From: Candidatus Cloacimonadota bacterium
GTDB lineage: Bacteria > Cloacimonadota > Cloacimonadia > Cloacimonadales > TCS61
Direction: 5' to 3'
Length of the DNA: 64,000 nt
Assembly (NCBI GenBank): GCA_021734245.1
Contig: JAIPJH010000001.1
Coordinates: 65,823-129,822, forward strand
A program made the translations under genes and the position numbers. The notes beneath the pieces were generated by a model, which was given only the letters and a program-made list of their open reading frames with translations, had not been told where the DNA came from and ran no database searches. This document shows, piece by piece, positions 1-64,000 of the stretch. The first letter of the stretch is position 1. Each line of letters begins with the position of its first letter.

Positions 1-31
1 AAATAATAGTGCATTTTGATTTCATCTTCAT
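1..31 (-). CDS. N-terminal fragment of a gene running off the left edge
   Basis: Reading the minus strand, an ATG at 31-29 is preceded by GGAGG five bases upstream (complement of 37-41), so this is very probably the start of a real gene. Only ten residues are visible, MKMKSKCTII. A short charged start followed by a hydrophobic strand would suit a family 2 glycosyltransferase or a Rossmann-type enzyme, but this is a guess. The gene follows the methyltransferase by about 60 bases on the same strand and is probably co-transcribed with it. Confidence 0.5.
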   Translation of the reverse strand, partial: MKMKSKCTII

Positions 32-90
32 AAAATCCTCCAAATTATCAACTTAATAATGCTTTAAGTATTTAGTATTTATGATTACTC

Positions 91-879
91 TTATTTCCGT
101 ATTAAATAGAAGCAAGTGGTTATGAACAAATCTCTGATATAAGGTATTTTACTGATAATATTGAATTGTTTTTTCGGCTTAAGACCAAATTTGATTTCAT
201 AATTTGGGTTTATTAAATAAAATATTTTATGGGCAACAATAAATTGGTTAACTCTTAATATCCTTTCGAATCTTTCAATTGTTATCCCAGTTTCTTTTGT
301 TTCCATGAGATTATTTATTTTTTTGTCGTTTTCTCCAAAGATTTTTAATATCCCTTTATATAAGAAATTTGGTAATAAGTGAATATAAGGCATTAATGAC
401 ACTATTTTGTTATCACATATCTGTTGATGTCCACCCCAAGGCATTTGCCATGGAGGAAAAGCAATAAAAATATATCCGTTGTCATGAATATTTTGAGCTA
501 AAAACTTTAGCAATTTTCCTTGGTCATGTATATGTTCTATTGTATCTTTTAATAAAATCAAGTCAAATTTTTTCAGTTCACTAAAATTAAAATCATATAT
601 ATCACCTGCGAAAAATTCAAATGAATTGGATTTTCTTATCTCAGAAAAATATTTATTTGCATTTTCTATTTTGTTAGGAGCTAAGTCAATACCTGTTATA
701 TCGCAACCAAGTTCATAGAAAGCTTTAAGAACACCTCCTTCACCTGATCCAATCTCTAAAACTCGTATTTTACTGGAAACGTTTAATTTTTTTTCAATAA
801 ATGGAATAATATATTTTTTTGTGTTTTGATATTGCTGCTGAAAATATTTTTTCCTATCATAATGAAATTCAAAACTCAT
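91..879 (-). CDS. Class I SAM-dependent methyltransferase
   Basis: A 262-residue protein with a Rossmann-fold methyltransferase core. Motif I (LEIGSGEGG) lies near residues 41-49, the acidic end of strand 2 (GIDLAP) near 63, and the post-motif strand (FDLILLKDTIEH) near 105-116, so SAM binding is well supported. The layout resembles methyltransferase type 11/12 (UbiE/Coq5-like) enzymes. The C-terminal third is basic and aromatic and not diagnostic. The substrate cannot be told; small molecules, lipids or sugars are all possible. A GAGGAG ribosome site nine bases upstream of the ATG overlaps the end of metK, so the two genes are translationally linked. Placement after the SAM-making enzyme is suggestive but may be incidental. 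Confidence 0.85.
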   Translation of the reverse strand: MSFEFHYDRKKYFQQQYQNTKKYIIPFIEKKLNVSSKIRVLEIGSGEGGVLKAFYELGCDITGIDLAPNKIENANKYFSEIRKSNSFEFFAGDIYDFNFSELKKFDLILLKDTIEHIHDQGKLLKFLAQNIHDNGYIFIAFPPWQMPWGGHQQICDNKIVSLMPYIHLLPNFLYKGILKIFGENDKKINNLMETKETGITIERFERILRVNQFIVAHKIFYLINPNYEIKFGLKPKKQFNIISKIPYIRDLFITTCFYLIRK

Positions 880-885
880 AAAATA

Positions 886-2049
886 TTACTCCTCAGCTAA
901 TTCCAGCAATCTATCAATCATGTCGGTTTTTTCCCAGGTAAATTCTGGAAGTTCCCTGCCGAAATGGCCATAAGCAGCAGTTTTCCGATAAATCGGTCGT
1001 TTCAAATTCAGATAATCTATAATTCCATACGGTGTAAGCGGAAATAGATCTTTCACGATCTGATTTAGTTTGCCGTCTTCCAAATCGCTGGTACCAAAAG
1101 TCCGCACCATCACAGAAACCGGACGAGCTACTCCGATAGCATATGCAAGCTGCACCTCACACTCTTTTGCCAATCCGGCAGCAACGATATTTTTGGCGAT
1201 GTAACGTGCCATGTAGGATGCGCTGCGATCGACTTTGGAAGGATCTTTTCCACTGAAAGCTCCACCGCCATGACTGCCTTTTCCACCGTAAGTATCAACT
1301 ATGATCTTCCTGCCGGTAAGACCGGTATCGGCATGAGGTCCGCCTAATACAAATCTGCCGGTTGGATTTACGTAGATCTTTGTTTCTTCATCCATCAATT
1401 CTTGCGGAATTATCGGTTTTATTACATGTTCAATAATATCTTTTCTAATCTGCTCTAATTGCACGTCAGGATCGTGTTGAGTGGAAACAACAACTGCATC
1501 CACACGCACCGGTTTTTTATCAAAATATTCGATTGTGACCTGAGTTTTACCATCAGGACGAAGATAATTTACAGTTTTATCTTTCCTGATTTTTGCTAAA
1601 CGAGCTGCCAATTTGTGCGCCAGGATCGTCGTCATCGGCATAAATTCTTCGGTTTCATCGCAGGCGTAGCCAAACATCATTCCCTGATCGCCGGCTCCCT
1701 GTTCATGATCGTCGTATTCATCCACGCCCTGTGCAATATCGGGAGATTGTTTATCGATGGTCGTGATAACTGCACAAGTGTGAGAATCGATGCCGTAATC
1801 TGCGTTATCATAGCCAATTTCCTGGATGGTTTTACGTACGATTTCCGGAATGTCCACATAACATTCCGTAGTAATTTCTCCACCAACCAGAGCCATTCCA
1901 GTTGTTAAAAAAGTTTCGCAGGCAACACGGGCTTCGGGATCACATTTTAAAATTTCATCTAATATGGAATCGGAGATCTGATCGGCCATTTTATCGGGAT
2001 GACCTTCCGTTACAGATTCCGAAGTAAATAAATATTTTCCTTTTAACAT
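886..2049 (-). CDS. metK: S-adenosylmethionine synthetase MetK
   Basis: Makes SAM from methionine and ATP in the cytosol. Family landmarks are all present: the N-terminal [15 protein letters not shown]-binding segment, the [12 protein letters not shown] signature, and the [13 protein letters not shown] and [16 protein letters not shown] loops. I chose the ATG at 2049, which gives 387 residues. It has GAGG six bases upstream and gives a normal N-terminus ([19 protein letters not shown]). An upstream TTG at 2061 would add four residues but has no better ribosome site. Only eight bases separate the chosen start from the stop of ptsI. No SAM-responsive leader is visible because the gene sits inside an operon. 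Confidence 0.97.
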
Positions 2050-2057
2050 AAGCTTCC

Positions 2058-3770
2058 TCAATCTTCGTATCTATCTAATATTTTTGAAATAGCTTCACTT
2101 GAATCTTCTTTTAAAGCTTTTACCGCAAGTTCTTTTGCACATTTCATATCCAGATTCATGATGGCATTTTTTACTCTCAACAACCTTCCCGGACTTACGC
2201 TGAGTTCATCCACACCCAAACCGAGTAACAATTTCACATAACGAATTTCGGAAGCCATTTCTCCACAAACAGCTACAGAAACATCGTTTTTATGAGCATT
2301 ATCCACAGTCATTTTTATCGATCTTAAAACCGAAGGATGACAGGCTTTGTAATATTGTGATACTGCTTCGTTATCTCTATCCACAGCCAAAGTATATTGG
2401 ATCAGATCATTCGTTCCTATGCTCAAGAAATCACATTGTTCTGCTATTGCATCGGAGGTGATAACAGCAGAAGGAACTTCGATCATTGCGCCAAATTTGA
2501 TGTCGGAACAACAATTTACATTCTTCGTGCATAGTTCATTTCGGCATTCTTTCAAGATCTTTTTAGCTCGGATTATTTCCGCTACATCAGAGATCATTGG
2601 GAACATTATCTTGATATTTCCATGTTCATTTGCACGCAGGATCGCTCTGATCTGCTGCTTGAAAACGCTGATATTTTCAAAAGAAATCCTGATACCACGA
2701 CAACCAAGGTTGGGATTTTCTTCCTTGGTCAGATTTAAAATGCTGGATAGTTTATCACCACCCACATCGATCGTGCGAATAATCAAATTTTCCGGTCTGA
2801 TTTTATCGGCAATATCTTTGTAAATTTCGTATTGTTCATCCTCGGTGGGAAGTTTATTTTTATCGATAAACAGAAATTCTGTTCTAAACAGCCCGATTCC
2901 TTCACTTTTAAAATGGATAACCTGCTGAACTTCATCCGGAATTTCGATATTACTCATCAATTTAATTTGCTTCCCGTCTTTGGTTACAGCTTTTTCATCT
3001 ATCAGTTTATCAAGTTTCTTTTTATATTCCTGTTCCTGCTGAAATAATTTTTGATATTTTTCCAGATCAGCTTTTTCAGGATTGATGATGATGATCCCTT
3101 CCGAACCATCTAGGATTATCTGATCTCCATCTTCTATTTCTTTTAGAAGATTGTGCACACCAGCCAGCATCGGTAGTTGCATAGAGCGTGCAATGATGCT
3201 GCTGTGAGAATTTCGGCTGCCATGAACTGTGGCCAGTCCCTTAATATTGCGTTCAAACACTTTGGTTACAAATGATGGTGTGATGTTCTCCTTCAATAAA
3301 ACTGAGTCTTCATTCAGATCGACAATTCGATTTTTTCTTTGATTTAAAGAGTGGCTGAGAAATCGATAAGCAACATCTTCATAATCGGTAGCCCGTTGAG
3401 CATAAAACTCATTATCCATTTTATTAAAAATACTGGTAACCTCAGAAAAATAGTTACTTACAGCATGTTCTACACTGTAGAGTTTATCTTTGATCTGCTT
3501 GCCAACTCTTTGTATGAATTCCGGATCTTTCAGGATCATTTTCTGAGTTGATAATATTTCTTTATGTTCCTGATTGTGGGTATAATTTTCGATTAAATTA
3601 TCTATTTCTTTTACTACTTTCTTTACGTCGGAATCAAATTTATCCAATTCATCGGAAATATCTTCCTGCTGAATTTTTTTCCGTTTAATCTTGATCTTTT
3701 CCTGCTGGATAATATGAGCAGTTCCAATGGCAATTCCTTCTGAGACTGGAATACCTTTAATAGTTTTCAT
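2058..3770 (-). CDS. ptsI: Phosphotransferase system enzyme I (PEP-protein phosphotransferase)
   Basis: Transfers phosphate from phosphoenolpyruvate to HPr. The 570-residue length is typical. Visible landmarks are the phosphohistidine loop [13 protein letters not shown] near residue 185 (active-site His kept; the usual GGRTSH is altered just before it), the PEP-binding strand [17 protein letters not shown], the signature [16 protein letters not shown], and the catalytic cysteine segment CGEMASE. A ribosome site AGAGGA precedes the ATG by about ten bases. HPr ends six bases upstream and HprK lies before it. No sugar-specific EII gene is present in the window, so a regulatory role is as likely as sugar uptake. 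Confidence 0.95.
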
Positions 3771-3776
3771 TACTAT

Positions 3777-4043
3777 CTATTCCTCTCCAAATTTGGTAGA
3801 AAAAAGTTCCGCTATTTCTTTGATAAGATATTCTTCATCTGGGCCATCTGCGATCAATTCCAATTCAGAACCAAATTCTGCTGCCAGCGTCATCACACCC
3901 ATTATGCTCTTTCCATTAATTTCCATATCTTCTTTTACGATCTTAAATTCGGAGCGATATTTGGTAGCAGCTTTCACTATCATCGTAGCAGGGCGTGCAT
4001 GCATTCCCAGCTTGTTTTCGATTTTGATCTTCTTTCTAATCAT
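3777..4043 (-). CDS. ptsH: HPr phosphocarrier protein
   Basis: Small phosphocarrier between enzyme I and PTS partners. Starting at the ATG at 4043 gives 88 residues, the usual HPr length. It puts the phosphorylated histidine exactly at position 15 (LGMHARPA) and the regulatory serine exactly at position 46 (INGKSIMGVMTL), which supports this start over an in-frame GTG at 4064. Ser46 in the KSIMGVM context is the site used by HPr kinase/phosphorylase, encoded immediately upstream. The set HprK-HPr-EI therefore looks functional as a carbon/energy-sensing relay. Confidence 0.95.
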   Translation of the reverse strand: MIRKKIKIENKLGMHARPATMIVKAATKYRSEFKIVKEDMEINGKSIMGVMTLAAEFGSELELIADGPDEEYLIKEIAELFSTKFGEE

Positions 4044-4082
4044 TATTTTCTTAATTCTCCACACTGCTTTTCACATTTCATT

Positions 4083-5045
4083 TTATTCTTTATCAGATTT
4101 TTCACTTCTTAATTTTACTTTTCTTTTCAGATCTTCCTGCAGTCGCATTGTGTATTCTTTGGCAGCATCATAGCCATACCGTTTCAAGATGTAATTCAGA
4201 GCAACTACTTCGATTATAACCGAAACATTTTTACCCGGTGAAACTGGCAAGTAAATTATTGGAATTCGTGTACCTAAGATGTCTACAATATTGTCTGATA
4301 AGCCTATTCTTTCATAGTCCAAATTATCTTTCCAGGGCATCAATTCTATCTGGACATCGATGCGTTTATTTTTCCTGGCAGCCTGAATTCCAAACATTTT
4401 TGCCACATCGATAAGACCGACTCCACGTACTTCCATAAAATGCCCATAATCGTTTGTGGAACTGCCTATCAGCATGTCATTTATTGCGGTAATTTTTACA
4501 ACATCATCAGTTACAAGTCTTTGCCCTCGTTCAACTAGATCCAAGGCACATTCGCTCTTGCCAATTCCACTTTTTCCGGTAAGAAGAATTCCCACTCCAT
4601 AAACATCGACCAGAGTTCCATGAATTGTTTTGGTAGGAGCAAAGATCTCCGCCAGATAATTCCGCAAACTATTGTAAAGTTTATCGGTAGTAAGCCTGGA
4701 ATTTAGTATCGGAATGTTCATTTCATTGGCCAGAAATTCCATTTGTGCCGGAATCGAAAGTCCTTTTGTAACAATGATACAAGGTATGTCGTAAACGAAA
4801 ACCTCTTTAATGATATTATACAAATTTTCATCGCTAAGTGATTGCAGATAGGTAATTTCAGCTTCTCCCAGAACCTGTATTCTCTGATATGAAAATCGTT
4901 CAAAATAGCCGGTAAAAGCTAATCCGGGACGATTCAGGAATTCGCTGGAAATATCTTTATTCAAAGTTTTTTCCTGCGTGATAAGAGACAGGGAAAAATC
5001 TTGGCGTTTTTCTTCAAAAAAATCTTTAATGGATTTCGTTTTCAT
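4083..5045 (-). CDS. hprK: HPr kinase/phosphorylase
   Basis: Bifunctional enzyme that phosphorylates HPr on Ser46 with ATP or pyrophosphate and removes that phosphate with inorganic phosphate. The 320-residue protein has the N-terminal HprK domain and a C-terminal P-loop domain with Walker A GKSGIGKSE near residue 155, followed by DLVERGQRLVTDDVV. The HprK family signature (MEVRGVGLIDVAKMFG) lies near residue 200. It is the first gene after a terminator (5078-5110), so hprK-ptsH-ptsI-metK may have its own promoter. HPr with a matching Ser46 lies 39 bases downstream. Confidence 0.96.
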   Translation of the reverse strand: MKTKSIKDFFEEKRQDFSLSLITQEKTLNKDISSEFLNRPGLAFTGYFERFSYQRIQVLGEAEITYLQSLSDENLYNIIKEVFVYDIPCIIVTKGLSIPAQMEFLANEMNIPILNSRLTTDKLYNSLRNYLAEIFAPTKTIHGTLVDVYGVGILLTGKSGIGKSECALDLVERGQRLVTDDVVKITAINDMLIGSSTNDYGHFMEVRGVGLIDVAKMFGIQAARKNKRIDVQIELMPWKDNLDYERIGLSDNIVDILGTRIPIIYLPVSPGKNVSVIIEVVALNYILKRYGYDAAKEYTMRLQEDLKRKVKLRSEKSDKE

Positions 5046-5077
5046 AATAATCTACCTTGTTTAAAAGAAAAAGATAA

Positions 5078-5110
5078 GTTCGCTCCCCTGAAGAAAACAA
5101 GGGAGCGAAC
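5078..5110 (-). terminator. Intrinsic terminator after hpf
   Basis: A perfect 10-bp inverted repeat (GTTCGCTCCC at 5078-5087 pairing with 5101-5110) closes a 13-base loop. On the minus strand it is followed by TTATCTTTTTCTTTT, a good U-tract. It ends the lptB-rpoN-lpdA-lipA-hpf unit just before hprK, 33 bases from the hprK start codon. Confidence 0.85.
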
Positions 5111-5116
5111 ATCAAT

Positions 5117-5644
5117 TTATGGTTCTAACAATTTATAGTGATTTTCGTCTTTCTTAACTAACACATTTACTCGATCTGTTTCAAGATTTTTGAAGATCAA
5201 GTATGGATCATTTATTTCATCGAATTTAGCCAGAGCATCATTTAACGTCATATTCTCTGCCAGCATTCGCTTTATTTTAATAGTTTTTCTATCGTTACCC
5301 CTTTCTATAAGATTGGCATAAACAAAACTTGAACTCTCTTTTAGACTTCGCTTCTGGTGATGATCGGTCCATTTATCCTTCATTTTTTTGATTTGCTGCT
5401 CCATTTTATCCACAGCAACATCAATTGCGAAATACATGTCTTTTTCAGCCGTTTCGCTTTTTAGATTGTGTTTGGGAATGTGCATTACCAATTCAACCCT
5501 GTTCATATTATTCTCTAAAGCAAGAATAAAATGAGCTGTGATGATATTATCGAAATACCTCTCCAATTTGCTTACAGAATCATAGATATGATCTCTGATC
5601 GCATTGGTCAAATGGAAATGTCTTGCAGTGATCGTAACTTGCAT
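5117..5644 (-). CDS. hpf: Ribosome hibernation promoting factor, long form
   Basis: Binds the 30S subunit in stationary phase and promotes 100S ribosome dimers. The first ~100 residues form the HPF/RaiA (S30EA) domain (MQVTITARHFHLTNAIRDHI...). After a linker, the last ~55 residues (MTLNDALAKFDEINDPYLIF...YKLLEP) form the C-terminal dimerisation domain of the long type, so no separate RMF is needed. I chose the ATG at 5644 (175 residues) because AAAGGGG lies five bases upstream. A TTG at 5683 would overlap the end of lipA and add an unrelated basic extension. Its place downstream of rpoN matches many Gram-negative genomes. Confidence 0.93.
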   Translation of the reverse strand: MQVTITARHFHLTNAIRDHIYDSVSKLERYFDNIITAHFILALENNMNRVELVMHIPKHNLKSETAEKDMYFAIDVAVDKMEQQIKKMKDKWTDHHQKRSLKESSSFVYANLIERGNDRKTIKIKRMLAENMTLNDALAKFDEINDPYLIFKNLETDRVNVLVKKDENHYKLLEP

Positions 5645-5675
5645 ATTAACCCCTTTCTTACTTAATTTTTTGATC

Positions 5676-6557
5676 TTATTCAACAGATCTTTTGATTAGA
5701 TTTCTCGCTTTGTCTGCCTGAAACGAACTGCGAACCAACGGTGCAGATTCCACAATAGCAAAACCCATTTTTTCTCCTTCGTCCTGATAATATTTGAATA
5801 TATCGGGGTGAACATATTCCTGCACAGGATAATGCTTTCTGGAAGGAGCCATGTATTGGCCAATTGTGACGAGATCTACATCGATTTCCCGCAATTGTTT
5901 CAACAGAGATACGATTTCTTCTTTCGATTCTCCCAGACCTACCATAAATCCGCTTTTAGTCAGCATTTCAGGATCGATGTCTTTTACTTTTTTCAGTACA
6001 GACAAAGACCTGGCAAAATCTGCCATTGTACGAACAGCAGAATATAATCGGGGAATCGTTTCGACATTATGATTAAACACATCCGGACCAGCTTTGGCAA
6101 CAGCTTCCACCTGATCCAGATCACCATTAAAATCCGATGTTAACAGCTCAATTGTTACATTATTTTCACAGTTTTTTCTTATTTCCTGCATTGTTTTAAT
6201 AAAATGATTTGCTCCGCCATCTGGAAGATCATCTCGTGTAACAGTAGTGATAACAACATGTTTCAAGTTTAATTCTTTGCACAATAAGGCAATGGAATGT
6301 GGTTCCTTTTCATCTGGTGGCAACAGCTTTGATATAGCTTTTTCTACAGCACAGAAAGTACAATTTCTGGTACAAACTTCTCCCAGAATCATGAAAGTAG
6401 CTGTTCCTCTTTCGAAACATTCTCCCTGATTCGGGCATTTAGCACTTTCACAAACTGTGTGTAACTTATATTTTCTTAAATTATGTATAATTTCCTGCGC
6501 TTTTCTGGCTCCCAATTTTTGCGATTTCAGCCAGGCAGGTTTTCTTAATTCACTCAT
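5676..6557 (-). CDS. lipA: Lipoyl synthase LipA
   Basis: Radical-SAM enzyme that inserts two sulfurs into protein-bound octanoyl groups. Both iron-sulfur motifs are intact: the auxiliary cluster cysteines CESAKCPNQGEC and the radical-SAM CTRNCTFC, separated as in the family. The conserved C-terminal serine region (VRSSFQADK) is present and the length, 293 residues, is normal. It lies downstream of dihydrolipoyl dehydrogenase, so the pair serves lipoate-dependent enzymes (2-oxoacid dehydrogenase or glycine cleavage complexes) whose other subunits are not in this window. Confidence 0.97.
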   Translation of the reverse strand: MSELRKPAWLKSQKLGARKAQEIIHNLRKYKLHTVCESAKCPNQGECFERGTATFMILGEVCTRNCTFCAVEKAISKLLPPDEKEPHSIALLCKELNLKHVVITTVTRDDLPDGGANHFIKTMQEIRKNCENNVTIELLTSDFNGDLDQVEAVAKAGPDVFNHNVETIPRLYSAVRTMADFARSLSVLKKVKDIDPEMLTKSGFMVGLGESKEEIVSLLKQLREIDVDLVTIGQYMAPSRKHYPVQEYVHPDIFKYYQDEGEKMGFAIVESAPLVRSSFQADKARNLIKRSVE

Positions 6558-6646
6558 ATAATTATTCTAACTATATTTACATATTCTGCAAATTTTCTTT
6601 ATCACAAATTTTCTCAAATTTTCAATTGACTCATTCTAATTTTTTC

Positions 6647-8038
6647 TTACATTTTGTGAATAGCTAATTTTTCCAGATCTTCGATGGATTCCATAACTGC
6701 TTCAGACAGAGTGGGATGAGCAAAAACTATTTTCTTCACATCCGCGATAGTAGCATTTGAACCGATCAAAATTCCTCCCTGTGCGATCAATTCGGTTGCT
6801 TGCGGTCCGATGATGTGCATTCCAACCAGTTGATGGTTTTTTTTGTCTGCAATGGTTTTTACAAAGCCAAAAGTGCTTCCCGATCCCAAAGCTTTGCCGT
6901 TGGCGGTGAAGGGAAATTTTCCAACTAAAATTTCTTCATATTTTTCTTTTGCCTCATCTTCAGTAAAACCAACCGAACCAATTTCCGGATTGGTAAAAGT
7001 ACAGGCTGGAATCTTGTTATAATCCAAATCCAGAATCTCTTCATTGGCAGAATTAATTTCATTATGCAAAAGATCAGCAACGATCAAACCCTGCTTGCTG
7101 GCAGTGTGAGCCAGCATCAATTTGCCTGTAACATCACCGATCGCAAAAACGTTTTTTAGGTTTGTATGGAAGTAATTGTCGATGTAGATGAAACCATTTT
7201 CCTGATCCAAACTACAATTTTCAAATTTTAAATCGCAAACTGGAGCTCTGCCAACGCTGACTAAAACTTTTTCAGTTTCTATTTCTTTGCCGTTAGAAAG
7301 CTTAAGAATTATCTTTTCACCATCTTTTTCGTAATCTTCTACTGCTGTCTTCAAATGAACTTTTATTCCGGATCTTTTTAATGCCATCGCCAGCCGTTTG
7401 GAAATCTCTATATCCTCCATAGAAACCAGATTTGGCAGGAATTCTACAATCTCAACTTCCACGCCGAATTTATTGTAAATAGAGGCAAATTCGCAACCTA
7501 CAACTCCACCACCAACAACGACTAATTTTTTCGGTAATTCCTGCAGAGAAAGCAGATCTTTTGATGACAGAATTTTTTCGCCATCGAATTTGAGAAAAGG
7601 CAGCTCTTTTGGTTTCGAACCGGTAGCAAGAACTATGAAATCTGCTTCGTACTGGTTTTGATCGGTGATGATTTTATATTTTTCATCTGTCTTAATTATT
7701 TTCGTTACAACTTCTTTCAGATTGGGAATTTTTCTTTTCTGGAACATGAATTCCACACCAGAAACAAGCTGTTCAACGACTTTATTTTTGCGTTCCCAAA
7801 TTTTATCGTATTCTACTTTTGCCGATTTCACGGAAAGACCAAAATTCTCTGCTTCCTTTATCTCAGCAAAAAGTTCTGCGACTTTTACATAAGATTTTGT
7901 GGGAATACAGCCCCAATTCAGGCAAACGCCACCCAATCTTTCTTTTTCGAAAACCATTGTATCAATTCCGTATTGCTGCAGTCTGATAGCTGTAACATAA
8001 CCACCGGGACCACCACCGATAATTGCAACTTTTTTCAT
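6647..8038 (-). CDS. lpdA: Dihydrolipoyl dehydrogenase
   Basis: Flavoprotein that reoxidises dihydrolipoyl groups with NAD. The 463-residue protein has the N-terminal FAD dinucleotide fold (GGPGGYVTAIRL), the redox disulfide GGVCLNWGCIPTK near residues 40-52, a second NAD-binding fold (VVGGGVVGCEFA), the FAD motif FAIGDVTG, and the C-terminal HPTLSE carrying the catalytic His-Glu pair. AGGAG lies 11 bases before the ATG. The gene sits between rpoN and lipA on the same strand. Confidence 0.96.
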   Translation of the reverse strand: MKKVAIIGGGPGGYVTAIRLQQYGIDTMVFEKERLGGVCLNWGCIPTKSYVKVAELFAEIKEAENFGLSVKSAKVEYDKIWERKNKVVEQLVSGVEFMFQKRKIPNLKEVVTKIIKTDEKYKIITDQNQYEADFIVLATGSKPKELPFLKFDGEKILSSKDLLSLQELPKKLVVVGGGVVGCEFASIYNKFGVEVEIVEFLPNLVSMEDIEISKRLAMALKRSGIKVHLKTAVEDYEKDGEKIILKLSNGKEIETEKVLVSVGRAPVCDLKFENCSLDQENGFIYIDNYFHTNLKNVFAIGDVTGKLMLAHTASKQGLIVADLLHNEINSANEEILDLDYNKIPACTFTNPEIGSVGFTEDEAKEKYEEILVGKFPFTANGKALGSGSTFGFVKTIADKKNHQLVGMHIIGPQATELIAQGGILIGSNATIADVKKIVFAHPTLSEAVMESIEDLEKLAIHKM

Positions 8039-8083
8039 TCTCGTTTTATCTCCTGAAATTAGCTATTTTGTAGACAGACACTT

Positions 8084-9544
8084 CTATTCTTTTCGACGTA
8101 GATGGCTATTCAAAATGCCTTTGGATTTGCGGTATTTTGCCACAACTCTGCGGGAAACATTTATGCCATCTTCTTTTAATCTGTCGGCTATATCCTGATC
8201 GCTGAGAGGGTTGTGTGGATCTTCCGCATCGATCATTTTTTTTATCTGAATTTCCACACTGTGGCGCGAAACAGAATTGTATTTATCATCCTTTCCTGCT
8301 TTACTTGTAAAGAAATCTTTTAAACACATAATTCCAAAAGGAGTATCTGCATATTTTTCTCTTACAACGCGGGAAATTGTCGATTCATTTACCTGAAGCT
8401 CTTCCGCTATTACCGAATAAGTTAGTGGATTTAACACTCCAGTTTCTTCGAAGAAAAAGCCCGGTTGGTTGTTAATTATAGACCGCATAACTCTTTCCAA
8501 AGTTCTACTTCGAAGGTAAACAGATTTTATCAGAAATTTTGCTGAATTTATTTTATTCCGAACATACTCTACAGCCTGCTTATCTTTTTTTACACCGGCA
8601 AGAATGCTTTTATAGCGCCTGCTCATGCGTATTTTGGGAAAGTAGAAATCATTGATTATGATCTCATATTCATTTCCGATCTTCTTTAAAATTATATCCG
8701 GTGTTACATATTTATCATTGTTGTTTTGAATTCTGAGCCCGGGCTTGGGATCAAGTTTCGCGATCACATCTTTCCAACTATAAATCACTTTTATATTCAC
8801 ACCGAATATCGAAGCAATTTTTTTGTGTCTTTTGTGAATAAGATCTTCGAAATGATCTTCTATCAGTTTTACGATCTGATGATTTTCTTCCGAATCTTCC
8901 AGCTGAGCTAATAAACATTCCTGAATATTTCTTGCTGTTATTCCCGATGGTGATAGATGAAGGATCATCTGATGAATTTCATTCGATCTTTCATAATCGA
9001 TACCATATTCATCACCCAAGCTTTCCAGTATGAAGCCCTTGGGTAAATAACCGTGGGCATTGGAACTTTCTACCAATTCATAGGCAAAATCGTATTCAGA
9101 TTGACTCAAATCAAGTTTTTCCAGTTGTTCCAGGAAGGTTGATCTTTTATCTTCCACCGTTTTCAGCATTTGATCAAAATCTGCACCTTCTGAAGAAGCT
9201 ACTTTACCACCACCTGAAGATTCGTAATAATATTCGTTGAAGTTATCCAGAATTTCGCTTAATTCTTTTGTCTCTTCCAAAGTTTTCTGCAATTCAGGGT
9301 CGTCGGAGAGATCATCGAGTTCCTTTTCCTGTTTCTCTTCTTTTTCTTCCTGTTGGTTTTCTTCGTCTTCTTCTGGTTTTCTATCCAAAAGCTCCAGCAT
9401 CGGATTCGTGATCATTTCCTGTTTAAGATGCGTTTCCAGCTGCATTAAAGGCATAGCCAGCATTTCGAGTGACTGCAGCATCTTAGGCTTTAGCAATAGA
9501 CTTTGGGTTTGTTTTTGATATAATGTCTGTCGAAGCTTACTCAT
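8084..9544 (-). CDS. rpoN: RNA polymerase sigma-54 factor RpoN
   Basis: Alternative sigma factor recognising -24/-12 promoters and needing an AAA+ activator. The N-terminal glutamine/leucine-rich activator-interaction region (residues 1-55, LYQKQTQSLLLKPKMLQSLEML) is followed by a very acidic stretch near 58-105, the core-binding domain, an HTH (VNESTISRVVREKYA) and the RpoN box VSRRVVAKYRKSKGI at the C-terminus. Length 486. It lies downstream of lptB as in proteobacteria. The window also encodes an NtrC-type activator with an intact GAFTGA loop (24619-25941) and a near-consensus sigma-54 promoter on gdh. Confidence 0.97.
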   Translation of the reverse strand: MSKLRQTLYQKQTQSLLLKPKMLQSLEMLAMPLMQLETHLKQEMITNPMLELLDRKPEEDEENQQEEKEEKQEKELDDLSDDPELQKTLEETKELSEILDNFNEYYYESSGGGKVASSEGADFDQMLKTVEDKRSTFLEQLEKLDLSQSEYDFAYELVESSNAHGYLPKGFILESLGDEYGIDYERSNEIHQMILHLSPSGITARNIQECLLAQLEDSEENHQIVKLIEDHFEDLIHKRHKKIASIFGVNIKVIYSWKDVIAKLDPKPGLRIQNNNDKYVTPDIILKKIGNEYEIIINDFYFPKIRMSRRYKSILAGVKKDKQAVEYVRNKINSAKFLIKSVYLRSRTLERVMRSIINNQPGFFFEETGVLNPLTYSVIAEELQVNESTISRVVREKYADTPFGIMCLKDFFTSKAGKDDKYNSVSRHSVEIQIKKMIDAEDPHNPLSDQDIADRLKEDGINVSRRVVAKYRKSKGILNSHLRRKE

Positions 9545-9564
9545 GATAATTTCCCAACCAAAAT

Positions 9565-10302
9565 TTATTCATAATGAAATGGATTGATAAATCTTTCGCC
9601 CAGATAAACTTCGCGTGCTCTTTCATTATTCACCAATTCCCGGGAAGTTCCGGAAAATAGAATTTCACCATTGAACACGATGTAAGCTCTATCTGTTATC
9701 TTCAAAGTTTCCTGAACATTGTGATCCGTGATAAGGACTCCAATATTTTTTTCTTTCAATTTTCCAATAATATCTTGAATATCTGCAACCGCTAAAGGAT
9801 CAACACCTGCGAATGGTTCATCCATCAACAAAAAAGAAGGTGATGTGACTAAAGAACGAGTAATTTCCAGTTTGCGTCTTTCACCTCCGGAAAGTGTGTA
9901 GGCTTTTTGTTTGGCAAGTTTGGTTAAGCTAAGTTCTTCCAAATGTTCTTCTAATCTTCGTTTACGTTCAGTTTTATTGATCTTCAAAGTTTCCAGGATC
10001 GCCATAATATTCTGTTCAACCGTAAGTTTATGAAAGATAGAAGGTTCCTGTGCTAAATATCCTATCCCCAGTTCTGCACGCTTGTACATTGGAAGTTTGG
10101 TGATATCTTTATCATCGAAGAATACGTGGCCTTCGTTGGCTTTTATCAGACCTAAGATCATATAAAAAGTTGTGGATTTACCAGCACCGTTAGGACCAAG
10201 AATGCCCACAACTTCACCTTGATGTATGTTTATGCTTATATTGTTTACAACCTTTCTTTTGCCATAAATTTTAACTAGATTCTTCGTTTCTATTTTATTC
10301 AT
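9565..10302 (-). CDS. lptB: LPS export ABC transporter ATP-binding protein LptB
   Basis: Cytosolic ATPase powering lipopolysaccharide extraction from the inner membrane with LptFG. Walker A GPNGAGKST, Q-loop YLAQEPSIF (the LptB-type QEPSIF variant), signature LSGGERRK, Walker B LLMDEPFAGVDP and the H-loop ITDHNV are all present. The ATG at 10302 gives 245 residues; a GTG at 10308 would add two. Adjacency to rpoN supports LptB over other branched-chain-type ATPases. It is the first gene of the long minus-strand run. Confidence 0.95.
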   Translation of the reverse strand: MNKIETKNLVKIYGKRKVVNNISINIHQGEVVGILGPNGAGKSTTFYMILGLIKANEGHVFFDDKDITKLPMYKRAELGIGYLAQEPSIFHKLTVEQNIMAILETLKINKTERKRRLEEHLEELSLTKLAKQKAYTLSGGERRKLEITRSLVTSPSFLLMDEPFAGVDPLAVADIQDIIGKLKEKNIGVLITDHNVQETLKITDRAYIVFNGEILFSGTSRELVNNERAREVYLGERFINPFHYE

Positions 10303-10663
10303 ATCCACCTGAAAAGCACATCTTCTCTCTCATAAATTCTAATTTAATTTTTATTAAAAGATAGGATTGTGTCAAGCTATTGTTATTATGAAATTGCGAT
10401 TTGGCATAGATAATGCATATAAGTTTGGAAAATAGCGGAAGTTGGAAATCAGAAATAATTTTTGGCCCAAATAAAGAAAATTCTTAAATTTGACTATCCC
10501 CAAGGCAGAGCAGCGAGGAGTTCTGAGATTTAAACACATGAATCTGGATCACTTATCAATCAACAATTTTTAACTTTTCCTAAATCTAATTCGATAAAAT
10601 AGTTTATATCAAAAAATGTCAATTTTTAATGCAAAAATCAGCTCCTAAATGCAGATAAAATAA
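10303..10663. other. Intergenic region upstream of lptB
   Basis: No gene is visible. It holds one copy of the dispersed repeat (10469-10534) and AT-rich DNA on either side. Reading toward lptB on the minus strand, TTGACA (complement of 10370-10375) is followed by an A/T-rich stretch that could serve as a -10, so the lptB operon promoter probably lies in 10340-10380, but the -10 box is not convincing. Confidence 0.4.
10469..10534 (+). repeat. Dispersed repeat, copy A
   Basis: Begins AAATAAAGAAAATTC and contains the core GGCAGAGCAGCGAGGA. It closely matches the copy at 11974-12039 through the first ~50 bases and diverges at its right end (GAGATTTAAA instead of TTTCGATTAAA). It is the only copy in the window that is not between convergent genes. 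Confidence 0.8.
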
Positions 10664-10739
<76 letters not shown>

Positions 10740-10753
10740 ACTTGTTGCACAAA

Positions 10754-10782
10754 ATTTTATCTATTATTTCGGTCAAGTTCAA
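10754..10782 (-). promoter_or_regulatory. Sigma-70-type promoter for tRNA-Thr
   Basis: On the minus strand a -35 TTGAAC (complement of 10777-10782) and a -10 TAAAAT (complement of 10754-10759) are separated by exactly 17 bases. The -10 ends about 14 bases before the mature tRNA start at 10739, a sensible distance for a short leader. Confidence 0.6.
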
Positions 10783-10850
10783 ATGTGCCAATAATGAACA
10801 TATTTTGCGAAATCATTGACGTTATTTTATATGATTCAAGATTTCGAATC

Positions 10851-11540
10851 ATGAAAAAAATGAACAATTTACAAGCAATTTTGTGGGATTTCGATGGAAC
10901 TTTAGTAGACTCCACTCAAAAAAATCATAACGTGACGAAAAGGATATTATCAGAATTTGAGAATTCGATGAAATTTTCAAATCTTAATCTAAATCAATAT
11001 TTGCTGGCACTCTCGAAGAGCAAAAACTGGTATGAATTATACATGAATCATTTTGGTTTATCCGAAATTGAAACTGTGAAAGCCGGTAAACTTTGGAGTA
11101 AATATCAATTGGAAGATGATACACCAGTAAATATATTTGATGGTTTAATAGATGTCTTAGAAACTTCACAAAGCATAAAACATGGCATAGTTTCTCAAAA
11201 TTCAAAAGATAATATAAAGAAATTATTGATAGAATTACAGTTAGACAGATATTTCCAAGCAATAATCGGTTATGAAGAAGTTGAACTTGATCATCAGAAA
11301 CCTCATCCAGAGGGAATTTTGAATTGTTTAGATGAAATGAGTGTAACATCGGGAAAAGTTGTTTATATTGGTGATAATGAAACCGATATTTACACGGCTA
11401 TAAATGCAGATAAAAAACTTAGAGAAATTAAAATTTGCACAATAGGAGTTGATTTTGAGAATGAGAGAAATCGGAAACATTGGAAAATTCAGCCTGATTT
11501 TATTATCAATAATTTTAGAGATTTGTCCAGATTATTTTGA
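10851..11540 (+). CDS. HAD-family phosphatase, phosphoglycolate phosphatase-like
   Basis: Cytosolic hydrolase of the haloacid dehalogenase superfamily, subfamily IA. Motif I DFDGTLVDS (nucleophile and acid/base Asp) lies at residues ~12-20, motif II Ser near GIVSQNSKDN, motif III Lys in HQKPHPEGI, and motif IV in VYIGDNETDI. The helical cap between motifs I and II fits Gph/PgmB-type enzymes; the substrate is unknown. I start at the ATG at 10851 (229 residues) because the open frame upstream runs into the tRNA gene. A second ATG at 10860 is possible; neither has a strong ribosome site. It ends eight bases before the next gene. Confidence 0.85.
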   Translation: MKKMNNLQAILWDFDGTLVDSTQKNHNVTKRILSEFENSMKFSNLNLNQYLLALSKSKNWYELYMNHFGLSEIETVKAGKLWSKYQLEDDTPVNIFDGLIDVLETSQSIKHGIVSQNSKDNIKKLLIELQLDRYFQAIIGYEEVELDHQKPHPEGILNCLDEMSVTSGKVVYIGDNETDIYTAINADKKLREIKICTIGVDFENERNRKHWKIQPDFIINNFRDLSRLF

Positions 11541-11548
11541 GGTAAGTA

Positions 11549-11992
11549 ATGAGTAAAGCATCTTTAGCTGTCAAACTACATGATGATGGGTTTTCCTGTT
11601 CTCAAGCTGTATTTTCAGTTTTTGCAGAGGAACTTGGATTATCCACCGAAATCACTCATAAGATTGCATCAGCTTTTGGTGGAGGAATGGCTGGAAGCGG
11701 TGAAACTTGTGGAGCTGTATCAGGGGCGTTAATGGTTTTGGGTTTGAAATTTGGCAGGACACAACCTGACGATCTTGCATCTAAAGAAAAAACAAATGAG
11801 CTCAGTAACATCTTTTTTGAAAAGTTTAAAGCTAAACATCACTCACTGCTTTGCCGAGACCTGAGATTGGAAGATAGATCAACAGCGGTCCAAAAGAAAT
11901 TGGCACATGAAACTTGCAGTGAATTTATAAAAGATGCTGTATTAATTCTGGAAGATATTATTGCAAAAAATCCAAATAAAGAAAATTCTTAA
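11549..11992 (+). CDS. C_GCAxxG_C_C family protein (putative redox protein)
   Basis: A 147-residue protein of the family named for its cysteine pattern. GFSCSQAVF lies near residue 15, the glycine-rich AFGGGMAGSGETCGAVSGALM near 43-63, a CRD cysteine near 109, and HETCSEFI near 127. Members are small cytosolic proteins of anaerobes presumed to handle redox chemistry or metals; function is unproven. GAGG precedes the ATG and the HAD phosphatase lies eight bases upstream. The last seven codons (NPNKENS) and the stop are contributed by dispersed repeat copy B. Confidence 0.85.
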   Translation: MSKASLAVKLHDDGFSCSQAVFSVFAEELGLSTEITHKIASAFGGGMAGSGETCGAVSGALMVLGLKFGRTQPDDLASKEKTNELSNIFFEKFKAKHHSLLCRDLRLEDRSTAVQKKLAHETCSEFIKDAVLILEDIIAKNPNKENS

Positions 11993-12039
11993 ATTGGCCT
12001 GTCCCCAAGGCAGAGCAGCCAGGAATTCTTTCGATTAAA
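11974..12039 (+). repeat. Dispersed repeat, copy B
   Basis: Starts AAATAAAGAAAATTC, core GGCAGAGCAGCCAGGA, ends TTCTTTCGATTAAA. It spans the 3' end of the plus-strand redox gene (its stop codon is inside) and supplies the TAA stop of tsaD on the minus strand (12035-12037). Located between convergent genes. Confidence 0.85.
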
Positions 12040-13045
12040 TAATTCGTAATCCCTTTGTGGAAAAAGCGTTTAAACTAAGATCGGCAAAATCATTGCTTTC
12101 TAATTTGGGTATAGCTGCAGCACCGATCATCGCTGCATTATCCATACAATACTGCATAGCAGGAAAATAAATATTCACTTCAATCTTATGAGCTTCTTTA
12201 AACATTTCGCTACGAAGTAAGCTGTTAGCAGAAACTCCACCGGCAACAATGATATTTTTCTTTTTGTTTTTCTTAGCATAATTTATCGTTTTACTTACCA
12301 GGCTATCAATAATAGCTTGCTGCACTGATGCTGTAATATCTGGTAAATGCCTGGTAATAAATGGTTTGTCGTGATTCTCCAGATAATTTCTAACCGCAGT
12401 TTTAAAACCGCTGAAGCTGAAATCAAAATTATCTTTCTGTTGCATTGCTCTGGGAAAATCAGCAAATTTCGGATCTCCATCTTTAGCAATTCTATCGATG
12501 ATAGGACCACCAGGATAACCAAGACCAAGCAATTTAGCAACCTTGTCGAAAGCTTCTCCAGCAGCATCATCACGCGTTCTTCCTACAATCGTAAATTCTT
12601 CTTCAGTTGTAAAATCTACCAATTCTGTGTGACCTCCCGAGACAACCAAAGCAAGATATGGAGGTTGCAAATTTGGATTTTCTATTTTATTGGCAAAAAC
12701 ATGACCCAGCATATGATTTACAGCAAGCAAAGGTTTATTCAAGCTGTAAGCCAAACTTTTGGCAAATGAAACACCAACCAGCAGAGCTCCGATCAATCCA
12801 GGATTTATGGAGACTGCAACCGCGTCTATTTCATCAAAAGTAATATTAGCCTTCTGCAATGCCAGTTCAGTTATTCTCATCACATTTTTCAGATGTAAAC
12901 GAGAAGCTAATTCAGGAACAACACCACCAAAATCTTCGTGAGTAGTTTGAGAAGAAATTACATTGGAATGGACGTGATAATCGGAATCTATGACTGCTAC
13001 AGATGTATCATCGCAAGAAGTCTCAAAGGCCAGAATCTTCTTCAT
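12035..13045 (-). CDS. tsaD: tRNA threonylcarbamoyladenosine transferase TsaD
   Basis: Catalyses the last step of t6A37 synthesis in ANN-decoding tRNAs, with TsaB and TsaE. The 336-residue length is typical. It has FETSCDDTSVAV at the N-terminus, the metal-binding NHMLGH near residue 110, SGGHTEL, the DDAAGEAFDKVAKLLGLGYPGG segment, GGVSANSLLR and the C-terminal aspartate in CMDNAAMIG. It overlaps the upstream YbbR gene by 23 bases, so translational coupling is likely. The stop codon lies in a dispersed repeat. Confidence 0.97.
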   Translation of the reverse strand: MKKILAFETSCDDTSVAVIDSDYHVHSNVISSQTTHEDFGGVVPELASRLHLKNVMRITELALQKANITFDEIDAVAVSINPGLIGALLVGVSFAKSLAYSLNKPLLAVNHMLGHVFANKIENPNLQPPYLALVVSGGHTELVDFTTEEEFTIVGRTRDDAAGEAFDKVAKLLGLGYPGGPIIDRIAKDGDPKFADFPRAMQQKDNFDFSFSGFKTAVRNYLENHDKPFITRHLPDITASVQQAIIDSLVSKTINYAKKNKKKNIIVAGGVSANSLLRSEMFKEAHKIEVNIYFPAMQYCMDNAAMIGAAAIPKLESNDFADLSLNAFSTKGLRII

Positions 13046-13928
13046 TGAGTATAACTTGAATCCTTTGTGGTGTGTATTCTACCAATTTAACTCCAGAAGG
13101 AAGGTCGAACTTAACTCCTGTGAAACCTCTATGAATGCTGTTTAGATCAAGATTAGCTTCAATTGAATAATTTTTCAATTCTTCAACGATCTCTTCAGGT
13201 CCGCTTACCATAGCAGAAACTTTTTGTGGTATAATCGTTATATTTTCCGTTTCAGGAAATTTAATTGGAATTAGAGAAATGGTTTTGTTTACAATTTTCG
13301 TTTGAGTTACATTATAGACAACTTTATCCTTCTCTAACTGAACTTCGGGATTGGGAATTATCAGATTTGCTGTAACTTTGCCATCAGCTATCATTTTCCT
13401 ATCTATTGGTTCTGTTTTTACATATTCGATCTCATTCAAGATTTCAAGTGGTCCACTTACCAAAACTCTCTGCCTTTCATTTGATATCTTATTCTCAATA
13501 AAAAATTCTTCATCGTCGGAAGAAGCAAAATCAATCTGAATCAATTTATGTTTTTCTGCCAGTTTATCCAAATTGATATAAAGATCATCATCATAATCTA
13601 TATCCAAAACTTCCAGATTAATTCTTTTTGGATAGGTCAAATCTTTCTCATTAAGTTTTATCAGATTCCTTCCGTATTTATATTTCGAAGCATTTATCTG
13701 AAAACTGAAAGCTGAAAGTTTAGCAGTTATTATTTCATAGCCTTTGGCACGAATAGAAACAGTTATCTCGGGTAACTCAACTTGCTCCAAAGTAAAATCG
13801 GCACTAAGATTTTGCAAAATAATGGGAACTTGAATATCGATTTCGTGAACTTTTTGGAGAACTTGCTGCAGCCATAGCAGAACTGCTATCAGTATAACCA
13901 GGATCTTAATTACCAGATTTTTTCTCAT
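13023..13928 (-). CDS. YbbR/CdaR-like membrane-anchored protein
   Basis: A 301-residue protein with one N-terminal membrane segment (residues 7-24, LVIKILVILIAVLLWLQ) followed by a periplasmic part made of repeated beta-rich YbbR domains (each with a pattern like VPI.L.NL...F.L......V.V.A.G). In Firmicutes the relative CdaR controls the diadenylate cyclase CdaA; no cyclase is visible here. AGGA precedes the ATG by about seven bases. It lies between the HEAT-repeat gene and tsaD. Confidence 0.8.
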   Translation of the reverse strand: MRKNLVIKILVILIAVLLWLQQVLQKVHEIDIQVPIILQNLSADFTLEQVELPEITVSIRAKGYEIITAKLSAFSFQINASKYKYGRNLIKLNEKDLTYPKRINLEVLDIDYDDDLYINLDKLAEKHKLIQIDFASSDDEEFFIENKISNERQRVLVSGPLEILNEIEYVKTEPIDRKMIADGKVTANLIIPNPEVQLEKDKVVYNVTQTKIVNKTISLIPIKFPETENITIIPQKVSAMVSGPEEIVEELKNYSIEANLDLNSIHRGFTGVKFDLPSGVKLVEYTPQRIQVILNEEDSGL

Positions 13929-13947
13929 AATTTATCCTGTAAATTTG

Positions 13948-14766
13948 TTAACGGTCGATGATTCTGTAAAGTCTCTCTCCCATCTCCGAAACTTTTTCAT
14001 TCTCGTCTTTACACCAATCCTGAATAGTCTGTTCTGTAAGAATAACGAAGTCTTCCCGATGACCGTGACGATTTTTTTGAACAACGATATTCGCCAGTTT
14101 TTTCATCGACACCCAGATAGTTTTAATTCTTGATTCTTCAGCTTCTGCCAGCCATTCTCTGATATAGGGAAAAACAATTATCGGACTGATCTTTGCAACA
14201 GTAGACAGAACATGAGTTATCTTCTTCTGAACTTCCATAGTGTCATCATCGATAGCTTTGCCCACAAAATCCATGATAAAGGTTGGGTCGGAATTGGCAA
14301 TATGTTCCAAGCCATGAAATGAAAGAGCTCGTTTTTGATAATGTTCCGAATTGATCCAATCTGTCATCTTCTTTTTCATCATTTCCGGAAAACGTTTCCA
14401 AAGATCGTTTATCACGGTTTCTACTTCCCATGGTACAGAATCAAATGCTTCTTCTATAATTTCCAAAAGTTTATTTTCATCTTCATAATAATGATTGTAT
14501 AATAAGAAAAGTGCAGTAGCACGAACACCATAAATCTTGTGTTTTAACATTTTGTTAGCAATTTTCAACATCTTTTCTTTACCTTCATATTTATAAAGAC
14601 GCTTTCCCAAAAACTCTCTAACAAAATAATTCGGTGTTTTAGAAATCACCATTATTCGTTTTTCAGCTGCTCGAATTTTATTTTTATCTAATAGTTTAAA
14701 TATCTCGTCTATTTCCGATAAAAGTTTTCTTTTATCATCGCTGTCTAATCTTCCAATTTCGTTCAA
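13948..14766 (-). CDS. HEAT-repeat protein, AlkD-like
   Basis: An all-helical protein of roughly 270 residues built from HEAT-like pairs (for example KHKIYGVRATALFLLYNHYYED, HYQKRALSFHGLEHIA and EVQKKITHVLSTVAK). It looks like the DNA alkylation repair AlkD / HEAT-like superfamily, but the residues defining glycosylase activity cannot be judged by eye, so function is open. There is no ATG near the front. I prefer the TTG at 14766, preceded by GGGAG ten bases upstream; an earlier TTG at 14832 would add 22 residues without a clear ribosome site. Same strand and close spacing as its neighbours. Confidence 0.65.
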   Translation of the reverse strand: MNEIGRLDSDDKRKLLSEIDEIFKLLDKNKIRAAEKRIMVISKTPNYFVREFLGKRLYKYEGKEKMLKIANKMLKHKIYGVRATALFLLYNHYYEDENKLLEIIEEAFDSVPWEVETVINDLWKRFPEMMKKKMTDWINSEHYQKRALSFHGLEHIANSDPTFIMDFVGKAIDDDTMEVQKKITHVLSTVAKISPIIVFPYIREWLAEAEESRIKTIWVSMKKLANIVVQKNRHGHREDFVILTEQTIQDWCKDENEKVSEMGERLYRIIDR

Positions 14767-14906
14767 TTTATTATATCTCCCTAAGCAAAATTTGAGATTG
14801 CGAAATCCGTTTTCAAATTGATGAACGGACAATTCCGCACTTTTAAGATTCTTTATTCGCTTAATAACAACGTCAAATTTAGTATTATATTAATATGCGT
14901 CAATTT

Positions 14907-16583
14907 TTATTTAAATATTTTATCTTTTTTCCTCATTTGTATGATTGTATTTTGTGTTTTTTCACTCTTATCATCTCGAACCCAGCGATCATCGATCTGA
15001 GTTGAAACCGGGCTCTCTTTCTTAATGAATTCTACTATAGCATCACGCAGATCCTGTTCGTAGCGTGTGATTTTTTCTTCTGGTACTTTGGTCAACATCA
15101 CCAAACCGGCATTTCCCTGCAGTAAAAAATCAGTAGTTGCTACTTTATAAATTGTATCAGCCTGCCAGGGTTCTCCGCCTATTATCAATTCAGAAACTCT
15201 ATCATAGTTTTCTCTGCTTCTGTTCACTACCACCTTCACACCTGCTACTCGCAAACCATGTCTGCTGCCGGAAACTCGCATTTCAATGATATCTTTCAGG
15301 AACTGACCTTCCACTTCCATCATCACTACCTGATTGTCAAATGGCATCACATTGAAAACATCTCGATATGTTATCGGACCTTCCTTGATATCTGCACGTA
15401 TTCCACCTAAATTAAGAAAGGCAAAATCTGCTTCGGTATAATCCAGCATTGCTTCGCAGACCAGGTTTCCAATTACGTTCTGGGGTCCATTTCCGCTGCG
15501 TGAAAGATAAACAGCTGCTTCACCGATAACTTCATCCATTCCTTCTTCGGCGATAGCCTGCATAGCTGCAATCGTGTCTGCAATTGCTGGATCGGGAATA
15601 AACTCATCTTCAAATAAAGTTACTAATGCACCGTTGCGGATTGAAGGTAATTCATAGCCGGAAAGTGTTTTTGTTTCAGAATCTATATTCAAAGTTACAT
15701 GACCAACATTACTTCCATAGGCATAACCTTGAAATACTAAGGTATGAGTTACAGGATCTTCCCAGGGTTCATTGAAACCTTTGTGCATATGGCCACCGAA
15801 CAAAACATCGATTCCTTCCACTTCGTGCGCTATTTCCTGTGCATCATAACCCCAGCGGCGTTCTTCATCACGCTCTTCTCCCGAATTATAACGCTTCTCA
15901 TAAACCGGTTGCGGCTCGTAGGGCAATCCCATATGACCAACCACAAAAACCAGATCTACCTTTTCTTTTTCACGCAGAATCTTCACATATTTTTCTACTT
16001 GTTCTTTTGCTGATAAAAACTCAACATTTTTTATGTGTTCAGGAAAACTCATCTGTTCGGTATCGGTTGTTGTAACACCGATTACTCCAATTTTAACGCC
16101 CATTTTTTTTAGGATAATATAAGGTTCTACATAATCAACGAGTTGATCGGTTCCCTTTCTTACTATATTGCAGGAAAGTATCGGGAATTCAGCTTTCTGC
16201 AAAGTTTTCAGCAAGGCTTCTTCACCAATATCATATTCATGATTTCCGATCACCATCAGATCATAACTGATCATATTGTAATATTCTATGATATAGTCAC
16301 CCTGGCTCATTGTACCAATCGGATGGCCTTGAAAAAAATCACCAGCATCTATCAACAGGTTATCTCGGGTTTTGTCGCTTTTCTGCCGCACACTTTTTAT
16401 GTAAGTAGCAGCAACGCCGCCGCCGCCCAGCATTGGTGGGAATTGAGGATTCATGAAAGTTGCGGGATATCTATCGATGCCGCCATGAACATCGTTTGTG
16501 AACATCACATCCAATTTCAGATCTTCCGCATTTAAACAGAATATCAAAATCAGAAAAGATATCGTTATTAATATTTTTTTCAT
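14907..16583 (-). CDS. Secreted 5'-nucleotidase / UshA-like metallophosphatase
   Basis: A 558-residue exported enzyme. A signal peptide (residues 1-19) is followed by a calcineurin-like metallophosphatase domain with all metal motifs: TNDVHGG (~30), DAGDFFQG (~81), GNHEYD (~117), VVGHMG (~205) and GGHMHKG (~254). The C-terminal 5'-nucleotidase substrate domain contains GNLVCEAM, NLGGIRADI and YRDVFNVMPFDNQVV. It probably dephosphorylates nucleotides in the periplasm or at the surface for scavenging. A basic tail of about 20 residues follows the domain. The FadL-like gene ends six bases upstream. Confidence 0.88.
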   Translation of the reverse strand: MKKILITISFLILIFCLNAEDLKLDVMFTNDVHGGIDRYPATFMNPQFPPMLGGGGVAATYIKSVRQKSDKTRDNLLIDAGDFFQGHPIGTMSQGDYIIEYYNMISYDLMVIGNHEYDIGEEALLKTLQKAEFPILSCNIVRKGTDQLVDYVEPYIILKKMGVKIGVIGVTTTDTEQMSFPEHIKNVEFLSAKEQVEKYVKILREKEKVDLVFVVGHMGLPYEPQPVYEKRYNSGEERDEERRWGYDAQEIAHEVEGIDVLFGGHMHKGFNEPWEDPVTHTLVFQGYAYGSNVGHVTLNIDSETKTLSGYELPSIRNGALVTLFEDEFIPDPAIADTIAAMQAIAEEGMDEVIGEAAVYLSRSGNGPQNVIGNLVCEAMLDYTEADFAFLNLGGIRADIKEGPITYRDVFNVMPFDNQVVMMEVEGQFLKDIIEMRVSGSRHGLRVAGVKVVVNRSRENYDRVSELIIGGEPWQADTIYKVATTDFLLQGNAGLVMLTKVPEEKITRYEQDLRDAIVEFIKKESPVSTQIDDRWVRDDKSEKTQNTIIQMRKKDKIFK

Positions 16584-16589
16584 AATTTA

Positions 16590-17987
16590 TTACCAATCAA
16601 AACTAACTGATGTTTTTAACTCCAAAAATGTTTCTTTCACTGTATCGGGATTTTCCCAACCACGATCCTGCAGATTCAGATATTGATAATTTGCCCACAA
16701 GGTAGAATAATCATAATAGCTGTCCATAAATAGATCGAGAGCTTCATACTGACGGTTGGAATACTGCAACCCAAGATCTACTGTAAAGTTATCTAATATT
16801 TTAAATCCGGTTCCTGCCGAGAAAGTTGGTTTCATTATTTTATTTGCAAAAGTTATTCCGCTCTGATCATGCAATCCGTATTCGGTAATGAAACTGAAAC
16901 CTAACCTAATAGGAATGGAATTTGGCAGAACATGTTCTACGCCCAGATAATAATTGAATTGATCATCATAAAGTTTATTAATTCCAGACCAGCCAACCTG
17001 TTCCAATTCCACATAGAAATAGGTTTTCATGATATTTTGAGGTTGATATGAAATTCCTGCTCTCATTTTGGAAGGAGTTTTATATTCGGAATACATAATC
17101 GAATCAGTGTGAACGACCATTTCCAATGAATCCAGTTTGGAATAATACATGTAAACTGCGTCATCCACATCTATTCCATCCACATTGCCAGTTACGTCAA
17201 ATTCGGTTTCCGGCTGATAACTTATACCAATATCAAATCTGTCATTAAACCGGTAATTTGCTCCCAGTGTGAACTGCATCGCGCTGAAATCACGCTCAAC
17301 GATATTGTAAGAATTGAAGAGAGTATCAGCGGAAGTTGACATCAAATCTATAGCAGCATCCTGCCAGATGATCTCGCGTTCCCATTTTGCATCACCACTC
17401 AAGCTGGAGATCATCAATCCCAGAGAAAACATATCTTTGTATTTAAAAGCCAGATTTCCACTGATCGAATTTACTACTCCTTCGCTTTCAATGTAATTCT
17501 TTGCCAGGATCGGGGGATAACCATTATTATCAGAATTGAAATTATTCCGAACTTCTTCAAAATAATCGGCATCGAAGCTTATGGCAGGATTATATAAAAC
17601 AGCTGCTCCAAAAGTGAAATCTGCCAATTTATGATTATAAAAAATTCCTGCCGAATGATAGTTGTAATAATTCAAATTATCCACATAAGTTGCTTCTCCG
17701 CTGTAGGCATCAAAAGAGTTATACATCGGAAGGGATCTTTTTTCATTTACCTGATACAGATTCATTCCGTACTGAAAACCGAGGTTGGATTTCAGGTTCA
17801 TCTGATTGGCAGGATTTAGAAATGAATCGAATAAACGCATTCCCAAAGCTACACCGGTATTTCCCAAAGCAGCTGAACGTCCATTATAAACTTCTAGCTC
17901 GTTGCCATCCTGTGCATCTAATATTGAATATGAATAAATTACTCCGTTTAAAAGTAATATTATTAATAACCATCCTATTTTTTTCAT
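16590..17987 (-). CDS. Outer-membrane beta-barrel protein, FadL/OMPP1-like
   Basis: A 465-residue protein with a signal peptide (MKKIGWLLIILLLNGVIYSYS) and a conserved front segment (NGRSAALGNTGVALG...FLNPANQ) typical of FadL/OMPP1 and PorV-like barrels. Many alternating amphipathic strands and a final SFDW with a C-terminal aromatic residue support outer-membrane insertion. FadL relatives pass hydrophobic substrates; PorV relatives shuttle T9SS cargo. Since T9SS-type cargo is encoded in this window, a PorV-like role is possible but unproven. GGAGG lies four bases before the ATG. Confidence 0.72.
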   Translation of the reverse strand: MKKIGWLLIILLLNGVIYSYSILDAQDGNELEVYNGRSAALGNTGVALGMRLFDSFLNPANQMNLKSNLGFQYGMNLYQVNEKRSLPMYNSFDAYSGEATYVDNLNYYNYHSAGIFYNHKLADFTFGAAVLYNPAISFDADYFEEVRNNFNSDNNGYPPILAKNYIESEGVVNSISGNLAFKYKDMFSLGLMISSLSGDAKWEREIIWQDAAIDLMSTSADTLFNSYNIVERDFSAMQFTLGANYRFNDRFDIGISYQPETEFDVTGNVDGIDVDDAVYMYYSKLDSLEMVVHTDSIMYSEYKTPSKMRAGISYQPQNIMKTYFYVELEQVGWSGINKLYDDQFNYYLGVEHVLPNSIPIRLGFSFITEYGLHDQSGITFANKIMKPTFSAGTGFKILDNFTVDLGLQYSNRQYEALDLFMDSYYDYSTLWANYQYLNLQDRGWENPDTVKETFLELKTSVSFDW

Positions 17988-18037
17988 CTATCCTCCGAAA
18001 TATTATATCTAAAAATATTTATTTTCCCATATTAATT

Positions 18038-20635
18038 TTAAAACTTCCAGTCTAACTGAAGTCTAATTGTATGAATTTTATTTTCAACTCGGTCAAAATA
18101 CCATTCACCGTCAGGTGGAATTTCGTTATATAATCTGAATTCCAAAGCTCTGGTCATGAATTGCTTGTATTTATATTTAAAGGAAAGGAAAAGGTTGTTG
18201 GAAATTCGGCTGTGAAAGGTGAACCAATATTTGAAACCGCGATCGGATTGATCAAAATCCAGCTCTACATCTTCAAAATCCCAGAAAGAAGCTCCATAAG
18301 CTTTCCAAAAGGCAAAAGATCCCTGAATTTTCAGGTTGTCATTAAAATTATGCCGATAATCCACATAGATCATTTCGCCGTCAGAATTCGTTATTGCCTG
18401 AGCCATATCGGGCGCACTTGCAAATGCCGGATCCGAAAGGATCGAAAGATACGGCGGCTGCAAGACTTTTGCATAAATGATACCGATTTGAATTTGATCA
18501 AAATTGGAAAGGTAGGTTCGCAGAAAAAGTTCTGTTTCATTTGCCTGCGATTTGCCGCGATCCTGAATTTCGTCATCTCGTTTTATTTGAACTTTATGAC
18601 GAACTCTGAAACGCATCTGATGAATTGGCTTAAATTCCAGAGTGCCCTGAAAACGAATTCCCTGACGGGCATCGGAAAGCCGTTCCCAAACATCTAAATA
18701 AGCTTTTGTAATGGTGAACATACGGTGGAACTGATAGCGGGTTTCAAAGTAGAATCCCCGTTCTGCAGAAGGTTGAACAGAATTTATGTACATATCTGTA
18801 AGTAGCGTATTTCGCAGGCCATAAGTCAATTTTTCAAAAACCGTATCATCATATCTCTGGCTTTCGCTGAAACTGCGCTGATAGGGATTGTCGAATTCCA
18901 GATCGTAATGACGGAACATAGTGAGGAAATAAAGATTTTCAAATTGAGTATACGAACTTAAAATTATTGCTTTGGGATCATCACCGATCTTAAACAGTTC
19001 ACCGTTTTTTTCCATTTCGGCATATTCACCCTGAATAGAAGTATTGTTCAGAGTAGTTCTCCAGTCAAAGCCCAGTACACGACGATAATTTCTATCGTAT
19101 TTATCAGTTTTAGTAGAATACAAATTTGTGATCTCTGCATCGGTTATTTTCCACTTTTCAGAAGCTGTTTCATCATCGTAAATAAGAATATCCTGCAACT
19201 CCTCCAATGAATCGGGAACTACAAAATCTCGATTATAAGTAGCTTCATAACCGGTTACACCAATATGAGTTCCGATAAATGGTGAATATTCCAGATGACC
19301 ACCGATCAGGTTTTCTTCCACTGCATCTTTTCTGGGTGCAATGGTCACTTCATTCAAATTTCCCACATAATCATTAAAATATGTTTCAGCGTCTTCCAAT
19401 TCATCATTGCTGAAGTTATTTGTTCTGATAATATAAGATAAAGCATAATCATCTTTATCCAGAATTCCATTGTTGTTACTGTCGTAAATTATGGCATCTT
19501 TTTTATCGTTAGAAAGAAACAGAACAGCGTTCATATTGTTTCTTTTCCAGTCGATGGCAGCACCACGCAACGAATATTGCTGCGTTCTGGAAAGATCACC
19601 GATAACTCCAATAATGCGTTTATTGAAACCATAACCGGTTTGACGTGGACTGAATGTATCGGTATTTTCCATAACCAGACCTTCGCCAAATGTAGCTCGA
19701 AAGTTTCCGGCATAGATCTTCAGGAAGTTTCTTCCCATCCAATTTATTTCTTTTTCATATCCTACATAATATTTCGCATCGTCACCCAGAGTTTGATTAT
19801 CATCTAGAAAGAAATTTTCATTACCTTTGGGTGAATTGGTCAAAATCCCGGCTTTCCATTCGTTCATGTAGCGAATTCGAAGTTTATTCATCACCGAACT
19901 GCGATTATTTTCCAAGTTGAAAAATCCCCAGTAAGATTGATTCTTCTGGGTTGGAGTTGCGCTATCGAATCTGATCATCGACTCCTGATACATCTCTTTC
20001 AGTTCATCTGCGTAAGGCATGTCGTTATACTTGAACTGATAATCGACGAATACACGATTCTGGATCGGCGGTTCTTCGTAATACACATAGTAGCGAATAT
20101 TACGCGCTCCGTAATAGGAAATTCCCGGAGAAAAACGCAGATCTCGATAATTGGAAAGCGTGTCGCCGTTGGCTCTTCGTTTCAGGATGGCAGCCACATC
20201 GATGGCAGAAGTATTGGGAAGATTAAAAATATCGGAGAAAGGCATTTTATTGATGTTGCGGGGAGTCATCAGATAATCTTCCCACACATCACTTATACCT
20301 TCCTGCAGACCTTCGTTGCTGCCCAGTCTTTCGATAAGATAATAGATCTCATCTCTACGAATTGCTGCTTCGTCATCACTTTGATAATGAGAAACCGAAA
20401 CAAGCGGTTTAAGCTTATTCATCGTCTTCTGATCAATGGATTCTATGGCTCGAAGATCGTAGATACTTTTGAAATAATCGATGTAAAATCGGTAATTGTG
20501 AATATCTTGAGCCTGCTTTTCTGAAATGGGTAATGATCTTAACTCTTCCAGGCTGGCAGTATTGAGATCGAGCATAGCTGAAAATACTGTTGCCCAGCAA
20601 AAGATCAAAACAAAAAATAAAAATAATTTCTTCAT
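18038..20635 (-). CDS. ComEA-like helix-hairpin-helix domain fused to an outer-membrane beta-barrel
   Basis: An 865-residue exported protein. After the signal peptide comes a ComEA-type HhH module (LDLNTASLEELRSLP, residues ~22-36 in this start), then a helical segment with a second HhH-like unit (INKMPFSDIFNLPNTSAIDVAAILKRR). The rest is a long array of beta strands ending LDWKF, as in outer-membrane barrels. An EF-hand-type loop (DSNNNGILDKDD) lies near residue 395. ComEA HhH modules bind DNA in the periplasm during uptake; similar HhH-barrel fusions occur in Bacteroidetes without known function. The ATG at 20635 has AAGGG five bases upstream and is preferred over a TTG at 20650. Confidence 0.75.
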   Translation of the reverse strand: MKKLFLFFVLIFCWATVFSAMLDLNTASLEELRSLPISEKQAQDIHNYRFYIDYFKSIYDLRAIESIDQKTMNKLKPLVSVSHYQSDDEAAIRRDEIYYLIERLGSNEGLQEGISDVWEDYLMTPRNINKMPFSDIFNLPNTSAIDVAAILKRRANGDTLSNYRDLRFSPGISYYGARNIRYYVYYEEPPIQNRVFVDYQFKYNDMPYADELKEMYQESMIRFDSATPTQKNQSYWGFFNLENNRSSVMNKLRIRYMNEWKAGILTNSPKGNENFFLDDNQTLGDDAKYYVGYEKEINWMGRNFLKIYAGNFRATFGEGLVMENTDTFSPRQTGYGFNKRIIGVIGDLSRTQQYSLRGAAIDWKRNNMNAVLFLSNDKKDAIIYDSNNNGILDKDDYALSYIIRTNNFSNDELEDAETYFNDYVGNLNEVTIAPRKDAVEENLIGGHLEYSPFIGTHIGVTGYEATYNRDFVVPDSLEELQDILIYDDETASEKWKITDAEITNLYSTKTDKYDRNYRRVLGFDWRTTLNNTSIQGEYAEMEKNGELFKIGDDPKAIILSSYTQFENLYFLTMFRHYDLEFDNPYQRSFSESQRYDDTVFEKLTYGLRNTLLTDMYINSVQPSAERGFYFETRYQFHRMFTITKAYLDVWERLSDARQGIRFQGTLEFKPIHQMRFRVRHKVQIKRDDEIQDRGKSQANETELFLRTYLSNFDQIQIGIIYAKVLQPPYLSILSDPAFASAPDMAQAITNSDGEMIYVDYRHNFNDNLKIQGSFAFWKAYGASFWDFEDVELDFDQSDRGFKYWFTFHSRISNNLFLSFKYKYKQFMTRALEFRLYNEIPPDGEWYFDRVENKIHTIRLQLDWKF

Positions 20636-20650
20636 ATTTTCCCTTATCAA

Positions 20651-20812
20651 TACACCTATCTATCTATAAGAAAATCAATTATAAATAACGAGTAAACAAA
20701 TTTTTTGACATATTAATTGTAAAGGATTTTCCGCTATATTTAAAGTTTTCAAAAAAAATTTGACAACAGGCAACAGCATAAGATTCTTTACCAGAAGATT
20801 TTTGGAGGAAAA
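20651..20812. promoter_or_regulatory. Divergent intergenic region between the HhH-barrel and the pilin-like gene
   Basis: About 160 AT-rich bases separate two divergently transcribed genes, so it must contain promoters for both. TTGACA occurs on the plus strand at 20705-20710 and 20760-20765, but neither has a -10 box at standard spacing, so I assign no exact promoter. Confidence 0.4.
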
Positions 20813-21289
20813 ATGGCAGAAAATAAAAACGTTGAAAGAAAGAACAAATTCTCTTTAATAGAGCTTTTAATGATCATCATGGTAGTTGGAATTGTTTTTA
20901 CTCTTACGATACCATTAAGAAATGATCGGATAATCAAAGGAAAATTGAAAGAAGCTGTAAAAAATATTCAGATCATTGCTCGCGCCGATGTAGCATTCAA
21001 AGAAGACCCTGCCAACGGCTATTATATTTTTGAACATAACGTTCTTAAAATTCAAGAAGACGGAAGTGTGGGAGGAGACGATCTTTTGAATGTTCAAGAT
21101 GAACTGGAAACTACTGATGGAATATTCTTATTTGATTACGCTGTAACAGACAGTTCAGTAGTAGCGATCACAAATCAGAATTTCGGAAAAGAGGGCGCGA
21201 AAATATTTTATTACCTTCCCAATGGACCATGGAACGTGGGAGACGACAAGATTTCCAAAAACGTATTTGATCCAAACTGGCTTCCCTAA
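20813..21289 (+). CDS. Type IV pilin / type II pseudopilin-like protein with non-canonical cleavage site
   Basis: A 158-residue protein with an N-terminal pilin-like helix: a basic leader (residues 1-12) followed by FSLIELLMIIMVVGIVFTL. The Phe+1 and Glu+5 of type IV pilins are present, but the residue before the expected cleavage point is Lys rather than Gly. The remainder is a small globular domain with few cysteines or other markers (GPWNVGDDKIS near the end). GGAGG lies four bases before the ATG. It is a single gene followed by a terminator. It could be a pseudopilin, a minor pilin or an uncleaved membrane-anchored protein. Confidence 0.75.
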   Translation: MAENKNVERKNKFSLIELLMIIMVVGIVFTLTIPLRNDRIIKGKLKEAVKNIQIIARADVAFKEDPANGYYIFEHNVLKIQEDGSVGGDDLLNVQDELETTDGIFLFDYAVTDSSVVAITNQNFGKEGAKIFYYLPNGPWNVGDDKISKNVFDPNWLP

Positions 21290-21310
21290 AATTTTGTAAA
21301 AATTTTGCAA

Positions 21311-21346
21311 AACCTTCCAGGTTGTACAAGCTTGGAAGGTTTTTTC
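21311..21346 (+). terminator. Intrinsic terminator after the pilin-like gene
   Basis: AACCTTCCA (21311-21319) pairs with TGGAAGGTT (21333-21341), followed by a run of T. The same stem sequence recurs at 61275-61308. The hairpin ends only about seven bases before the ATG of the PHP gene and contains the only AGG that could act as its ribosome site, so it may also affect that gene. Confidence 0.8.
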
Positions 21347-21352
21347 ATAACA

Positions 21353-22921
21353 ATGGAATTTATCGATAAATTACTTACAAATTTTATTAGCATTCCTATT
21401 CTTGTGGGATATGCAGAAATTCATTATCACCTAAAATTTCTTTATCCCAGATACTTTCGAAAAGAACCGGAAATAATTGCAGATCTTCCCCGTCGCTGCA
21501 TCCAAGAAAGAAGTTCAAAAATACCAATTTTACTGATCGTAAAAGATGCAAATATTTTTCCTGTAAAACTAAAATCCGCTAATATTCTGATCATAGGAAA
21601 AAGTCGAGAAGAAACCGGAAAGATCGAGCTTGATCTGAAACTAAATAACAAATATTTTTCCAAGATTTTTTATGTTGATATCAGTAAATTTAAAACCGAT
21701 CAATGGTTGAATATTTCTGTAGAGATCAATTACCAGATCAAGGGAAGAAATAAAACTGCGATCAATGATAATTATCCCGCTATTGCCAAAAAACCTTTTC
21801 GCTGCTTTTGGGCAGAAAAGGAACTTCCATTTCCCAAAGACTGGTATTGCGGTGATCCTCATTATCACAGCATTCACACTTCCGATCAAGTAGAATTTGG
21901 AGCTGATATATTTTCTACTAAAATCATGGCAAAATCAATGGGTTTGGACTGGTTTTTCGTAACCGATCATTCTTACGATCTGGATGATGATGAAAATGAT
22001 TGTACCAGAAATGACCCCGAACTTCCTATCTGGAAAAAAATGCAGCAGAATTGTAAAAAAAATGATGAGAAGGATTTCAGAGTAATAGCAGGTGAAGAAG
22101 TTTCGATCGGAAACTGGGAAAATAAAAACGTTCATCTGCTGGCAATCAATCATCCTCACTTCATTGCCGGCAGCGGTGACAGCGCAGAAAAATGGTTCCG
22201 GAATAAACCGCAAAACTCGCTGAAAATGATAAAGCGGCTGCACTCCGAAAACAATCTATTTATTGCAGCTCATCCATTTGAAAATGTTCCCCGGGCACAA
22301 AAACTGACTTTACGTCGAGGTCAGTGGCACAGCAGGGATTATGAAAATGCCGGGATCAAGTTTTTGCAGGTCATTAACAGTAATGAAATCAACGATATTC
22401 AAAACTCAATTGAGCGCTGGACTAAATTGTTGTTACAAGATAAAAAATATTACATTTTTGCTGGTAACGACGCCCACGGAAATTTTAATGTAATGCGTCA
22501 GATCAAAAGCCCTTTCTGGAAGTTGTTCAGCTCCTGCAAGCAAACTTTCGGTAATTTTTTTACTGCCTTCAATCACTCTGAAAACGAGCCGCTTACAGGA
22601 ATTCAAAATAAAAATATAATCGTTAGTAATGGGCCATTTTTATCTTTCAAATTGATAAAAGACAAGCAGGAATTTCGTATCGGCTCTACAATTCACAGTG
22701 GAAGTGTTGCATTAATATTTGATGCAAAAACCTCACCTGAATTTGGTGAAATTGTTGAACTAAACTTATTCATTGCTGACCTGACATCAAAGGTAGAACG
22801 CAAATTCAGTAAATTAGAGAATTCTATGGCAATAGTATTATCGAACAAAGGTTATCTCCGAATGAGTATGACAACAGAAAAAGGTGGAATGGTTTATACA
22901 AATCCGATCTGGGTGGAATAG
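21353..22921 (+). CDS. PHP-domain metal-dependent phosphoesterase (CehA/McbA-like)
   Basis: A 522-residue protein. The first ~160 residues are a beta-rich domain of unknown role. The PHP domain follows with metal ligands in DPHYHSIHTSD (~167), FFVTDHSYD (~203), GEEVS, AAHPFENV (~304) and GNDAHG (~371). The final ~110 residues form a second beta-rich part. PHP proteins of this type hydrolyse phosphoesters; the substrate is unknown. There is no signal peptide. I start at the ATG at 21353; an upstream TTG at 21305 would place the terminator hairpin inside the coding region. No independent promoter is obvious. Confidence 0.82.
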   Translation: MEFIDKLLTNFISIPILVGYAEIHYHLKFLYPRYFRKEPEIIADLPRRCIQERSSKIPILLIVKDANIFPVKLKSANILIIGKSREETGKIELDLKLNNKYFSKIFYVDISKFKTDQWLNISVEINYQIKGRNKTAINDNYPAIAKKPFRCFWAEKELPFPKDWYCGDPHYHSIHTSDQVEFGADIFSTKIMAKSMGLDWFFVTDHSYDLDDDENDCTRNDPELPIWKKMQQNCKKNDEKDFRVIAGEEVSIGNWENKNVHLLAINHPHFIAGSGDSAEKWFRNKPQNSLKMIKRLHSENNLFIAAHPFENVPRAQKLTLRRGQWHSRDYENAGIKFLQVINSNEINDIQNSIERWTKLLLQDKKYYIFAGNDAHGNFNVMRQIKSPFWKLFSSCKQTFGNFFTAFNHSENEPLTGIQNKNIIVSNGPFLSFKLIKDKQEFRIGSTIHSGSVALIFDAKTSPEFGEIVELNLFIADLTSKVERKFSKLENSMAIVLSNKGYLRMSMTTEKGGMVYTNPIWVE

Positions 22922-23111
22922 TTGCCGGATTGCTGGCAGATTTTTATCATCAATAACCCAGTGAAATTGAATTGATTTCACAGGTTAAAAATTTATGGGC
23001 TTCAAAAAAATTAAAGTATCTTTTCTGGATTATTGAATTTATTGCAAAACCAATTTTGTTGACAAACCTGCCGCCTGGGAAAAATTCTAGAATAAATTAT
23101 TAGAGGAAAAA
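22922..23111 (+). other. Intergenic region before the histidine kinase
   Basis: About 190 bases. Just after the PHP gene a weak hairpin TGCC-GGATTGCT-GGCA is followed by a short T-run (22924-22946), a possible terminator. TTGACA occurs at 23059-23064 but has no -10 box at standard spacing, so the kinase promoter is not assigned. Confidence 0.35.
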
Positions 23112-24629
23112 ATGATAGAACAAATAAATTATTTTTTGCAGGAATTGATCCAACTTTCCAAACAAGAAAAAGATCATTTGGAATTTATAAAAGACTTTCA
23201 TCAGTTACTGGGCAAAAAACTTAAAGCAAAAGAAACGATCGTTATTCTTCGTATCGACAAATATTTTTTGAGGAGCTCTTTTTTAAATGATAACGAGGAA
23301 TTCTGGGATATTCGCACTAATGATCTGAACGATGAAGAACGCTTTTCAAGATTGGCAGACATTGCTCTGAAAGAAATAAACTATTCTTACGAAAACGATC
23401 TCCTTGCAAAGATTCAAGATAACGGTTTTATCATTATCAAAAATACTGAAAATAATGAAAAACTGGAAATACTGGAAGAAATCAAAGATTTTTTTTATTT
23501 GATCTTCAAATCAATTTATCGTCAATTTCAGCTCATAGAACGTGTAAAAGAATTGAGCTGCCTGCACAGCATAAGCAAGATAGCGGAAGATCATGACCTT
23601 TCTATACCAGATTTTCTGGATCAAATTGTAAATCTACTTCCACCTGCCTGGCAATATCCCGAAATAACACGTGCGAAGATCATCTTCAACGATGAAACTT
23701 TTGCCACAAAAGATTTTGAGGAAAGCCCGATCAATCTGCGTTCAAACATCATGCTGCAAAAAAGAAAAGTCGGATATGTCGAGGTGAATTATCCCGAAGA
23801 TTTTAAACAGAAAGACAGCTACCCTTTTTTGAAGGAAGAAGCAGGACTTATTCGCACAATTGCGCAGGAACTCAGCATAATTCTGGAAAAGAAAAAATCT
23901 GAAGACGAAAGCCGAAAGTTGGAAAAGCAGCTGCTTCATGCCGATAGACTGGCAACATTGGGACAGCTTTCAGCTGGAGTGGCTCACGAGATAAACGAAC
24001 CGCTGGCAGGTATTTTAGGTTTAGCTCAATTGATGGAAAAAAATAACAGCCTGGATCAACAAGCTCTCAATGATCTGGAAAACATTGTGTCTGCCAGTTT
24101 GCATGCCCGGGAAGTTGTTAAAAAACTAATGTTATTCGCCAGACAGGTTCCCTCCAGCCAGACTGATCTGAATTTGAACGAATCAGTTAATAATGCCGTT
24201 TTCTTTCTGGAATCACGCTGCCGAAAAAACATGGTCAAGATCCATCTGGATCTTAAAAAATCCATTCCCAGCATAAATGCCGATTCTTCCCAGATTCACC
24301 AGGTTCTCATCAATCTAATCGTCAATGCTTTGCAGGCGATGCCGGATGGTGGCATTATCAACATCAAAACTTATCAAAATGAAAATACTGCTTTCCTGGA
24401 ATGCAGTGATAATGGTATCGGCATGACAAAAGACGTTCTAAACCAGATCTTCAATCCTTTTTTTACAACCAAAAAAGTAAATGAAGGAACCGGACTTGGA
24501 CTTTCGGTGGTTCATGGCATCATTTATTCTCATGGCGGAGATATCTCGGTTAGCAGTCAGCCGGGCAAAGGTGCAAAGTTCAAGATCAGTTTTCCAATCG
24601 GAAAAGGACTTTTAAATAATGAAGAATAA
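23112..24629 (+). CDS. Cytosolic sensor histidine kinase (NtrB-like)
   Basis: A 505-residue kinase without membrane segments. Residues ~148-265 form a sensor-like domain (LHSISKIAE...LLPPAWQYPEIT...PFLKEEAGLIRTIA) that is clearly related to the N-terminus of the protein at 31079-34228. A HisKA helix with phosphorylated His292 (GVAHEINEPLAG) follows, then an HATPase domain with N box (LINLIVNALQAMPDGG), G1 (SDNGIGM), F box and G2 (GTGLGLSVVHGI). It overlaps the response regulator gene by 11 bases, so they form one two-component system. GAGG precedes the ATG. Confidence 0.92.
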   Translation: MIEQINYFLQELIQLSKQEKDHLEFIKDFHQLLGKKLKAKETIVILRIDKYFLRSSFLNDNEEFWDIRTNDLNDEERFSRLADIALKEINYSYENDLLAKIQDNGFIIIKNTENNEKLEILEEIKDFFYLIFKSIYRQFQLIERVKELSCLHSISKIAEDHDLSIPDFLDQIVNLLPPAWQYPEITRAKIIFNDETFATKDFEESPINLRSNIMLQKRKVGYVEVNYPEDFKQKDSYPFLKEEAGLIRTIAQELSIILEKKKSEDESRKLEKQLLHADRLATLGQLSAGVAHEINEPLAGILGLAQLMEKNNSLDQQALNDLENIVSASLHAREVVKKLMLFARQVPSSQTDLNLNESVNNAVFFLESRCRKNMVKIHLDLKKSIPSINADSSQIHQVLINLIVNALQAMPDGGIINIKTYQNENTAFLECSDNGIGMTKDVLNQIFNPFFTTKKVNEGTGLGLSVVHGIIYSHGGDISVSSQPGKGAKFKISFPIGKGLLNNEE

Positions 24630-25941
24630 GAGAATTTTAGTTTTAGATGATAACAATGTAACTCGCGACGTGATAAAACGAAATTTATCTGCTCATGGTT
24701 TTCAAATCTATACTGCCAGCAATTTCGATCTGACCAAACAGATATTAGAAGAGATCGAACCAGACCTTCTTATTACCGATCTTAAAATGCCTGATATCAG
24801 CGGTTTGGATGTTATCATTCATGTTACCGAAAATTTTAAAAATACAGAAATAATTGTGATAACCGGTTATCCCACCATAAATTCTGCTGTTGATGCTGTG
24901 AAGTTGGGAGCGAACGACTACCTGACAAAGCCTTTTACAGATGTGGAATTGCTGACAGCAGTGAAAAAAGCTTTAGAAAAACAGAGCAATAAACAGGAAT
25001 TTCAGCGTGAGATCTCCGATGGATTTGGCGAGAAATTCGGTATAATCGGAAAATCTGCTAAAATGCTGGAAGTGTTTAAAACCATCAAAAAAGCATCTCA
25101 AATAAACAGTACAGTTTTGATAACCGGTGAAAGCGGAACCGGCAAGGAACTGGTAGCCAGAGCTATTCATTATGCCGGCTTTCGAGCTGCCGCTCCTTTT
25201 GTTCCTATCAATTGCGGTGCTATTCCAGAAACTCTGCTGGAAAGTGAACTTTTTGGTTATGTAAAAGGAGCTTTTACAGGAGCTCACACCACGCGGGAAG
25301 GTTTTTTTCAAAGTGCAGATAAAGGAACTATTTTTCTGGATGAGATCTCTGAAACTTCCATGATGCTGCAAATAAAAATGCTGCGCGTTATTCAGGAAAA
25401 AGAAGTTTACATGGTCGGTTCAAACCGCTGTCAAAAAGTAGATGTCCGCATTCTGGTAGCATCCAATAAAGATCTGTTTGAACTGGTTCAGATCAAAAAA
25501 TTCCGCGAAGACCTGTTTTATCGTTTGAATGTTCTCACGGTTCAAATTCCACCCTTGCGGGAACGCGGTTCCGATATTTTTCAATTGGCGAATCATTTTG
25601 CCAATAAATATGCAGAGGAATTCAATAAAAAAGTTCCGGTTTTCAATGATGAGGTATTAGAAATTTTTGGGCGTTATAACTGGCCGGGAAATGTGCGTGA
25701 ATTGGAAAATCTGGTGCACCGGCTTGTTATAATGAATGAAGACGGTAAAATCTCAAAAGCTGATCTGCCGGATTTTATGAAATCGAGGATCGACAGCTGC
25801 AGCGAAGTAAAACGCAGCTTGCAGGAAGTAGAAATTCAACACATTAAGAACGTGCTGGAATACACTGGAAATAATAAAACCAAAGCAGCTGAAATTCTGG
25901 AAATCGATCGCAAAACATTGAATAATAAGTTGAAAGAATAA
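24619..25941 (+). CDS. NtrC-family sigma-54-dependent response regulator
   Basis: A 440-residue activator in three domains. The receiver has Asp54 as phosphoacceptor in ITDLKMPD and the Thr/Lys switch positions (VITGY, TKPF). The AAA+ domain has Walker A GESGTGKE (~170), the sigma-54-contacting loop GAFTGA (~217), Walker B GTIFLDE and arginine-finger regions. A Fis-type HTH fills the C-terminus (NNKTKAAEILEIDRKTLNNKL). It requires RpoN, encoded at 8084-9544. A near-consensus sigma-54 promoter lies 1.9 kb downstream in front of gdh and is a natural target, though the enhancer site is not identified. The TAA stop lies within dispersed repeat copy C. Confidence 0.95.
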   Translation: MKNKRILVLDDNNVTRDVIKRNLSAHGFQIYTASNFDLTKQILEEIEPDLLITDLKMPDISGLDVIIHVTENFKNTEIIVITGYPTINSAVDAVKLGANDYLTKPFTDVELLTAVKKALEKQSNKQEFQREISDGFGEKFGIIGKSAKMLEVFKTIKKASQINSTVLITGESGTGKELVARAIHYAGFRAAAPFVPINCGAIPETLLESELFGYVKGAFTGAHTTREGFFQSADKGTIFLDEISETSMMLQIKMLRVIQEKEVYMVGSNRCQKVDVRILVASNKDLFELVQIKKFREDLFYRLNVLTVQIPPLRERGSDIFQLANHFANKYAEEFNKKVPVFNDEVLEIFGRYNWPGNVRELENLVHRLVIMNEDGKISKADLPDFMKSRIDSCSEVKRSLQEVEIQHIKNVLEYTGNNKTKAAEILEIDRKTLNNKLKE

Positions 25942-25977
25942 AGAAAATTCTAAAATTTGACTATCACCATGGCAGAA
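25937..25977 (+). repeat. Dispersed repeat, copy C (left part only)
   Basis: Matches the left half of copies A and B (AATAAAGAAAATTC..AATTTGACTATC.CCA.GGCAGA) and then stops. The right half typical of the family appears 150 bases later as copy D, as if the repeat had been split by the hairpin-rich segment between them. Confidence 0.65.
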
Positions 25978-26039
25978 ACAAGGTGTATTTCGCTAAATTT
26001 ATTTCAGCAAGCTGAAAATCGAATTTTCATTATTTACCC

Positions 26040-26128
26040 CTCTCCGGCAACTGCCGGATCTCCCCTCAAAGAAAAGGCTTTTGCAAAGTGACGTTTTGCT
26101 TTGCAAAAACGACACATACAGGGGAGAA
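26040..26128. repeat. Composite hairpin element
   Basis: Three nested or adjacent stems lie in about 90 bases: CCGGCA-AC-TGCCGG; TTTTGCAAAG pairing perfectly with CTTTGCAAAA over a ten-base loop; and an outer TCTCCCCT pairing with AGGGGAGA. The segment begins ACCCCTCTCC. It is flanked by the two half-copies of the dispersed repeat, between the convergent NtrC and Fic genes. It may be a bidirectional terminator or a mobile palindromic element. Confidence 0.6.
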
Positions 26129-26176
26129 AATTTGGAAAACCCAGATGCAGAGCAGCGAGAAATTCTTTCGATTAAA
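26124..26176 (+). repeat. Dispersed repeat, copy D (right part)
   Basis: Reads GAGAAAATTTGGAAAACCCAGATG, core CAGAGCAGCGAG, end AATTCTTTCGATTAAA. It is nearly identical to the copy at 35162-35219 from GAAAATTTGG onward. It precedes the 3' end of the Fic gene. Confidence 0.8.
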
Positions 26177-26230
26177 TTTCTAACTTGAATGAATTATTTG
26201 TTTTTTTATAGTAGGATCGATGGATGTTAG

Positions 26231-27352
26231 TTAGAACAACTTCAAATATCTATCAAACACGAAAAGCTTATTTCTGCTGTAACCAGTCATTTCTTTTACG
26301 ATATTTTTTTCCATCATTAGATTGATTAATGTTCTCATGGTTTTATCAGGAATATCAGTTTTCATTACTAATTCCTTTATGCTCAGGATAGGATTTTCAT
26401 AAAACACGTTAATAATTTTCAGAATCTTTTCTGATCGACTGCCAAAAGTATGACTCAATATTGTAATTTCTTGTTGTAATTCAATTATGTTTACAAATGT
26501 CTGTTTTGTGTTTTCAGAAGTAATTGAGATACCTTTTAGAAAGAATTTTATCCATTGTATGATTTTATTGCTTCGGGCTTCATTCAAGTAATGATAATAT
26601 TCGATTCGATTTTTCTCGAGATAGTCAGATAAATACAAAGCTGGTTTAGTTAAGATATTGTTGGCGATCAGATACAAAGTAATAAGCAGCCTTCCTACTC
26701 TCCCATTTCCATCTAAAAAAGGATGAATTGTTTCAAATTGATAATGCATTAGTGCTAATTTTATTAAATGAGGAACATTATTATTCTCATTAATAAATTT
26801 TTCGAGATCACCCATCAGATCGTTTAAATATTTATTGTGTGGAGGAATGAATTTAGCTTCGGAAAGATTTCTTCCACCAATCCAATTCTGGCTTTTTCTG
26901 AATTCACCCGGGGTTTTCTTTTCATCTCTTCCTGTGCTAAGTAAAATTCTATGTGTTTCTCTTATCAGGCGATTTGATAGAGGTAGTTTTTCTAACATTA
27001 GAATTGCATTTTTCATAGATTCAATATATTGATGTACTTCTAACCAATCATCTCTTCTCTCAGGAGAAATTTGATCTTCTTTCATAACAGCTTCATCAAT
27101 CTCTGTTTTAGTACCTTCAATTTTGCTGGAAGTGTTAGCTTCTTTTACAATGTGCATTTTTATAAACATATCGATGTCAGGGATCAGGTATGAAAACGCA
27201 TTAATTTCTCCAAGTTTTCTATTGGCTTCATCCAATAGAATATTTATGTCTGAATCTTCCCAAATCCAATTGGAATTAATGCTATTTGGCAGAAAAGCTT
27301 TGTATTTATATTCTTGAGTATATTTTCCAGATTTAAAATCTTCTAATTTCAT
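26231..27352 (-). CDS. Fic-family protein AMPylase with autoinhibitory motif and C-terminal winged helix
   Basis: A 373-residue Fic protein that probably transfers AMP (or another nucleotide) to a protein target. The catalytic loop HPFLDGNGRVGR near residue 207 is complete. An N-terminal class II inhibitory motif SSKIEG near residue 73 is present. The last ~75 residues look like a winged-helix DNA-binding domain (ILSIKELVMKTDIPDKTMRTL). The ATG at 27352 follows AAGGA by ten bases and is chosen over a TTG at 27391. The upstream region holds a cluster of TGACAAT palindromes that suits autoregulation. The gene stands alone, with no clear antitoxin partner. Confidence 0.9.
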   Translation of the reverse strand: MKLEDFKSGKYTQEYKYKAFLPNSINSNWIWEDSDINILLDEANRKLGEINAFSYLIPDIDMFIKMHIVKEANTSSKIEGTKTEIDEAVMKEDQISPERRDDWLEVHQYIESMKNAILMLEKLPLSNRLIRETHRILLSTGRDEKKTPGEFRKSQNWIGGRNLSEAKFIPPHNKYLNDLMGDLEKFINENNNVPHLIKLALMHYQFETIHPFLDGNGRVGRLLITLYLIANNILTKPALYLSDYLEKNRIEYYHYLNEARSNKIIQWIKFFLKGISITSENTKQTFVNIIELQQEITILSHTFGSRSEKILKIINVFYENPILSIKELVMKTDIPDKTMRTLINLMMEKNIVKEMTGYSRNKLFVFDRYLKLF

Positions 27353-27380
27353 AATTATTACATCCTTCTCATTTTTATGA

Positions 27381-27479
27381 GACAATGACAATATGGAAAC
27401 TTATTTTGTCAAATAAAACAAAAAATGACAATAAGAAATGCTTTATTGTCACTTCATCGTTTCAATCACAATAAAGCAT
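27381..27479. promoter_or_regulatory. Operator-like palindrome cluster upstream of fic
   Basis: TGACAAT or its complement occurs repeatedly: 27386-27392, 27406-27411 (TTGTCA), 27426-27434, 27443-27451 and a variant at 27466-27475. TGACAATAA (27426-27434) pairs with TTATTGTCA (27443-27451). ATGCTTTATTGT (27438-27449) also pairs perfectly with ACAATAAAGCAT (27468-27479), so the two palindromes share a half. This looks like a binding site for a dimeric repressor, possibly the Fic protein's own winged helix. Confidence 0.6.
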
Positions 27480-27877
27480 AAAAAAGAACTCGCTGAGACA
27501 TGACTCGTGAACGAAATACGAAAATAACAAAATTTAACAGCATTCTCACTTCACGCTTCACTGCGAAGCAAGTCTGCAAATCAGTCCATGACTTTAGTCG
27601 TAGGAGTGAAATACAAGACGAGAATAATAAACCGCCATCTTCCCATCTTCCCATTTTCCCAACTTCATCAAATCATCCAATCACCCAATCACCAAATCAC
27701 CACAAGGTTTGTGGTTGTGTAATCTTTCCCAACTGTGGAAAAATTCCCCAATTTTTTAAGTTACCTGCAAATCAATTTTTATTTATTTATTAAAATATTC
27801 CTCACTCTTCAATTTATATTTATTTATATTGCAGTAAGATGCGATTTTCTAAAAAAAATTTAGCGAAAAATCTCTAA
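27480..27877. other. Non-coding stretch with simple repeats between fic and gdh
   Basis: No convincing gene. It contains a small hairpin (GCTTC-ACTGC-GAAGC near 27570), GACTTTAGTC near 27590, a run of CCATCTTCC and CAATCACC-type short tandem units (27634-27700), and a 7-bp hairpin ACCACAA-GGT-TTGTGGT at 27699-27715. The last 150 bases before the sigma-54 promoter are AT-rich. An activator binding site for gdh may lie here, but I cannot point to one. Confidence 0.5.
27634..27700 (+). repeat. Short tandem low-complexity repeat
   Basis: Imperfect direct repeats of CCATCTTCC followed by CAATCACC/CAAATCA-type units. Unit length and sequence drift too much for a CRISPR. Similar AATCACCAAATCA text appears inside the coding region of the first C25 gene near 47835-47865. 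Confidence 0.6.
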
Positions 27878-27894
27878 TTGGCACTGGGATTGCA
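27878..27894 (+). promoter_or_regulatory. Sigma-54 (-24/-12) promoter of gdh
   Basis: TTGGCAC at 27878-27884 and TTGCA at 27890-27894 are separated by five bases, so the invariant GG (27880-27881) and GC (27892-27893) are exactly ten bases apart. This matches the consensus TTGGCACG-N4-TTGCA closely. Transcription would begin near 27905, about 35 bases before the gdh start codon. Confidence 0.85.
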
Positions 27895-27912
27895 GAATAG
27901 TAAAACAAAAAC

Positions 27913-27924
27913 GCCGATTTCGGC
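27913..27924 (+). other. Small hairpin in the gdh leader
   Basis: GCCGA-TT-TCGGC forms a compact 5-bp stem in the predicted 5' untranslated region, a few bases ahead of the GGGAG ribosome site. It may stabilise the mRNA 5' end. Confidence 0.45.
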
Positions 27925-27939
27925 AAAAAGGGAGATGAG

Positions 27940-29223
27940 ATGGAAAAATCTTTCAACGCTTTCAAAATGGCACAGGATCAATTTGATGCTGTTGCCGACA
28001 AATTGAATTTAAATGAAGCAGCCCGGGAACTTTTACGCAATCCGATGCGTGAATATCATTTTAATATTCCTGTAAAAATGGATGACGGAACATCCAAAGT
28101 TTTTCGCGGTTTTCGCATTCAACACAGCGATGCTTTAGGTCCCTGCAAGGGTGGAATTCGTTTTCACCCGCAGGAAACTGTGGACACAGTGCGCGCACTT
28201 TCCATGTGGATGACCTGGAAAACTTCCGTAGTCGATATTCCGCTGGGTGGCGGAAAAGGTGGAGTGATCTGCGATCCGCATAATTTAAGTGCTCGAGAGC
28301 AGGAACAGATCTGTCGCGGCTGGGTTCGCCAGTTAAACCAGAATGTAGGACCACTACGCGATATCCCGGCACCCGATGTGATGACAAACGGCCAGCACAT
28401 GCTGTGGATGCTGGATGAATTTGAAGCAATCACCGGACAAAAATTCCCGGGCATGATCACCGGAAAACCGGTCGGTCTTGGTGGTTCTCTGGGCAGAACT
28501 GAAGCGACCGGTTACGGTGTTATTTTCACAGTAAGAGAAGCTTTGAAAGAAATGAAGATCCAACTGCAAAATACCACAGCTTCTTTCCAGGGTTTTGGAA
28601 ATGTATCTCAGTATGCCATAAAACTCTACAACAAACTGGGGGGAACAGCACTTTGCGTTTCCTGCTGGGATCAAATTGATCAGACTTCCTACGCATTTTA
28701 CAAAAAAGACGGAATTGATCTGGATGAATTGATGAACATAACCGATCGTTTCGGTGGAATCGATAGAAAGAAAGCTGAAGAATTAGGTTATGATGTACTT
28801 CCCGGCGATAAATGGCTTGAAGTGGAATGCGACATTCTGGTTCCTTCTGCTCTGGAAAATCAGATAACAATAGATAATGTAGATAAAATAAATAATAAAG
28901 TGAAACTTATTGCCGAAGGTGCAAACGGTCCAACCACGCCGGAAGCAGATGAAGTTCTGCATCAGCGTGGAATTTTCATGATCCCGGATTTCCTGTGCAA
29001 CGCCGGCGGAGTTACCTGCAGCTACTTTGAACAAGTGCAATGCAACATGAACTACTTCTGGAGCAAAGATGAAGTTCTGGGTAAGCTGGATTACAAAATG
29101 ACAACCGCATATCACAAAGTTTCCAAACTGGCTCGTGATAAGAAACTTTATATGCGTGATGCTGCTTATATGATCTCTGTGGACAGAGTGGTACGTGCTT
29201 CTGTTGCCAGAGGTTGGATATAA
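27940..29223 (+). CDS. gdhA: Glutamate dehydrogenase (Glu/Leu/Phe/Val dehydrogenase family)
   Basis: Catalyses reversible oxidative deamination of glutamate to 2-oxoglutarate and ammonia. The 427-residue length is that of hexameric class I-like bacterial enzymes. The active-site pattern IPLGGGKGGVICDP with the catalytic lysine near residue 106 matches the family signature. Substrate-binding GGIRFHP, DVMTNGQHMLWM and the Rossmann coenzyme domain (SFQGFGNVSQYA) are visible. Coenzyme preference cannot be decided. GGGAG lies about five bases before the ATG. The sigma-54 promoter upstream implies control by an NtrC-type activator, unusual for a fermentative gdh but sensible for amino-acid catabolism. 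Confidence 0.93.
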   Translation: MEKSFNAFKMAQDQFDAVADKLNLNEAARELLRNPMREYHFNIPVKMDDGTSKVFRGFRIQHSDALGPCKGGIRFHPQETVDTVRALSMWMTWKTSVVDIPLGGGKGGVICDPHNLSAREQEQICRGWVRQLNQNVGPLRDIPAPDVMTNGQHMLWMLDEFEAITGQKFPGMITGKPVGLGGSLGRTEATGYGVIFTVREALKEMKIQLQNTTASFQGFGNVSQYAIKLYNKLGGTALCVSCWDQIDQTSYAFYKKDGIDLDELMNITDRFGGIDRKKAEELGYDVLPGDKWLEVECDILVPSALENQITIDNVDKINNKVKLIAEGANGPTTPEADEVLHQRGIFMIPDFLCNAGGVTCSYFEQVQCNMNYFWSKDEVLGKLDYKMTTAYHKVSKLARDKKLYMRDAAYMISVDRVVRASVARGWI

Positions 29224-29244
29224 GAGAACCCATCCTCAACAAAA

Positions 29245-29273
29245 AGGGCAGATCAAGTAAAAGGATCTGCCCT
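29245..29273 (-). terminator. Strong hairpin between gdh and the first ATP-grasp gene
   Basis: AGGGCAGATC (29245-29254) pairs perfectly with GATCTGCCCT (29264-29273). The T-run lies on the left side, so it works as an intrinsic terminator for minus-strand transcription, although the flanking genes are on the plus strand. On the plus strand it is a hairpin without a U-tract, and may instead mark an mRNA processing or stability point between gdh and the downstream operon. Confidence 0.65.
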
Positions 29274-29313
29274 GAATTTGAAAAAGCACAAATATTTTAA
29301 CATATGAGGAATT

Positions 29314-31047
29314 ATGATGCAAAGCGGTACAGAATTTAGTCGAGAAAAGGGATTTTTTAACGAAGAATTTAATTACATTGGTACAGGATTGCCGGGTGGA
29401 AAAGCCACCGGACTGGCACAAAGCCAGGAAATTTTGAAGAAGCATTTTCCTGATGGCGAAATTTCTGGAATGAAGATTAACATTCCTGCTACGACTGTTC
29501 TTTTGAGTGATGTTTTTGATGATTTTATGGAAAGCAATGATCTGTATGAAATTGCCCTCTCCGATGCTTCTGATGAGGACATTGCTATCAGTTTCATTAA
29601 CTCTTCTTTTGGCGGAATTTATGCTGGTGATCTGTATTATCTTATCGAAAATATAAAAAAACCTCTGGCTATCCGCTCTTCCAGTATTTGTGAAGATTCT
29701 TTAAAAGAACCTTTTGCCGGGGTGTATGAAACCAAAATGGTTGCCAATAATCAATTTACTCAAACCGATAAATACAATGCTCTGATCAATGCTGTTAAAT
29801 TCGTTTATGCATCGCTGTTCTTTCAGCAATCAAAAGATTATTTCCGCACCATAAATCGTGATATAAAAGAAGAAAAGATGGGAATTATTATTCAGGAAGT
29901 CATCGGAGATCAATTTGAAAATAATTTTCATCCTGCAATTTCCGGTGTATTAAAATCCTACAATTTCTATCCTTCCGACAGTATAAAACCGGATGCCGGA
30001 TTCGCAGCTCTGGCATTTGGCTTGGGAAAAACCATCGTAGATGGCAGCAGTTGCTGGAGTTATTGTCCGCGCTTTCCCAGAACCCCGCAGCCCTTCAATA
30101 ATATGAAAGATCTCCTTAATAATACTCAAAAGAAATATTGGACTATCAATCTGGGAAATATCGATAATCATAATCCGGTAGCAGAAACTGAATACCTTAT
30201 GCAAAACTCCATTTTTGAGATCCAGGATAAATTCCAACTTAAGAACATCTGTTCTACTTACGATTTTGCTAATGATCGTTTGATTATGGGAATTCAAAAC
30301 TATGGAGCACCTGTTCTGGATTTTGCTCCTACACTACGGGCAGAAATGCTGCCCTTGAATACTGTTATCAACAAAATCATGCAAGCTTGTGAAGAAGAGA
30401 CAGGAAATAAAGTGGAAATAGAATTTGCAGTCAGTATCGGGCAGGAGCAGAATCCCGAGCCAAGATTTGGATTTCTGCAATTACGTCCGATAAACATTTC
30501 CAATGAAACTGTTGAAATTCCTGAAAAAGAAATAGATTCTAATGATATATTGCTTTCCTCCAAAAATGCCATGGGAAATGGCATCAGCAAAGATATCTTT
30601 GATATCGTATTTATTCGACCCGACACATTTGAAATCAAGAATACCCAGCAAATTGCCAAAGATGTAGCAGAGATAAATGCTCTATTTTACAATAACAAAC
30701 GCAAATATCTGCTGATCGGTTTTGGACGCTGGGGCACCAGCGATCCCTGGTGCGGCATTCCAGTTCAATGGTCGCAGATTTCCAATGCCAAAGCTATCGT
30801 GGAAACAGTGCTGCCCAGCATGAGAGCAGATTTCAGCCAGGGTGCACACTTCTTTCATAATATGACCGCCCACAATGTGTTCTACTTTTCTGTAAACGAA
30901 GAAGAAGCAAAAAACCTTGACTGGGATTGGATCGACCGACAGAAAACAATCAATGAAACAAAATATGTGAAACATGTCCGACTGCCAGATGATTTGAAAA
31001 TAATGGTGGACGGCAGAAAAAGTGTAGGAATTATCTTAAAAAAATAA
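29314..31047 (+). CDS. PEP/pyruvate-binding (PPDK N-terminal ATP-grasp) domain protein with C-terminal GRWG region
   Basis: A 577-residue cytosolic protein. It begins with a PPDK/PEP-synthase-type ATP-binding domain: glycine-lysine motif LPGGKATGL (~28), the nucleotide-binding RSSSICEDS...PFAGVYETK (~122-143), and the closing FLQLRP (~386-391). It lacks the phosphohistidine swivel domain and the PEP/pyruvate barrel, so it cannot run the PPDK reaction alone. The last ~110 residues contain YLLIGFGRWGTSDPWCG (~467) and GAHFFHNM, a region shared with the next gene. GAGGA precedes tandem ATGs at 29314 and 29317. It is 31 bases upstream of its larger relative. Function unknown. Confidence 0.82.
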   Translation: MMQSGTEFSREKGFFNEEFNYIGTGLPGGKATGLAQSQEILKKHFPDGEISGMKINIPATTVLLSDVFDDFMESNDLYEIALSDASDEDIAISFINSSFGGIYAGDLYYLIENIKKPLAIRSSSICEDSLKEPFAGVYETKMVANNQFTQTDKYNALINAVKFVYASLFFQQSKDYFRTINRDIKEEKMGIIIQEVIGDQFENNFHPAISGVLKSYNFYPSDSIKPDAGFAALAFGLGKTIVDGSSCWSYCPRFPRTPQPFNNMKDLLNNTQKKYWTINLGNIDNHNPVAETEYLMQNSIFEIQDKFQLKNICSTYDFANDRLIMGIQNYGAPVLDFAPTLRAEMLPLNTVINKIMQACEEETGNKVEIEFAVSIGQEQNPEPRFGFLQLRPINISNETVEIPEKEIDSNDILLSSKNAMGNGISKDIFDIVFIRPDTFEIKNTQQIAKDVAEINALFYNNKRKYLLIGFGRWGTSDPWCGIPVQWSQISNAKAIVETVLPSMRADFSQGAHFFHNMTAHNVFYFSVNEEEAKNLDWDWIDRQKTINETKYVKHVRLPDDLKIMVDGRKSVGIILKK

Positions 31048-31078
31048 TAAATAAGGTTGTTATAAATTTGGATACATT

Positions 31079-34000
31079 ATGGATGAATTGAAAAGAAAAG
31101 AAAAACAATTGCTCGACAGCTTGAAAGAAAGACAGAAAGAACTAAACTGCATTCATGGACTGGAAGGAATTCTAATCGATTTTGAATCTCCTCTGGAGAA
31201 TATTTTATACAAGATACTGCGCGTGTTGCCCGATGGATTTCAATTTCCCGAAAAATGTTTTGCAGAAATTGAATACAATGGTAAATCTTACAAAACGTCG
31301 AAACATGAAAACACAATTTACATGCAAAAATCTCCCTTGCATAAAAATAATATAAACTTTGGTGAATTACGGATTTATTATACCGACGTTCCTCCGGAAA
31401 TGCATCACGAGCCATTTTTGAAAGAAGAATATTCTCTTTTAAATACCATTGCCAGTATTCTGGCTTCTTACCTGGTAGTACGTTCCTACAAAGAAAAAAA
31501 TATCAAAAACAATGTGCGCAGCGAATGGCAGGTAATCGTTAATATGCTGCAGAAAACCGATATAAAACTCTTTTTGCGAATCGCCAGGAAACTCTTGAAT
31601 CTGCTATTCCAGAAGGGAATCGAAGAGGTAAAATCGATCTATGCCAGTTTTGGAGATACTACCCGCAATTCCCAATTGGAACTGAGTTCCGAAATAAACG
31701 CTCCGCTGAAGAAAAAAGATTACCGTGAAACCATAAAATTGAGTGATCAGATCTTTGAAATAGCTGCCAGTCATTTTTCCGATAATGAAATGATGGATTT
31801 TATCCGCAAATGGATTCAGGAAGATAAATTGAATTTTCTCACCATTTCTCTGGAAAGTCCCGATTCTACTTTATCCGTTATTCAGGATGCTATTTATCGA
31901 TATCAAAATCAGGAAATCCACAAAGACACATTCTCGCCGTATGCCTACACAAACGTAAAAGTTCTGATGATCCAGAAACTTTTTACCAATCAATTGGAAT
32001 TCATCAATGTAGCCAAAAATTACATCGATCTGGAAGATTTCCAGGAAGTTCTGCAGCACACCATTTTCTCGGGAAATTCGCATGGAAAACTGGGCGGAAA
32101 AAGTACTGGTCTGTTTTTCGCCAACAATATTTTGAAAAGAGAAACTGAGAATGAATTTTTCAAAAATATCAAAACGCCGCAAACCTGGTATATTACATCC
32201 GATACAATGCTCAACTTTTTGCATTACAACAATCTGGAAGAAGTTGTAGAACAAAAATATAAAGATATTGAAATTGTGCGGGCTGAGTATGGAAACATCA
32301 TTCAAATGTTCAAGAATTCACACTTTCCGCATGAAGTGGCCAAAGGACTTTCTCAGCTTCTGGACGGTCTGGGAAATCGGCCGATAATTGTGCGCAGTTC
32401 TTCTCTGTTGGAAGATAGTTTTGGAGCAGCATTTTCGGGAAAATACAAAAGTCTGTTTCTGGCAAATCAGGGCAGCAAGCAGGAAAGGTTAAATGCTTTA
32501 AAGGATGCAATTGCAGAAGTTTACGCTTCCATCGTCGGACCCGATCCGATCGAATACCGTAAAGAACGCGGGCTTCTGGATTTTAAAGAAGAGATGGCAA
32601 TTCTGATTCAGGAAGTTGTTGGCGAAAAATGTGGAAAGTACTTCTTCCCCGCTTTTGCCGGAGTTGCTTTTTCCAACAATGAATTCCGCTGGTCATCACG
32701 CATTAAACGAGAAGACGGACTTCTGCGCCTGGTTCCAGGTTTGGGAACTCGTGCTGTAGATCGGCTCAGCAACGATTATCCTGTTCTGGCATCTCCCGGA
32801 AAACCCGGAATCAGAGTAAATGCCTCCACCGAAGAAATCTTGAAATACAGCCCCAAGGAAATCGATCTGATAAATCTGGAAACGAATTCATTTGAAACCA
32901 TGTCGATCGATAAGCTGCTGCAGGAATGTCGCGACGATTTTCCTCTTTATGATAAACTTTTCTCTGTATACGAACACAATTATTTCACCGAAAAATCTGG
33001 TTTCAGCATAGATTTCGATAAAGATGATCTGATTCCCACCTTCAACGGACTAATCAATAACACAAGTTTCATGAAAAAAATAAAGACAATTCTGGACATC
33101 TTGAAAGCAAAACTCTCTACTCCGGTCGATATCGAATTGGCCGTAAAAAATGATGATATCTATCTGCTCCAATGTCGTCCGCAAAGTTTTTCCAGCGAAG
33201 ATGAACCACAGCCGATCCCACAGGATATTCCAGCCAAAGATGTCATTTTCTCGGCTCATAAACACATTTCAAACGGTTATATTCCAGAAATCAATTATAT
33301 TGTTTATGTCGATCCGGACTGTTATACAAAAATGGAAACCATCGACGAATTACGCCGTGTGGGTCGTTGCATCGGAAAGCTGAATCTGCTGCTGCCAAAA
33401 AAGAAATTTATTCTGCTTGGCCCGGGACGCTGGGGAAGCAAAGGAGATATAAAACTGGGTGTGAATGTATCATACTCGGATATCAACAAAACTGCTGTTC
33501 TCATCGAAATTGCCAGAGAAAAAGGAAATTATGTTCCCGATCTTTCTTTTGGAACGCATTTTTTCCAGGACCTGGTAGAAGCTCAAATTCGTTATATCCC
33601 ACTCTATCCTGATGAAAAAGAAAATATTTTCAACAACAATTTCTTCCGTTTTTCCAACAACATTCTACCCAACATTCTGCCCGAATACGAAGATATCCAA
33701 AAATGTGTAAAAGTTATCGATATTCCCAAAGAAACTGATGGTAAAATCCTGAAAATATTTATGAATGCAGATTTGGAAGAAGCCATCGCTTATGTAGGCA
33801 AGCCGGGAAATCATCGCCGAAATTCTCAGGATAATCCCGAATATTTTGAATCAACCGATGAAAACTACTGGTATTGGCGTTTGCAGGTTGCAGAATATTT
33901 AGCACAAAGCATCGACAGCAGTAAACTTGGTGTAAAAAATATGTACCTTTTTGGAAGTGTGAAAAACGCAAATGCAGGTCCTGCCAGCGATATAGATATT

Positions 34001-34228
34001 TTGGTTCATTTTAAGGGGAACAAGCAGCAAATGGCAAATTTGCAAGCCTGGCTGGAAGGCTGGAGTATTTGCCTCGATCATTTCAATTATCTGAAAACAG
34101 GTTACAAAACGGGTGGTCTTCTTGATGTTCACATCATCACAGATGATGATATTGAAAAGCAAACCAGTTATGCAGCGAAAATTGGAGCTGTAACCGATGC
34201 CGCCAGAAAATTGGAGATGAATAAATGA
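31079..34228 (+). CDS. Sensor / ATP-grasp (PPDK-N) / GRWG / nucleotidyltransferase fusion protein
   Basis: A 1049-residue cytosolic protein. Residues ~18-140 are a sensor-type domain shared with the histidine kinase at 23112 (LHG..., LPDGFQFPE, PFLKEEYSLLNTIA). An uncharacterised helical region follows. The PPDK-type ATP-grasp domain has LGGKSTGL (~337), RSSSLLEDSFGAAFSGKY (~437) and LLQCRPQS (~698). The GRWG region follows (GPGRWGSKGD ~780; GTHFFQDL). The last ~95 residues are a DNA-polymerase-beta-type nucleotidyltransferase with GSVKNANAGPASDIDIL (~958-974) and a third acidic residue in GGLLDVHII. There is no phosphohistidine domain. It could be a nucleotide- or PEP-sensing modifying enzyme. 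The stop overlaps the next start (ATGA). Confidence 0.8.
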   Translation: MDELKRKEKQLLDSLKERQKELNCIHGLEGILIDFESPLENILYKILRVLPDGFQFPEKCFAEIEYNGKSYKTSKHENTIYMQKSPLHKNNINFGELRIYYTDVPPEMHHEPFLKEEYSLLNTIASILASYLVVRSYKEKNIKNNVRSEWQVIVNMLQKTDIKLFLRIARKLLNLLFQKGIEEVKSIYASFGDTTRNSQLELSSEINAPLKKKDYRETIKLSDQIFEIAASHFSDNEMMDFIRKWIQEDKLNFLTISLESPDSTLSVIQDAIYRYQNQEIHKDTFSPYAYTNVKVLMIQKLFTNQLEFINVAKNYIDLEDFQEVLQHTIFSGNSHGKLGGKSTGLFFANNILKRETENEFFKNIKTPQTWYITSDTMLNFLHYNNLEEVVEQKYKDIEIVRAEYGNIIQMFKNSHFPHEVAKGLSQLLDGLGNRPIIVRSSSLLEDSFGAAFSGKYKSLFLANQGSKQERLNALKDAIAEVYASIVGPDPIEYRKERGLLDFKEEMAILIQEVVGEKCGKYFFPAFAGVAFSNNEFRWSSRIKREDGLLRLVPGLGTRAVDRLSNDYPVLASPGKPGIRVNASTEEILKYSPKEIDLINLETNSFETMSIDKLLQECRDDFPLYDKLFSVYEHNYFTEKSGFSIDFDKDDLIPTFNGLINNTSFMKKIKTILDILKAKLSTPVDIELAVKNDDIYLLQCRPQSFSSEDEPQPIPQDIPAKDVIFSAHKHISNGYIPEINYIVYVDPDCYTKMETIDELRRVGRCIGKLNLLLPKKKFILLGPGRWGSKGDIKLGVNVSYSDINKTAVLIEIAREKGNYVPDLSFGTHFFQDLVEAQIRYIPLYPDEKENIFNNNFFRFSNNILPNILPEYEDIQKCVKVIDIPKETDGKILKIFMNADLEEAIAYVGKPGNHRRNSQDNPEYFESTDENYWYWRLQVAEYLAQSIDSSKLGVKNMYLFGSVKNANAGPASDIDILVHFKGNKQQMANLQAWLEGWSICLDHFNYLKTGYKTGGLLDVHIITDDDIEKQTSYAAKIGAVTDAARKLEMNK

Positions 34229-35082
34229 TAAAAGCGTTATTCACCAGCGATTTACACGGCTCAATTCCCAAATATGAATTTTTATTCGAGCAGCTTATAA
34301 AGCAAAAACCGGCAGCTGTATTCATCACCGGCGATCTAACCGGAATCTCTGCAAACTCTTCTCTTTCTGCTGGAATTCACAATTTCTTATCTGATTATCT
34401 GGGTGCTAATCTGCAAAAGATCAAAAACAAAATGAAACAGGACTTCCCGCAAATTTTTGTGATACTGGGCAACGATGATCCAAAATCACAAGAAAGCGTT
34501 CTTAGAAAGCTTTCTGATAAAAATTTGTTGAATTATATTAACGAAAAAATCGTTAAATTCCAAAATTTCAGAATTGCTGGATATTCTTATGTTCCACCCA
34601 CACCTTTTATGAATAAAGATTGGGAAAAATATGATGTTTCCAGATACGTCGATGTTGGTTGCATTTCACCTGAGCAAGGTTATCGAAGTATCGAAGTTGG
34701 CAAGCATGAACTTAGATATAATACAATAAAACGTGACCTTGACCGGTTATTTAAAGATGATCTTTCAAGGACTGTATTTCTGTTTCATTCTCCACCCTAT
34801 CAAACCGATCTGGATCGAGCCGATCTGGACAGAATATTTGTCGATCATGCTCCTGTGGATGTGCACGTAGGAAGTATTGCTATCAAAGAATTTATCTTGA
34901 ACCGATCACCCTATCTCACGTTGCATGGTCATATTCACGAATCTACCCGCATCACCGGAAACTGGATGCAGAAAATCGGAAATACTTTTTGTTTTCAAGG
35001 TGCTTTGGAACGGAATGATATCGGCTTGATTAAGTTAGATCTGGATCATCCTGAAAACGCTGAAATGATTATGTTGGATTAG
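34225..35082 (+). CDS. Calcineurin-like metallophosphoesterase
   Basis: A 285-residue cytosolic phosphoesterase with the metal motifs in order: SDLHGS (~8), TGDLTG (~37), LGNDDP (~81), FLFHSPPY (~188) and LHGHIHEST (~233). Its start codon overlaps the stop of the large nucleotidyltransferase fusion by four bases (ATGA), which indicates translational coupling and a shared task, for example reversing a nucleotidyl or phosphoryl modification. That role is inference; substrate unknown. Confidence 0.88.
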   Translation: MIKALFTSDLHGSIPKYEFLFEQLIKQKPAAVFITGDLTGISANSSLSAGIHNFLSDYLGANLQKIKNKMKQDFPQIFVILGNDDPKSQESVLRKLSDKNLLNYINEKIVKFQNFRIAGYSYVPPTPFMNKDWEKYDVSRYVDVGCISPEQGYRSIEVGKHELRYNTIKRDLDRLFKDDLSRTVFLFHSPPYQTDLDRADLDRIFVDHAPVDVHVGSIAIKEFILNRSPYLTLHGHIHESTRITGNWMQKIGNTFCFQGALERNDIGLIKLDLDHPENAEMIMLD

Positions 35083-35110
35083 TTGCGAGATGCTGGCAGG
35101 TCACGGCGTA

Positions 35111-35127
35111 GTTCCGATTTTCGGAAC
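35111..35127. repeat. Short perfect hairpin after the phosphoesterase gene
   Basis: GTTCCGA-TTT-TCGGAAC, a 7-bp stem in the convergent intergenic region, just before dispersed repeat copy E. There is no T-run directly after it, so it is a weak terminator at best. Confidence 0.5.
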
Positions 35128-35161
35128 GATACGGGATAATAAAATTCAGTTAAATTTTTGT

Positions 35162-35219
35162 AAATAAAGAAAATTTGGAAAACCCAGATGCAGAACAGCG
35201 AAGAATTCTTTCGATTAAA
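35162..35219 (+). repeat. Dispersed repeat, copy E
   Basis: AAATAAAGAAAATTTGG..CCCAGATG, core CAGAACAGCGAAG, end AATTCTTTCGATTAAA. Nearly the same as copy D, and it shares its first ten bases and right end with copy B. It lies between convergent genes and ends at the base before the stop codon of the tamB-like gene. Confidence 0.85.
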
Positions 35220-38200
35220 CTAAAATCTAAACGATCTTTCAATTCCTATTTGATGCTCGTTTTCTTCATCAAAAGGCAGCAGACTGAACCTATATGATAA
35301 TCTCAATTTCCAGGGTAAATCGTAGCGCAGTGTAAAATCCTGGAATACTCCAATATATTCTTCCGCTGCAATATCATCCTCTTTCTGAAAACGAATTTCA
35401 TAATCGAAAAACAGTTTCCTGGCTAAATATTTTCCTGCACTCACACTAAGGTTATTTAGAAATAATTCCGAAGTGAATCTATCTACTTCTGTTTGTTCTT
35501 CGCTGTAGGTAAGTTCCGATTTCTGTTCCGAAGAATAGGTGGCAAAAAGGTTTTGGATCAGGTCGGTCTGCAGATGAAAATAGTCCAATCTAAGAAGTTT
35601 TCTGATCGAATTTTCCACCGGAGATATCAGCGGATCAAGAACAGCGCTTTCCAAGCCAAGTCCGGCAATTTGTATAACTTCATCCTGAAGCAGTGTTTGG
35701 CGTTGAGCTGGAGAAATTTCATCCATCGATCTGTTATAACGGAGTTTTGCTAAAATATCTGTAATCATGTCACCAGGATTATCACTGTTCAATTCAAAAC
35801 GCAGATTTCCCAGATTACTTGTTCCTGTATCATCATTGAAAAGTTCCAAAGTTATCATAGTTCCATCTGATGTTCTTTTGAAGAAAGTACCATTGATGCT
35901 GGCACCTTTGCGGAATTGATTCAATTCTACTTGCAGAAAATCGAGCGTCAGGTTGGTTCCGAACATATCGATCGAACCTTCATCAGCTACAAAAAGACCA
36001 TCTGCCGGTTGAAATTTTTCTTCCAGATAACGCAAATGAATATAACCATCCTGTTTCAGTTTTACATCGATGGGATAAGTTACATAACGAACATTTTCTC
36101 CCAATTTCAATTTCAGATCCAAACGCAGAGGAAGCACTGTCGGTTCATCAGAAGTTTTCCTTTCGGCGGTAACTCTATTGAATAATTTCAAAAGGTTTTC
36201 GGTGTTAGGTGGATAGACCAGATCACCATTGAAAAAGATGAGATCACCATAGATTATCAGATCATCAAAAGGGCCGTTTACTTCCAGATAATCAGTATTC
36301 CTTCCGGTCACTATTACATTTATGTAAGAATTTTTTGGATTGTAACCAGGAATGTAGATCTGCAATCCTGTATTATTCGTGCGAACCAGCAGTCGCCCCA
36401 AATTCAAAGTTCCTAACCGAAAATCATCTCCCGAATTAGTTATTTCATTGGAAATGTATGCTTTTCCCTCTCCCATTTCAAATTTGAATTTATCGATAGA
36501 CAATTTATTATCATCTACCTTCATTTCAACTGAAAGTTTTTCTATGGGAGCAGGTTGATTTTTGATCTGAATAGTTCCCTTTTTTATTTCAAAATTACCG
36601 TCTTTCAAGAAAATACCGCTTTCCAACATTCCAAAATCCAGCGAAAAAGTGCATTCTGAACTTCCAGATCGCAGATCGGAAGAATTGGAATCAAGTAAAT
36701 CAAGCAGATCGCCTTCAAAGCTTATATTTACAGTATTTGAATCGGGAAATATCATGCTGTTGAAAAGGTTATAGCCTATTGCTCCGTTACTTTGGAAAAT
36801 GAATTTTCCTTTTGTTTTTGCCTGCAAATTATTTATCATAAGCAGTTCATCAAGTTGTGAAACAGATAATTTTAGTGAATCAATTTTGAAGTCCTTTTTC
36901 TGCAAGTCAAATCCAGAGAGATTAGCATCAAATCTCTGTCTTCCATTATTCAGTTTGTATTGGAAAGAACCGTCCAATTTTCCTGAAACTGTATTAACGG
37001 TAAAAAGACTGTCCAGGATCACATCATCGAATTTTCCATTCATTTCCACTTGTAATTCGGGCTTCAGTTTGATTGTGCTTGTAATATCCAGAAATTTTTC
37101 CGTTTCACAGCATAAATAACTATTTGTCATCTGAAGCTCAGTTGAATTTCCACTCAAATTCACAAAACCATTGAATCGCTGCATTTGGCCCAAAGCAAAA
37201 TCATTTATTTCCACTCTGCCATCAATATCTCCAGATTGTATGTTGTTTGCCTTAATCTCAAAAGTTGTCTCTCCCGAAAGTTCATCGTAAACAGCATAGT
37301 TCATAAAATACTTTGCAATTTCCCGAAGTTTTATTTGTTCTCCTGAAACTTTGAAATCATACAAAAATTCTGGTTTTATCTTGAACCAGGCTTCAGCAAA
37401 AACTTCATTGTTAATATTGAAGCTTGCAACGTTCAAACTATCCAGGCTACCAGCCGCCTGCAAATTCATACTGAATGGCTCATAGTTATATTTGGCATTA
37501 AATGTTTTCAATTTTAATTCTGATCTCTGGTTTTCAAAATCTATTTTTGCAACGCTCGAAACACGCCCACTCAATTTACCAAAATCACGATCATAAGCGC
37601 TGAGCATAGAGCTTAAATTTGCAATATCATTTTTGTATGATACTTCTGAAGTTCCCGAAATAATTGGTAGTGATAAACTGGAAAAATAATCGCTTAACTC
37701 AATTCGTTTAAATCGAACATCAGCCTTCAAATCCAGTGTATCCAATTTTCCATAAGCATTTACAATTATATTTTCTTCATCATTTTTCAAATTCGCATTA
37801 AATTTCTGATCGAGTAGTTCTGCATTTAAAGTACAGTTCGGGAATTCCAGTTCACCGGCTTTGATCATCAAATTATCAGTATTCAAATTCACATGCAGAA
37901 AATCAGTATATTCAATTTTTCCGGTGAGATCACATTGAAAAGAATTGCTGCCCATTTGGTATAAAAACCTGGGAGCTCTCAAATCAAAAACCAGGTCTTT
38001 GCCTATAATGTATTCTCCATCACCGATCAACAGGTTATCCTGCCATGTACTGTTCAGTAACTTCCATTTCAATTTATTATTTTTATAACCTGCAGAAAAT
38101 TGAATATCCTGAAGAACTTGACCCGAGATTGATATTTGGCTTGAAGACGCTTCCAAATCTACTGATGGATTAGTTATCTGCCCCACTATTGTTGCATTCA

Positions 38201-39167
38201 TATCCACAGCACCCTGAATTTGAGGTAAGTAGCGAGATAAGGGAATTCCATAAGAGCTGACTTCTGCTGCAATCGAACGATAATCCTGATTGTAATTTGC
38301 AATTGATGCTTCCGCAAAAATATTGATCTGATCGATCCTGAGATCGGTGAAACTTAGATCTATATCTTCTTCATTTCCAGAGAATTGTATTTGTTTGGCT
38401 TCAAGTTCTTTTTGCGAGTAACCGGCATAAATATCCTGCATCCTGCCGGAAAAATTTAAGCTGTCTGGAACATAGTTCAAATCCAGATCAAGCTTGGTTT
38501 GAAATGCTTCCACCTGAGATAAATATAATGAATCCAGGGCGAAATCATAAAGGTCGATATTTAGTTTGGAAACTTCACCTTTAGAGAGAATTGCGGAAGA
38601 CCAAATCGAATCGTTCAAGGTTCCTACTGCTGATATTTCAATTTTAGATTTTTTTGTGTTAATAATTCTTAAATCAAGTTTTTCGATATGCTTTTTTAAA
38701 ACAAGATCTTTGCTTTTATATTCCAAATTAACTTTACCATCAAAAATCTGTAATCTCTTAAAATATTTAACAATATCGGGAATTATAAATTCAGTATCAG
38801 ATTCCTTGTTTGATGGAGCTAAATTCAGTTCCAGTTCGGGTTCAAAGATCTTTATCGATTTTATTGAATGAAGACTTTTAAATCTTGAGATTAGCAGTTG
38901 CGGCAAATTATATTCTATATAAATCTGATCGATATACAGTGAAAATTGATCATCAGAAAAAAGCTCCAAGTCTGTAATTTTTAGTTGTTTATCATTAAAA
39001 GTGAAGCTCCCAAAATTCACTTTTGCCTTCATGTTCTCTTCCAGATAAGCAGATATTTTTTTCTGAACTGTATTGTTCAGATAGGAAGATCTGACCAGAA
39101 TGAAAAAAGTGATATTGATCATAAAAACGATCAATACAATTGTTAGAAGCCACTTTTTCTTTCGCAT
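35220..39167 (-). CDS. TamB/AsmA-like translocation and assembly module protein
   Basis: A 1315-residue protein with one N-terminal membrane anchor (residues ~5-27) and a long series of beta-strand repeats in the periplasm, the shape of the TamB/AsmA/YhdP bridge proteins. The C-terminal ~300 residues hold the TamB (DUF490) domain (for example LRFELNSDNPGDMITDILAKLRYNRS), and the final SFRF ends in an aromatic residue. TamB proteins help lipid transfer or outer-membrane protein insertion. It starts three bases after the stop of the LolD-like ATPase, so it is the last gene of an envelope operon. Confidence 0.85.
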   Translation of the reverse strand: MRKKKWLLTIVLIVFMINITFFILVRSSYLNNTVQKKISAYLEENMKAKVNFGSFTFNDKQLKITDLELFSDDQFSLYIDQIYIEYNLPQLLISRFKSLHSIKSIKIFEPELELNLAPSNKESDTEFIIPDIVKYFKRLQIFDGKVNLEYKSKDLVLKKHIEKLDLRIINTKKSKIEISAVGTLNDSIWSSAILSKGEVSKLNIDLYDFALDSLYLSQVEAFQTKLDLDLNYVPDSLNFSGRMQDIYAGYSQKELEAKQIQFSGNEEDIDLSFTDLRIDQINIFAEASIANYNQDYRSIAAEVSSYGIPLSRYLPQIQGAVDMNATIVGQITNPSVDLEASSSQISISGQVLQDIQFSAGYKNNKLKWKLLNSTWQDNLLIGDGEYIIGKDLVFDLRAPRFLYQMGSNSFQCDLTGKIEYTDFLHVNLNTDNLMIKAGELEFPNCTLNAELLDQKFNANLKNDEENIIVNAYGKLDTLDLKADVRFKRIELSDYFSSLSLPIISGTSEVSYKNDIANLSSMLSAYDRDFGKLSGRVSSVAKIDFENQRSELKLKTFNAKYNYEPFSMNLQAAGSLDSLNVASFNINNEVFAEAWFKIKPEFLYDFKVSGEQIKLREIAKYFMNYAVYDELSGETTFEIKANNIQSGDIDGRVEINDFALGQMQRFNGFVNLSGNSTELQMTNSYLCCETEKFLDITSTIKLKPELQVEMNGKFDDVILDSLFTVNTVSGKLDGSFQYKLNNGRQRFDANLSGFDLQKKDFKIDSLKLSVSQLDELLMINNLQAKTKGKFIFQSNGAIGYNLFNSMIFPDSNTVNISFEGDLLDLLDSNSSDLRSGSSECTFSLDFGMLESGIFLKDGNFEIKKGTIQIKNQPAPIEKLSVEMKVDDNKLSIDKFKFEMGEGKAYISNEITNSGDDFRLGTLNLGRLLVRTNNTGLQIYIPGYNPKNSYINVIVTGRNTDYLEVNGPFDDLIIYGDLIFFNGDLVYPPNTENLLKLFNRVTAERKTSDEPTVLPLRLDLKLKLGENVRYVTYPIDVKLKQDGYIHLRYLEEKFQPADGLFVADEGSIDMFGTNLTLDFLQVELNQFRKGASINGTFFKRTSDGTMITLELFNDDTGTSNLGNLRFELNSDNPGDMITDILAKLRYNRSMDEISPAQRQTLLQDEVIQIAGLGLESAVLDPLISPVENSIRKLLRLDYFHLQTDLIQNLFATYSSEQKSELTYSEEQTEVDRFTSELFLNNLSVSAGKYLARKLFFDYEIRFQKEDDIAAEEYIGVFQDFTLRYDLPWKLRLSYRFSLLPFDEENEHQIGIERSFRF

Positions 39168-39170
39168 AAT

Positions 39171-39851
39171 TTATTTTTGTGAATAGTCGATCATTTTTCC
39201 ATTTTGTAAGTGATAATGATTTTGCATTTTTGCCGCAATTTCCTGATTGTGCGTAGCTAAGACAAATGTCTGCTCAAACCTTTTGTTCATATCGATAAGA
39301 AGATTGATAAGCTCTTCGCTATGATTTGCATCCAGATTTCCGGTTGGTTCATCAGCAAAAACTATTTCGGGCTGATTGATGAGAGCTCTGGCTACTGCAA
39401 CTCTTTGCTGCTCTCCCCCGCTCAATTGATTGGGATAATGATCTCTTCTGTCATAAAGAGATAACTGCTTTAAGATTTCACGAGATTTTTTTAAACTTTT
39501 GCCAAAATTCTTTGTTGCCAAAAACATGGGCATGGCCACATTTTCTTCGGCTGTAAAGTCTTCCAGCAGATAATGAAACTGGAAAACAAAACCGATCTTC
39601 TGGTTTCTGAATTCGTTAATATTTTTGGCATTAACTTTCATCAATTTTTCAAAGTAATATATTTCACCAGAATCCGGGCTGTCCAACATTCCCAAGAGGT
39701 GGAGAAGTGTACTTTTGCCACTGCCGGATTCGCCTGTTATTGAAGACATTTCACCTTTATTCACTTCCAGATCTACTTCATCCAGAACTACCAGTTTACC
39801 CTCAGATTCCTGATAACTTTTTACGATCTTTTCTGCTTTTAGTAAATTCAT
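39171..39851 (-). CDS. lolD: LolD-like ABC transporter ATP-binding protein
   Basis: A 226-residue ATPase of the MacB/LolD/FtsE class. Walker A GESGSGKST, Q-loop FVFQFHYLL, signature LSGGEQQR, Walker B IVFADEPTGNLD and H-loop ATHNQ are present. With the permease encoded 11 bases upstream it would release lipoproteins from the inner membrane for transport to the outer membrane. A related MacB-type exporter cannot be excluded, but TamB and LPS genes in the window favour Lol. A GGAGA ribosome site precedes the ATG. Confidence 0.85.
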   Translation of the reverse strand: MNLLKAEKIVKSYQESEGKLVVLDEVDLEVNKGEMSSITGESGSGKSTLLHLLGMLDSPDSGEIYYFEKLMKVNAKNINEFRNQKIGFVFQFHYLLEDFTAEENVAMPMFLATKNFGKSLKKSREILKQLSLYDRRDHYPNQLSGGEQQRVAVARALINQPEIVFADEPTGNLDANHSEELINLLIDMNKRFEQTFVLATHNQEIAAKMQNHYHLQNGKMIDYSQK

Positions 39852-39862
39852 CTATTCTCCAA

Positions 39863-41095
39863 TTAATTTCTGCTTCTCAAAATATCTGTAATTTCCATTT
39901 TCGAAATCTTTCTGAGTGGGAAAAAGGATGTCAAAGTTATTATGATCATCGATGTTCCCAAAATCATTATCCAGCTTATAGGATCAAAACTGACATTGAT
40001 CTTTTCCAGAAAATATACATCGCCTTTCAGCAAGAAGAAAGATTGCCAGCTTAATATTTTGGAAATAACAAATCCGGTTATCTGACCCAAAGTTACTGCA
40101 ATTATTGCAATAAATAATGTCCTTCCTACAAAGATTTTTTGCAGAAGGCTATCTGATGCTCCATAAGCTTTCAATATTCCCAATTCTCTTTTCTTCTCAA
40201 TTATCGATGTGGAAACCGTACTAACCACATTGAAGGAAGCGATCAGGATAAGAAAGCTGAGAATAATGTAGATCACCCATTTTTCCAGTTTTAGAAGTGA
40301 AAAAAGATTCCCGTTAAAATGGATCCAGGAAGTTATCTGATATTTATAATCCAGCATCAAACGCCATTTATAGGCCAGGTAATCAGCTCGTTCGATGTCA
40401 TCAGGTGTCAGCTTGATCTCCATCATTGTAAATTCATCCTGCATCGAAGCAAATTCGGCAGCTACATCAAAATCGAGGAAAATGTATTTTGTATCATATT
40501 CGTGCATTCCCGATTTGTACAAGCCAACGATCTTAAAAGTCTCTTTTTGTGATTTCATTCCCATTGGTGTGTAGGAAGAATTTATCGGACTGATCAGCTC
40601 AAATTCATCACCAATTTCCAAGTTTAATTCTTTTGCCAGTTTAAAACCGATCACAGCGGAATTCTCACCTTTCAGTTCATAGTTTCCAGCAAAAACCTTT
40701 TCTTTGTAGGAAGTAGGCAATTCCTCTTTCTGCCAAGCTATACCACGTACTACCGAACCTTCGATCCTGCCATTTGCAGAAGCCATCGCCTGAGTCATGA
40801 TGATGGGCGAATAACTGGCAACTTCCTCTTGCTCATCAAGTATATCTTTAAGTTCCTGCAAATTATCACTGTTCAAATTACCTTCCGAAGCCAGAAACAC
40901 ATAAACATGTGAATTTGCACCCAGGATTGTGTCCTTCAAAACATTCTCATAACCTTCAAAGATAGCTAAAGCAATGGTGAGTGTGGCAACAGATATGATA
41001 ATACCTATCACCATAAAAATGGAATCAAATCGCAGCCATTCGCGTCGATTTGACAAAATATATTTTTTTATAAAAAATTTAATTAATTTAAACAT
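39863..41095 (-). CDS. LolC/LolE-like ABC transporter permease
   Basis: A 410-residue inner-membrane protein with the LolC/E topology: a first membrane helix (~28-50), a large MacB-type periplasmic domain (~50-265), then three helices in the FtsX-like permease domain (~272-300, 320-345, 375-395). The segment KKRELGILKAYGAS is the coupling helix typical of FtsX permeases. There is one permease only, so it probably works as a homodimer (LolF-like) with the ATPase that follows. Confidence 0.85.
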   Translation of the reverse strand: MFKLIKFFIKKYILSNRREWLRFDSIFMVIGIIISVATLTIALAIFEGYENVLKDTILGANSHVYVFLASEGNLNSDNLQELKDILDEQEEVASYSPIIMTQAMASANGRIEGSVVRGIAWQKEELPTSYKEKVFAGNYELKGENSAVIGFKLAKELNLEIGDEFELISPINSSYTPMGMKSQKETFKIVGLYKSGMHEYDTKYIFLDFDVAAEFASMQDEFTMMEIKLTPDDIERADYLAYKWRLMLDYKYQITSWIHFNGNLFSLLKLEKWVIYIILSFLILIASFNVVSTVSTSIIEKKRELGILKAYGASDSLLQKIFVGRTLFIAIIAVTLGQITGFVISKILSWQSFFLLKGDVYFLEKINVSFDPISWIMILGTSMIIITLTSFFPLRKISKMEITDILRSRN

Positions 41096-41234
41096 TTGGG
41101 TTTATCTTTTATCAATGCAGTTTTCTGTCAATCTTTCTAATTAGCAACTTTAACTATAAGAATTTTATATTTAAGTAAAATTATACTTGTCATTCAAACT
41201 GTCTAATTCATCTTTCGCATAAGAAGGAAGGATT

Positions 41235-44200
41235 ATGAATTTAGACAGATTTTTTAAGATTTTTGCAATATTTATTTTTACAAATTTTACAGGCTACCTA
41301 TCAGCCTCGCAACGCAGTTTTATTATAGAATCTTTTGAAGAGCAAAATATTAATTTCTCTTCTTTCGAAGATGAAGATATTGAGCCAGACAGCTATGAAA
41401 TAAGCTCGGAAAACACAGCCAATCCGTATTCTTATTACTCTCTTAAAATCTGGGGAAATACCTGGAAAGTTGAAAATCTCGATCCCATAACATTAAGCGA
41501 AAATTCAGTCTGGCAGATCGATGTATTTTGTTATAATGAGCCTGATATTCAAGGTTTCGGGCTTTCTGATGGAGATAACACGCTTTTCTATTCATTTTTT
41601 GGAACTGAGGAACTTGATATTGAACAGTGGGTTCCGGTTTATCAGGGAAGTCAGCCGCAAGATAATTGGTATTCTTTTCAATTACCTGTAGCAGATGACT
41701 GGTTTGCCTGGTATGAAGAATTGCCAACGATCACAGAAATAATCTTCGTTAATGATGCTGATGATAACAGCGGAATCGTTTATTATGACAATGTTCTGGA
41801 TATTACTGACGACCTTCCAATTCCACCAGAAGTGGAAGTTTCGTTTTCGATCATCAGGAATTTTAGAGACAGAAATGGATTGCGAAATGTAACCATTCAA
41901 TTTTATTCTGATGTTATTGATCCAGACAGCGATGAGCACTCTTTTATCTGGCATTTTGGTGATGGAAACTCTTCAGATCTATCCGAACCGGAACATACGT
42001 ATCTCGTTGAAGATGATCACAGTTACACGGTTTTGTTGGAGGTGATCGATGATACAGAAAAAAGTGGCTTTGGAAGCTGTGAAGTAACGGTTGATCCCGG
42101 CAATACAAGCTTTCCACTTACGATGAATTTTGTGGGCGATGTTATGCTGGCTCGTAATATGCAACAAGTTATTTATAATCAAGGAATGCAATCAATAATT
42201 GATCCCACCTATCCATTTTTAGGAGGAGCAGCAGATATAACGGCAATAAACCTGGAATGCCCTTTTACAAATGCTTATACAAGCCATCCGACCAAATCAA
42301 TAGTCTTTAAAGCCGAACCTGATCATATTTCTGCTTTAGATCATATGGGCACAGATGTTGTTACACTTGCCAACAATCATATCTGGGATTATATGAATGA
42401 TGGACTGCTGGATACAACGAACTACCTTGATTCTCTTGGCATTCCTTATTCAGGTGCAGGAATGAACTCCTGCGAAGCTTATCAACCAGCTTTTGTAAAT
42501 AGATCAGGTGTAAATATAGCTTTTCTGTTCAGCAGCGACAGAACTGGGCAATATAACAATTGTCAGCCATATTTGCAGGCAGGATTCGACAAACCTGGTT
42601 TTGCCTACATGACGCCATATTATGTTTCTCAGCAAATAGATTCTGTGCAGGATGTTGCAGACCTGATTGTTGTTAACACACATTCCGGCAGTGAATATTC
42701 CACAGCTCCTGGTGCAAATTATGATTTTGCCCAACTGTTTCCCGGTTGGGATGAAAAGGATTTCAATGAAGAAGAAGATTTTTCTCCCAGAGCTGATATT
42801 CCTCACATGTGGGATATCGACATCCGTCATCATTTTATCGATTCAGGAGCAGATATTGTAATCTGTCATCACCCGCATGTAATTCAAGGTTTAGAGATAT
42901 ACAACGGAAAACTGATAGCTCATTCTTTGGGAAATTTCATTTTCGATCTCAGTTATGCAGAAACATTTCCATCCATGATCCTGAACACAAAAATCGATGA
43001 AAATGGCTTTGATGAATATTCGATAACTCCTGTTTTTATAGATAATTACATTCCCAGAAGAGCAGAAGGAGATCTGGGAAAAAATATTTTGGAATACCTG
43101 GCAATGCGCTCCCGGGAATTGAATACCTACCTGAAAATCGATCGGCAAAATATTACAGCCGAAGTTATCATCGATACATTACTGATGAATTCACAAATTC
43201 TGGAATTCTCTGAAAGTGCAATATTGACAGATCAGGATACATGCTTCATCTCACAACCCGTCAAGCTAGCCGGAAATGGTTATTTCTCCAAACTGAATTC
43301 TATCCAGCCTGCCGGTAGTTTTGATGTTAGATTTGGCAATGAACTGATTTGGAATGGAAATTACGAAGATGAAGGAAGTACAGAATGGAATGTGAACAGT
43401 GATTACGAATGGTATGATGAAGATGAATATTTTTCCGGTGAAAGATCACTTTGCCTGTTTAGAGATTCCAGCATGGGAATTCATGTTATCACTGATTTAG
43501 AGCATCGCATCAAAAGGCCGACAGGTTCTCAAGTTTCATTACATGGTTATATAAAAACCGATAACGCAGCCGAAGCAAAAATGGAATTCCATAGCTTTGC
43601 AAACCGAAATGGTGGCGATCCGATAACAACTGAAAATATTGGTAATCTTTTTGGAACAAATGATTGGCAATATTTTTCTGTGAATATAAATATGGAAGAT
43701 GAAGCAAACTTCCTGAATATAAATTCCTCGCTTGCACCACCAGATAATGGAGATGCTTATGCCTGGTTCGATGAGGTGGGAATTATTGAATGGACTGCCT
43801 GGCAGAATTTCAATCCCAATATGGAGATCTGGAATCCGAATAATTACCGTTATTTACAGATCAAAACCGATTATGAAATTGCCTCAGTTCAGGTTTTCGG
43901 AGAAGAAACAAATTACAGCAACCCACTGGTACAAAACAATGAAAACCAGATTCCGGATTTAAAAACAGCAAAGTTGCATCAGAATTATCCTAACCCCTTT
44001 AATCCCAGCACAACTATTTCATTTTCATTGAACACTGAAATTAGCGAAAATACTGAATTGAATATTTATAACCTAAGAGGCCAGAAAGTTAAATCTTTCA
44101 GAAATCATGCTGAGTTTATCGAAACCTTTGGTAATCCAAACACTTATTCGGTAACTTGGAACGGTACAAACAATAATAACAAACACGTTTCTTCCGGAAT

Positions 44201-44267
44201 CTATTTCTACCAGTTAAAAGTGGATGGAGTAGCCATTGCAGCCAGAAAGTGCCTGCTGCTAAAATAA
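41235..44267 (+). CDS. Secreted CapA-like metallophosphatase with PKD domain and T9SS-type sorting tail
   Basis: A 1010-residue exported protein. A signal peptide (1-~24) and a jelly-roll-like domain (~35-190) come first, then a PKD domain (~197-287; HSFIWHFGDGNSSDLSEPEH). Next is a CapA/PGA-type metallophosphatase (~297-620) with NFVGDVMLARN, NLECPFT, TLANNHIWDY, NTHSGSEY and CHHPHVIQGLE. A second carbohydrate-binding-like beta domain (~690-860) precedes a C-terminal sorting domain (~905-1010) with QNYPNPFNPSTTISF, NLRGQKVKSF and a final KCLLLK. CapA proteins are linked to poly-gamma-glutamate; a surface role in polymer handling is inference. Confidence 0.82.
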   Translation: MNLDRFFKIFAIFIFTNFTGYLSASQRSFIIESFEEQNINFSSFEDEDIEPDSYEISSENTANPYSYYSLKIWGNTWKVENLDPITLSENSVWQIDVFCYNEPDIQGFGLSDGDNTLFYSFFGTEELDIEQWVPVYQGSQPQDNWYSFQLPVADDWFAWYEELPTITEIIFVNDADDNSGIVYYDNVLDITDDLPIPPEVEVSFSIIRNFRDRNGLRNVTIQFYSDVIDPDSDEHSFIWHFGDGNSSDLSEPEHTYLVEDDHSYTVLLEVIDDTEKSGFGSCEVTVDPGNTSFPLTMNFVGDVMLARNMQQVIYNQGMQSIIDPTYPFLGGAADITAINLECPFTNAYTSHPTKSIVFKAEPDHISALDHMGTDVVTLANNHIWDYMNDGLLDTTNYLDSLGIPYSGAGMNSCEAYQPAFVNRSGVNIAFLFSSDRTGQYNNCQPYLQAGFDKPGFAYMTPYYVSQQIDSVQDVADLIVVNTHSGSEYSTAPGANYDFAQLFPGWDEKDFNEEEDFSPRADIPHMWDIDIRHHFIDSGADIVICHHPHVIQGLEIYNGKLIAHSLGNFIFDLSYAETFPSMILNTKIDENGFDEYSITPVFIDNYIPRRAEGDLGKNILEYLAMRSRELNTYLKIDRQNITAEVIIDTLLMNSQILEFSESAILTDQDTCFISQPVKLAGNGYFSKLNSIQPAGSFDVRFGNELIWNGNYEDEGSTEWNVNSDYEWYDEDEYFSGERSLCLFRDSSMGIHVITDLEHRIKRPTGSQVSLHGYIKTDNAAEAKMEFHSFANRNGGDPITTENIGNLFGTNDWQYFSVNINMEDEANFLNINSSLAPPDNGDAYAWFDEVGIIEWTAWQNFNPNMEIWNPNNYRYLQIKTDYEIASVQVFGEETNYSNPLVQNNENQIPDLKTAKLHQNYPNPFNPSTTISFSLNTEISENTELNIYNLRGQKVKSFRNHAEFIETFGNPNTYSVTWNGTNNNNKHVSSGIYFYQLKVDGVAIAARKCLLLK

Positions 44268-44306
44268 TCGAATGAATTTCCTTGGCCAATAAATAATTTT
44301 TTTTGT

Positions 44307-44323
44307 TTGGTATATTATTTGCA
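44307..44323 (+). promoter_or_regulatory. Candidate sigma-54 promoter upstream of the first C25 gene
   Basis: TTGGTAT at 44307-44313 and TTGCA at 44319-44323 keep the required GG-N10-GC spacing. The -12 element is perfect; the -24 element has two mismatches (TTGGTAT for TTGGCAC). It lies about 40 bases before the start codon. In AT-rich DNA this could be chance. Confidence 0.4.
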
Positions 44324-44361
44324 TTCAATTAATGCATAAAATAAATGTATGAGAGGATTCT

Positions 44362-47300
44362 ATGAAAAAAATAATTTGGATTTTCCTGCTGTCTTTTTCT
44401 TTATCACTACTTGCAATCGATATTCAGCTTCAAGATTCTAATTCTGCTGTATTTATCAATGGAGATTTTGAATTAGCGAACATCAAACATCATCAAGCTA
44501 CGAATTACAAAGTAAGTTCATTACAATTGGATGAGTGCATAAATACCGGTAAATTAGGAGAAGCAGAATTACCTGTTTACTCCAAATTTATTTCACTTCC
44601 CGAAACTGGAAATTTCAAGATCAGTAATGTAAAATATAAATTTGAAGAAATAGATTTAGAAGACAAAATAGTAAGCGTTGGTTGGCAGGATGAAATTCCA
44701 ATTTCGGAATCTTATTATCTGCAAAACAAATGGTTGCCTCAAAACCTTGTTACAATCAGCGATCCGAACATTATGCGTTCTTATCGCTTTGCTCAGGTAT
44801 CAGTGGCAGCAGTTCAATACAATCCTGCCCTAAATAAGATCAGGATTATAAAAGACCTGGAACTTGAATTGGAACTGGATAGAAGTATATCCAAAAATCC
44901 TCTTACCAAAAAGAAACCGTCACCTGCTTTCGAAAAAATTGCCGAAGAAAATATTCTGGGAACAGAAAACATCAGAACTTCTGAATCTGCAAATTATCTG
45001 GTAATAGCTCCGGATAATGTTTCCGACACGATACAACCACTATTACGAGCCAAAGAGAAACTCGGTTTTAAAACACGTTTGGCTCTGCTTTCCGAAACCG
45101 GCAGCAACGAAAATCAGATCAAAGATTTTATTCAAAATGCTTATGATAACTGGGAAAATCCACCAGAATATGTTCTACTTATCGGAGATGTAAATGGCTC
45201 GATTTCTGTTCCGGCCTTTTTCGTAGAAGGTTACCTGCATCCAACCTGTGTTACAGATCATACCTACACACTTCTTGAGGGCACAGATTACTTTCCTGAT
45301 GTTCTTATCGGAAGGATATCCGTGCAAAGTGAATTTGAACTCAACACAGTAATTGCCAAGATTATAAACTACGAATTCAATCCTTTTATAGACGCAGATT
45401 GGATGACGCGAGCTCTCATGGTCAGTTATGTGCAAGACGATTACTGGCAGTTCTTCTCCCCCCGTGAAACCGTGATGGAAGTGCGCAACAAACTTTACGA
45501 TTTTGAATATACAGTCGTGGACACTTTTATTGCTCCCTGGAATTCAGGTTCATCAAACCTGCGAAATATGATAAATACAGGCTATTCATTTGTGAATTAT
45601 CGCGGTTGCGGCGGACCGGAATACTGGGCTGGTCCCAATGGTCAAATGTTCAGCATCAATGATGTTATACAGTTAAATAACGGCTCACTTTTACCATTTG
45701 TAACCAGCATCACCTGTGGTGGAGGAAACTTTGCTTATATGGGAATTAATTCTGTGTTTGGCGAAACCTGGCTGACTGCGGGAACTCCTTCCTTCCCAAA
45801 AGGAGCGATAGGTTTCATCGGACCAAGCGAACATGATACCAAAACCTGGTTCAATAATGCCAATGATATGGGAATCTACCAGGGAGTTACTCACGAAGGC
45901 CTTTACAGAGGTGGCGAGATGTTACTGCGGGGAAAGATGGAATTGTATAACAATTATCCGTTCAGTCACGCCTGGGGAAATTCATTAAATTCCGATCAAT
46001 TCTATTTTTACGTCTACAATCTCTTGGGAGATCCCGGACTTTCAGTAATGACCAGAATGCCTCAGAACATTGAATTTGAGCATCCTGCAGAAATAAATAC
46101 ATTTGATAATTTTATTCCAGTTACCATCACAAGTCCGATGCTCGGATCCTCGGATTTTACAATCGCTATTACGAATGCAGATAGCCTGGTGGCAAAAGGT
46201 TTTTCAGATGAAACTGGATCGGTGAATATACCTCTGGAAAGTTTACCGGAAGGAACATATGAAACAACTGCTTCCAAATATGGTTTTATTCCTGAAGTGA
46301 GTAGTTTTAATATTGTCCAACAAGACATTGTTACTGTCACAAATATTATCTGTAATGATCCAAATGCAGGTGAATTGGTAGATTTTACTTTCAGCATAGA
46401 AAATCCTACAGCAAATCAGGAAGATGTAAGTTTAGAATTTTCTTCTGAAAATGATTTTGTGGAAGTTTATAATCCCGGTTATAATTTTCAAATATCAGCT
46501 GGTGGAACTGAAAACGTGAATGCACAATTCAGTTTAGACAGCAGCTGGCTCGACACAGAGCCTTTTAACATCATAATTGAATTAACCTCTTCATCTGGTT
46601 CACAAGAATTTCTATTACAAAATTCCGAGAAATCTCCAATGACGGCTTTTTCGGAAATGAATGTAGCAAATCTGGAAGAATGCCTGATGCAGAACCAAAC
46701 CAACGATTTTTATATTGAGCTCTTAAATTGCGGTAGTATGCAGGCAGAAGTGTTCCAGGTAGAGCTTTTCAGTTTAAATAACAACGCCACGATCATCAGC
46801 GGTTCCAGCAGTTATCCGCAAATTTCTATGAATGGAACTGCCTGGAATCAAGATGTTTTCCAGGTAGAAGTAGCAGATGTGATGAGTGGAGAAATGGCAA
46901 AATTTCAAATGAACATCATCCTCGAAAATGAAACAGTTCAGGAACTCATCATTTCGGTTCCGATTGGTATTATTAATGAAGAAAGTCCAACCTTCTGCGA
47001 TTATAGTTATTATGCCTTGGAAAGCCAGGATTCAGGCAATTTCACAGCTCCTGTTTATGATTGGATAGAGATCGATCCCGGCAATGGTGGAAGTGGAACA
47101 GTTATCAATCCTGTTCATACTACCTACGATGGTGAGATCGCAATCGTTGACCTTCCTTTTACATTTAGATATTTTGGTGATTATTTCGACAAAGTTTCCA
47201 TCTGTTCAAATGGTTATGTAAGTATGGGAGAATCCGAAACGATCTTTCATCGCAATCGCATGATCCCTTCCGGAGTTGGTTCTCAAGCTATGATAGCACC

Positions 47301-47973
47301 TTTCTGGGATGATCTTACTTATGGAGATGTTTATTATCAATATATCGAAGATGATAATATTTTTGTGGTAGAATGGAGCGAAATGCGAAATGTGTACAAT
47401 TTTGGTTTTGAAACATTCCAATTGATCCTTTACGATCCGCTGCACTATCCCACAACTTCCGGAGACGGTGATATAAAATTTCAGTACAAAGATATTCAAA
47501 ACGTTGATCAGCAAGACCATTATGCAACTGTTGGCATCGAGAATTATGATCAAACCGAAGGAATTCAAATGACTTTTGCCAACATGTATGCACCAACTTC
47601 CCACACTCTGGATGATGAAACTGCAATCTTTTTTTCCACCAGCAACGCTCCTCTGGTGGGAAATGATGACGAACTGATCTCGGCAGAATCATTAGAACTA
47701 AACAATTATCCGAATCCCTTCAATCCATCTACAACAATTTCATTTGATATTAGCATCGAACAAAACGAACAAATTGAGTTATCAATTTACAATTTGAAAG
47801 GACAAAAAGTAAAATCTTTTACAAATCTGCAAATCAACCAATCACCAAATCATCAAATAGTTTGGAATGGAACAGATCAGCACAACAAAACTGTTTCATC
47901 GGGCATTTACTTTTACAACTTATCTGTAAATGGCAAAATTATCGATTCCAAGAAATGCCTGCTTCTCAAATAA
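44362..47973 (+). CDS. C25 (gingipain-like) peptidase homologue with T9SS-type tail, His motif altered
   Basis: A 1203-residue exported protein: signal peptide (1-~19), propeptide_C25-like region (~20-190), peptidase C25 domain (~215-560), Ig-like beta domains and a sorting tail (NYPNPFNPSTTISF, NLKGQKVKSF, final KCLLLK). The catalytic cysteine is present (SITCGGGNF, Cys452). The preceding YRGCGGPEYW (~413-422) lacks a histidine where the paralogue has YRGAGHSTYW and canonical gingipains have a His-Gly. It may therefore be inactive or use another residue. It is followed by its paralogue after 13 bases. Probable surface or secreted protease involved in peptide use. Confidence 0.85.
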   Translation: MKKIIWIFLLSFSLSLLAIDIQLQDSNSAVFINGDFELANIKHHQATNYKVSSLQLDECINTGKLGEAELPVYSKFISLPETGNFKISNVKYKFEEIDLEDKIVSVGWQDEIPISESYYLQNKWLPQNLVTISDPNIMRSYRFAQVSVAAVQYNPALNKIRIIKDLELELELDRSISKNPLTKKKPSPAFEKIAEENILGTENIRTSESANYLVIAPDNVSDTIQPLLRAKEKLGFKTRLALLSETGSNENQIKDFIQNAYDNWENPPEYVLLIGDVNGSISVPAFFVEGYLHPTCVTDHTYTLLEGTDYFPDVLIGRISVQSEFELNTVIAKIINYEFNPFIDADWMTRALMVSYVQDDYWQFFSPRETVMEVRNKLYDFEYTVVDTFIAPWNSGSSNLRNMINTGYSFVNYRGCGGPEYWAGPNGQMFSINDVIQLNNGSLLPFVTSITCGGGNFAYMGINSVFGETWLTAGTPSFPKGAIGFIGPSEHDTKTWFNNANDMGIYQGVTHEGLYRGGEMLLRGKMELYNNYPFSHAWGNSLNSDQFYFYVYNLLGDPGLSVMTRMPQNIEFEHPAEINTFDNFIPVTITSPMLGSSDFTIAITNADSLVAKGFSDETGSVNIPLESLPEGTYETTASKYGFIPEVSSFNIVQQDIVTVTNIICNDPNAGELVDFTFSIENPTANQEDVSLEFSSENDFVEVYNPGYNFQISAGGTENVNAQFSLDSSWLDTEPFNIIIELTSSSGSQEFLLQNSEKSPMTAFSEMNVANLEECLMQNQTNDFYIELLNCGSMQAEVFQVELFSLNNNATIISGSSSYPQISMNGTAWNQDVFQVEVADVMSGEMAKFQMNIILENETVQELIISVPIGIINEESPTFCDYSYYALESQDSGNFTAPVYDWIEIDPGNGGSGTVINPVHTTYDGEIAIVDLPFTFRYFGDYFDKVSICSNGYVSMGESETIFHRNRMIPSGVGSQAMIAPFWDDLTYGDVYYQYIEDDNIFVVEWSEMRNVYNFGFETFQLILYDPLHYPTTSGDGDIKFQYKDIQNVDQQDHYATVGIENYDQTEGIQMTFANMYAPTSHTLDDETAIFFSTSNAPLVGNDDELISAESLELNNYPNPFNPSTTISFDISIEQNEQIELSIYNLKGQKVKSFTNLQINQSPNHQIVWNGTDQHNKTVSSGIYFYNLSVNGKIIDSKKCLLLK

Positions 47974-47986
47974 TATCGGGGTTTAG

Positions 47987-50900
47987 ATGAAAAAAATATT
48001 TATTTTACTCCTTTTATTTGTTGGATTAGCATTATCCGCTGAAGTTAGATTTACTGGTATCGAGAACGATCTTAAGTTATCCGCATCGTTCAATAACGTT
48101 GATCTCAAAATTCATAAAAATGAGAAATATTCAGAAATTCAATTAGAGGATTGCAATCCAACTTTTTTAAGTGGATTTGAATTACCTGTTTCATCGCAAT
48201 TAATTGATCTTTCTGCATCGGGAAATTATACAATAACAGAACTTGATTACGTGGTAGAAGAGATCATATTGGAAGAAAATCTATCTCCATTTCAAACAAG
48301 TTTTGATGTGGATTTCACCAAAGATGAATGGCTTCCAAATGAGATAATTCAGATCGGTAAACCAGCGATAATGCGAGGTGCTCGGTTCAGTCAGATCAGC
48401 ATCTTCCCCATTCAATATAATCCTGCTAGAAATTCAGTTAGATTTTATTCTCAGTTAGATGCTGAATTTAATATCGACAACAGCGATACAAGAAATCCAA
48501 TTTTAGTTCCCAGAAATGTAACTGGATTTTCATCCTTAAATGATAAAATTCATGGAAAAGAAATTACGCGTGATCTTTCCGGTGGAAATTACCTGGTAAT
48601 TGCTCCGGAGAATTGCGCTGATCTAATGCAGCCTTTTCTGCGTTGGAAAGAAAAACTCGGATTTAAAACCAGACTGGCTGTTTTTGAAGAGATTGGCACT
48701 ACAGAAGCAGATATAAAAGACTATCTGCAAACAGCTTACGATATCTGGGAAACTCCGCCTGAATATGTGCTGATGGTCGGAGATGTTACCGGAAATTTCT
48801 ATCTTCCTGCTTATTATATTCCGGGATATTTGTATCCGTGGTGCGTTACCGATCACAGTTTTACACTTTTAGAAGGGGACGATTATTTCCCCGATATTTT
48901 AATCGGCAGACTGTCTTTTCAAAATGAAATGCAGCTGACTACAATGCTTTCTAAAATAATAAATTATGAGAAAAATCCCTACCTGGAAAACGACTGGATG
49001 AAAAGTGCCTTGATGACTGGTTACGTCGATGAATCTAATGGTTTTTCGCAACGGGAAGTTCTGCTGACAATTCGAGACAAATTGCTGAATTTTGAGTACA
49101 CAAAAGTAGATACATTTATTGCCCCCTGGCAGTTTGGTGCTACACTTCTGGAAAATGAAATCAATAATGGACATTCCTTTATCTGTTATCGCGGTGCCGG
49201 ACATTCCACCTATTGGAGTGGCGGATCGATGGGACAAATGTTCGCGAACAATAATGTCTTGAATCTGAACAACGGTTTTATGCTGCCGATGGTAACCAGC
49301 ATGACTTGCGGTGGTGGCGATTTTGCTGCCGGAGAAACTGCCACTTGTTTTGGCGAAGTCTGGATGTTTGCCGGCACACCTTCTGTTCCACAGGGAGCAA
49401 TCGGTTTTATCGGTCCCAGCGAACGAGATACTAAAACCTGGTTCAACAATGCCAATGCACTGGGTATTTATCAGGGAATTACGCAGGAAGGCATAAACAG
49501 CTGCGGTGAAATGCTGTTGCGCGGCAAAATGGAGCTTTACAACAATTTTCCTTTTGGTCATGAAATGGGCGGAGCAGAAGATTCTGATCAATTTTATTTT
49601 TATGTTTATAATCTTCTGGGCGATCCTGGTTTACGAGTGTGGACAGATACTCCAAAAGCTATCGAGTTGGAAGCATCAGAAGTTTTTCTGGGTTCCAATT
49701 TTGTTAGTGCCAATATTATCACAAATGATGATCCTGCTGAATTTAAAGTGGCTTTTACTTCGCTTGATAGTTTAGTTGCAGTAGGATATACAGATGCTGC
49801 TGGAAATGTGAATCTACCCATTTCAGTTTCGGAAGGAACTTATCAGCTTACAGCATCCAAATATGGCTTCATCCCCAAAACGATTGATATTCATGTTCAA
49901 GCATCCGATATGTTGGCCATGAACGCTTTTACTTTTAGCGAAAACACCGTTTCAGGACAAACATTAGATATTGATCTTCAAATTATGAACATGGCAGATT
50001 CTGATGCTGATAATGTGACTATTGAGCTAAATTCACAGGACGATAATATTTCGATAATCACCGATCCGATCAGTGTTTATTCAATTCCTGCTAATCAAAC
50101 TTATGATTGTACATTTTCAATTGAGATTTCAGAAAGCTGGCAGGATGGTGAAACATCTGATCTGATCCTGGAAATGACTTCTAATTTGGGAGATAATCTG
50201 GCTTTGATCCCAGTTGAAATCCAATCACCAGACCTGGCAATGGTGCAATTCGAAGCATTAAACAGTTCTGGATTCATTATTCAGGAAGAAGAAACTGATC
50301 TTAATCTGACGCTTTATAATTCTGGCCAGGCAAACAGTTCTACTTTTCAAACTGAGTTGATCTGCCTGAATGATGTGGTGGAAGTCCAGGATGCGAGTTC
50401 GGGTTATAACAGCATCGATATCGGAGAAAATGAGACTAATTTTTCTGCCTTTACCATTTTCGCTGACAACAGCATCATCAGCGGAGAAACAGCAGAATTC
50501 CAACTGAATATTTTCAACACTTCCTCTCCTTTGCAGACGATATTCTTCGAAATTCCCATCGGTATCATTTCCGAATCGAGTCCTACATTTTGTGATTGGG
50601 GTTACTACGCAGTAGAATCTTCTGATGCAGGAAATTTTGATGCTCCCGATTATAATTGGATCGAGATCGATCCGGAACTGGGTGGAAATGGAACATTGGT
50701 AGGAGCTGATCATGCTATTATCGATGGTTACATTCAAACTATATCACTTCCTTTCCAATTCAGATATTATGGACAGTTTTACGATGAAATCTCTATCTGT
50801 TCGGAAGGCTGGCTGGCAATGGGAAGAACACAACATATTTATTTCAGGAATCGCACAATTCCTTCCGGCATTGGCCCCGATGCGATGATAGCTCCATTCT

Positions 50901-52846
50901 GGGATTCGCTGCAGGATGGTAATATTTATGTAGCTCATGATTCTGGAAATCATCAGTTTATCATCGAATGGTCAGATTGGGGAAACTCCTACGATCCTGA
51001 CCAGAAAAATACTTTTCAGGTAATTTTGATGAATCCTGAATATGAAGACAATTTTGGCATCGACAGCACGATAATTTTTCAATACAAAGAAATTCATAAC
51101 ATAGATCAGCAGGATCATTACGCCACTATCGGTATAGAGAATCAAGCACAAACAGAAGGACTCTTACTTTCTTTTGCCGGAATAGAAGCTGCGACCTTTC
51201 ATCCTATCCAAGACGAAACTGCCATAATGTTCACCATGAAAAACGGACCTGATGTTCCTTACCTGACGGTTGAACCTTCAGAGTTCATCGTGGAAACATT
51301 TGTCGATACCATTATTTTGCAAACACTTACATTACAAAATAATTCTGAAAGCAGTGAGCCGCTGGAATACTCTCTCAGCTTATCTCATTTCGGGCCGGGA
51401 AATGGTAGAGAACAAAATCTAAATCGGAATATAGAAAACGATCAAATTCTGCAATTGAGCGGATATTACATTCCCTTTCAATCTGTAAACATGCCGTTTT
51501 ATCTTTTGCACAACAGCCCGGACGGTGAACCGATCGTGGGTGTAACTTTAGATTTTCCTGCAGGCTGCACGATAAATTCAGCTCAAGATATTGGTGATCT
51601 GAACTGGAATGAACAAACAGGTAATGGAGCTGAATTGACCTGGGGTTATGATGGAACTTCCATTTCACCAACCAATGTTATTCCCTTTACTATTAATCTG
51701 ATAATTAGTGAACAACTGATTCCACCTTTAGAAATTGAGTGGCAGATCGATGGCGATGGCAGCGGAAGTGCTCCACATCAAGCCAGCGGAACAATTTCGA
51801 TAAATCCAACAACTGATGAGATCTTCTGGATCACTTATCCAAATGGAGGAGAAACTGTTCTGCCGGCTCTTCAAGATACGATCCGCTGGAATCATTTTGG
51901 CGTGGCAGACAGTGTAAAAATTGAGCTTTCCAGAAATGGCGGAATTGACTGGGAAATGTTAGATGCGATGGCACCAAATTTAGAATTTTATCCGCATACT
52001 TTTAACGGACCATTATCAGAAGATTGCAAAGTAAAAATTAGCACTTTAGATGATGAATTCTTTGATCTTTCCGATAGTCTCTTTCAGATATCAGCTTTGA
52101 ATATTACGTATCCAGATGAAACCACGGTAATGTCTTATTCTACTATAGATAGCATTTTATGGCAGGATGTGGGTGGAATGGAAACAATTGATATTTCCAT
52201 TTCATTCGATAATGGTTTCAGTTGGCAAATTCTGGAAGAAAATGTTCAGAACTCAGGTAGTTATCAATTTGAAGTTCCAGGACCTCCTTCAAATTATTGC
52301 AAAATAAAATTGTCAAATTCTGATCACAATGTTTTGAATATCTCGGAAGCATTCCAAATAGTAGATGCATATGTAGAATGGCTAAGTGCTGATAATTTCA
52401 CGGGTTCAATTCCTGCCGGTGAAACTGAAGATATTGAAATAACCTTTTCTACCGCAAATCTGGAGTTTGGAATTTATGAAGCATACCTGAAAATCGAAAC
52501 TCAGATCGGACAGGTCTTGTATATTCCAGTTTCTCTTCATTATTTTGGTCCTTGTCCACCTCCGATCTTTGAAGTTCAGTTGCGGCAAAACACACCTAAT
52601 CCCTTCAATCCATTCACTAAGATAGAATACGAAATTCCTGACGCTTGTAATGTGAAGGTGAGTATTTACAACCTGAAAGGTCAGCATGTAAAAACGCTGG
52701 TAAATGAATTTAAAACTACAGGATATTATTACGAATACTGGGATGGTACTAACAGAAATAATCAGAAAGTTGCTTCTGGAATGTATTTCTATCTTCTGAA
52801 AGCCGGAAACAAAACCAAAGTGCGTAAAATGACGTTGATGAAGTAA
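47987..52846 (+). CDS. C25 (gingipain-like) peptidase with extended beta domains and T9SS-type tail
   Basis: A 1619-residue exported paralogue of the upstream protein. Signal peptide (1-~18), propeptide region, C25 domain with YRGAGHSTYW (His406) and SMTCGGGDF (Cys441), then Ig-like domains similar to the first paralogue to about residue 1085. About 430 extra residues follow: a BACON/ASPM-like beta domain, two WITYPNGGE-type domains (~1280-1450) and a FlgD-like sorting domain (NTPNPFNPFTKIEYEI...NLKGQHVKTLVNE) ending VRKMTLMK. Likely a cell-surface cysteine protease. The tandem arrangement shows local duplication followed by divergence of the tails. Confidence 0.87.
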   Translation: MKKIFILLLLFVGLALSAEVRFTGIENDLKLSASFNNVDLKIHKNEKYSEIQLEDCNPTFLSGFELPVSSQLIDLSASGNYTITELDYVVEEIILEENLSPFQTSFDVDFTKDEWLPNEIIQIGKPAIMRGARFSQISIFPIQYNPARNSVRFYSQLDAEFNIDNSDTRNPILVPRNVTGFSSLNDKIHGKEITRDLSGGNYLVIAPENCADLMQPFLRWKEKLGFKTRLAVFEEIGTTEADIKDYLQTAYDIWETPPEYVLMVGDVTGNFYLPAYYIPGYLYPWCVTDHSFTLLEGDDYFPDILIGRLSFQNEMQLTTMLSKIINYEKNPYLENDWMKSALMTGYVDESNGFSQREVLLTIRDKLLNFEYTKVDTFIAPWQFGATLLENEINNGHSFICYRGAGHSTYWSGGSMGQMFANNNVLNLNNGFMLPMVTSMTCGGGDFAAGETATCFGEVWMFAGTPSVPQGAIGFIGPSERDTKTWFNNANALGIYQGITQEGINSCGEMLLRGKMELYNNFPFGHEMGGAEDSDQFYFYVYNLLGDPGLRVWTDTPKAIELEASEVFLGSNFVSANIITNDDPAEFKVAFTSLDSLVAVGYTDAAGNVNLPISVSEGTYQLTASKYGFIPKTIDIHVQASDMLAMNAFTFSENTVSGQTLDIDLQIMNMADSDADNVTIELNSQDDNISIITDPISVYSIPANQTYDCTFSIEISESWQDGETSDLILEMTSNLGDNLALIPVEIQSPDLAMVQFEALNSSGFIIQEEETDLNLTLYNSGQANSSTFQTELICLNDVVEVQDASSGYNSIDIGENETNFSAFTIFADNSIISGETAEFQLNIFNTSSPLQTIFFEIPIGIISESSPTFCDWGYYAVESSDAGNFDAPDYNWIEIDPELGGNGTLVGADHAIIDGYIQTISLPFQFRYYGQFYDEISICSEGWLAMGRTQHIYFRNRTIPSGIGPDAMIAPFWDSLQDGNIYVAHDSGNHQFIIEWSDWGNSYDPDQKNTFQVILMNPEYEDNFGIDSTIIFQYKEIHNIDQQDHYATIGIENQAQTEGLLLSFAGIEAATFHPIQDETAIMFTMKNGPDVPYLTVEPSEFIVETFVDTIILQTLTLQNNSESSEPLEYSLSLSHFGPGNGREQNLNRNIENDQILQLSGYYIPFQSVNMPFYLLHNSPDGEPIVGVTLDFPAGCTINSAQDIGDLNWNEQTGNGAELTWGYDGTSISPTNVIPFTINLIISEQLIPPLEIEWQIDGDGSGSAPHQASGTISINPTTDEIFWITYPNGGETVLPALQDTIRWNHFGVADSVKIELSRNGGIDWEMLDAMAPNLEFYPHTFNGPLSEDCKVKISTLDDEFFDLSDSLFQISALNITYPDETTVMSYSTIDSILWQDVGGMETIDISISFDNGFSWQILEENVQNSGSYQFEVPGPPSNYCKIKLSNSDHNVLNISEAFQIVDAYVEWLSADNFTGSIPAGETEDIEITFSTANLEFGIYEAYLKIETQIGQVLYIPVSLHYFGPCPPPIFEVQLRQNTPNPFNPFTKIEYEIPDACNVKVSIYNLKGQHVKTLVNEFKTTGYYYEYWDGTNRNNQKVASGMYFYLLKAGNKTKVRKMTLMK

Positions 52847-52858
52847 TAAACAAATTCC

Positions 52859-53137
52859 ATGATCAAAATAAAATTCTACAGTTTGATCCGTTTGCAGCTC
52901 GGAATTAACGCGATTGATATCGAAGCAGAAAGCATTTCGATCTATGATCTGCTGCAAAAAACAGAAAAAAAGATTGGGAAGAAATTTATCGATCTCCTCT
53001 TCGGATCAGAAAAAGAGATACTTCATGGAACCATGATCCTGATCAATGGCAGAAATATCTGGCATCTGGACAATCTCGATTCAATCGTGAGTGATGGCGA
53101 TGAGATAAGCATTTTTCCTCCCGGAGGTGGTGGTTAA
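52859..53137 (+). CDS. MoaD/ThiS-family ubiquitin-like sulfur carrier
   Basis: A 92-residue beta-grasp protein ending in PPGGGG, with the terminal Gly-Gly that is adenylated and thiocarboxylated in this family. The strand order (IKIKFYSLIRLQLG; GTMILINGRNI; DGDEISIFPP) fits MoaD better than ThiS. The stop TAA overlaps the start of the ThiF-like gene (TAATG), so they form a functional pair. It most likely donates sulfur for the pterin dithiolene of a molybdenum/tungsten cofactor, as used by the aldehyde oxidoreductase at 55464. Confidence 0.82.
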   Translation: MIKIKFYSLIRLQLGINAIDIEAESISIYDLLQKTEKKIGKKFIDLLFGSEKEILHGTMILINGRNIWHLDNLDSIVSDGDEISIFPPGGGG

Positions 53138-53808
53138 TGCCGGAAATATTTCAAAAGAACATCCAATTCTGGGGAGAAGAAAACCAGCAGAAGATAGCAG
53201 ATGCTTCTATCCTGATAGCGGGAGTGGGAGGATTGGGTTGCGTGGTTGCAGAAGGCTTGACCAGAGCTGGAATCGGCAAATTGATTCTCGTTGACAACGG
53301 AATTGTAGAAGCTTCCAATCTGAATCGTCAAATTCTGTTTGATCAATCCCATATTGGTAAAGTAAAGGTACAAGTTGCCAAACAGAAACTGCAAGCGATA
53401 AATCCAAAACTGGAAATTGAGATTTTACAAAATTCAATTATGGATTTAAAAAATATTCTTCTTTCTCACTATGACGGCATTGCCGATTGTTTAGATAATT
53501 TCGCTTCTCGATTTGAATTGGAAAAGCTGCTGACTCCTGATCATTTTCTGGTTCACGGTGGAGTGCAAAATGATTTCGGTCAGATCATCACGATCAAACC
53601 CGGAAAGACACAAACTCTAAGACATATCTATCCCGGATCGCATATTCCCATTTCCACTTCGATAGTTCCACAGACTGTTATAATTATCGGTTCTCTCATT
53701 GTTCAAGAGATTATTAATAACATTTTTGACAAACCACAATTGCTGAATAAAATGTTGATAATTGAATTAGCAGATTTTTCGATGTTTAAGGTGGCATTGA
53801 CGAAATAA
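53137..53808 (+). CDS. ThiF/MoeB-family E1-like adenylyltransferase lacking zinc cysteines
   Basis: A 223-residue E1-like enzyme that would adenylate the C-terminus of the MoaD-like partner. The nucleotide-binding GVGGLGCVVAEGL, ASNLNRQILF and DCLDNFASRFELE segments are intact. The usual zinc-binding CxxC pairs are missing: the segment that normally reads PGxTxCxxCxxP is PGKTQTLRHIYP here. The lack of zinc cysteines resembles short HesA/ThiF-like forms. It overlaps the MoaD-like gene by one base. Confidence 0.82.
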   Translation: MPEIFQKNIQFWGEENQQKIADASILIAGVGGLGCVVAEGLTRAGIGKLILVDNGIVEASNLNRQILFDQSHIGKVKVQVAKQKLQAINPKLEIEILQNSIMDLKNILLSHYDGIADCLDNFASRFELEKLLTPDHFLVHGGVQNDFGQIITIKPGKTQTLRHIYPGSHIPISTSIVPQTVIIIGSLIVQEIINNIFDKPQLLNKMLIIELADFSMFKVALTK

Positions 53809-53844
53809 AATTATTCGTTTTTCTCGCAGCTAAACCCAAGTTTG

Positions 53845-53890
53845 AAAATATACTGCAAATCTGTGTTATCCGCGCAAATCCGTGAGCTAT
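53845..53890. repeat. Short imperfect triplicated motif in convergent intergenic region
   Basis: Three imperfect units of the type ATCTGTGTT / ATCCGCGCAA / ATCCGTGA occur between the convergent ThiF-like and ThyX-like genes. Similar strings are widespread between genes of FCB-group bacteria; function unknown. Confidence 0.4.
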
Positions 53891-55425
53891 TTCTTCCTTA
53901 TCTTCTCAAACTTATCCTTTCCACCTGATAAAATAAATGAATGCGGTGCAACCTGCTTCGCCAGCTCCATCATTCTGCCGGCAGTTTCTTTGATGTCCCA
54001 CTGAGCATGTTCATCTTCCCGCAGTCGTGAAAAATGATAGAGTTCTCGCGGATTGGCAGCGGCCAGAACTCTTCTGCGATGTGAATTGGTTAAACAATAT
54101 TCCGCAGCTTTTCCGTATTTGGGCAGGAATTCAGAATAAAGTTCTTCGCTCCTACGGCAGACTTCCAGCAATTCATTTTCAGCACCGATAGCTTTTATAG
54201 AATGTGGAACTGTAATTCCCAAACTGGGATCGTAATCTTGAGCCAGAAGGGTCATCAATCGATGTCTTTTTAGCTGAGCAAAATTACTGGCACTCACTAC
54301 CAGTTCAAATTTTAATTCTCCGGTAAATTCAAATTCTCGCGGCAGCGGATCGAAAGCACAAAGGTGTTTCATAACGCTGGCAAAAAACTCTTTTCCGGTT
54401 TCTTCATCATGCAGGATCGAGCAGGCAATTCTAAAGGAATCTTCAATTGTAAGTTTGGAATTATGATGAATAATCGCAGCAGCAATATCTCGATCCACTT
54501 TATTATCGATGATTAGTTTTTCATGGTCTGCTTCGATAAATTCTGGAATTCCTTCATGCAACTCGCCATAATATTTTTCGATTTTTTCGGAAACAAGTTT
54601 TTTGAGATGTTTTTTGGTAAATTTGAAATGATCGTCCTGAAGATCGGTTTTAAAAGTTTTCTTAAATTCATCAGGATCTGTTAGAATGATGAGTGAAGGA
54701 GCAACATCTTTGGTTGCATCAAATAGTTTTGCTGCAAGTTCTCGGCATTCTGCCAGTTCCGAATTTCGCAAAGTTCGAATTGCATGTTCCAAGGTTCTGG
54801 CATTGAAGGACATTCCCAATTGTGCTTCTGTAGCTAAGCTTAATGCATATCGCGCATCTTCTTTTGCCCAGCCTTCCAAGGTATTTTTTGCACGATTCAT
54901 TTTTTCGGAAACACCGCGTTTTTCAGCTTCAGCAGCTTTTTTGGCAAGTTCGGGATTACTTTCGAATTGAAATTTTGTCAGCTTTTCCAGATTACGAAGA
55001 TAGAAGCCATTTTGAAATCCAACTAATTCCTCAAATTCCTTTTTATCTTTTTCGCTGAATTCGGCAGGAACAACAAAATCACCTTTCAAAGTTATGTAGC
55101 GCTGAGATTTTTCGGTGTAGGCAGCTCCGATGCGTCTTGCTTCCAGTTCTTCCAAGGCCAGACGAGAGATCTGCAAGATATCAAAATTGAAATAGGCATG
55201 TTCTGCTACGGAATGATGGCTCATGCCAAACACGATGGCTTGATTGGAACGGCGGGCTTTTTTTACCTGTTCCCTTGCTTCTTTTCGTAATTCCGGAACA
55301 TCACGCGGATCGCGGCTGATGCGGGCGTAGGCGGCGGAAATTGTTTCTGGGGTAGCAATCGTATCTTCAGGTAGTTTATCGATTAAATTTTTATCTAAAT
55401 TGAATCCTGCTAAATTTACTTTCAT
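53887..55425 (-). CDS. Tandem ThyX-like (FAD-dependent thymidylate synthase family) protein
   Basis: A 512-residue protein, about twice the length of ordinary ThyX, apparently with two ThyX-like halves. The first half has SHHSVAEHAYFNF (~69-81) and TEKSQRY (~104-110), which match the His and ExSxRY parts of the ThyX signature, but the RHR is replaced by EARR. The second half has FAQLKRHRLM (~383-392) with RHR, but AQDY instead of ExSxRY. The fused chain may form one composite active site or have another function. A normal thymidylate synthase is not seen in the window. GAGGA precedes the ATG. Confidence 0.7.
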   Translation of the reverse strand: MKVNLAGFNLDKNLIDKLPEDTIATPETISAAYARISRDPRDVPELRKEAREQVKKARRSNQAIVFGMSHHSVAEHAYFNFDILQISRLALEELEARRIGAAYTEKSQRYITLKGDFVVPAEFSEKDKKEFEELVGFQNGFYLRNLEKLTKFQFESNPELAKKAAEAEKRGVSEKMNRAKNTLEGWAKEDARYALSLATEAQLGMSFNARTLEHAIRTLRNSELAECRELAAKLFDATKDVAPSLIILTDPDEFKKTFKTDLQDDHFKFTKKHLKKLVSEKIEKYYGELHEGIPEFIEADHEKLIIDNKVDRDIAAAIIHHNSKLTIEDSFRIACSILHDEETGKEFFASVMKHLCAFDPLPREFEFTGELKFELVVSASNFAQLKRHRLMTLLAQDYDPSLGITVPHSIKAIGAENELLEVCRRSEELYSEFLPKYGKAAEYCLTNSHRRRVLAAANPRELYHFSRLREDEHAQWDIKETAGRMMELAKQVAPHSFILSGGKDKFEKIRKK

Positions 55426-55463
55426 AATTCCTCAATTTTATGCCGTACTTACAGTGCGACATT

Positions 55464-57248
55464 TTATATTCCTAATTTCTCCTTCACTTTTTTTGTCGGA
55501 ATTCCATTTTCATCCCAACCGCGAACTTGATAATAATCGTTTAACATTTTATTTAGTTGAACTACTCGATGACGTGATGATCCTTCCTGAAGTTCTTCTT
55601 CCATAAATCTGGAAGGCAGAAGATCATCTTTCCTGTCAAAACCTGCTTTAGCATTAAAATCTCTTTCTAAGGTATAAATTCGTTTACCTGCTTCCAGAAG
55701 TTCTTCCTCTGTATAATCCAAACCGGTGACAATATTAACCATTTCGGTTAAAGTAGAAATGCTGACGGCAAACTGAATGAAACGGCAAAGAACCAGGCTG
55801 TCCACTACAGCCGAAACATCTTGCAATAAAGCTACGATCTCGGCTTTTCCTTTAGAAGAATATCTATCCAGTATCATTGGAGAACCCAAGATTTCATTGG
55901 AAATCATATATGCTCTCATATGACATCCACCCCGATTGGATGTGGCATAAGCCAAAGCCTGACCCTGCGCACCACGCGGATCATAGGCAGGAAGTTCCAA
56001 ACCTTTCACCTGCATGGCCAGTTCAGGACGGCCGTATTTTTCTGCCAAACGTTTAGAACCAAGTGCTAAATCTTCACCAATTCCTCGTTTACAGGCAATA
56101 TCTTCAACCAGTTTTTCCAGAACATCAGCATCTCCCCATTTCAGTTCATGTGGAAATGCACCTTTTTCATAAAGCTCCATCGCACAGCCGATTGTATTGC
56201 CAGTTGTGATCGTATCCAGCCCAAGTTCATTACAAAGATAATTTGCTTCTGTGATTTTTGTCAGATCATTGATTCCCAATTGAGCTCCGAAAGCCCACAC
56301 AGTTTCATATTCGGGACCCTCACCTTCTTTATTTACTGTTTTGGTAGTTCTTCCACAAGCCATAGGACATTTGAAGCAAGCACTTCTTTTCTGCAAAAGT
56401 GTTTCAGTGATTTTTTCTCCACTTATGCCTTCCGCATCGTTGAAAACTCCACGCTGGAAATTTTCAGTAGGAAACATTCCATGTGCATTGATGATATTAA
56501 CCAAAACCGATGTTCCCAGTAAGGGAAGTGATTTCCCAGTAACAGGATTTTTATCGATCAAACGATCAATTTTCGTAAGTATTTCTTTCAAACCTTCAGG
56601 ATCTGCTACAGGAATTTCTTTTGTACCCAAAGCAACAATTGCCTTTAGATTTTTGGAACCCATAACTGCTCCCATGCCGCCACGTCCTGCTGCACGATCT
56701 TTATCATTCATAATGGAAGCAAAGATCACCTGATTCTCACCAGCCGGCCCAATGCTGGCAACAGAAGCTTTTTTAGAATATTCTTCCTGTAAAATATCAC
56801 GAGTTTGCTGCGTGTTTTTTCCCCAGAGATGATCAGCTTTTTTAATTTCTATTTTATCATTCGTTATTAGTAGATAAACAGGTTCTTTTGCTTTGCCTGT
56901 GATGATAATCCCATCCAAACCTGTTTTCTTCAGCCTTTCACCAAAAACTCCACCTGAACTGGTATCGAAAATAGTTCCTGTTTGAGGAGAACGTGAAATA
57001 ATCTGGTAGCGTCCGGCTGTTGGAAACAATCCGGTAAGAGGTCCGGTCAGGAATATAAATGCGTTATCCGATGATAAAGGATCAGTATCAGGAGAGCACA
57101 AATCTGAATACAATTTCACACCGAGTCCTCTACCACCAAGGTATTTTCTTAAATTTTCTTCATTTATTTTAATTTCTTCCTGAGTATTATCGGTCAGATC
57201 GATTTTGCTGATTTTATTCATCCAGCCAAAGACATTCTTTGATTTCAT
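55464..57248 (-). CDS. Aldehyde:ferredoxin oxidoreductase (tungsten-pterin enzyme)
   Basis: A 594-residue cytosolic oxidoreductase. The N-terminal AOR domain has LGGRGLGVKLY and TGPLTGLFPTAGRYQIISRSP. The middle part has GRGGMGAVMGSKNLKAI. The Fe-S cysteines begin CFKCPMACGR (~287) and continue with later cysteines near NTIGCAM and LVLCRF. It would oxidise aldehydes from amino-acid fermentation to acids while reducing ferredoxin, using a bis-pterin tungsten or molybdenum cofactor. AGGAGG lies six bases before the ATG at 57248, preferred over a longer frame overlapping deoC. The MoaD/ThiF pair 1.7 kb away could serve its cofactor. Confidence 0.9.
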   Translation of the reverse strand: MKSKNVFGWMNKISKIDLTDNTQEEIKINEENLRKYLGGRGLGVKLYSDLCSPDTDPLSSDNAFIFLTGPLTGLFPTAGRYQIISRSPQTGTIFDTSSGGVFGERLKKTGLDGIIITGKAKEPVYLLITNDKIEIKKADHLWGKNTQQTRDILQEEYSKKASVASIGPAGENQVIFASIMNDKDRAAGRGGMGAVMGSKNLKAIVALGTKEIPVADPEGLKEILTKIDRLIDKNPVTGKSLPLLGTSVLVNIINAHGMFPTENFQRGVFNDAEGISGEKITETLLQKRSACFKCPMACGRTTKTVNKEGEGPEYETVWAFGAQLGINDLTKITEANYLCNELGLDTITTGNTIGCAMELYEKGAFPHELKWGDADVLEKLVEDIACKRGIGEDLALGSKRLAEKYGRPELAMQVKGLELPAYDPRGAQGQALAYATSNRGGCHMRAYMISNEILGSPMILDRYSSKGKAEIVALLQDVSAVVDSLVLCRFIQFAVSISTLTEMVNIVTGLDYTEEELLEAGKRIYTLERDFNAKAGFDRKDDLLPSRFMEEELQEGSSRHRVVQLNKMLNDYYQVRGWDENGIPTKKVKEKLGI

Positions 57249-57258
57249 TACAGACCTC

Positions 57259-58089
57259 CTATTCATAAAACTTATTATACTTATCACGATGTGGACAATT
57301 TAAACATTTCTTTTTATAATAGGCATAAACACCCTTGGGAAGCTTGCTGAGATTGGCTGACCGCACCGGACAAATATGACAGGGGATTTCTGGTTCCAGC
57401 CAGGCTTCTGGTGCAAATTTCAGCATCGATACAGCTTCGATAATTGCTACACCAGCACTGGTTCCCAAACGATTGGCTCCAACTTCTATCATGCGTATTG
57501 CATCTTTTAACGTGGAGATTCCACCGGAAGCCTTCACACCTATATCCGGGCCCACGGTTTTTCGCATCAATTTCACATTATTTTCAAATGCTCCAAATGC
57601 TCCAAAACCGGTGGAAGTCTTTACGAAATGAGCACCAGCCTCCACACATAACTGACAGGCTTTCACGATTTCTTCATCGGTGAGATAACATGTTTCCAGA
57701 ATAACTTTTACATGAGAAGGTGCACTGGCTTGCACAACCTGACCGATATCTTCTAGAACAAAATCATAGTCTTTATCTCGCAAAGCTCCCACATTTATGA
57801 CCATGTCGATTTCCTTTGCACCTTCGGAAACAGCTTTCTTTGCTTCCAGAGCTTTGATCTCGGTTGTGTTCATTCCCAATGGGAAACCGATAACTGAACA
57901 GACAATTACATCAGAATCTTTTAATTGTTCATGCGCAAATTTCACATAATGCGGATTTACACATACCGAGATGAACCCAAACATCTTTGCTTCATAACAG
58001 AGGTTCTTGATTTTACCTTTTCCGGAACTTGATTTCAGCTCCGTGTGATCTATCATACCAGCTAATTGTTCCTTTGTAAATTTACTCAT
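57259..58089 (-). CDS. deoC: Deoxyribose-phosphate aldolase with cysteine-rich C-terminal tail
   Basis: Cleaves 2-deoxyribose-5-phosphate into glyceraldehyde-3-phosphate and acetaldehyde. The TIM-barrel core is complete: DHTELK at the start, VINVGALR, the Schiff-base lysine in FVKTSTGFG, VKASGGI and NRLGTSAG. The 276 residues exceed the usual ~220-250 because of a 45-residue tail carrying CHIC (237-240) and CLNC (262-265), a likely metal-binding pair. Its product acetaldehyde is a good substrate for the oxidoreductase encoded ten bases downstream, so the two probably work together in deoxynucleoside catabolism. Confidence 0.93.
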   Translation of the reverse strand: MSKFTKEQLAGMIDHTELKSSSGKGKIKNLCYEAKMFGFISVCVNPHYVKFAHEQLKDSDVIVCSVIGFPLGMNTTEIKALEAKKAVSEGAKEIDMVINVGALRDKDYDFVLEDIGQVVQASAPSHVKVILETCYLTDEEIVKACQLCVEAGAHFVKTSTGFGAFGAFENNVKLMRKTVGPDIGVKASGGISTLKDAIRMIEVGANRLGTSAGVAIIEAVSMLKFAPEAWLEPEIPCHICPVRSANLSKLPKGVYAYYKKKCLNCPHRDKYNKFYE

Positions 58090-58102
58090 AATAACTCCCA
58101 GA

Positions 58103-59131
58103 CTAAAACTTTTGCTTTCCTGCCAATTGACCGCAAGCTGCGGAAATATCGGCTCCGCGACTATTACGAAAAGTTACAGCCGAACTTAATTTTTCAAGTT
58201 TTTTTCTAAATATTTCTATTTCATCTTCGGAAGGTGATTTATACGAAAAATGTGGAACTTCATTCCATTTAATTAAATTGAGTTTGCAGGTAATATCACC
58301 TAAAAATTTGTATATCGCTTTCACATCTTCGTTTCCCATATTGAAATCTTTGATCATAACATACTCAAAAGTAATGCGATAAGCTGTTTTCTTGCGAAAA
58401 TCTAATATTGCTTTTTTCAGTTCAGGAAGTGAATACATTTTTGTAACCGGCATCAGTTCTTCACGTTTGGTTTGGATAGCAGCATTCAATGAAACCGCCA
58501 ATTTCACTTTCAAATCGCTTTCTGCTAATCTGCGAATACCGGGAATAACTCCACAGGTAGAGATCGTGATGCGGCGAGGACTGAAATTGAAACAAGCATC
58601 ATTCTGCAGAATTTTCACTGCTTTTAATACATTTTCCAAATTGTCCAGAGGTTCACCCATACCCATGAAGACGATATTTGTAAGTCTGTTTTCTTTTAGG
58701 AATTGTTTTGCTAAGAATATTTGGGCAACTATCTCTTCAACAGCTAAATTCCTGGAAAGGCCTAAACTTGCTGTAGCACAAAATTTACAACCTCTACTAC
58801 AACCAGCCTGAGATGAGATGCAAAATGTATTTTTATCCAAATGTGGAATATGAACCATTTCAATGTGAGTATTATCTGCTAATTGAAAGAGAAATTTACT
58901 GGTTCCGTCTGTTGATGTTTCCTGCTTTACAATTTCAGGAAGAAAAAAATCAAAATGATCTGTTAATTGCTTTTTTAATGTTTTCGGCAGATTCTTCATT
59001 TCATGTAATTCACAAGTAAGGTTTTCATAGATCCAGTTAAGCAGCTGTTTTGTACGAAACCTGGGAATTGATTTCTGCTGAAAGTTCTCCTCTAATTCAC
59101 CAGGTAAAAGTGACAGTACATGAGTCTTCAT
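58103..59131 (-). CDS. rlmN: 23S rRNA / tRNA methyltransferase RlmN
   Basis: Radical-SAM enzyme that methylates C2 of A2503 in 23S rRNA and A37 of some tRNAs. The 342 residues contain the radical-SAM cluster CSRGCKFCATASLG (~110), MGMGEPLDN, the resolving-type GVIPGIRRLA and the C-terminal NSRGADISAACGQLA carrying the methyl-carrier cysteine. The ribosome site is weak. It lies between ricT and deoC on the same strand. Confidence 0.96.
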   Translation of the reverse strand: MKTHVLSLLPGELEENFQQKSIPRFRTKQLLNWIYENLTCELHEMKNLPKTLKKQLTDHFDFFLPEIVKQETSTDGTSKFLFQLADNTHIEMVHIPHLDKNTFCISSQAGCSRGCKFCATASLGLSRNLAVEEIVAQIFLAKQFLKENRLTNIVFMGMGEPLDNLENVLKAVKILQNDACFNFSPRRITISTCGVIPGIRRLAESDLKVKLAVSLNAAIQTKREELMPVTKMYSLPELKKAILDFRKKTAYRITFEYVMIKDFNMGNEDVKAIYKFLGDITCKLNLIKWNEVPHFSYKSPSEDEIEIFRKKLEKLSSAVTFRNSRGADISAACGQLAGKQKF

Positions 59132-59141
59132 CTTGTTGAAA

Positions 59142-59981
59142 TTATTTTTTTGAACGATTCTTTCGCTGCTGATTCTTTAGTTTCTTATATTCATCCAATG
59201 TGATTGTTTCCCGCTCATCAGCATCGGAAATGAGATTGATTTTGTTGTTATAATAATCGTTCTTGAGAACATACATTTTTTTATCTTTATATTCGATCAT
59301 CTCTTCCAAGTTTGGAAAGCCTTCTGATTGTGCTAAATAGAAATCTTCTTCGTAATGCAAACAACACAACAATCTACCACATGGTCCTGAAATCTTGGAT
59401 AGATTGCTGAGAAGATTCTGGTCTTTTGCCATCTGGATTGTAACTTGATTGAATTTTTTGAGGAAGGTGCAGCAGCAATATGTTTTTCCGCAAATACCAA
59501 AACCGCCGTACCTTCTGGCATCTTCCCTGCCGGAAGTTTGATGAAGCTCGATCCTGGTTTTGAATTCAGTGGCCAGTTCTCTTACAAAATCTCTAAAATC
59601 TATACGCCCATCGGCTGAGAAAAAGAAAGTCAATTTATTGCCGTCCAATTGATAACAAGTTTCCAGAAGTTTCATCTCGAAGGGATATTTCTTCACCATT
59701 TTCAGGAATTTCTCTTTGGCTTCCTGTTCTTTACGTTTAACGATTTCCAGTTGTTTAAAATCTTCTTCGGTAGCTATTCTGGTGATCTTGTTGATCTCGC
59801 CCTTTTCCAGTTTTTCCTGCAGTTCTTCATCTTCTACCGAACAATTTAACACTCTACCGATATCTTCTCCTCTTTCAACCCTGGCGATAACCTGCATATC
59901 GGGTTCAATGAGAAGATTTTTTTTATTTACGAAATATCCTGTTCTTTCCGAACGAAACATCAGTTCTACTAATTCCTGCAT
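59142..59981 (-). CDS. ricT: PSP1/RicT (YaaT)-family protein
   Basis: A 279-residue PSP1-domain protein. The PSP1 core (FFSADGRIDFRDFVRELATEF...RIELHQTSGREDARRYGG) is followed by a cysteine-rich stretch GICGKTYCCCTF (~165-176) and SGPCGRLLCCL (~203-213). In Bacillus RicT these cysteines bind an Fe-S cluster in the RicA-RicF-RicT complex, which affects RNase Y-dependent mRNA maturation. RicA and RicF are not seen here. GGAGA precedes the ATG by four bases. Confidence 0.88.
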   Translation of the reverse strand: MQELVELMFRSERTGYFVNKKNLLIEPDMQVIARVERGEDIGRVLNCSVEDEELQEKLEKGEINKITRIATEEDFKQLEIVKRKEQEAKEKFLKMVKKYPFEMKLLETCYQLDGNKLTFFFSADGRIDFRDFVRELATEFKTRIELHQTSGREDARRYGGFGICGKTYCCCTFLKKFNQVTIQMAKDQNLLSNLSKISGPCGRLLCCLHYEEDFYLAQSEGFPNLEEMIEYKDKKMYVLKNDYYNNKINLISDADERETITLDEYKKLKNQQRKNRSKK

Positions 59982-60038
59982 CTATTCTCCAATTAATAAT
60001 TTTTTTAACAAATTTCACCGAAATTTATCAGTAAATTA

Positions 60039-61256
60039 TCATTCCAAAACTATTTTACGAAGATTACTGTAAAGCTCTTTCTCGGCTTTTGTGTATTCCA
60101 GATTTCGCCTTTCTTTTACCAGTTTGGCTGTTTCATCAAATTTTGCTTTTTCGTTTTCCACCAAAACAGAAGCTTTTCCCCAATGGAATGATGGAATGTA
60201 ATTCATAAAAAGTTCACTGCCAATTAGATTGCAACCTGCACCAATTGAGGTTCCAGTGTTGATTGTACAATTTATTCCAGTTTTGGAATGATCTCCGATC
60301 AGACATCCCAGAAATTGACAGCCCGTTTTGATCTTTTTTATTTTTGGATAAAAGTACATCTCCACTTCTGAGTAAGTATTTTTGAGATCACTGTTGTTTG
60401 TATCTGCTCCGATATTTACCCACTCTCCCAGATAACTGTGCCCCAGAAATCCATCGTGCTGTTTATTGGAAAATGCCTGAAATATCGATTCCTCAACTTC
60501 TCCGCCAACTTTACAGACCGGTCCGATCGAAGTTCCTTCGTAGATCTTCGCTCCCACTTTTATTGTGGAATTCTTGCCTACGTAAACAGGACCAATGATA
60601 ACGGCATTCGGCATGATCTTAGCATTTTCATCAACTATTATGGGACCTTCAGTTGCATCCAGAACAACACCCGGAGCAATTTTCGAATTTTCTCCCAACC
60701 AGATATTGTAGGGATTCAAAAGAGTTACACCCTGCTCAGCTTCAAAGTAGTTATCTTTCTCGTAAAAGAAATTCTGGAAATCTTTTTCGATATATTTGGA
60801 GTTTTCTGAAATCAATTCCCAGATATAATTCCAGCAAGCTTCCTTTTCCCATTTTACCTTATCTAAATCTTTGAAAAGTTCAGGTAGGTCTTCCGATGAA
60901 TATTTTCCTTTTGAAGGAAGAAAACGAGCTGCTAATATTTCCGATTTATAAACCAGACAGCAATTCTCATCCAAATTTGAGATTGCTTCAACCAATTCAT
61001 TATTTATCTTTAATCTGCTGTTGATAAAAATGGTATCTTTGCTTGCTAAATTGTTTATAATCCATTCTGGATGTCTTTCTTTGTAAATTTTCTGCAGAAG
61101 CGGATGAACAACTATATTTGTAATCTCTTTTTCCAGATAAGCAATAATGCGCTGACGCAGTTTTAATATCCCAACTCTGAGATCACCTGTGCTTCTGGTC
61201 AAAGTTATCGGGAAGAAATTTTCCCATTTCTTATCGTCAAAGATCACATAATTCAT
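60039..61256 (-). CDS. GlmU-like putative sugar nucleotidyltransferase (alternative bacterial GlmU family)
   Basis: A 405-residue protein. The N-terminal ~180 residues are a degenerate nucleotidyltransferase domain (the start MNYVIFDD...FFPITLTRSTGDLRVG is typical of this family rather than of true GlmU). The C-terminal part is a left-handed beta-helix with hexapeptide repeats (IAPGVVLDATEGPIIVDENA, IMPNAVIIGPVYVG, GINCTINTGTSIGAGCNL). This combination is found in Bacteroidetes and relatives lacking standard GlmU, where it probably makes UDP-GlcNAc. GGAG precedes the ATG by five bases. Confidence 0.85.
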   Translation of the reverse strand: MNYVIFDDKKWENFFPITLTRSTGDLRVGILKLRQRIIAYLEKEITNIVVHPLLQKIYKERHPEWIINNLASKDTIFINSRLKINNELVEAISNLDENCCLVYKSEILAARFLPSKGKYSSEDLPELFKDLDKVKWEKEACWNYIWELISENSKYIEKDFQNFFYEKDNYFEAEQGVTLLNPYNIWLGENSKIAPGVVLDATEGPIIVDENAKIMPNAVIIGPVYVGKNSTIKVGAKIYEGTSIGPVCKVGGEVEESIFQAFSNKQHDGFLGHSYLGEWVNIGADTNNSDLKNTYSEVEMYFYPKIKKIKTGCQFLGCLIGDHSKTGINCTINTGTSIGAGCNLIGSELFMNYIPSFHWGKASVLVENEKAKFDETAKLVKERRNLEYTKAEKELYSNLRKIVLE

Positions 61257-61274
61257 TGAATCTCCAATTATTAT

Positions 61275-61308
61275 AAACCTTCCAGATTTTCAAAATCCTG
61301 GAAGGTTT
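61275..61308 (-). terminator. Hairpin terminator after the transglutaminase-like gene
   Basis: AAACCTTCCAG-ATTTT (61275-61290) pairs with AAAAT-CCTGGAAGGTTT (61292-61308) with one bulged base. On the minus strand the stem is followed by a short T/A-rich tail. It lies about 20 bases before the GlmU-like start codon. The outer stem is the same as in the terminator at 21311. Confidence 0.7.
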
Positions 61309-61316
61309 TGATTGAT

Positions 61317-62762
61317 TTAGTCTTTTGCCAATTTGATTATCCTGGGTTCTACATTCTTAAATTGCGGCATAGCCATACCGATATCTGCATTGATGTAAGT
61401 AGGATCGCAAACAATATATTTTGCATTATCCACGATAACCAGATCACCTGGAATTTCTGAAAGAAAATGAACTGCAGTTGCCACATGGCCCGGATAATCC
61501 AGTCCAATCACTTCCCGTTTAAGAATTTGCTTTATGAGATAAGAAAAAATTATAGAGCGATCTTCGCAGTCGCAGTAAGGATAGAACAGAGTTTCGTCAG
61601 AGAAAAAACTTTTCTCTCTGCCGAATTGTTCACCATCAGTTTTATATTGGAAAGCAGTTTGCACAAAACGCAAGATCACATTGGCAGCTTCAGCTTCCGA
61701 TCTTCCCTCAATAATTGGTTTTAAACCCTGCATTAAAGATTGAGTTGCTTCTGGAGATAGCGGAGCGTTGAAATAAACATCCAGATTGGTCTGCGGATAG
61801 TTTTCGAAAAACTCTGTAGCATTCTGATCGTATTTTACCGGAATTCGATATTCAATTCCTTCATATCGGAAGACGAGTTCTTTTTCTACTATCGTTGTAT
61901 TTATGCGTGGAGAATCTTTAATACCCAGATCGATCAGAGCATCTGCATCAGGATATTTTCCATCATAAGTATTGATGGCAAAATCCAGTTTTTCATTGTT
62001 GTCGAACATTACAGCATAATAGCGTTTACCATCCATTTCCACAAATGTGACACCGAAAATTTTATTGGCAGAAGGAATGAGCAGATAAACCGAACCTTTT
62101 CCATAACCAACTTTACATTCATAACCGGATTTTGTAAGCATGAACCAGATAAAAAGTCGGGTCAGGTTTTTATCTTCATTGGAAATCCTTTTGCCAACTT
62201 CGTTCAATAAGAGGCAGTAGCCCCAATCGTTCAAATTCATCTTCTGTTTTGATTCTTGAAGCTGATCAAGCAGTGCTTCAAAATCGGTATTACTGGTAAT
62301 GTACCAGAAATTAGCTACTGCTTTTTCATTCAAAGGATCAAGAGCAACTTTCAGTTCTGGTTCGTAATTAAATTCCAAAGGAAGACCCCAGAAAGTTACA
62401 TCGATTACCGGAGCAGTTTTATCTACTTTAATCATACTGTTCTTCTCTACCTGCTCTTCCACTTGTGGAACGACAACCTCTTCCACAATATTTTCTTCAG
62501 GAAGTTCAACCACTTCCTTTTCTTCTACTTGTGGTGGTTCCACAGGTTTGGGAGTATCATCGATCTTCTCGCCTGTAAAAGTTTTGTATGGTTCCCAGTT
62601 TTTTTCCAGGAATTCTACGAAAGCTTTATCCTGAGCACTTTTGTAGTCACGAAACTGTTGCATCTGTTTCTGTTGCCAGGCTTCATAATCATCCTGTGCA
62701 AATAATGCAATAATAACCAAAACGCTTAAAACTAAAAGCAGTGTAAAAGTTCTTTTATTCAT
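61317..62762 (-). CDS. Exported transglutaminase-like protein
   Basis: A 481-residue protein with an N-terminal signal or anchor (residues 4-22), a charged proline/glutamate-rich linker (~70-108), and a large C-terminal domain ending in a transglutaminase-like cysteine-protease fold. The apparent triad is Cys in YPYCDCEDRS (~405-414), His in YPGHVATAVHF (~433-443) and Asp in VCDPTYINADIG (~458-469). It may act on peptidoglycan or proteins in the periplasm; substrate unknown. GGAGGAG precedes the ATG. It is followed by a terminator hairpin. Confidence 0.78.
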   Translation of the reverse strand: MNKRTFTLLLVLSVLVIIALFAQDDYEAWQQKQMQQFRDYKSAQDKAFVEFLEKNWEPYKTFTGEKIDDTPKPVEPPQVEEKEVVELPEENIVEEVVVPQVEEQVEKNSMIKVDKTAPVIDVTFWGLPLEFNYEPELKVALDPLNEKAVANFWYITSNTDFEALLDQLQESKQKMNLNDWGYCLLLNEVGKRISNEDKNLTRLFIWFMLTKSGYECKVGYGKGSVYLLIPSANKIFGVTFVEMDGKRYYAVMFDNNEKLDFAINTYDGKYPDADALIDLGIKDSPRINTTIVEKELVFRYEGIEYRIPVKYDQNATEFFENYPQTNLDVYFNAPLSPEATQSLMQGLKPIIEGRSEAEAANVILRFVQTAFQYKTDGEQFGREKSFFSDETLFYPYCDCEDRSIIFSYLIKQILKREVIGLDYPGHVATAVHFLSEIPGDLVIVDNAKYIVCDPTYINADIGMAMPQFKNVEPRIIKLAKD

Positions 62763-62783
62763 AGCTCCTCCCGATAAAATGAA

Positions 62784-63896
62784 CTATCTTTTCCAATTAA
62801 AAATGCTAAATGCCCCCAAGCAGGCCACAACTATAAAATAAACTGGTTGCAAGATAAACCAAAGCGGATAAAAACTCAACTTGTTTTTTTCCTCACCAAA
62901 TTTTTTAAGTCCTTTTTTGATAAAATTTATCTCTAAAAGAAAGCGAATTATCATTATTGAAACAGCCAATAGAAAATTATTAAATAGCAAAATGATCGGT
63001 AGAATTACTACCAGAAATGCACTTATCAAATAAAAGAAAAACTCCGGATTCAAGCCGATTTGCGATTTCATATTGGAAGCCCAGCGGCTGCGCTGACTGA
63101 TAAGTTGCTTCCAGCTGGATACAGGTTGTGTGTAGGCATAAGAAGGTGATGAAAAAGCAAAACGTATTTTTTTCCCAGCTTTTCTAAAAAGCTGCATCAA
63201 ATTCACATCATCACCGGAAATTAAATGTTTTATCTTTTCAAAGCCACCTACACTTTTGAATGCTGTTTTTCGGTAGGAAATATTCTGGCCTGAACAGGAA
63301 AATGCTTTTCCAGCCGAAATTGCTGCGGCAGCTGCAAAGAATAATGCCAGAAAATCAAAATGCTCAAATTTCTGAGCAATATTCGATTTTTTCCAATTAT
63401 CTAATTTTGTTCTTGAAAATCCTACTACCATATCGGCATCATCAAAATTTGCCAGCATCGCTTCGATCCATCTATTGCCTACCAGACAATCTGCATCTGT
63501 AAGCATAACAATCTCACCTTCTGCAATTTCAATTGCCTGTGAGAGTGCATTCTTTTTTGGAGATTTCGCTTCTTCCCTATTCTTTACATTTAATAGTATT
63601 ACTTGTTCCCACTTGTTGCCAAATTCTTCAACTATTTTGACAGTATCATCAGTGGAAGCATCATTTGCCACGATTATTTCATATAATTTTTTTGAATATG
63701 ATTGATTAACAAGGGCTGTTAAAATCCGGTTTATATTTTTTTCTTCATTTCTGGCTGCAATAACAACAGAAACAAATGGTTTTTCATAGTTTATGAGATC
63801 TTTGCCCTGGTTTAATCCTTTTCCAAACAGGAATAAATAATAAAGATAAATTAACAGCGAAAATACAGCAGCACCGGAAACTATTTGCCAGATCAA
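62784..63896 (-). CDS. Membrane family 2 glycosyltransferase
   Basis: A 370-residue membrane-bound glycosyltransferase. One N-terminal membrane segment (~4-24), then a GT-A domain with VVIAARNEEKNI (~44-55), IVANDAST, the metal-binding DADC (~138) and the acceptor-site motif QRSRWASN (~268), then three C-terminal membrane helices (~285-310, 312-330, 345-367). It resembles processive or lipid-acceptor enzymes. The start is TTG at 63896, preceded by GAGGA four bases upstream and two bases from the previous stop codon, so the TTG is credible. No ATG gives a complete membrane segment. Confidence 0.86.
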   Translation of the reverse strand: MIWQIVSGAAVFSLLIYLYYLFLFGKGLNQGKDLINYEKPFVSVVIAARNEEKNINRILTALVNQSYSKKLYEIIVANDASTDDTVKIVEEFGNKWEQVILLNVKNREEAKSPKKNALSQAIEIAEGEIVMLTDADCLVGNRWIEAMLANFDDADMVVGFSRTKLDNWKKSNIAQKFEHFDFLALFFAAAAAISAGKAFSCSGQNISYRKTAFKSVGGFEKIKHLISGDDVNLMQLFRKAGKKIRFAFSSPSYAYTQPVSSWKQLISQRSRWASNMKSQIGLNPEFFFYLISAFLVVILPIILLFNNFLLAVSIMIIRFLLEINFIKKGLKKFGEEKNKLSFYPLWFILQPVYFIVVACLGAFSIFNWKR

Positions 63897-64000
63897 CTAT
63901 TCCTCATTGTATAATTTCTTGAACAACTCATCCAGAGAATCAGATTCATAGCGAATTGGTTTATGTATTTCATCTTCCCGCAACCAGGGAGGGCCTTTCC
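63897..64000 (-). CDS. C-terminal end of a gene running off the right edge
   Basis: Reading from 63998 down to a TAG at 63899-63897, an open frame gives 33 residues: KGPPWLREDEIHKP, then a stretch ending LDELFKKLYNEE. The charged, helix-like ending and the two-base junction with the glycosyltransferase (which uses this gene's GAGGA as its ribosome site) make it a likely real coding end. Product unknown. Confidence 0.6.
   Translation of the reverse strand, partial: KGPPWLREDEIHKPIRYESDSLDELFKKLYNEE

Follow-up and report, generated by a model that had tools for sequence, protein, structure and literature searches.

A conserved ATP-grasp, nucleotidyltransferase and metallophosphoesterase gene set linked to glutamate dehydrogenase: a candidate covalent control system

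Glutamate dehydrogenase (GDH) connects carbon with nitrogen metabolism. In the nucleotidyl control of glutamine synthetase by GlnE and GlnD, a writer and an eraser act on a nitrogen-assimilation enzyme, and the locus described here resembles that system in its nucleotidyltransferase (NT) and in the writer and eraser proposed below, but differs in having other domains, GDH as the neighbouring enzyme, and an added ATP-grasp module. MNT/MntA proteins of type VII toxin–antitoxin systems share the small NT fold with GSxxx..DxD, whereas the NT partner here is a metallophosphoesterase (MPE), not identified as HEPN, and the NT is fused to a sensor–ATP-grasp–GRWG protein. Aq_1956-like metallophosphoesterases (2yvt) share the calcineurin-like metal site of the MPE, but the sequence match to 2yvt reached only E 0.021, and the MPE family here carries a conserved insert, PPTPF..KDWE.YDVS.

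The dikinases HpeHI, CreHI, PpsAB and rifampin phosphotransferase, some of which are split into two proteins, use the same ATP-grasp domain, 5hv6 and 9goj being among the top structural matches (PMC12167813, PMC4844700), but need a T/SxxGGxxxH swivel, which the two ATP-grasp proteins of the locus, p577 and p1049, do not have. VadK (Rv1127c) of Mycobacterium tuberculosis is a PPDK derivative described as a regulatory histidine kinase of a metabolic pathway (PMC13400623), and as a PPDK-derived ATP-grasp protein acting as metabolic regulator it offers a precedent for our proposal; it keeps its phosphohistidine domain (His422), whereas here that domain is replaced by a region termed GRWG, and an NT, a sensor and an MPE are added. 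No account of this gene set, and no description of a covalent control system of this make-up, was found in the literature searched; a mention of PPDK_N in ProFaNA concerns the neighbourhood of SelO and is unrelated.

Layout and predicted control of the locus

The window (the whole 64,000-nt stretch of DNA analysed, which comes from an uncultured Cloacimonadota bacterium) encodes, all on the forward strand, gdh (27940..29223, 427 aa, subfamily termed GDH1), p577 (29314..31047, 577 aa), p1049 (31079..34228, 1049 aa) and the MPE (34225..35082, 285 aa). The last three open reading frames and their sizes agree with those given in an earlier sequence-only reading, as does the ATGA coupling of p1049 to the MPE, in which the MPE start ATG at 34225 overlaps the p1049 stop TGA at 34226–34228. 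A perfect 9-bp inverted repeat on the forward strand (GGGCAGATC-9 nt-GATCTGCCC, 29246..29272) lies between gdh and p577, and from its sequence is possibly a partial terminator or processing hairpin.

A predicted sigma-54 (-24/-12) promoter with the exact consensus TGGCACNNNNNTTGCW (27879..27894, forward strand) lies 46 bp upstream of gdh and is the sole zero-mismatch match in the window, in keeping with the earlier description of gdh as sigma-54-driven. A sigma-54-dependent, NtrC-type response regulator (24619..25941, forward strand) is probably the transcriptional activator of the gdh operon. The histidine kinase at 23112..24629 (forward strand), which adjoins gdh in several relatives, carries the same sensor domain as p1049 (33% identity, E 1e-15). 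In p1049 this domain occupies aa 1–145 (31079..31513) and is GAF-like, with GAF matched in some orthologues; the response to ATP/PEP status suggested for the set in the earlier reading was not supported.

ATP-grasp and GRWG domains

p577 consists of a PPDK-type ATP-grasp domain (aa 28–405) and a GRWG domain (aa 393–577, 30490..31047), and p1049 of the sensor, a helical linker, ATP-grasp (aa 337–716, 32087..33226), GRWG (33188..33754) and NT (aa 928–1049, 33860..34225). The two proteins are 28% identical over 538 aa (E 1e-35), and both matched Pfam PPDK_N (99.8 bits in p577, 199 bits in p1049). As in PPDK and PEP synthase, the PPDK_N ATP-grasp carries the Lys, Arg, D/E-x-E and QxR set, and in p1049 K341, R439, D684, E686, Q698 and R700 were invariant across 62 orthologues; the PPDK-type assignment with its key motifs in both proteins was borne out, with catalytic residues complete. 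Structural comparison placed the domain with RPH-type ATP-grasp (5hv6, target-normalised TM 0.70; 9goj, E 3.6e-10), the nearest solved relatives being the small-molecule dikinases rifampin phosphotransferase, HpeI and PPDK. Neither protein gave a Pfam match to the phosphohistidine swivel (PF00391, PEP-utilizers), or a Pfam or NCBIfam match to the C-terminal PEP/pyruvate barrel, as had been read from the sequence.

The GRWG region common to both proteins was likewise recovered, and proved unlike any known domain. Its structure was predicted with confidence (pLDDT 91), and no Pfam, PDB-sequence or PDB-fold match was obtained; the best Foldseek match of the model against the PDB reached only E 0.066 and TM 0.31. 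Each copy contains an invariant His, at aa 512 in p577 (30847–30849) and at aa 827 in p1049 (33557–33559), the latter at a helix start. This His prompted a comparison with swivel phosphohistidine domains, and homology to them was rejected on the results of Foldseek and of hhalign with the GRWG profile, which gave 1% against swivel domains and 97% for the positive control, negative controls included. The profile search and structure prediction that the earlier reading had called for thus did not return a known phosphotransfer domain. The swivel motif T/SxxGGxxxH is missing from GRWG, with SxG[ST]HFF in its place. The invariant His is likely the acceptor of a phosphoryl group, and since GRWG shows no homology to the swivel, this assignment draws solely on its conservation and helix position.

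Linkage to GDH and pairing of NT with MPE

Gene clusters matching the locus were found in about fifteen bacterial phyla. p577 and p1049 are adjacent in most related genomes encoding p1049 and in many other phyla, and this recurrence argues against a chance array. The presence of gdh could be tested in 52 p1049 loci, from many phyla, whose upstream sequence was long enough; in 38 of them it lies immediately upstream in the same orientation (about 0.07 expected by chance), and in 14 it is not adjacent. The conserved unit is gdh–p577–p1049, with the MPE usually alongside and often convergent. The picture of an isolated trio was right in that p577, p1049 and MPE genes adjoin one another in other genomes as well, and incomplete in leaving gdh outside the unit and in the orientation of the MPE; gdh had been placed directly ahead of the block, but its importance was underrated, given the 38 linked loci. 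Linkage of gdh and MPE to relatives of the NT was surveyed in the best 80 of at least 509.

All GDHs linked to p577/p1049 belong to the GDH1 subfamily, and those adjoining them in other phyla are 60–86% identical to gdh here. GDH1 was present in 19 of 59 related genomes, every one of which also had p577/p1049 or adjacent fragments of them. Response-regulator-type paralogues with a REC-REC-ATP-grasp-GRWG architecture lie just upstream of a divergent GDH, GDH2, in 18 of the 34 related genomes that have them; among 26 genomes outside Cloacimonadota, 8 have them beside GDH2 and 2 beside a gene of GDH1 type. The association of the ATP-grasp/GRWG gene set with GDH is well supported. The conserved unit makes GDH the chief pointer to function, and the paralogues beside a second GDH add weight to it. 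Gene linkage alone does not distinguish action on GDH from action on glutamate, 2-oxoglutarate or a shared signal.

The NT was confirmed as complete at the p1049 C terminus, with an intact GS...SDID...LLD motif and a Pfam NTP_transf_2 match of 31.9 bits. The Pol-beta-type residues (GS, DxD and a third Asp) were invariant in alignment A2 as G32, S33, D44, D46 and D89, and structural matches were 2rff and 7ae9, the latter an MNT protein-AMPylating fold. The NCBIfam MntA model scored 25 bits, under its cut-off of 60, and no GlnE or GlnD family domain was matched. The MPE copy in the window had no Pfam match, its orthologues matched PF00149 at 48 bits, and the metal-site series D, H, D, N, H, H, H was invariant as D9, H11, D37, N83, H188, H234 and H236 (11 orthologues, alignment A1).

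NT and MPE occurred together in 22 of the 27 genomes having either (NT only in 4, MPE only in 1, neither in 32; Fisher p 3e-11), the exceptions being mostly at contig ends, and the co-occurrence held also where the genes are unlinked, as the MPE is in at least 4 related genomes. This near one-to-one pattern supports the writer/eraser pair suggested earlier. Both genes were kept in 10 genomes without GDH1, p577 and full p1049, which rules out GDH1 as their sole target. Short NT forms group with one full Cloacimonadota sequence (support 0.83), and every non-Cloacimonadota locus sampled has the full form, so that the short forms are disfavoured as the ancestral state.

Proposed mechanism and alternatives

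In our estimate there is an even chance that the locus is a covalent-modification control system for GDH metabolism. From the promoter and neighbouring genes, the histidine kinase and sigma-54 regulator would switch on gdh–p577–p1049. The two ATP-grasp/GRWG proteins, acting as a pair, are predicted from sequence and structural model to bind ATP through a complete PPDK-type active site, and a phosphoryl group may then pass through or onto GRWG, with the invariant His as likely acceptor; input at the GAF-like sensor would, by this phosphotransfer, tune GDH activity. The NT of p1049 would nucleotidylate a target and the MPE would reverse this, the pairing being suggested by co-occurrence. The candidate target is either GDH or the ATP-grasp/GRWG proteins themselves, among them the response-regulator-type paralogues that adjoin GDH2. 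This chemistry, like the choice of target, is inferred. More tentatively, and with rather more doubt than confidence, we propose a new class of signalling enzyme across about fifteen phyla and two GDH subfamilies, in which ATP-grasp would phosphorylate an invariant His on a non-swivel GRWG domain to control GDH, with GAF or receiver input and cross-regulation by the NT writer and MPE eraser.

Instead of regulators, p577 and p1049 could be metabolic enzymes, ATP-dependent (di)kinases or ligases for a small-molecule product of GDH (glutamate, 2-oxoglutarate), with GRWG binding the substrate and NT and MPE modifying the same molecule. The dikinase relatives of the ATP-grasp domain (PMC12167813) favour this, and a pathway would be just as likely to be linked to a metabolic gene; the ATP-grasp/GRWG proteins, however, carry sensor and receiver domains that mark them as regulators, and these domains together with the tandem divergent paralogue pairs and the sigma-54/histidine-kinase association fit regulation better, and neither a swivel nor a known substrate-binding domain was found, so we hold it unlikely, at roughly one chance in four. 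Less probable still is a reading of GRWG as a swivel, either highly diverged or convergent, and of the proteins as one- or two-component dikinases of RPH/HpeHI/PpsAB type. The order of domains is the same, ATP-grasp followed by a domain with an invariant helix-start His, and the top-probability Foldseek match (0.25) was the small subunit of carbamoyl phosphate synthetase, which has a swivelling fold in its N domain; the profile comparison, the poor PDB fold matches and the missing published motif (PMC12167813) all speak against it.

A stress, toxin–antitoxin or anti-phage module, with the NT as MNT-type antitoxin or effector, is very improbable. It would account for the MNT fold match, and for the weak matches to PADLOC candidates, PDC-S09 for the NT and PDC-S10 for the MPE; the neighbour and co-occurring partner of the NT is an MPE, not identified as a HEPN toxin, and a fixed place behind gdh in many phyla at one copy per genome is unlike that of defence genes.

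Since only four proteins are involved, all apparently soluble, the proposed control of GDH is directly testable. If true, the proposal would place GDH alongside glutamine synthetase, the classical case of covalent control, and would assign a function to "PEP/pyruvate-binding" proteins, a common group that lacks annotation. It would also offer structural biologists a new domain, and protein nucleotidylation a candidate writer/eraser pair.

Domain content of the operon proteins

The three ORFs proposed in the sequence-only reading, and their overlap, were borne out by the window sequence: p577 (577 aa, ATP-grasp and GRWG), p1049 (1049 aa, sensor, ATP-grasp, GRWG and nucleotidyltransferase, NT), and a metallophosphoesterase (MPE) overlapping p1049 by ATGA. 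The PPDK-type ATP-grasp domain which that reading assigned to p577 and p1049 was likewise recovered, with PPDK_N exceeding its curated cut-off in both. In the large majority of relatives, whether of p577, p1049 or response-regulator type (REC-REC receiver domains, ATP-grasp and GRWG), motifs GGKxxG, RSSS..ED, V[DE]IEFA and LQxR are retained, and p1049 residues K341, R439, D684, E686, Q698 and R700 are invariant across 62 orthologues. In a predicted structure of whole p1049 (pLDDT 83, pTM 0.68), the ATP-grasp region grouped with rifampin phosphotransferase (5hv6, TM 0.70, target-normalised), PPDK and HpeI, and the NT region with 2rff and the MNT antitoxin 7ae9. The p1049 NT and the MPE (window 33860-35082) weakly match PADLOC candidate defence families PDC-S09 and PDC-S10, respectively, likely reflecting general family resemblance.

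The GRWG domain was aligned using 72 sequences from p577, p1049 and response-regulator-type proteins, giving nine invariant columns, including the GRWG Arg, one Glu, one Ser, and the His of SxG[AST]HFF. Modelled alone, the p577 domain was predicted confidently (pLDDT 91, pTM 0.89). Searches with GRWG returned no fitting Pfam family, no meaningful PDB sequence match, and no PDB fold match (best E 0.066, TM at most 0.31), and the GRWG profile scored 1% against phosphohistidine swivels (control PPDK swivel against PtsI swivel, 97%); GRWG is therefore a domain undescribed in these libraries. The sole hint of phosphotransfer by GRWG is that its conserved His stands where a helix begins.

Linkage to GDH within and beyond Cloacimonadota

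Most genomes in this analysis are metagenome assemblies, with several loci cut by contig ends. At order level, 59 related genomes were compared. In most p1049-bearing genomes, p577 and p1049 are adjacent and directly downstream of a GDH. The window subfamily, GDH1 (≥72% identical), occurs in 19 of the 59, all of which bear p577/p1049, or gdh-adjacent fragments thereof at contig ends.

An NT profile scan of GTDB genomes found at least 509 relatives, and the best 80, a top-scoring fraction ranked by similarity to Cloacimonadota NT sequences, were examined. By MAG title, which is not always reliable, these derive from Acidobacteriota, Aminicenantes, Zixibacteria, Krumholzibacteria, Eisenbacteria, Planctomycetes, Bacteroidales, Bacillota, Deltaproteobacteria, Gemmatimonadetes, Calditrichota, Coatesbacteria, Muiribacteriota, Armatimonadota and others; none of the loci examined was a named locus of a cultivated organism. 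One contig titled Armatimonadota (L106) agrees in sequence with one from a Cloacimonadota-order genome (L043, G022:C130), sharing its length (11879), gene coordinates and GDH identities, and the taxon in its title is probably wrong. Among ATP-grasp-NT loci of the best 80 with at least 3.2 kb upstream (n=52), 38 have a same-strand gdh within 3 kb, against about 0.07 expected by chance (assuming three gdh genes per 3.5 Mb), and 30 have p577; MPE adjoins 34 of the 58 whose downstream sequence reaches 1.2 kb or more, convergently in 30. The linked GDHs are one subfamily throughout (60-86% identical to the window GDH, about 33% to the divergent GDH2). Firmicutes loci have gdh-p1049 without p577, and in a Muiribacteriota locus (L077) p577 and p1049 are fused into a single 1627-aa protein, giving independent support that the two act together.

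The response-regulator-type paralogues (about 1000 aa, often tandem) sit just upstream of GDH2, 33% identical to GDH1, in 18 of the 34 related genomes possessing them. Across 26 genomes outside Cloacimonadota, with proximity judged by eye from coordinates, a paralogue lies beside GDH2 in eight and beside a GDH1-type gene in two. In two paralogues of one genome (L066, L067), the first receiver domain apparently misses the usual phosphoacceptor Asp; the second appears canonical. Since two divergent GDH subfamilies each have their own ATP-grasp/GRWG proteins, coincidence is unlikely, and the pattern points to GDH or its substrates as the object of control.

Regulatory setting

The gdh promoter has an exact sigma-54 match, and histidine kinase and sigma-54 activator genes lie upstream of gdh in the window, both adjoining it directly in four other loci (L046-L049). 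The kinase and p1049 have the same sensor domain (33% identity, E 1e-15), which is GAF-like in some orthologues and present in other kinases, so one kind of signal may act on both transcription and p1049. A Fic-type gene (HPFxDGNGRxGR motif, window 26231-27391, minus strand) separates the sigma-54 regulator from gdh, and looks like an insertion because L046-L049 lack it there. Between gdh and p577, a perfect 9-bp inverted repeat without a T-run (window 29246-29272) could cap the gdh mRNA, fixing the enzyme-to-regulator ratio.

NT-MPE pairing and proposed mechanism

Among the 59 genomes, NT is present in 26, MPE in 23 and both in 22 (Fisher p 3e-11), including four where they are unlinked (G006, G015, G021, G036). 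Of the four NT-only genomes, three (G002, G008, G046) have contigs stopping at or just beyond the NT gene and G027 is 67% complete; the sole MPE-only genome is 72% complete, its contig cut. This near one-to-one presence supports the writer/eraser pair suggested earlier. Large secreted-type proteins (window 41235-44267, 44362-47973, 47987-52846) have C-terminal regions of roughly 100 aa, probably sorting signals, that match proteins adjoining NT-MPE pairs in other Cloacimonadota.

Ten Cloacimonadota genomes carry only short forms, sensor-NT (about 320 aa) or lone NT (about 128 aa), normally adjoining MPE. GDH1 and p577 are missing from all ten, as is the ATP-grasp portion of p1049; the ATP-grasp/GRWG part thus travels with GDH1, and NT with MPE is a separable unit. 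All ten keep response-regulator-type ATP-grasp/GRWG proteins (a fragment only in G031). Loss is the simplest reading of the short forms, as they group in the tree inside Cloacimonadota with one full-length sequence, and every other phylum sampled has the full form. At L062 (G018:C69) and L063 (G012:C116), short-form NT genes seem interrupted (in-frame TAA; split frames) beside an intact MPE, possibly early writer loss.

The ATP-grasp/GRWG part might form a phosphoenzyme on His, a step we propose tentatively; VadK, a PPDK derivative turned regulatory histidine kinase, shows such conversion to be possible (PMC13400623). That NT writes a nucleotide onto a protein and MPE erases it is somewhat favoured; RNase Z is a recent precedent for metal-dependent AMP removal from proteins (PMC12663964). 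It is rather doubtful that the modified protein is GDH itself. The genes quite probably constitute a conserved regulatory system linked to GDH.
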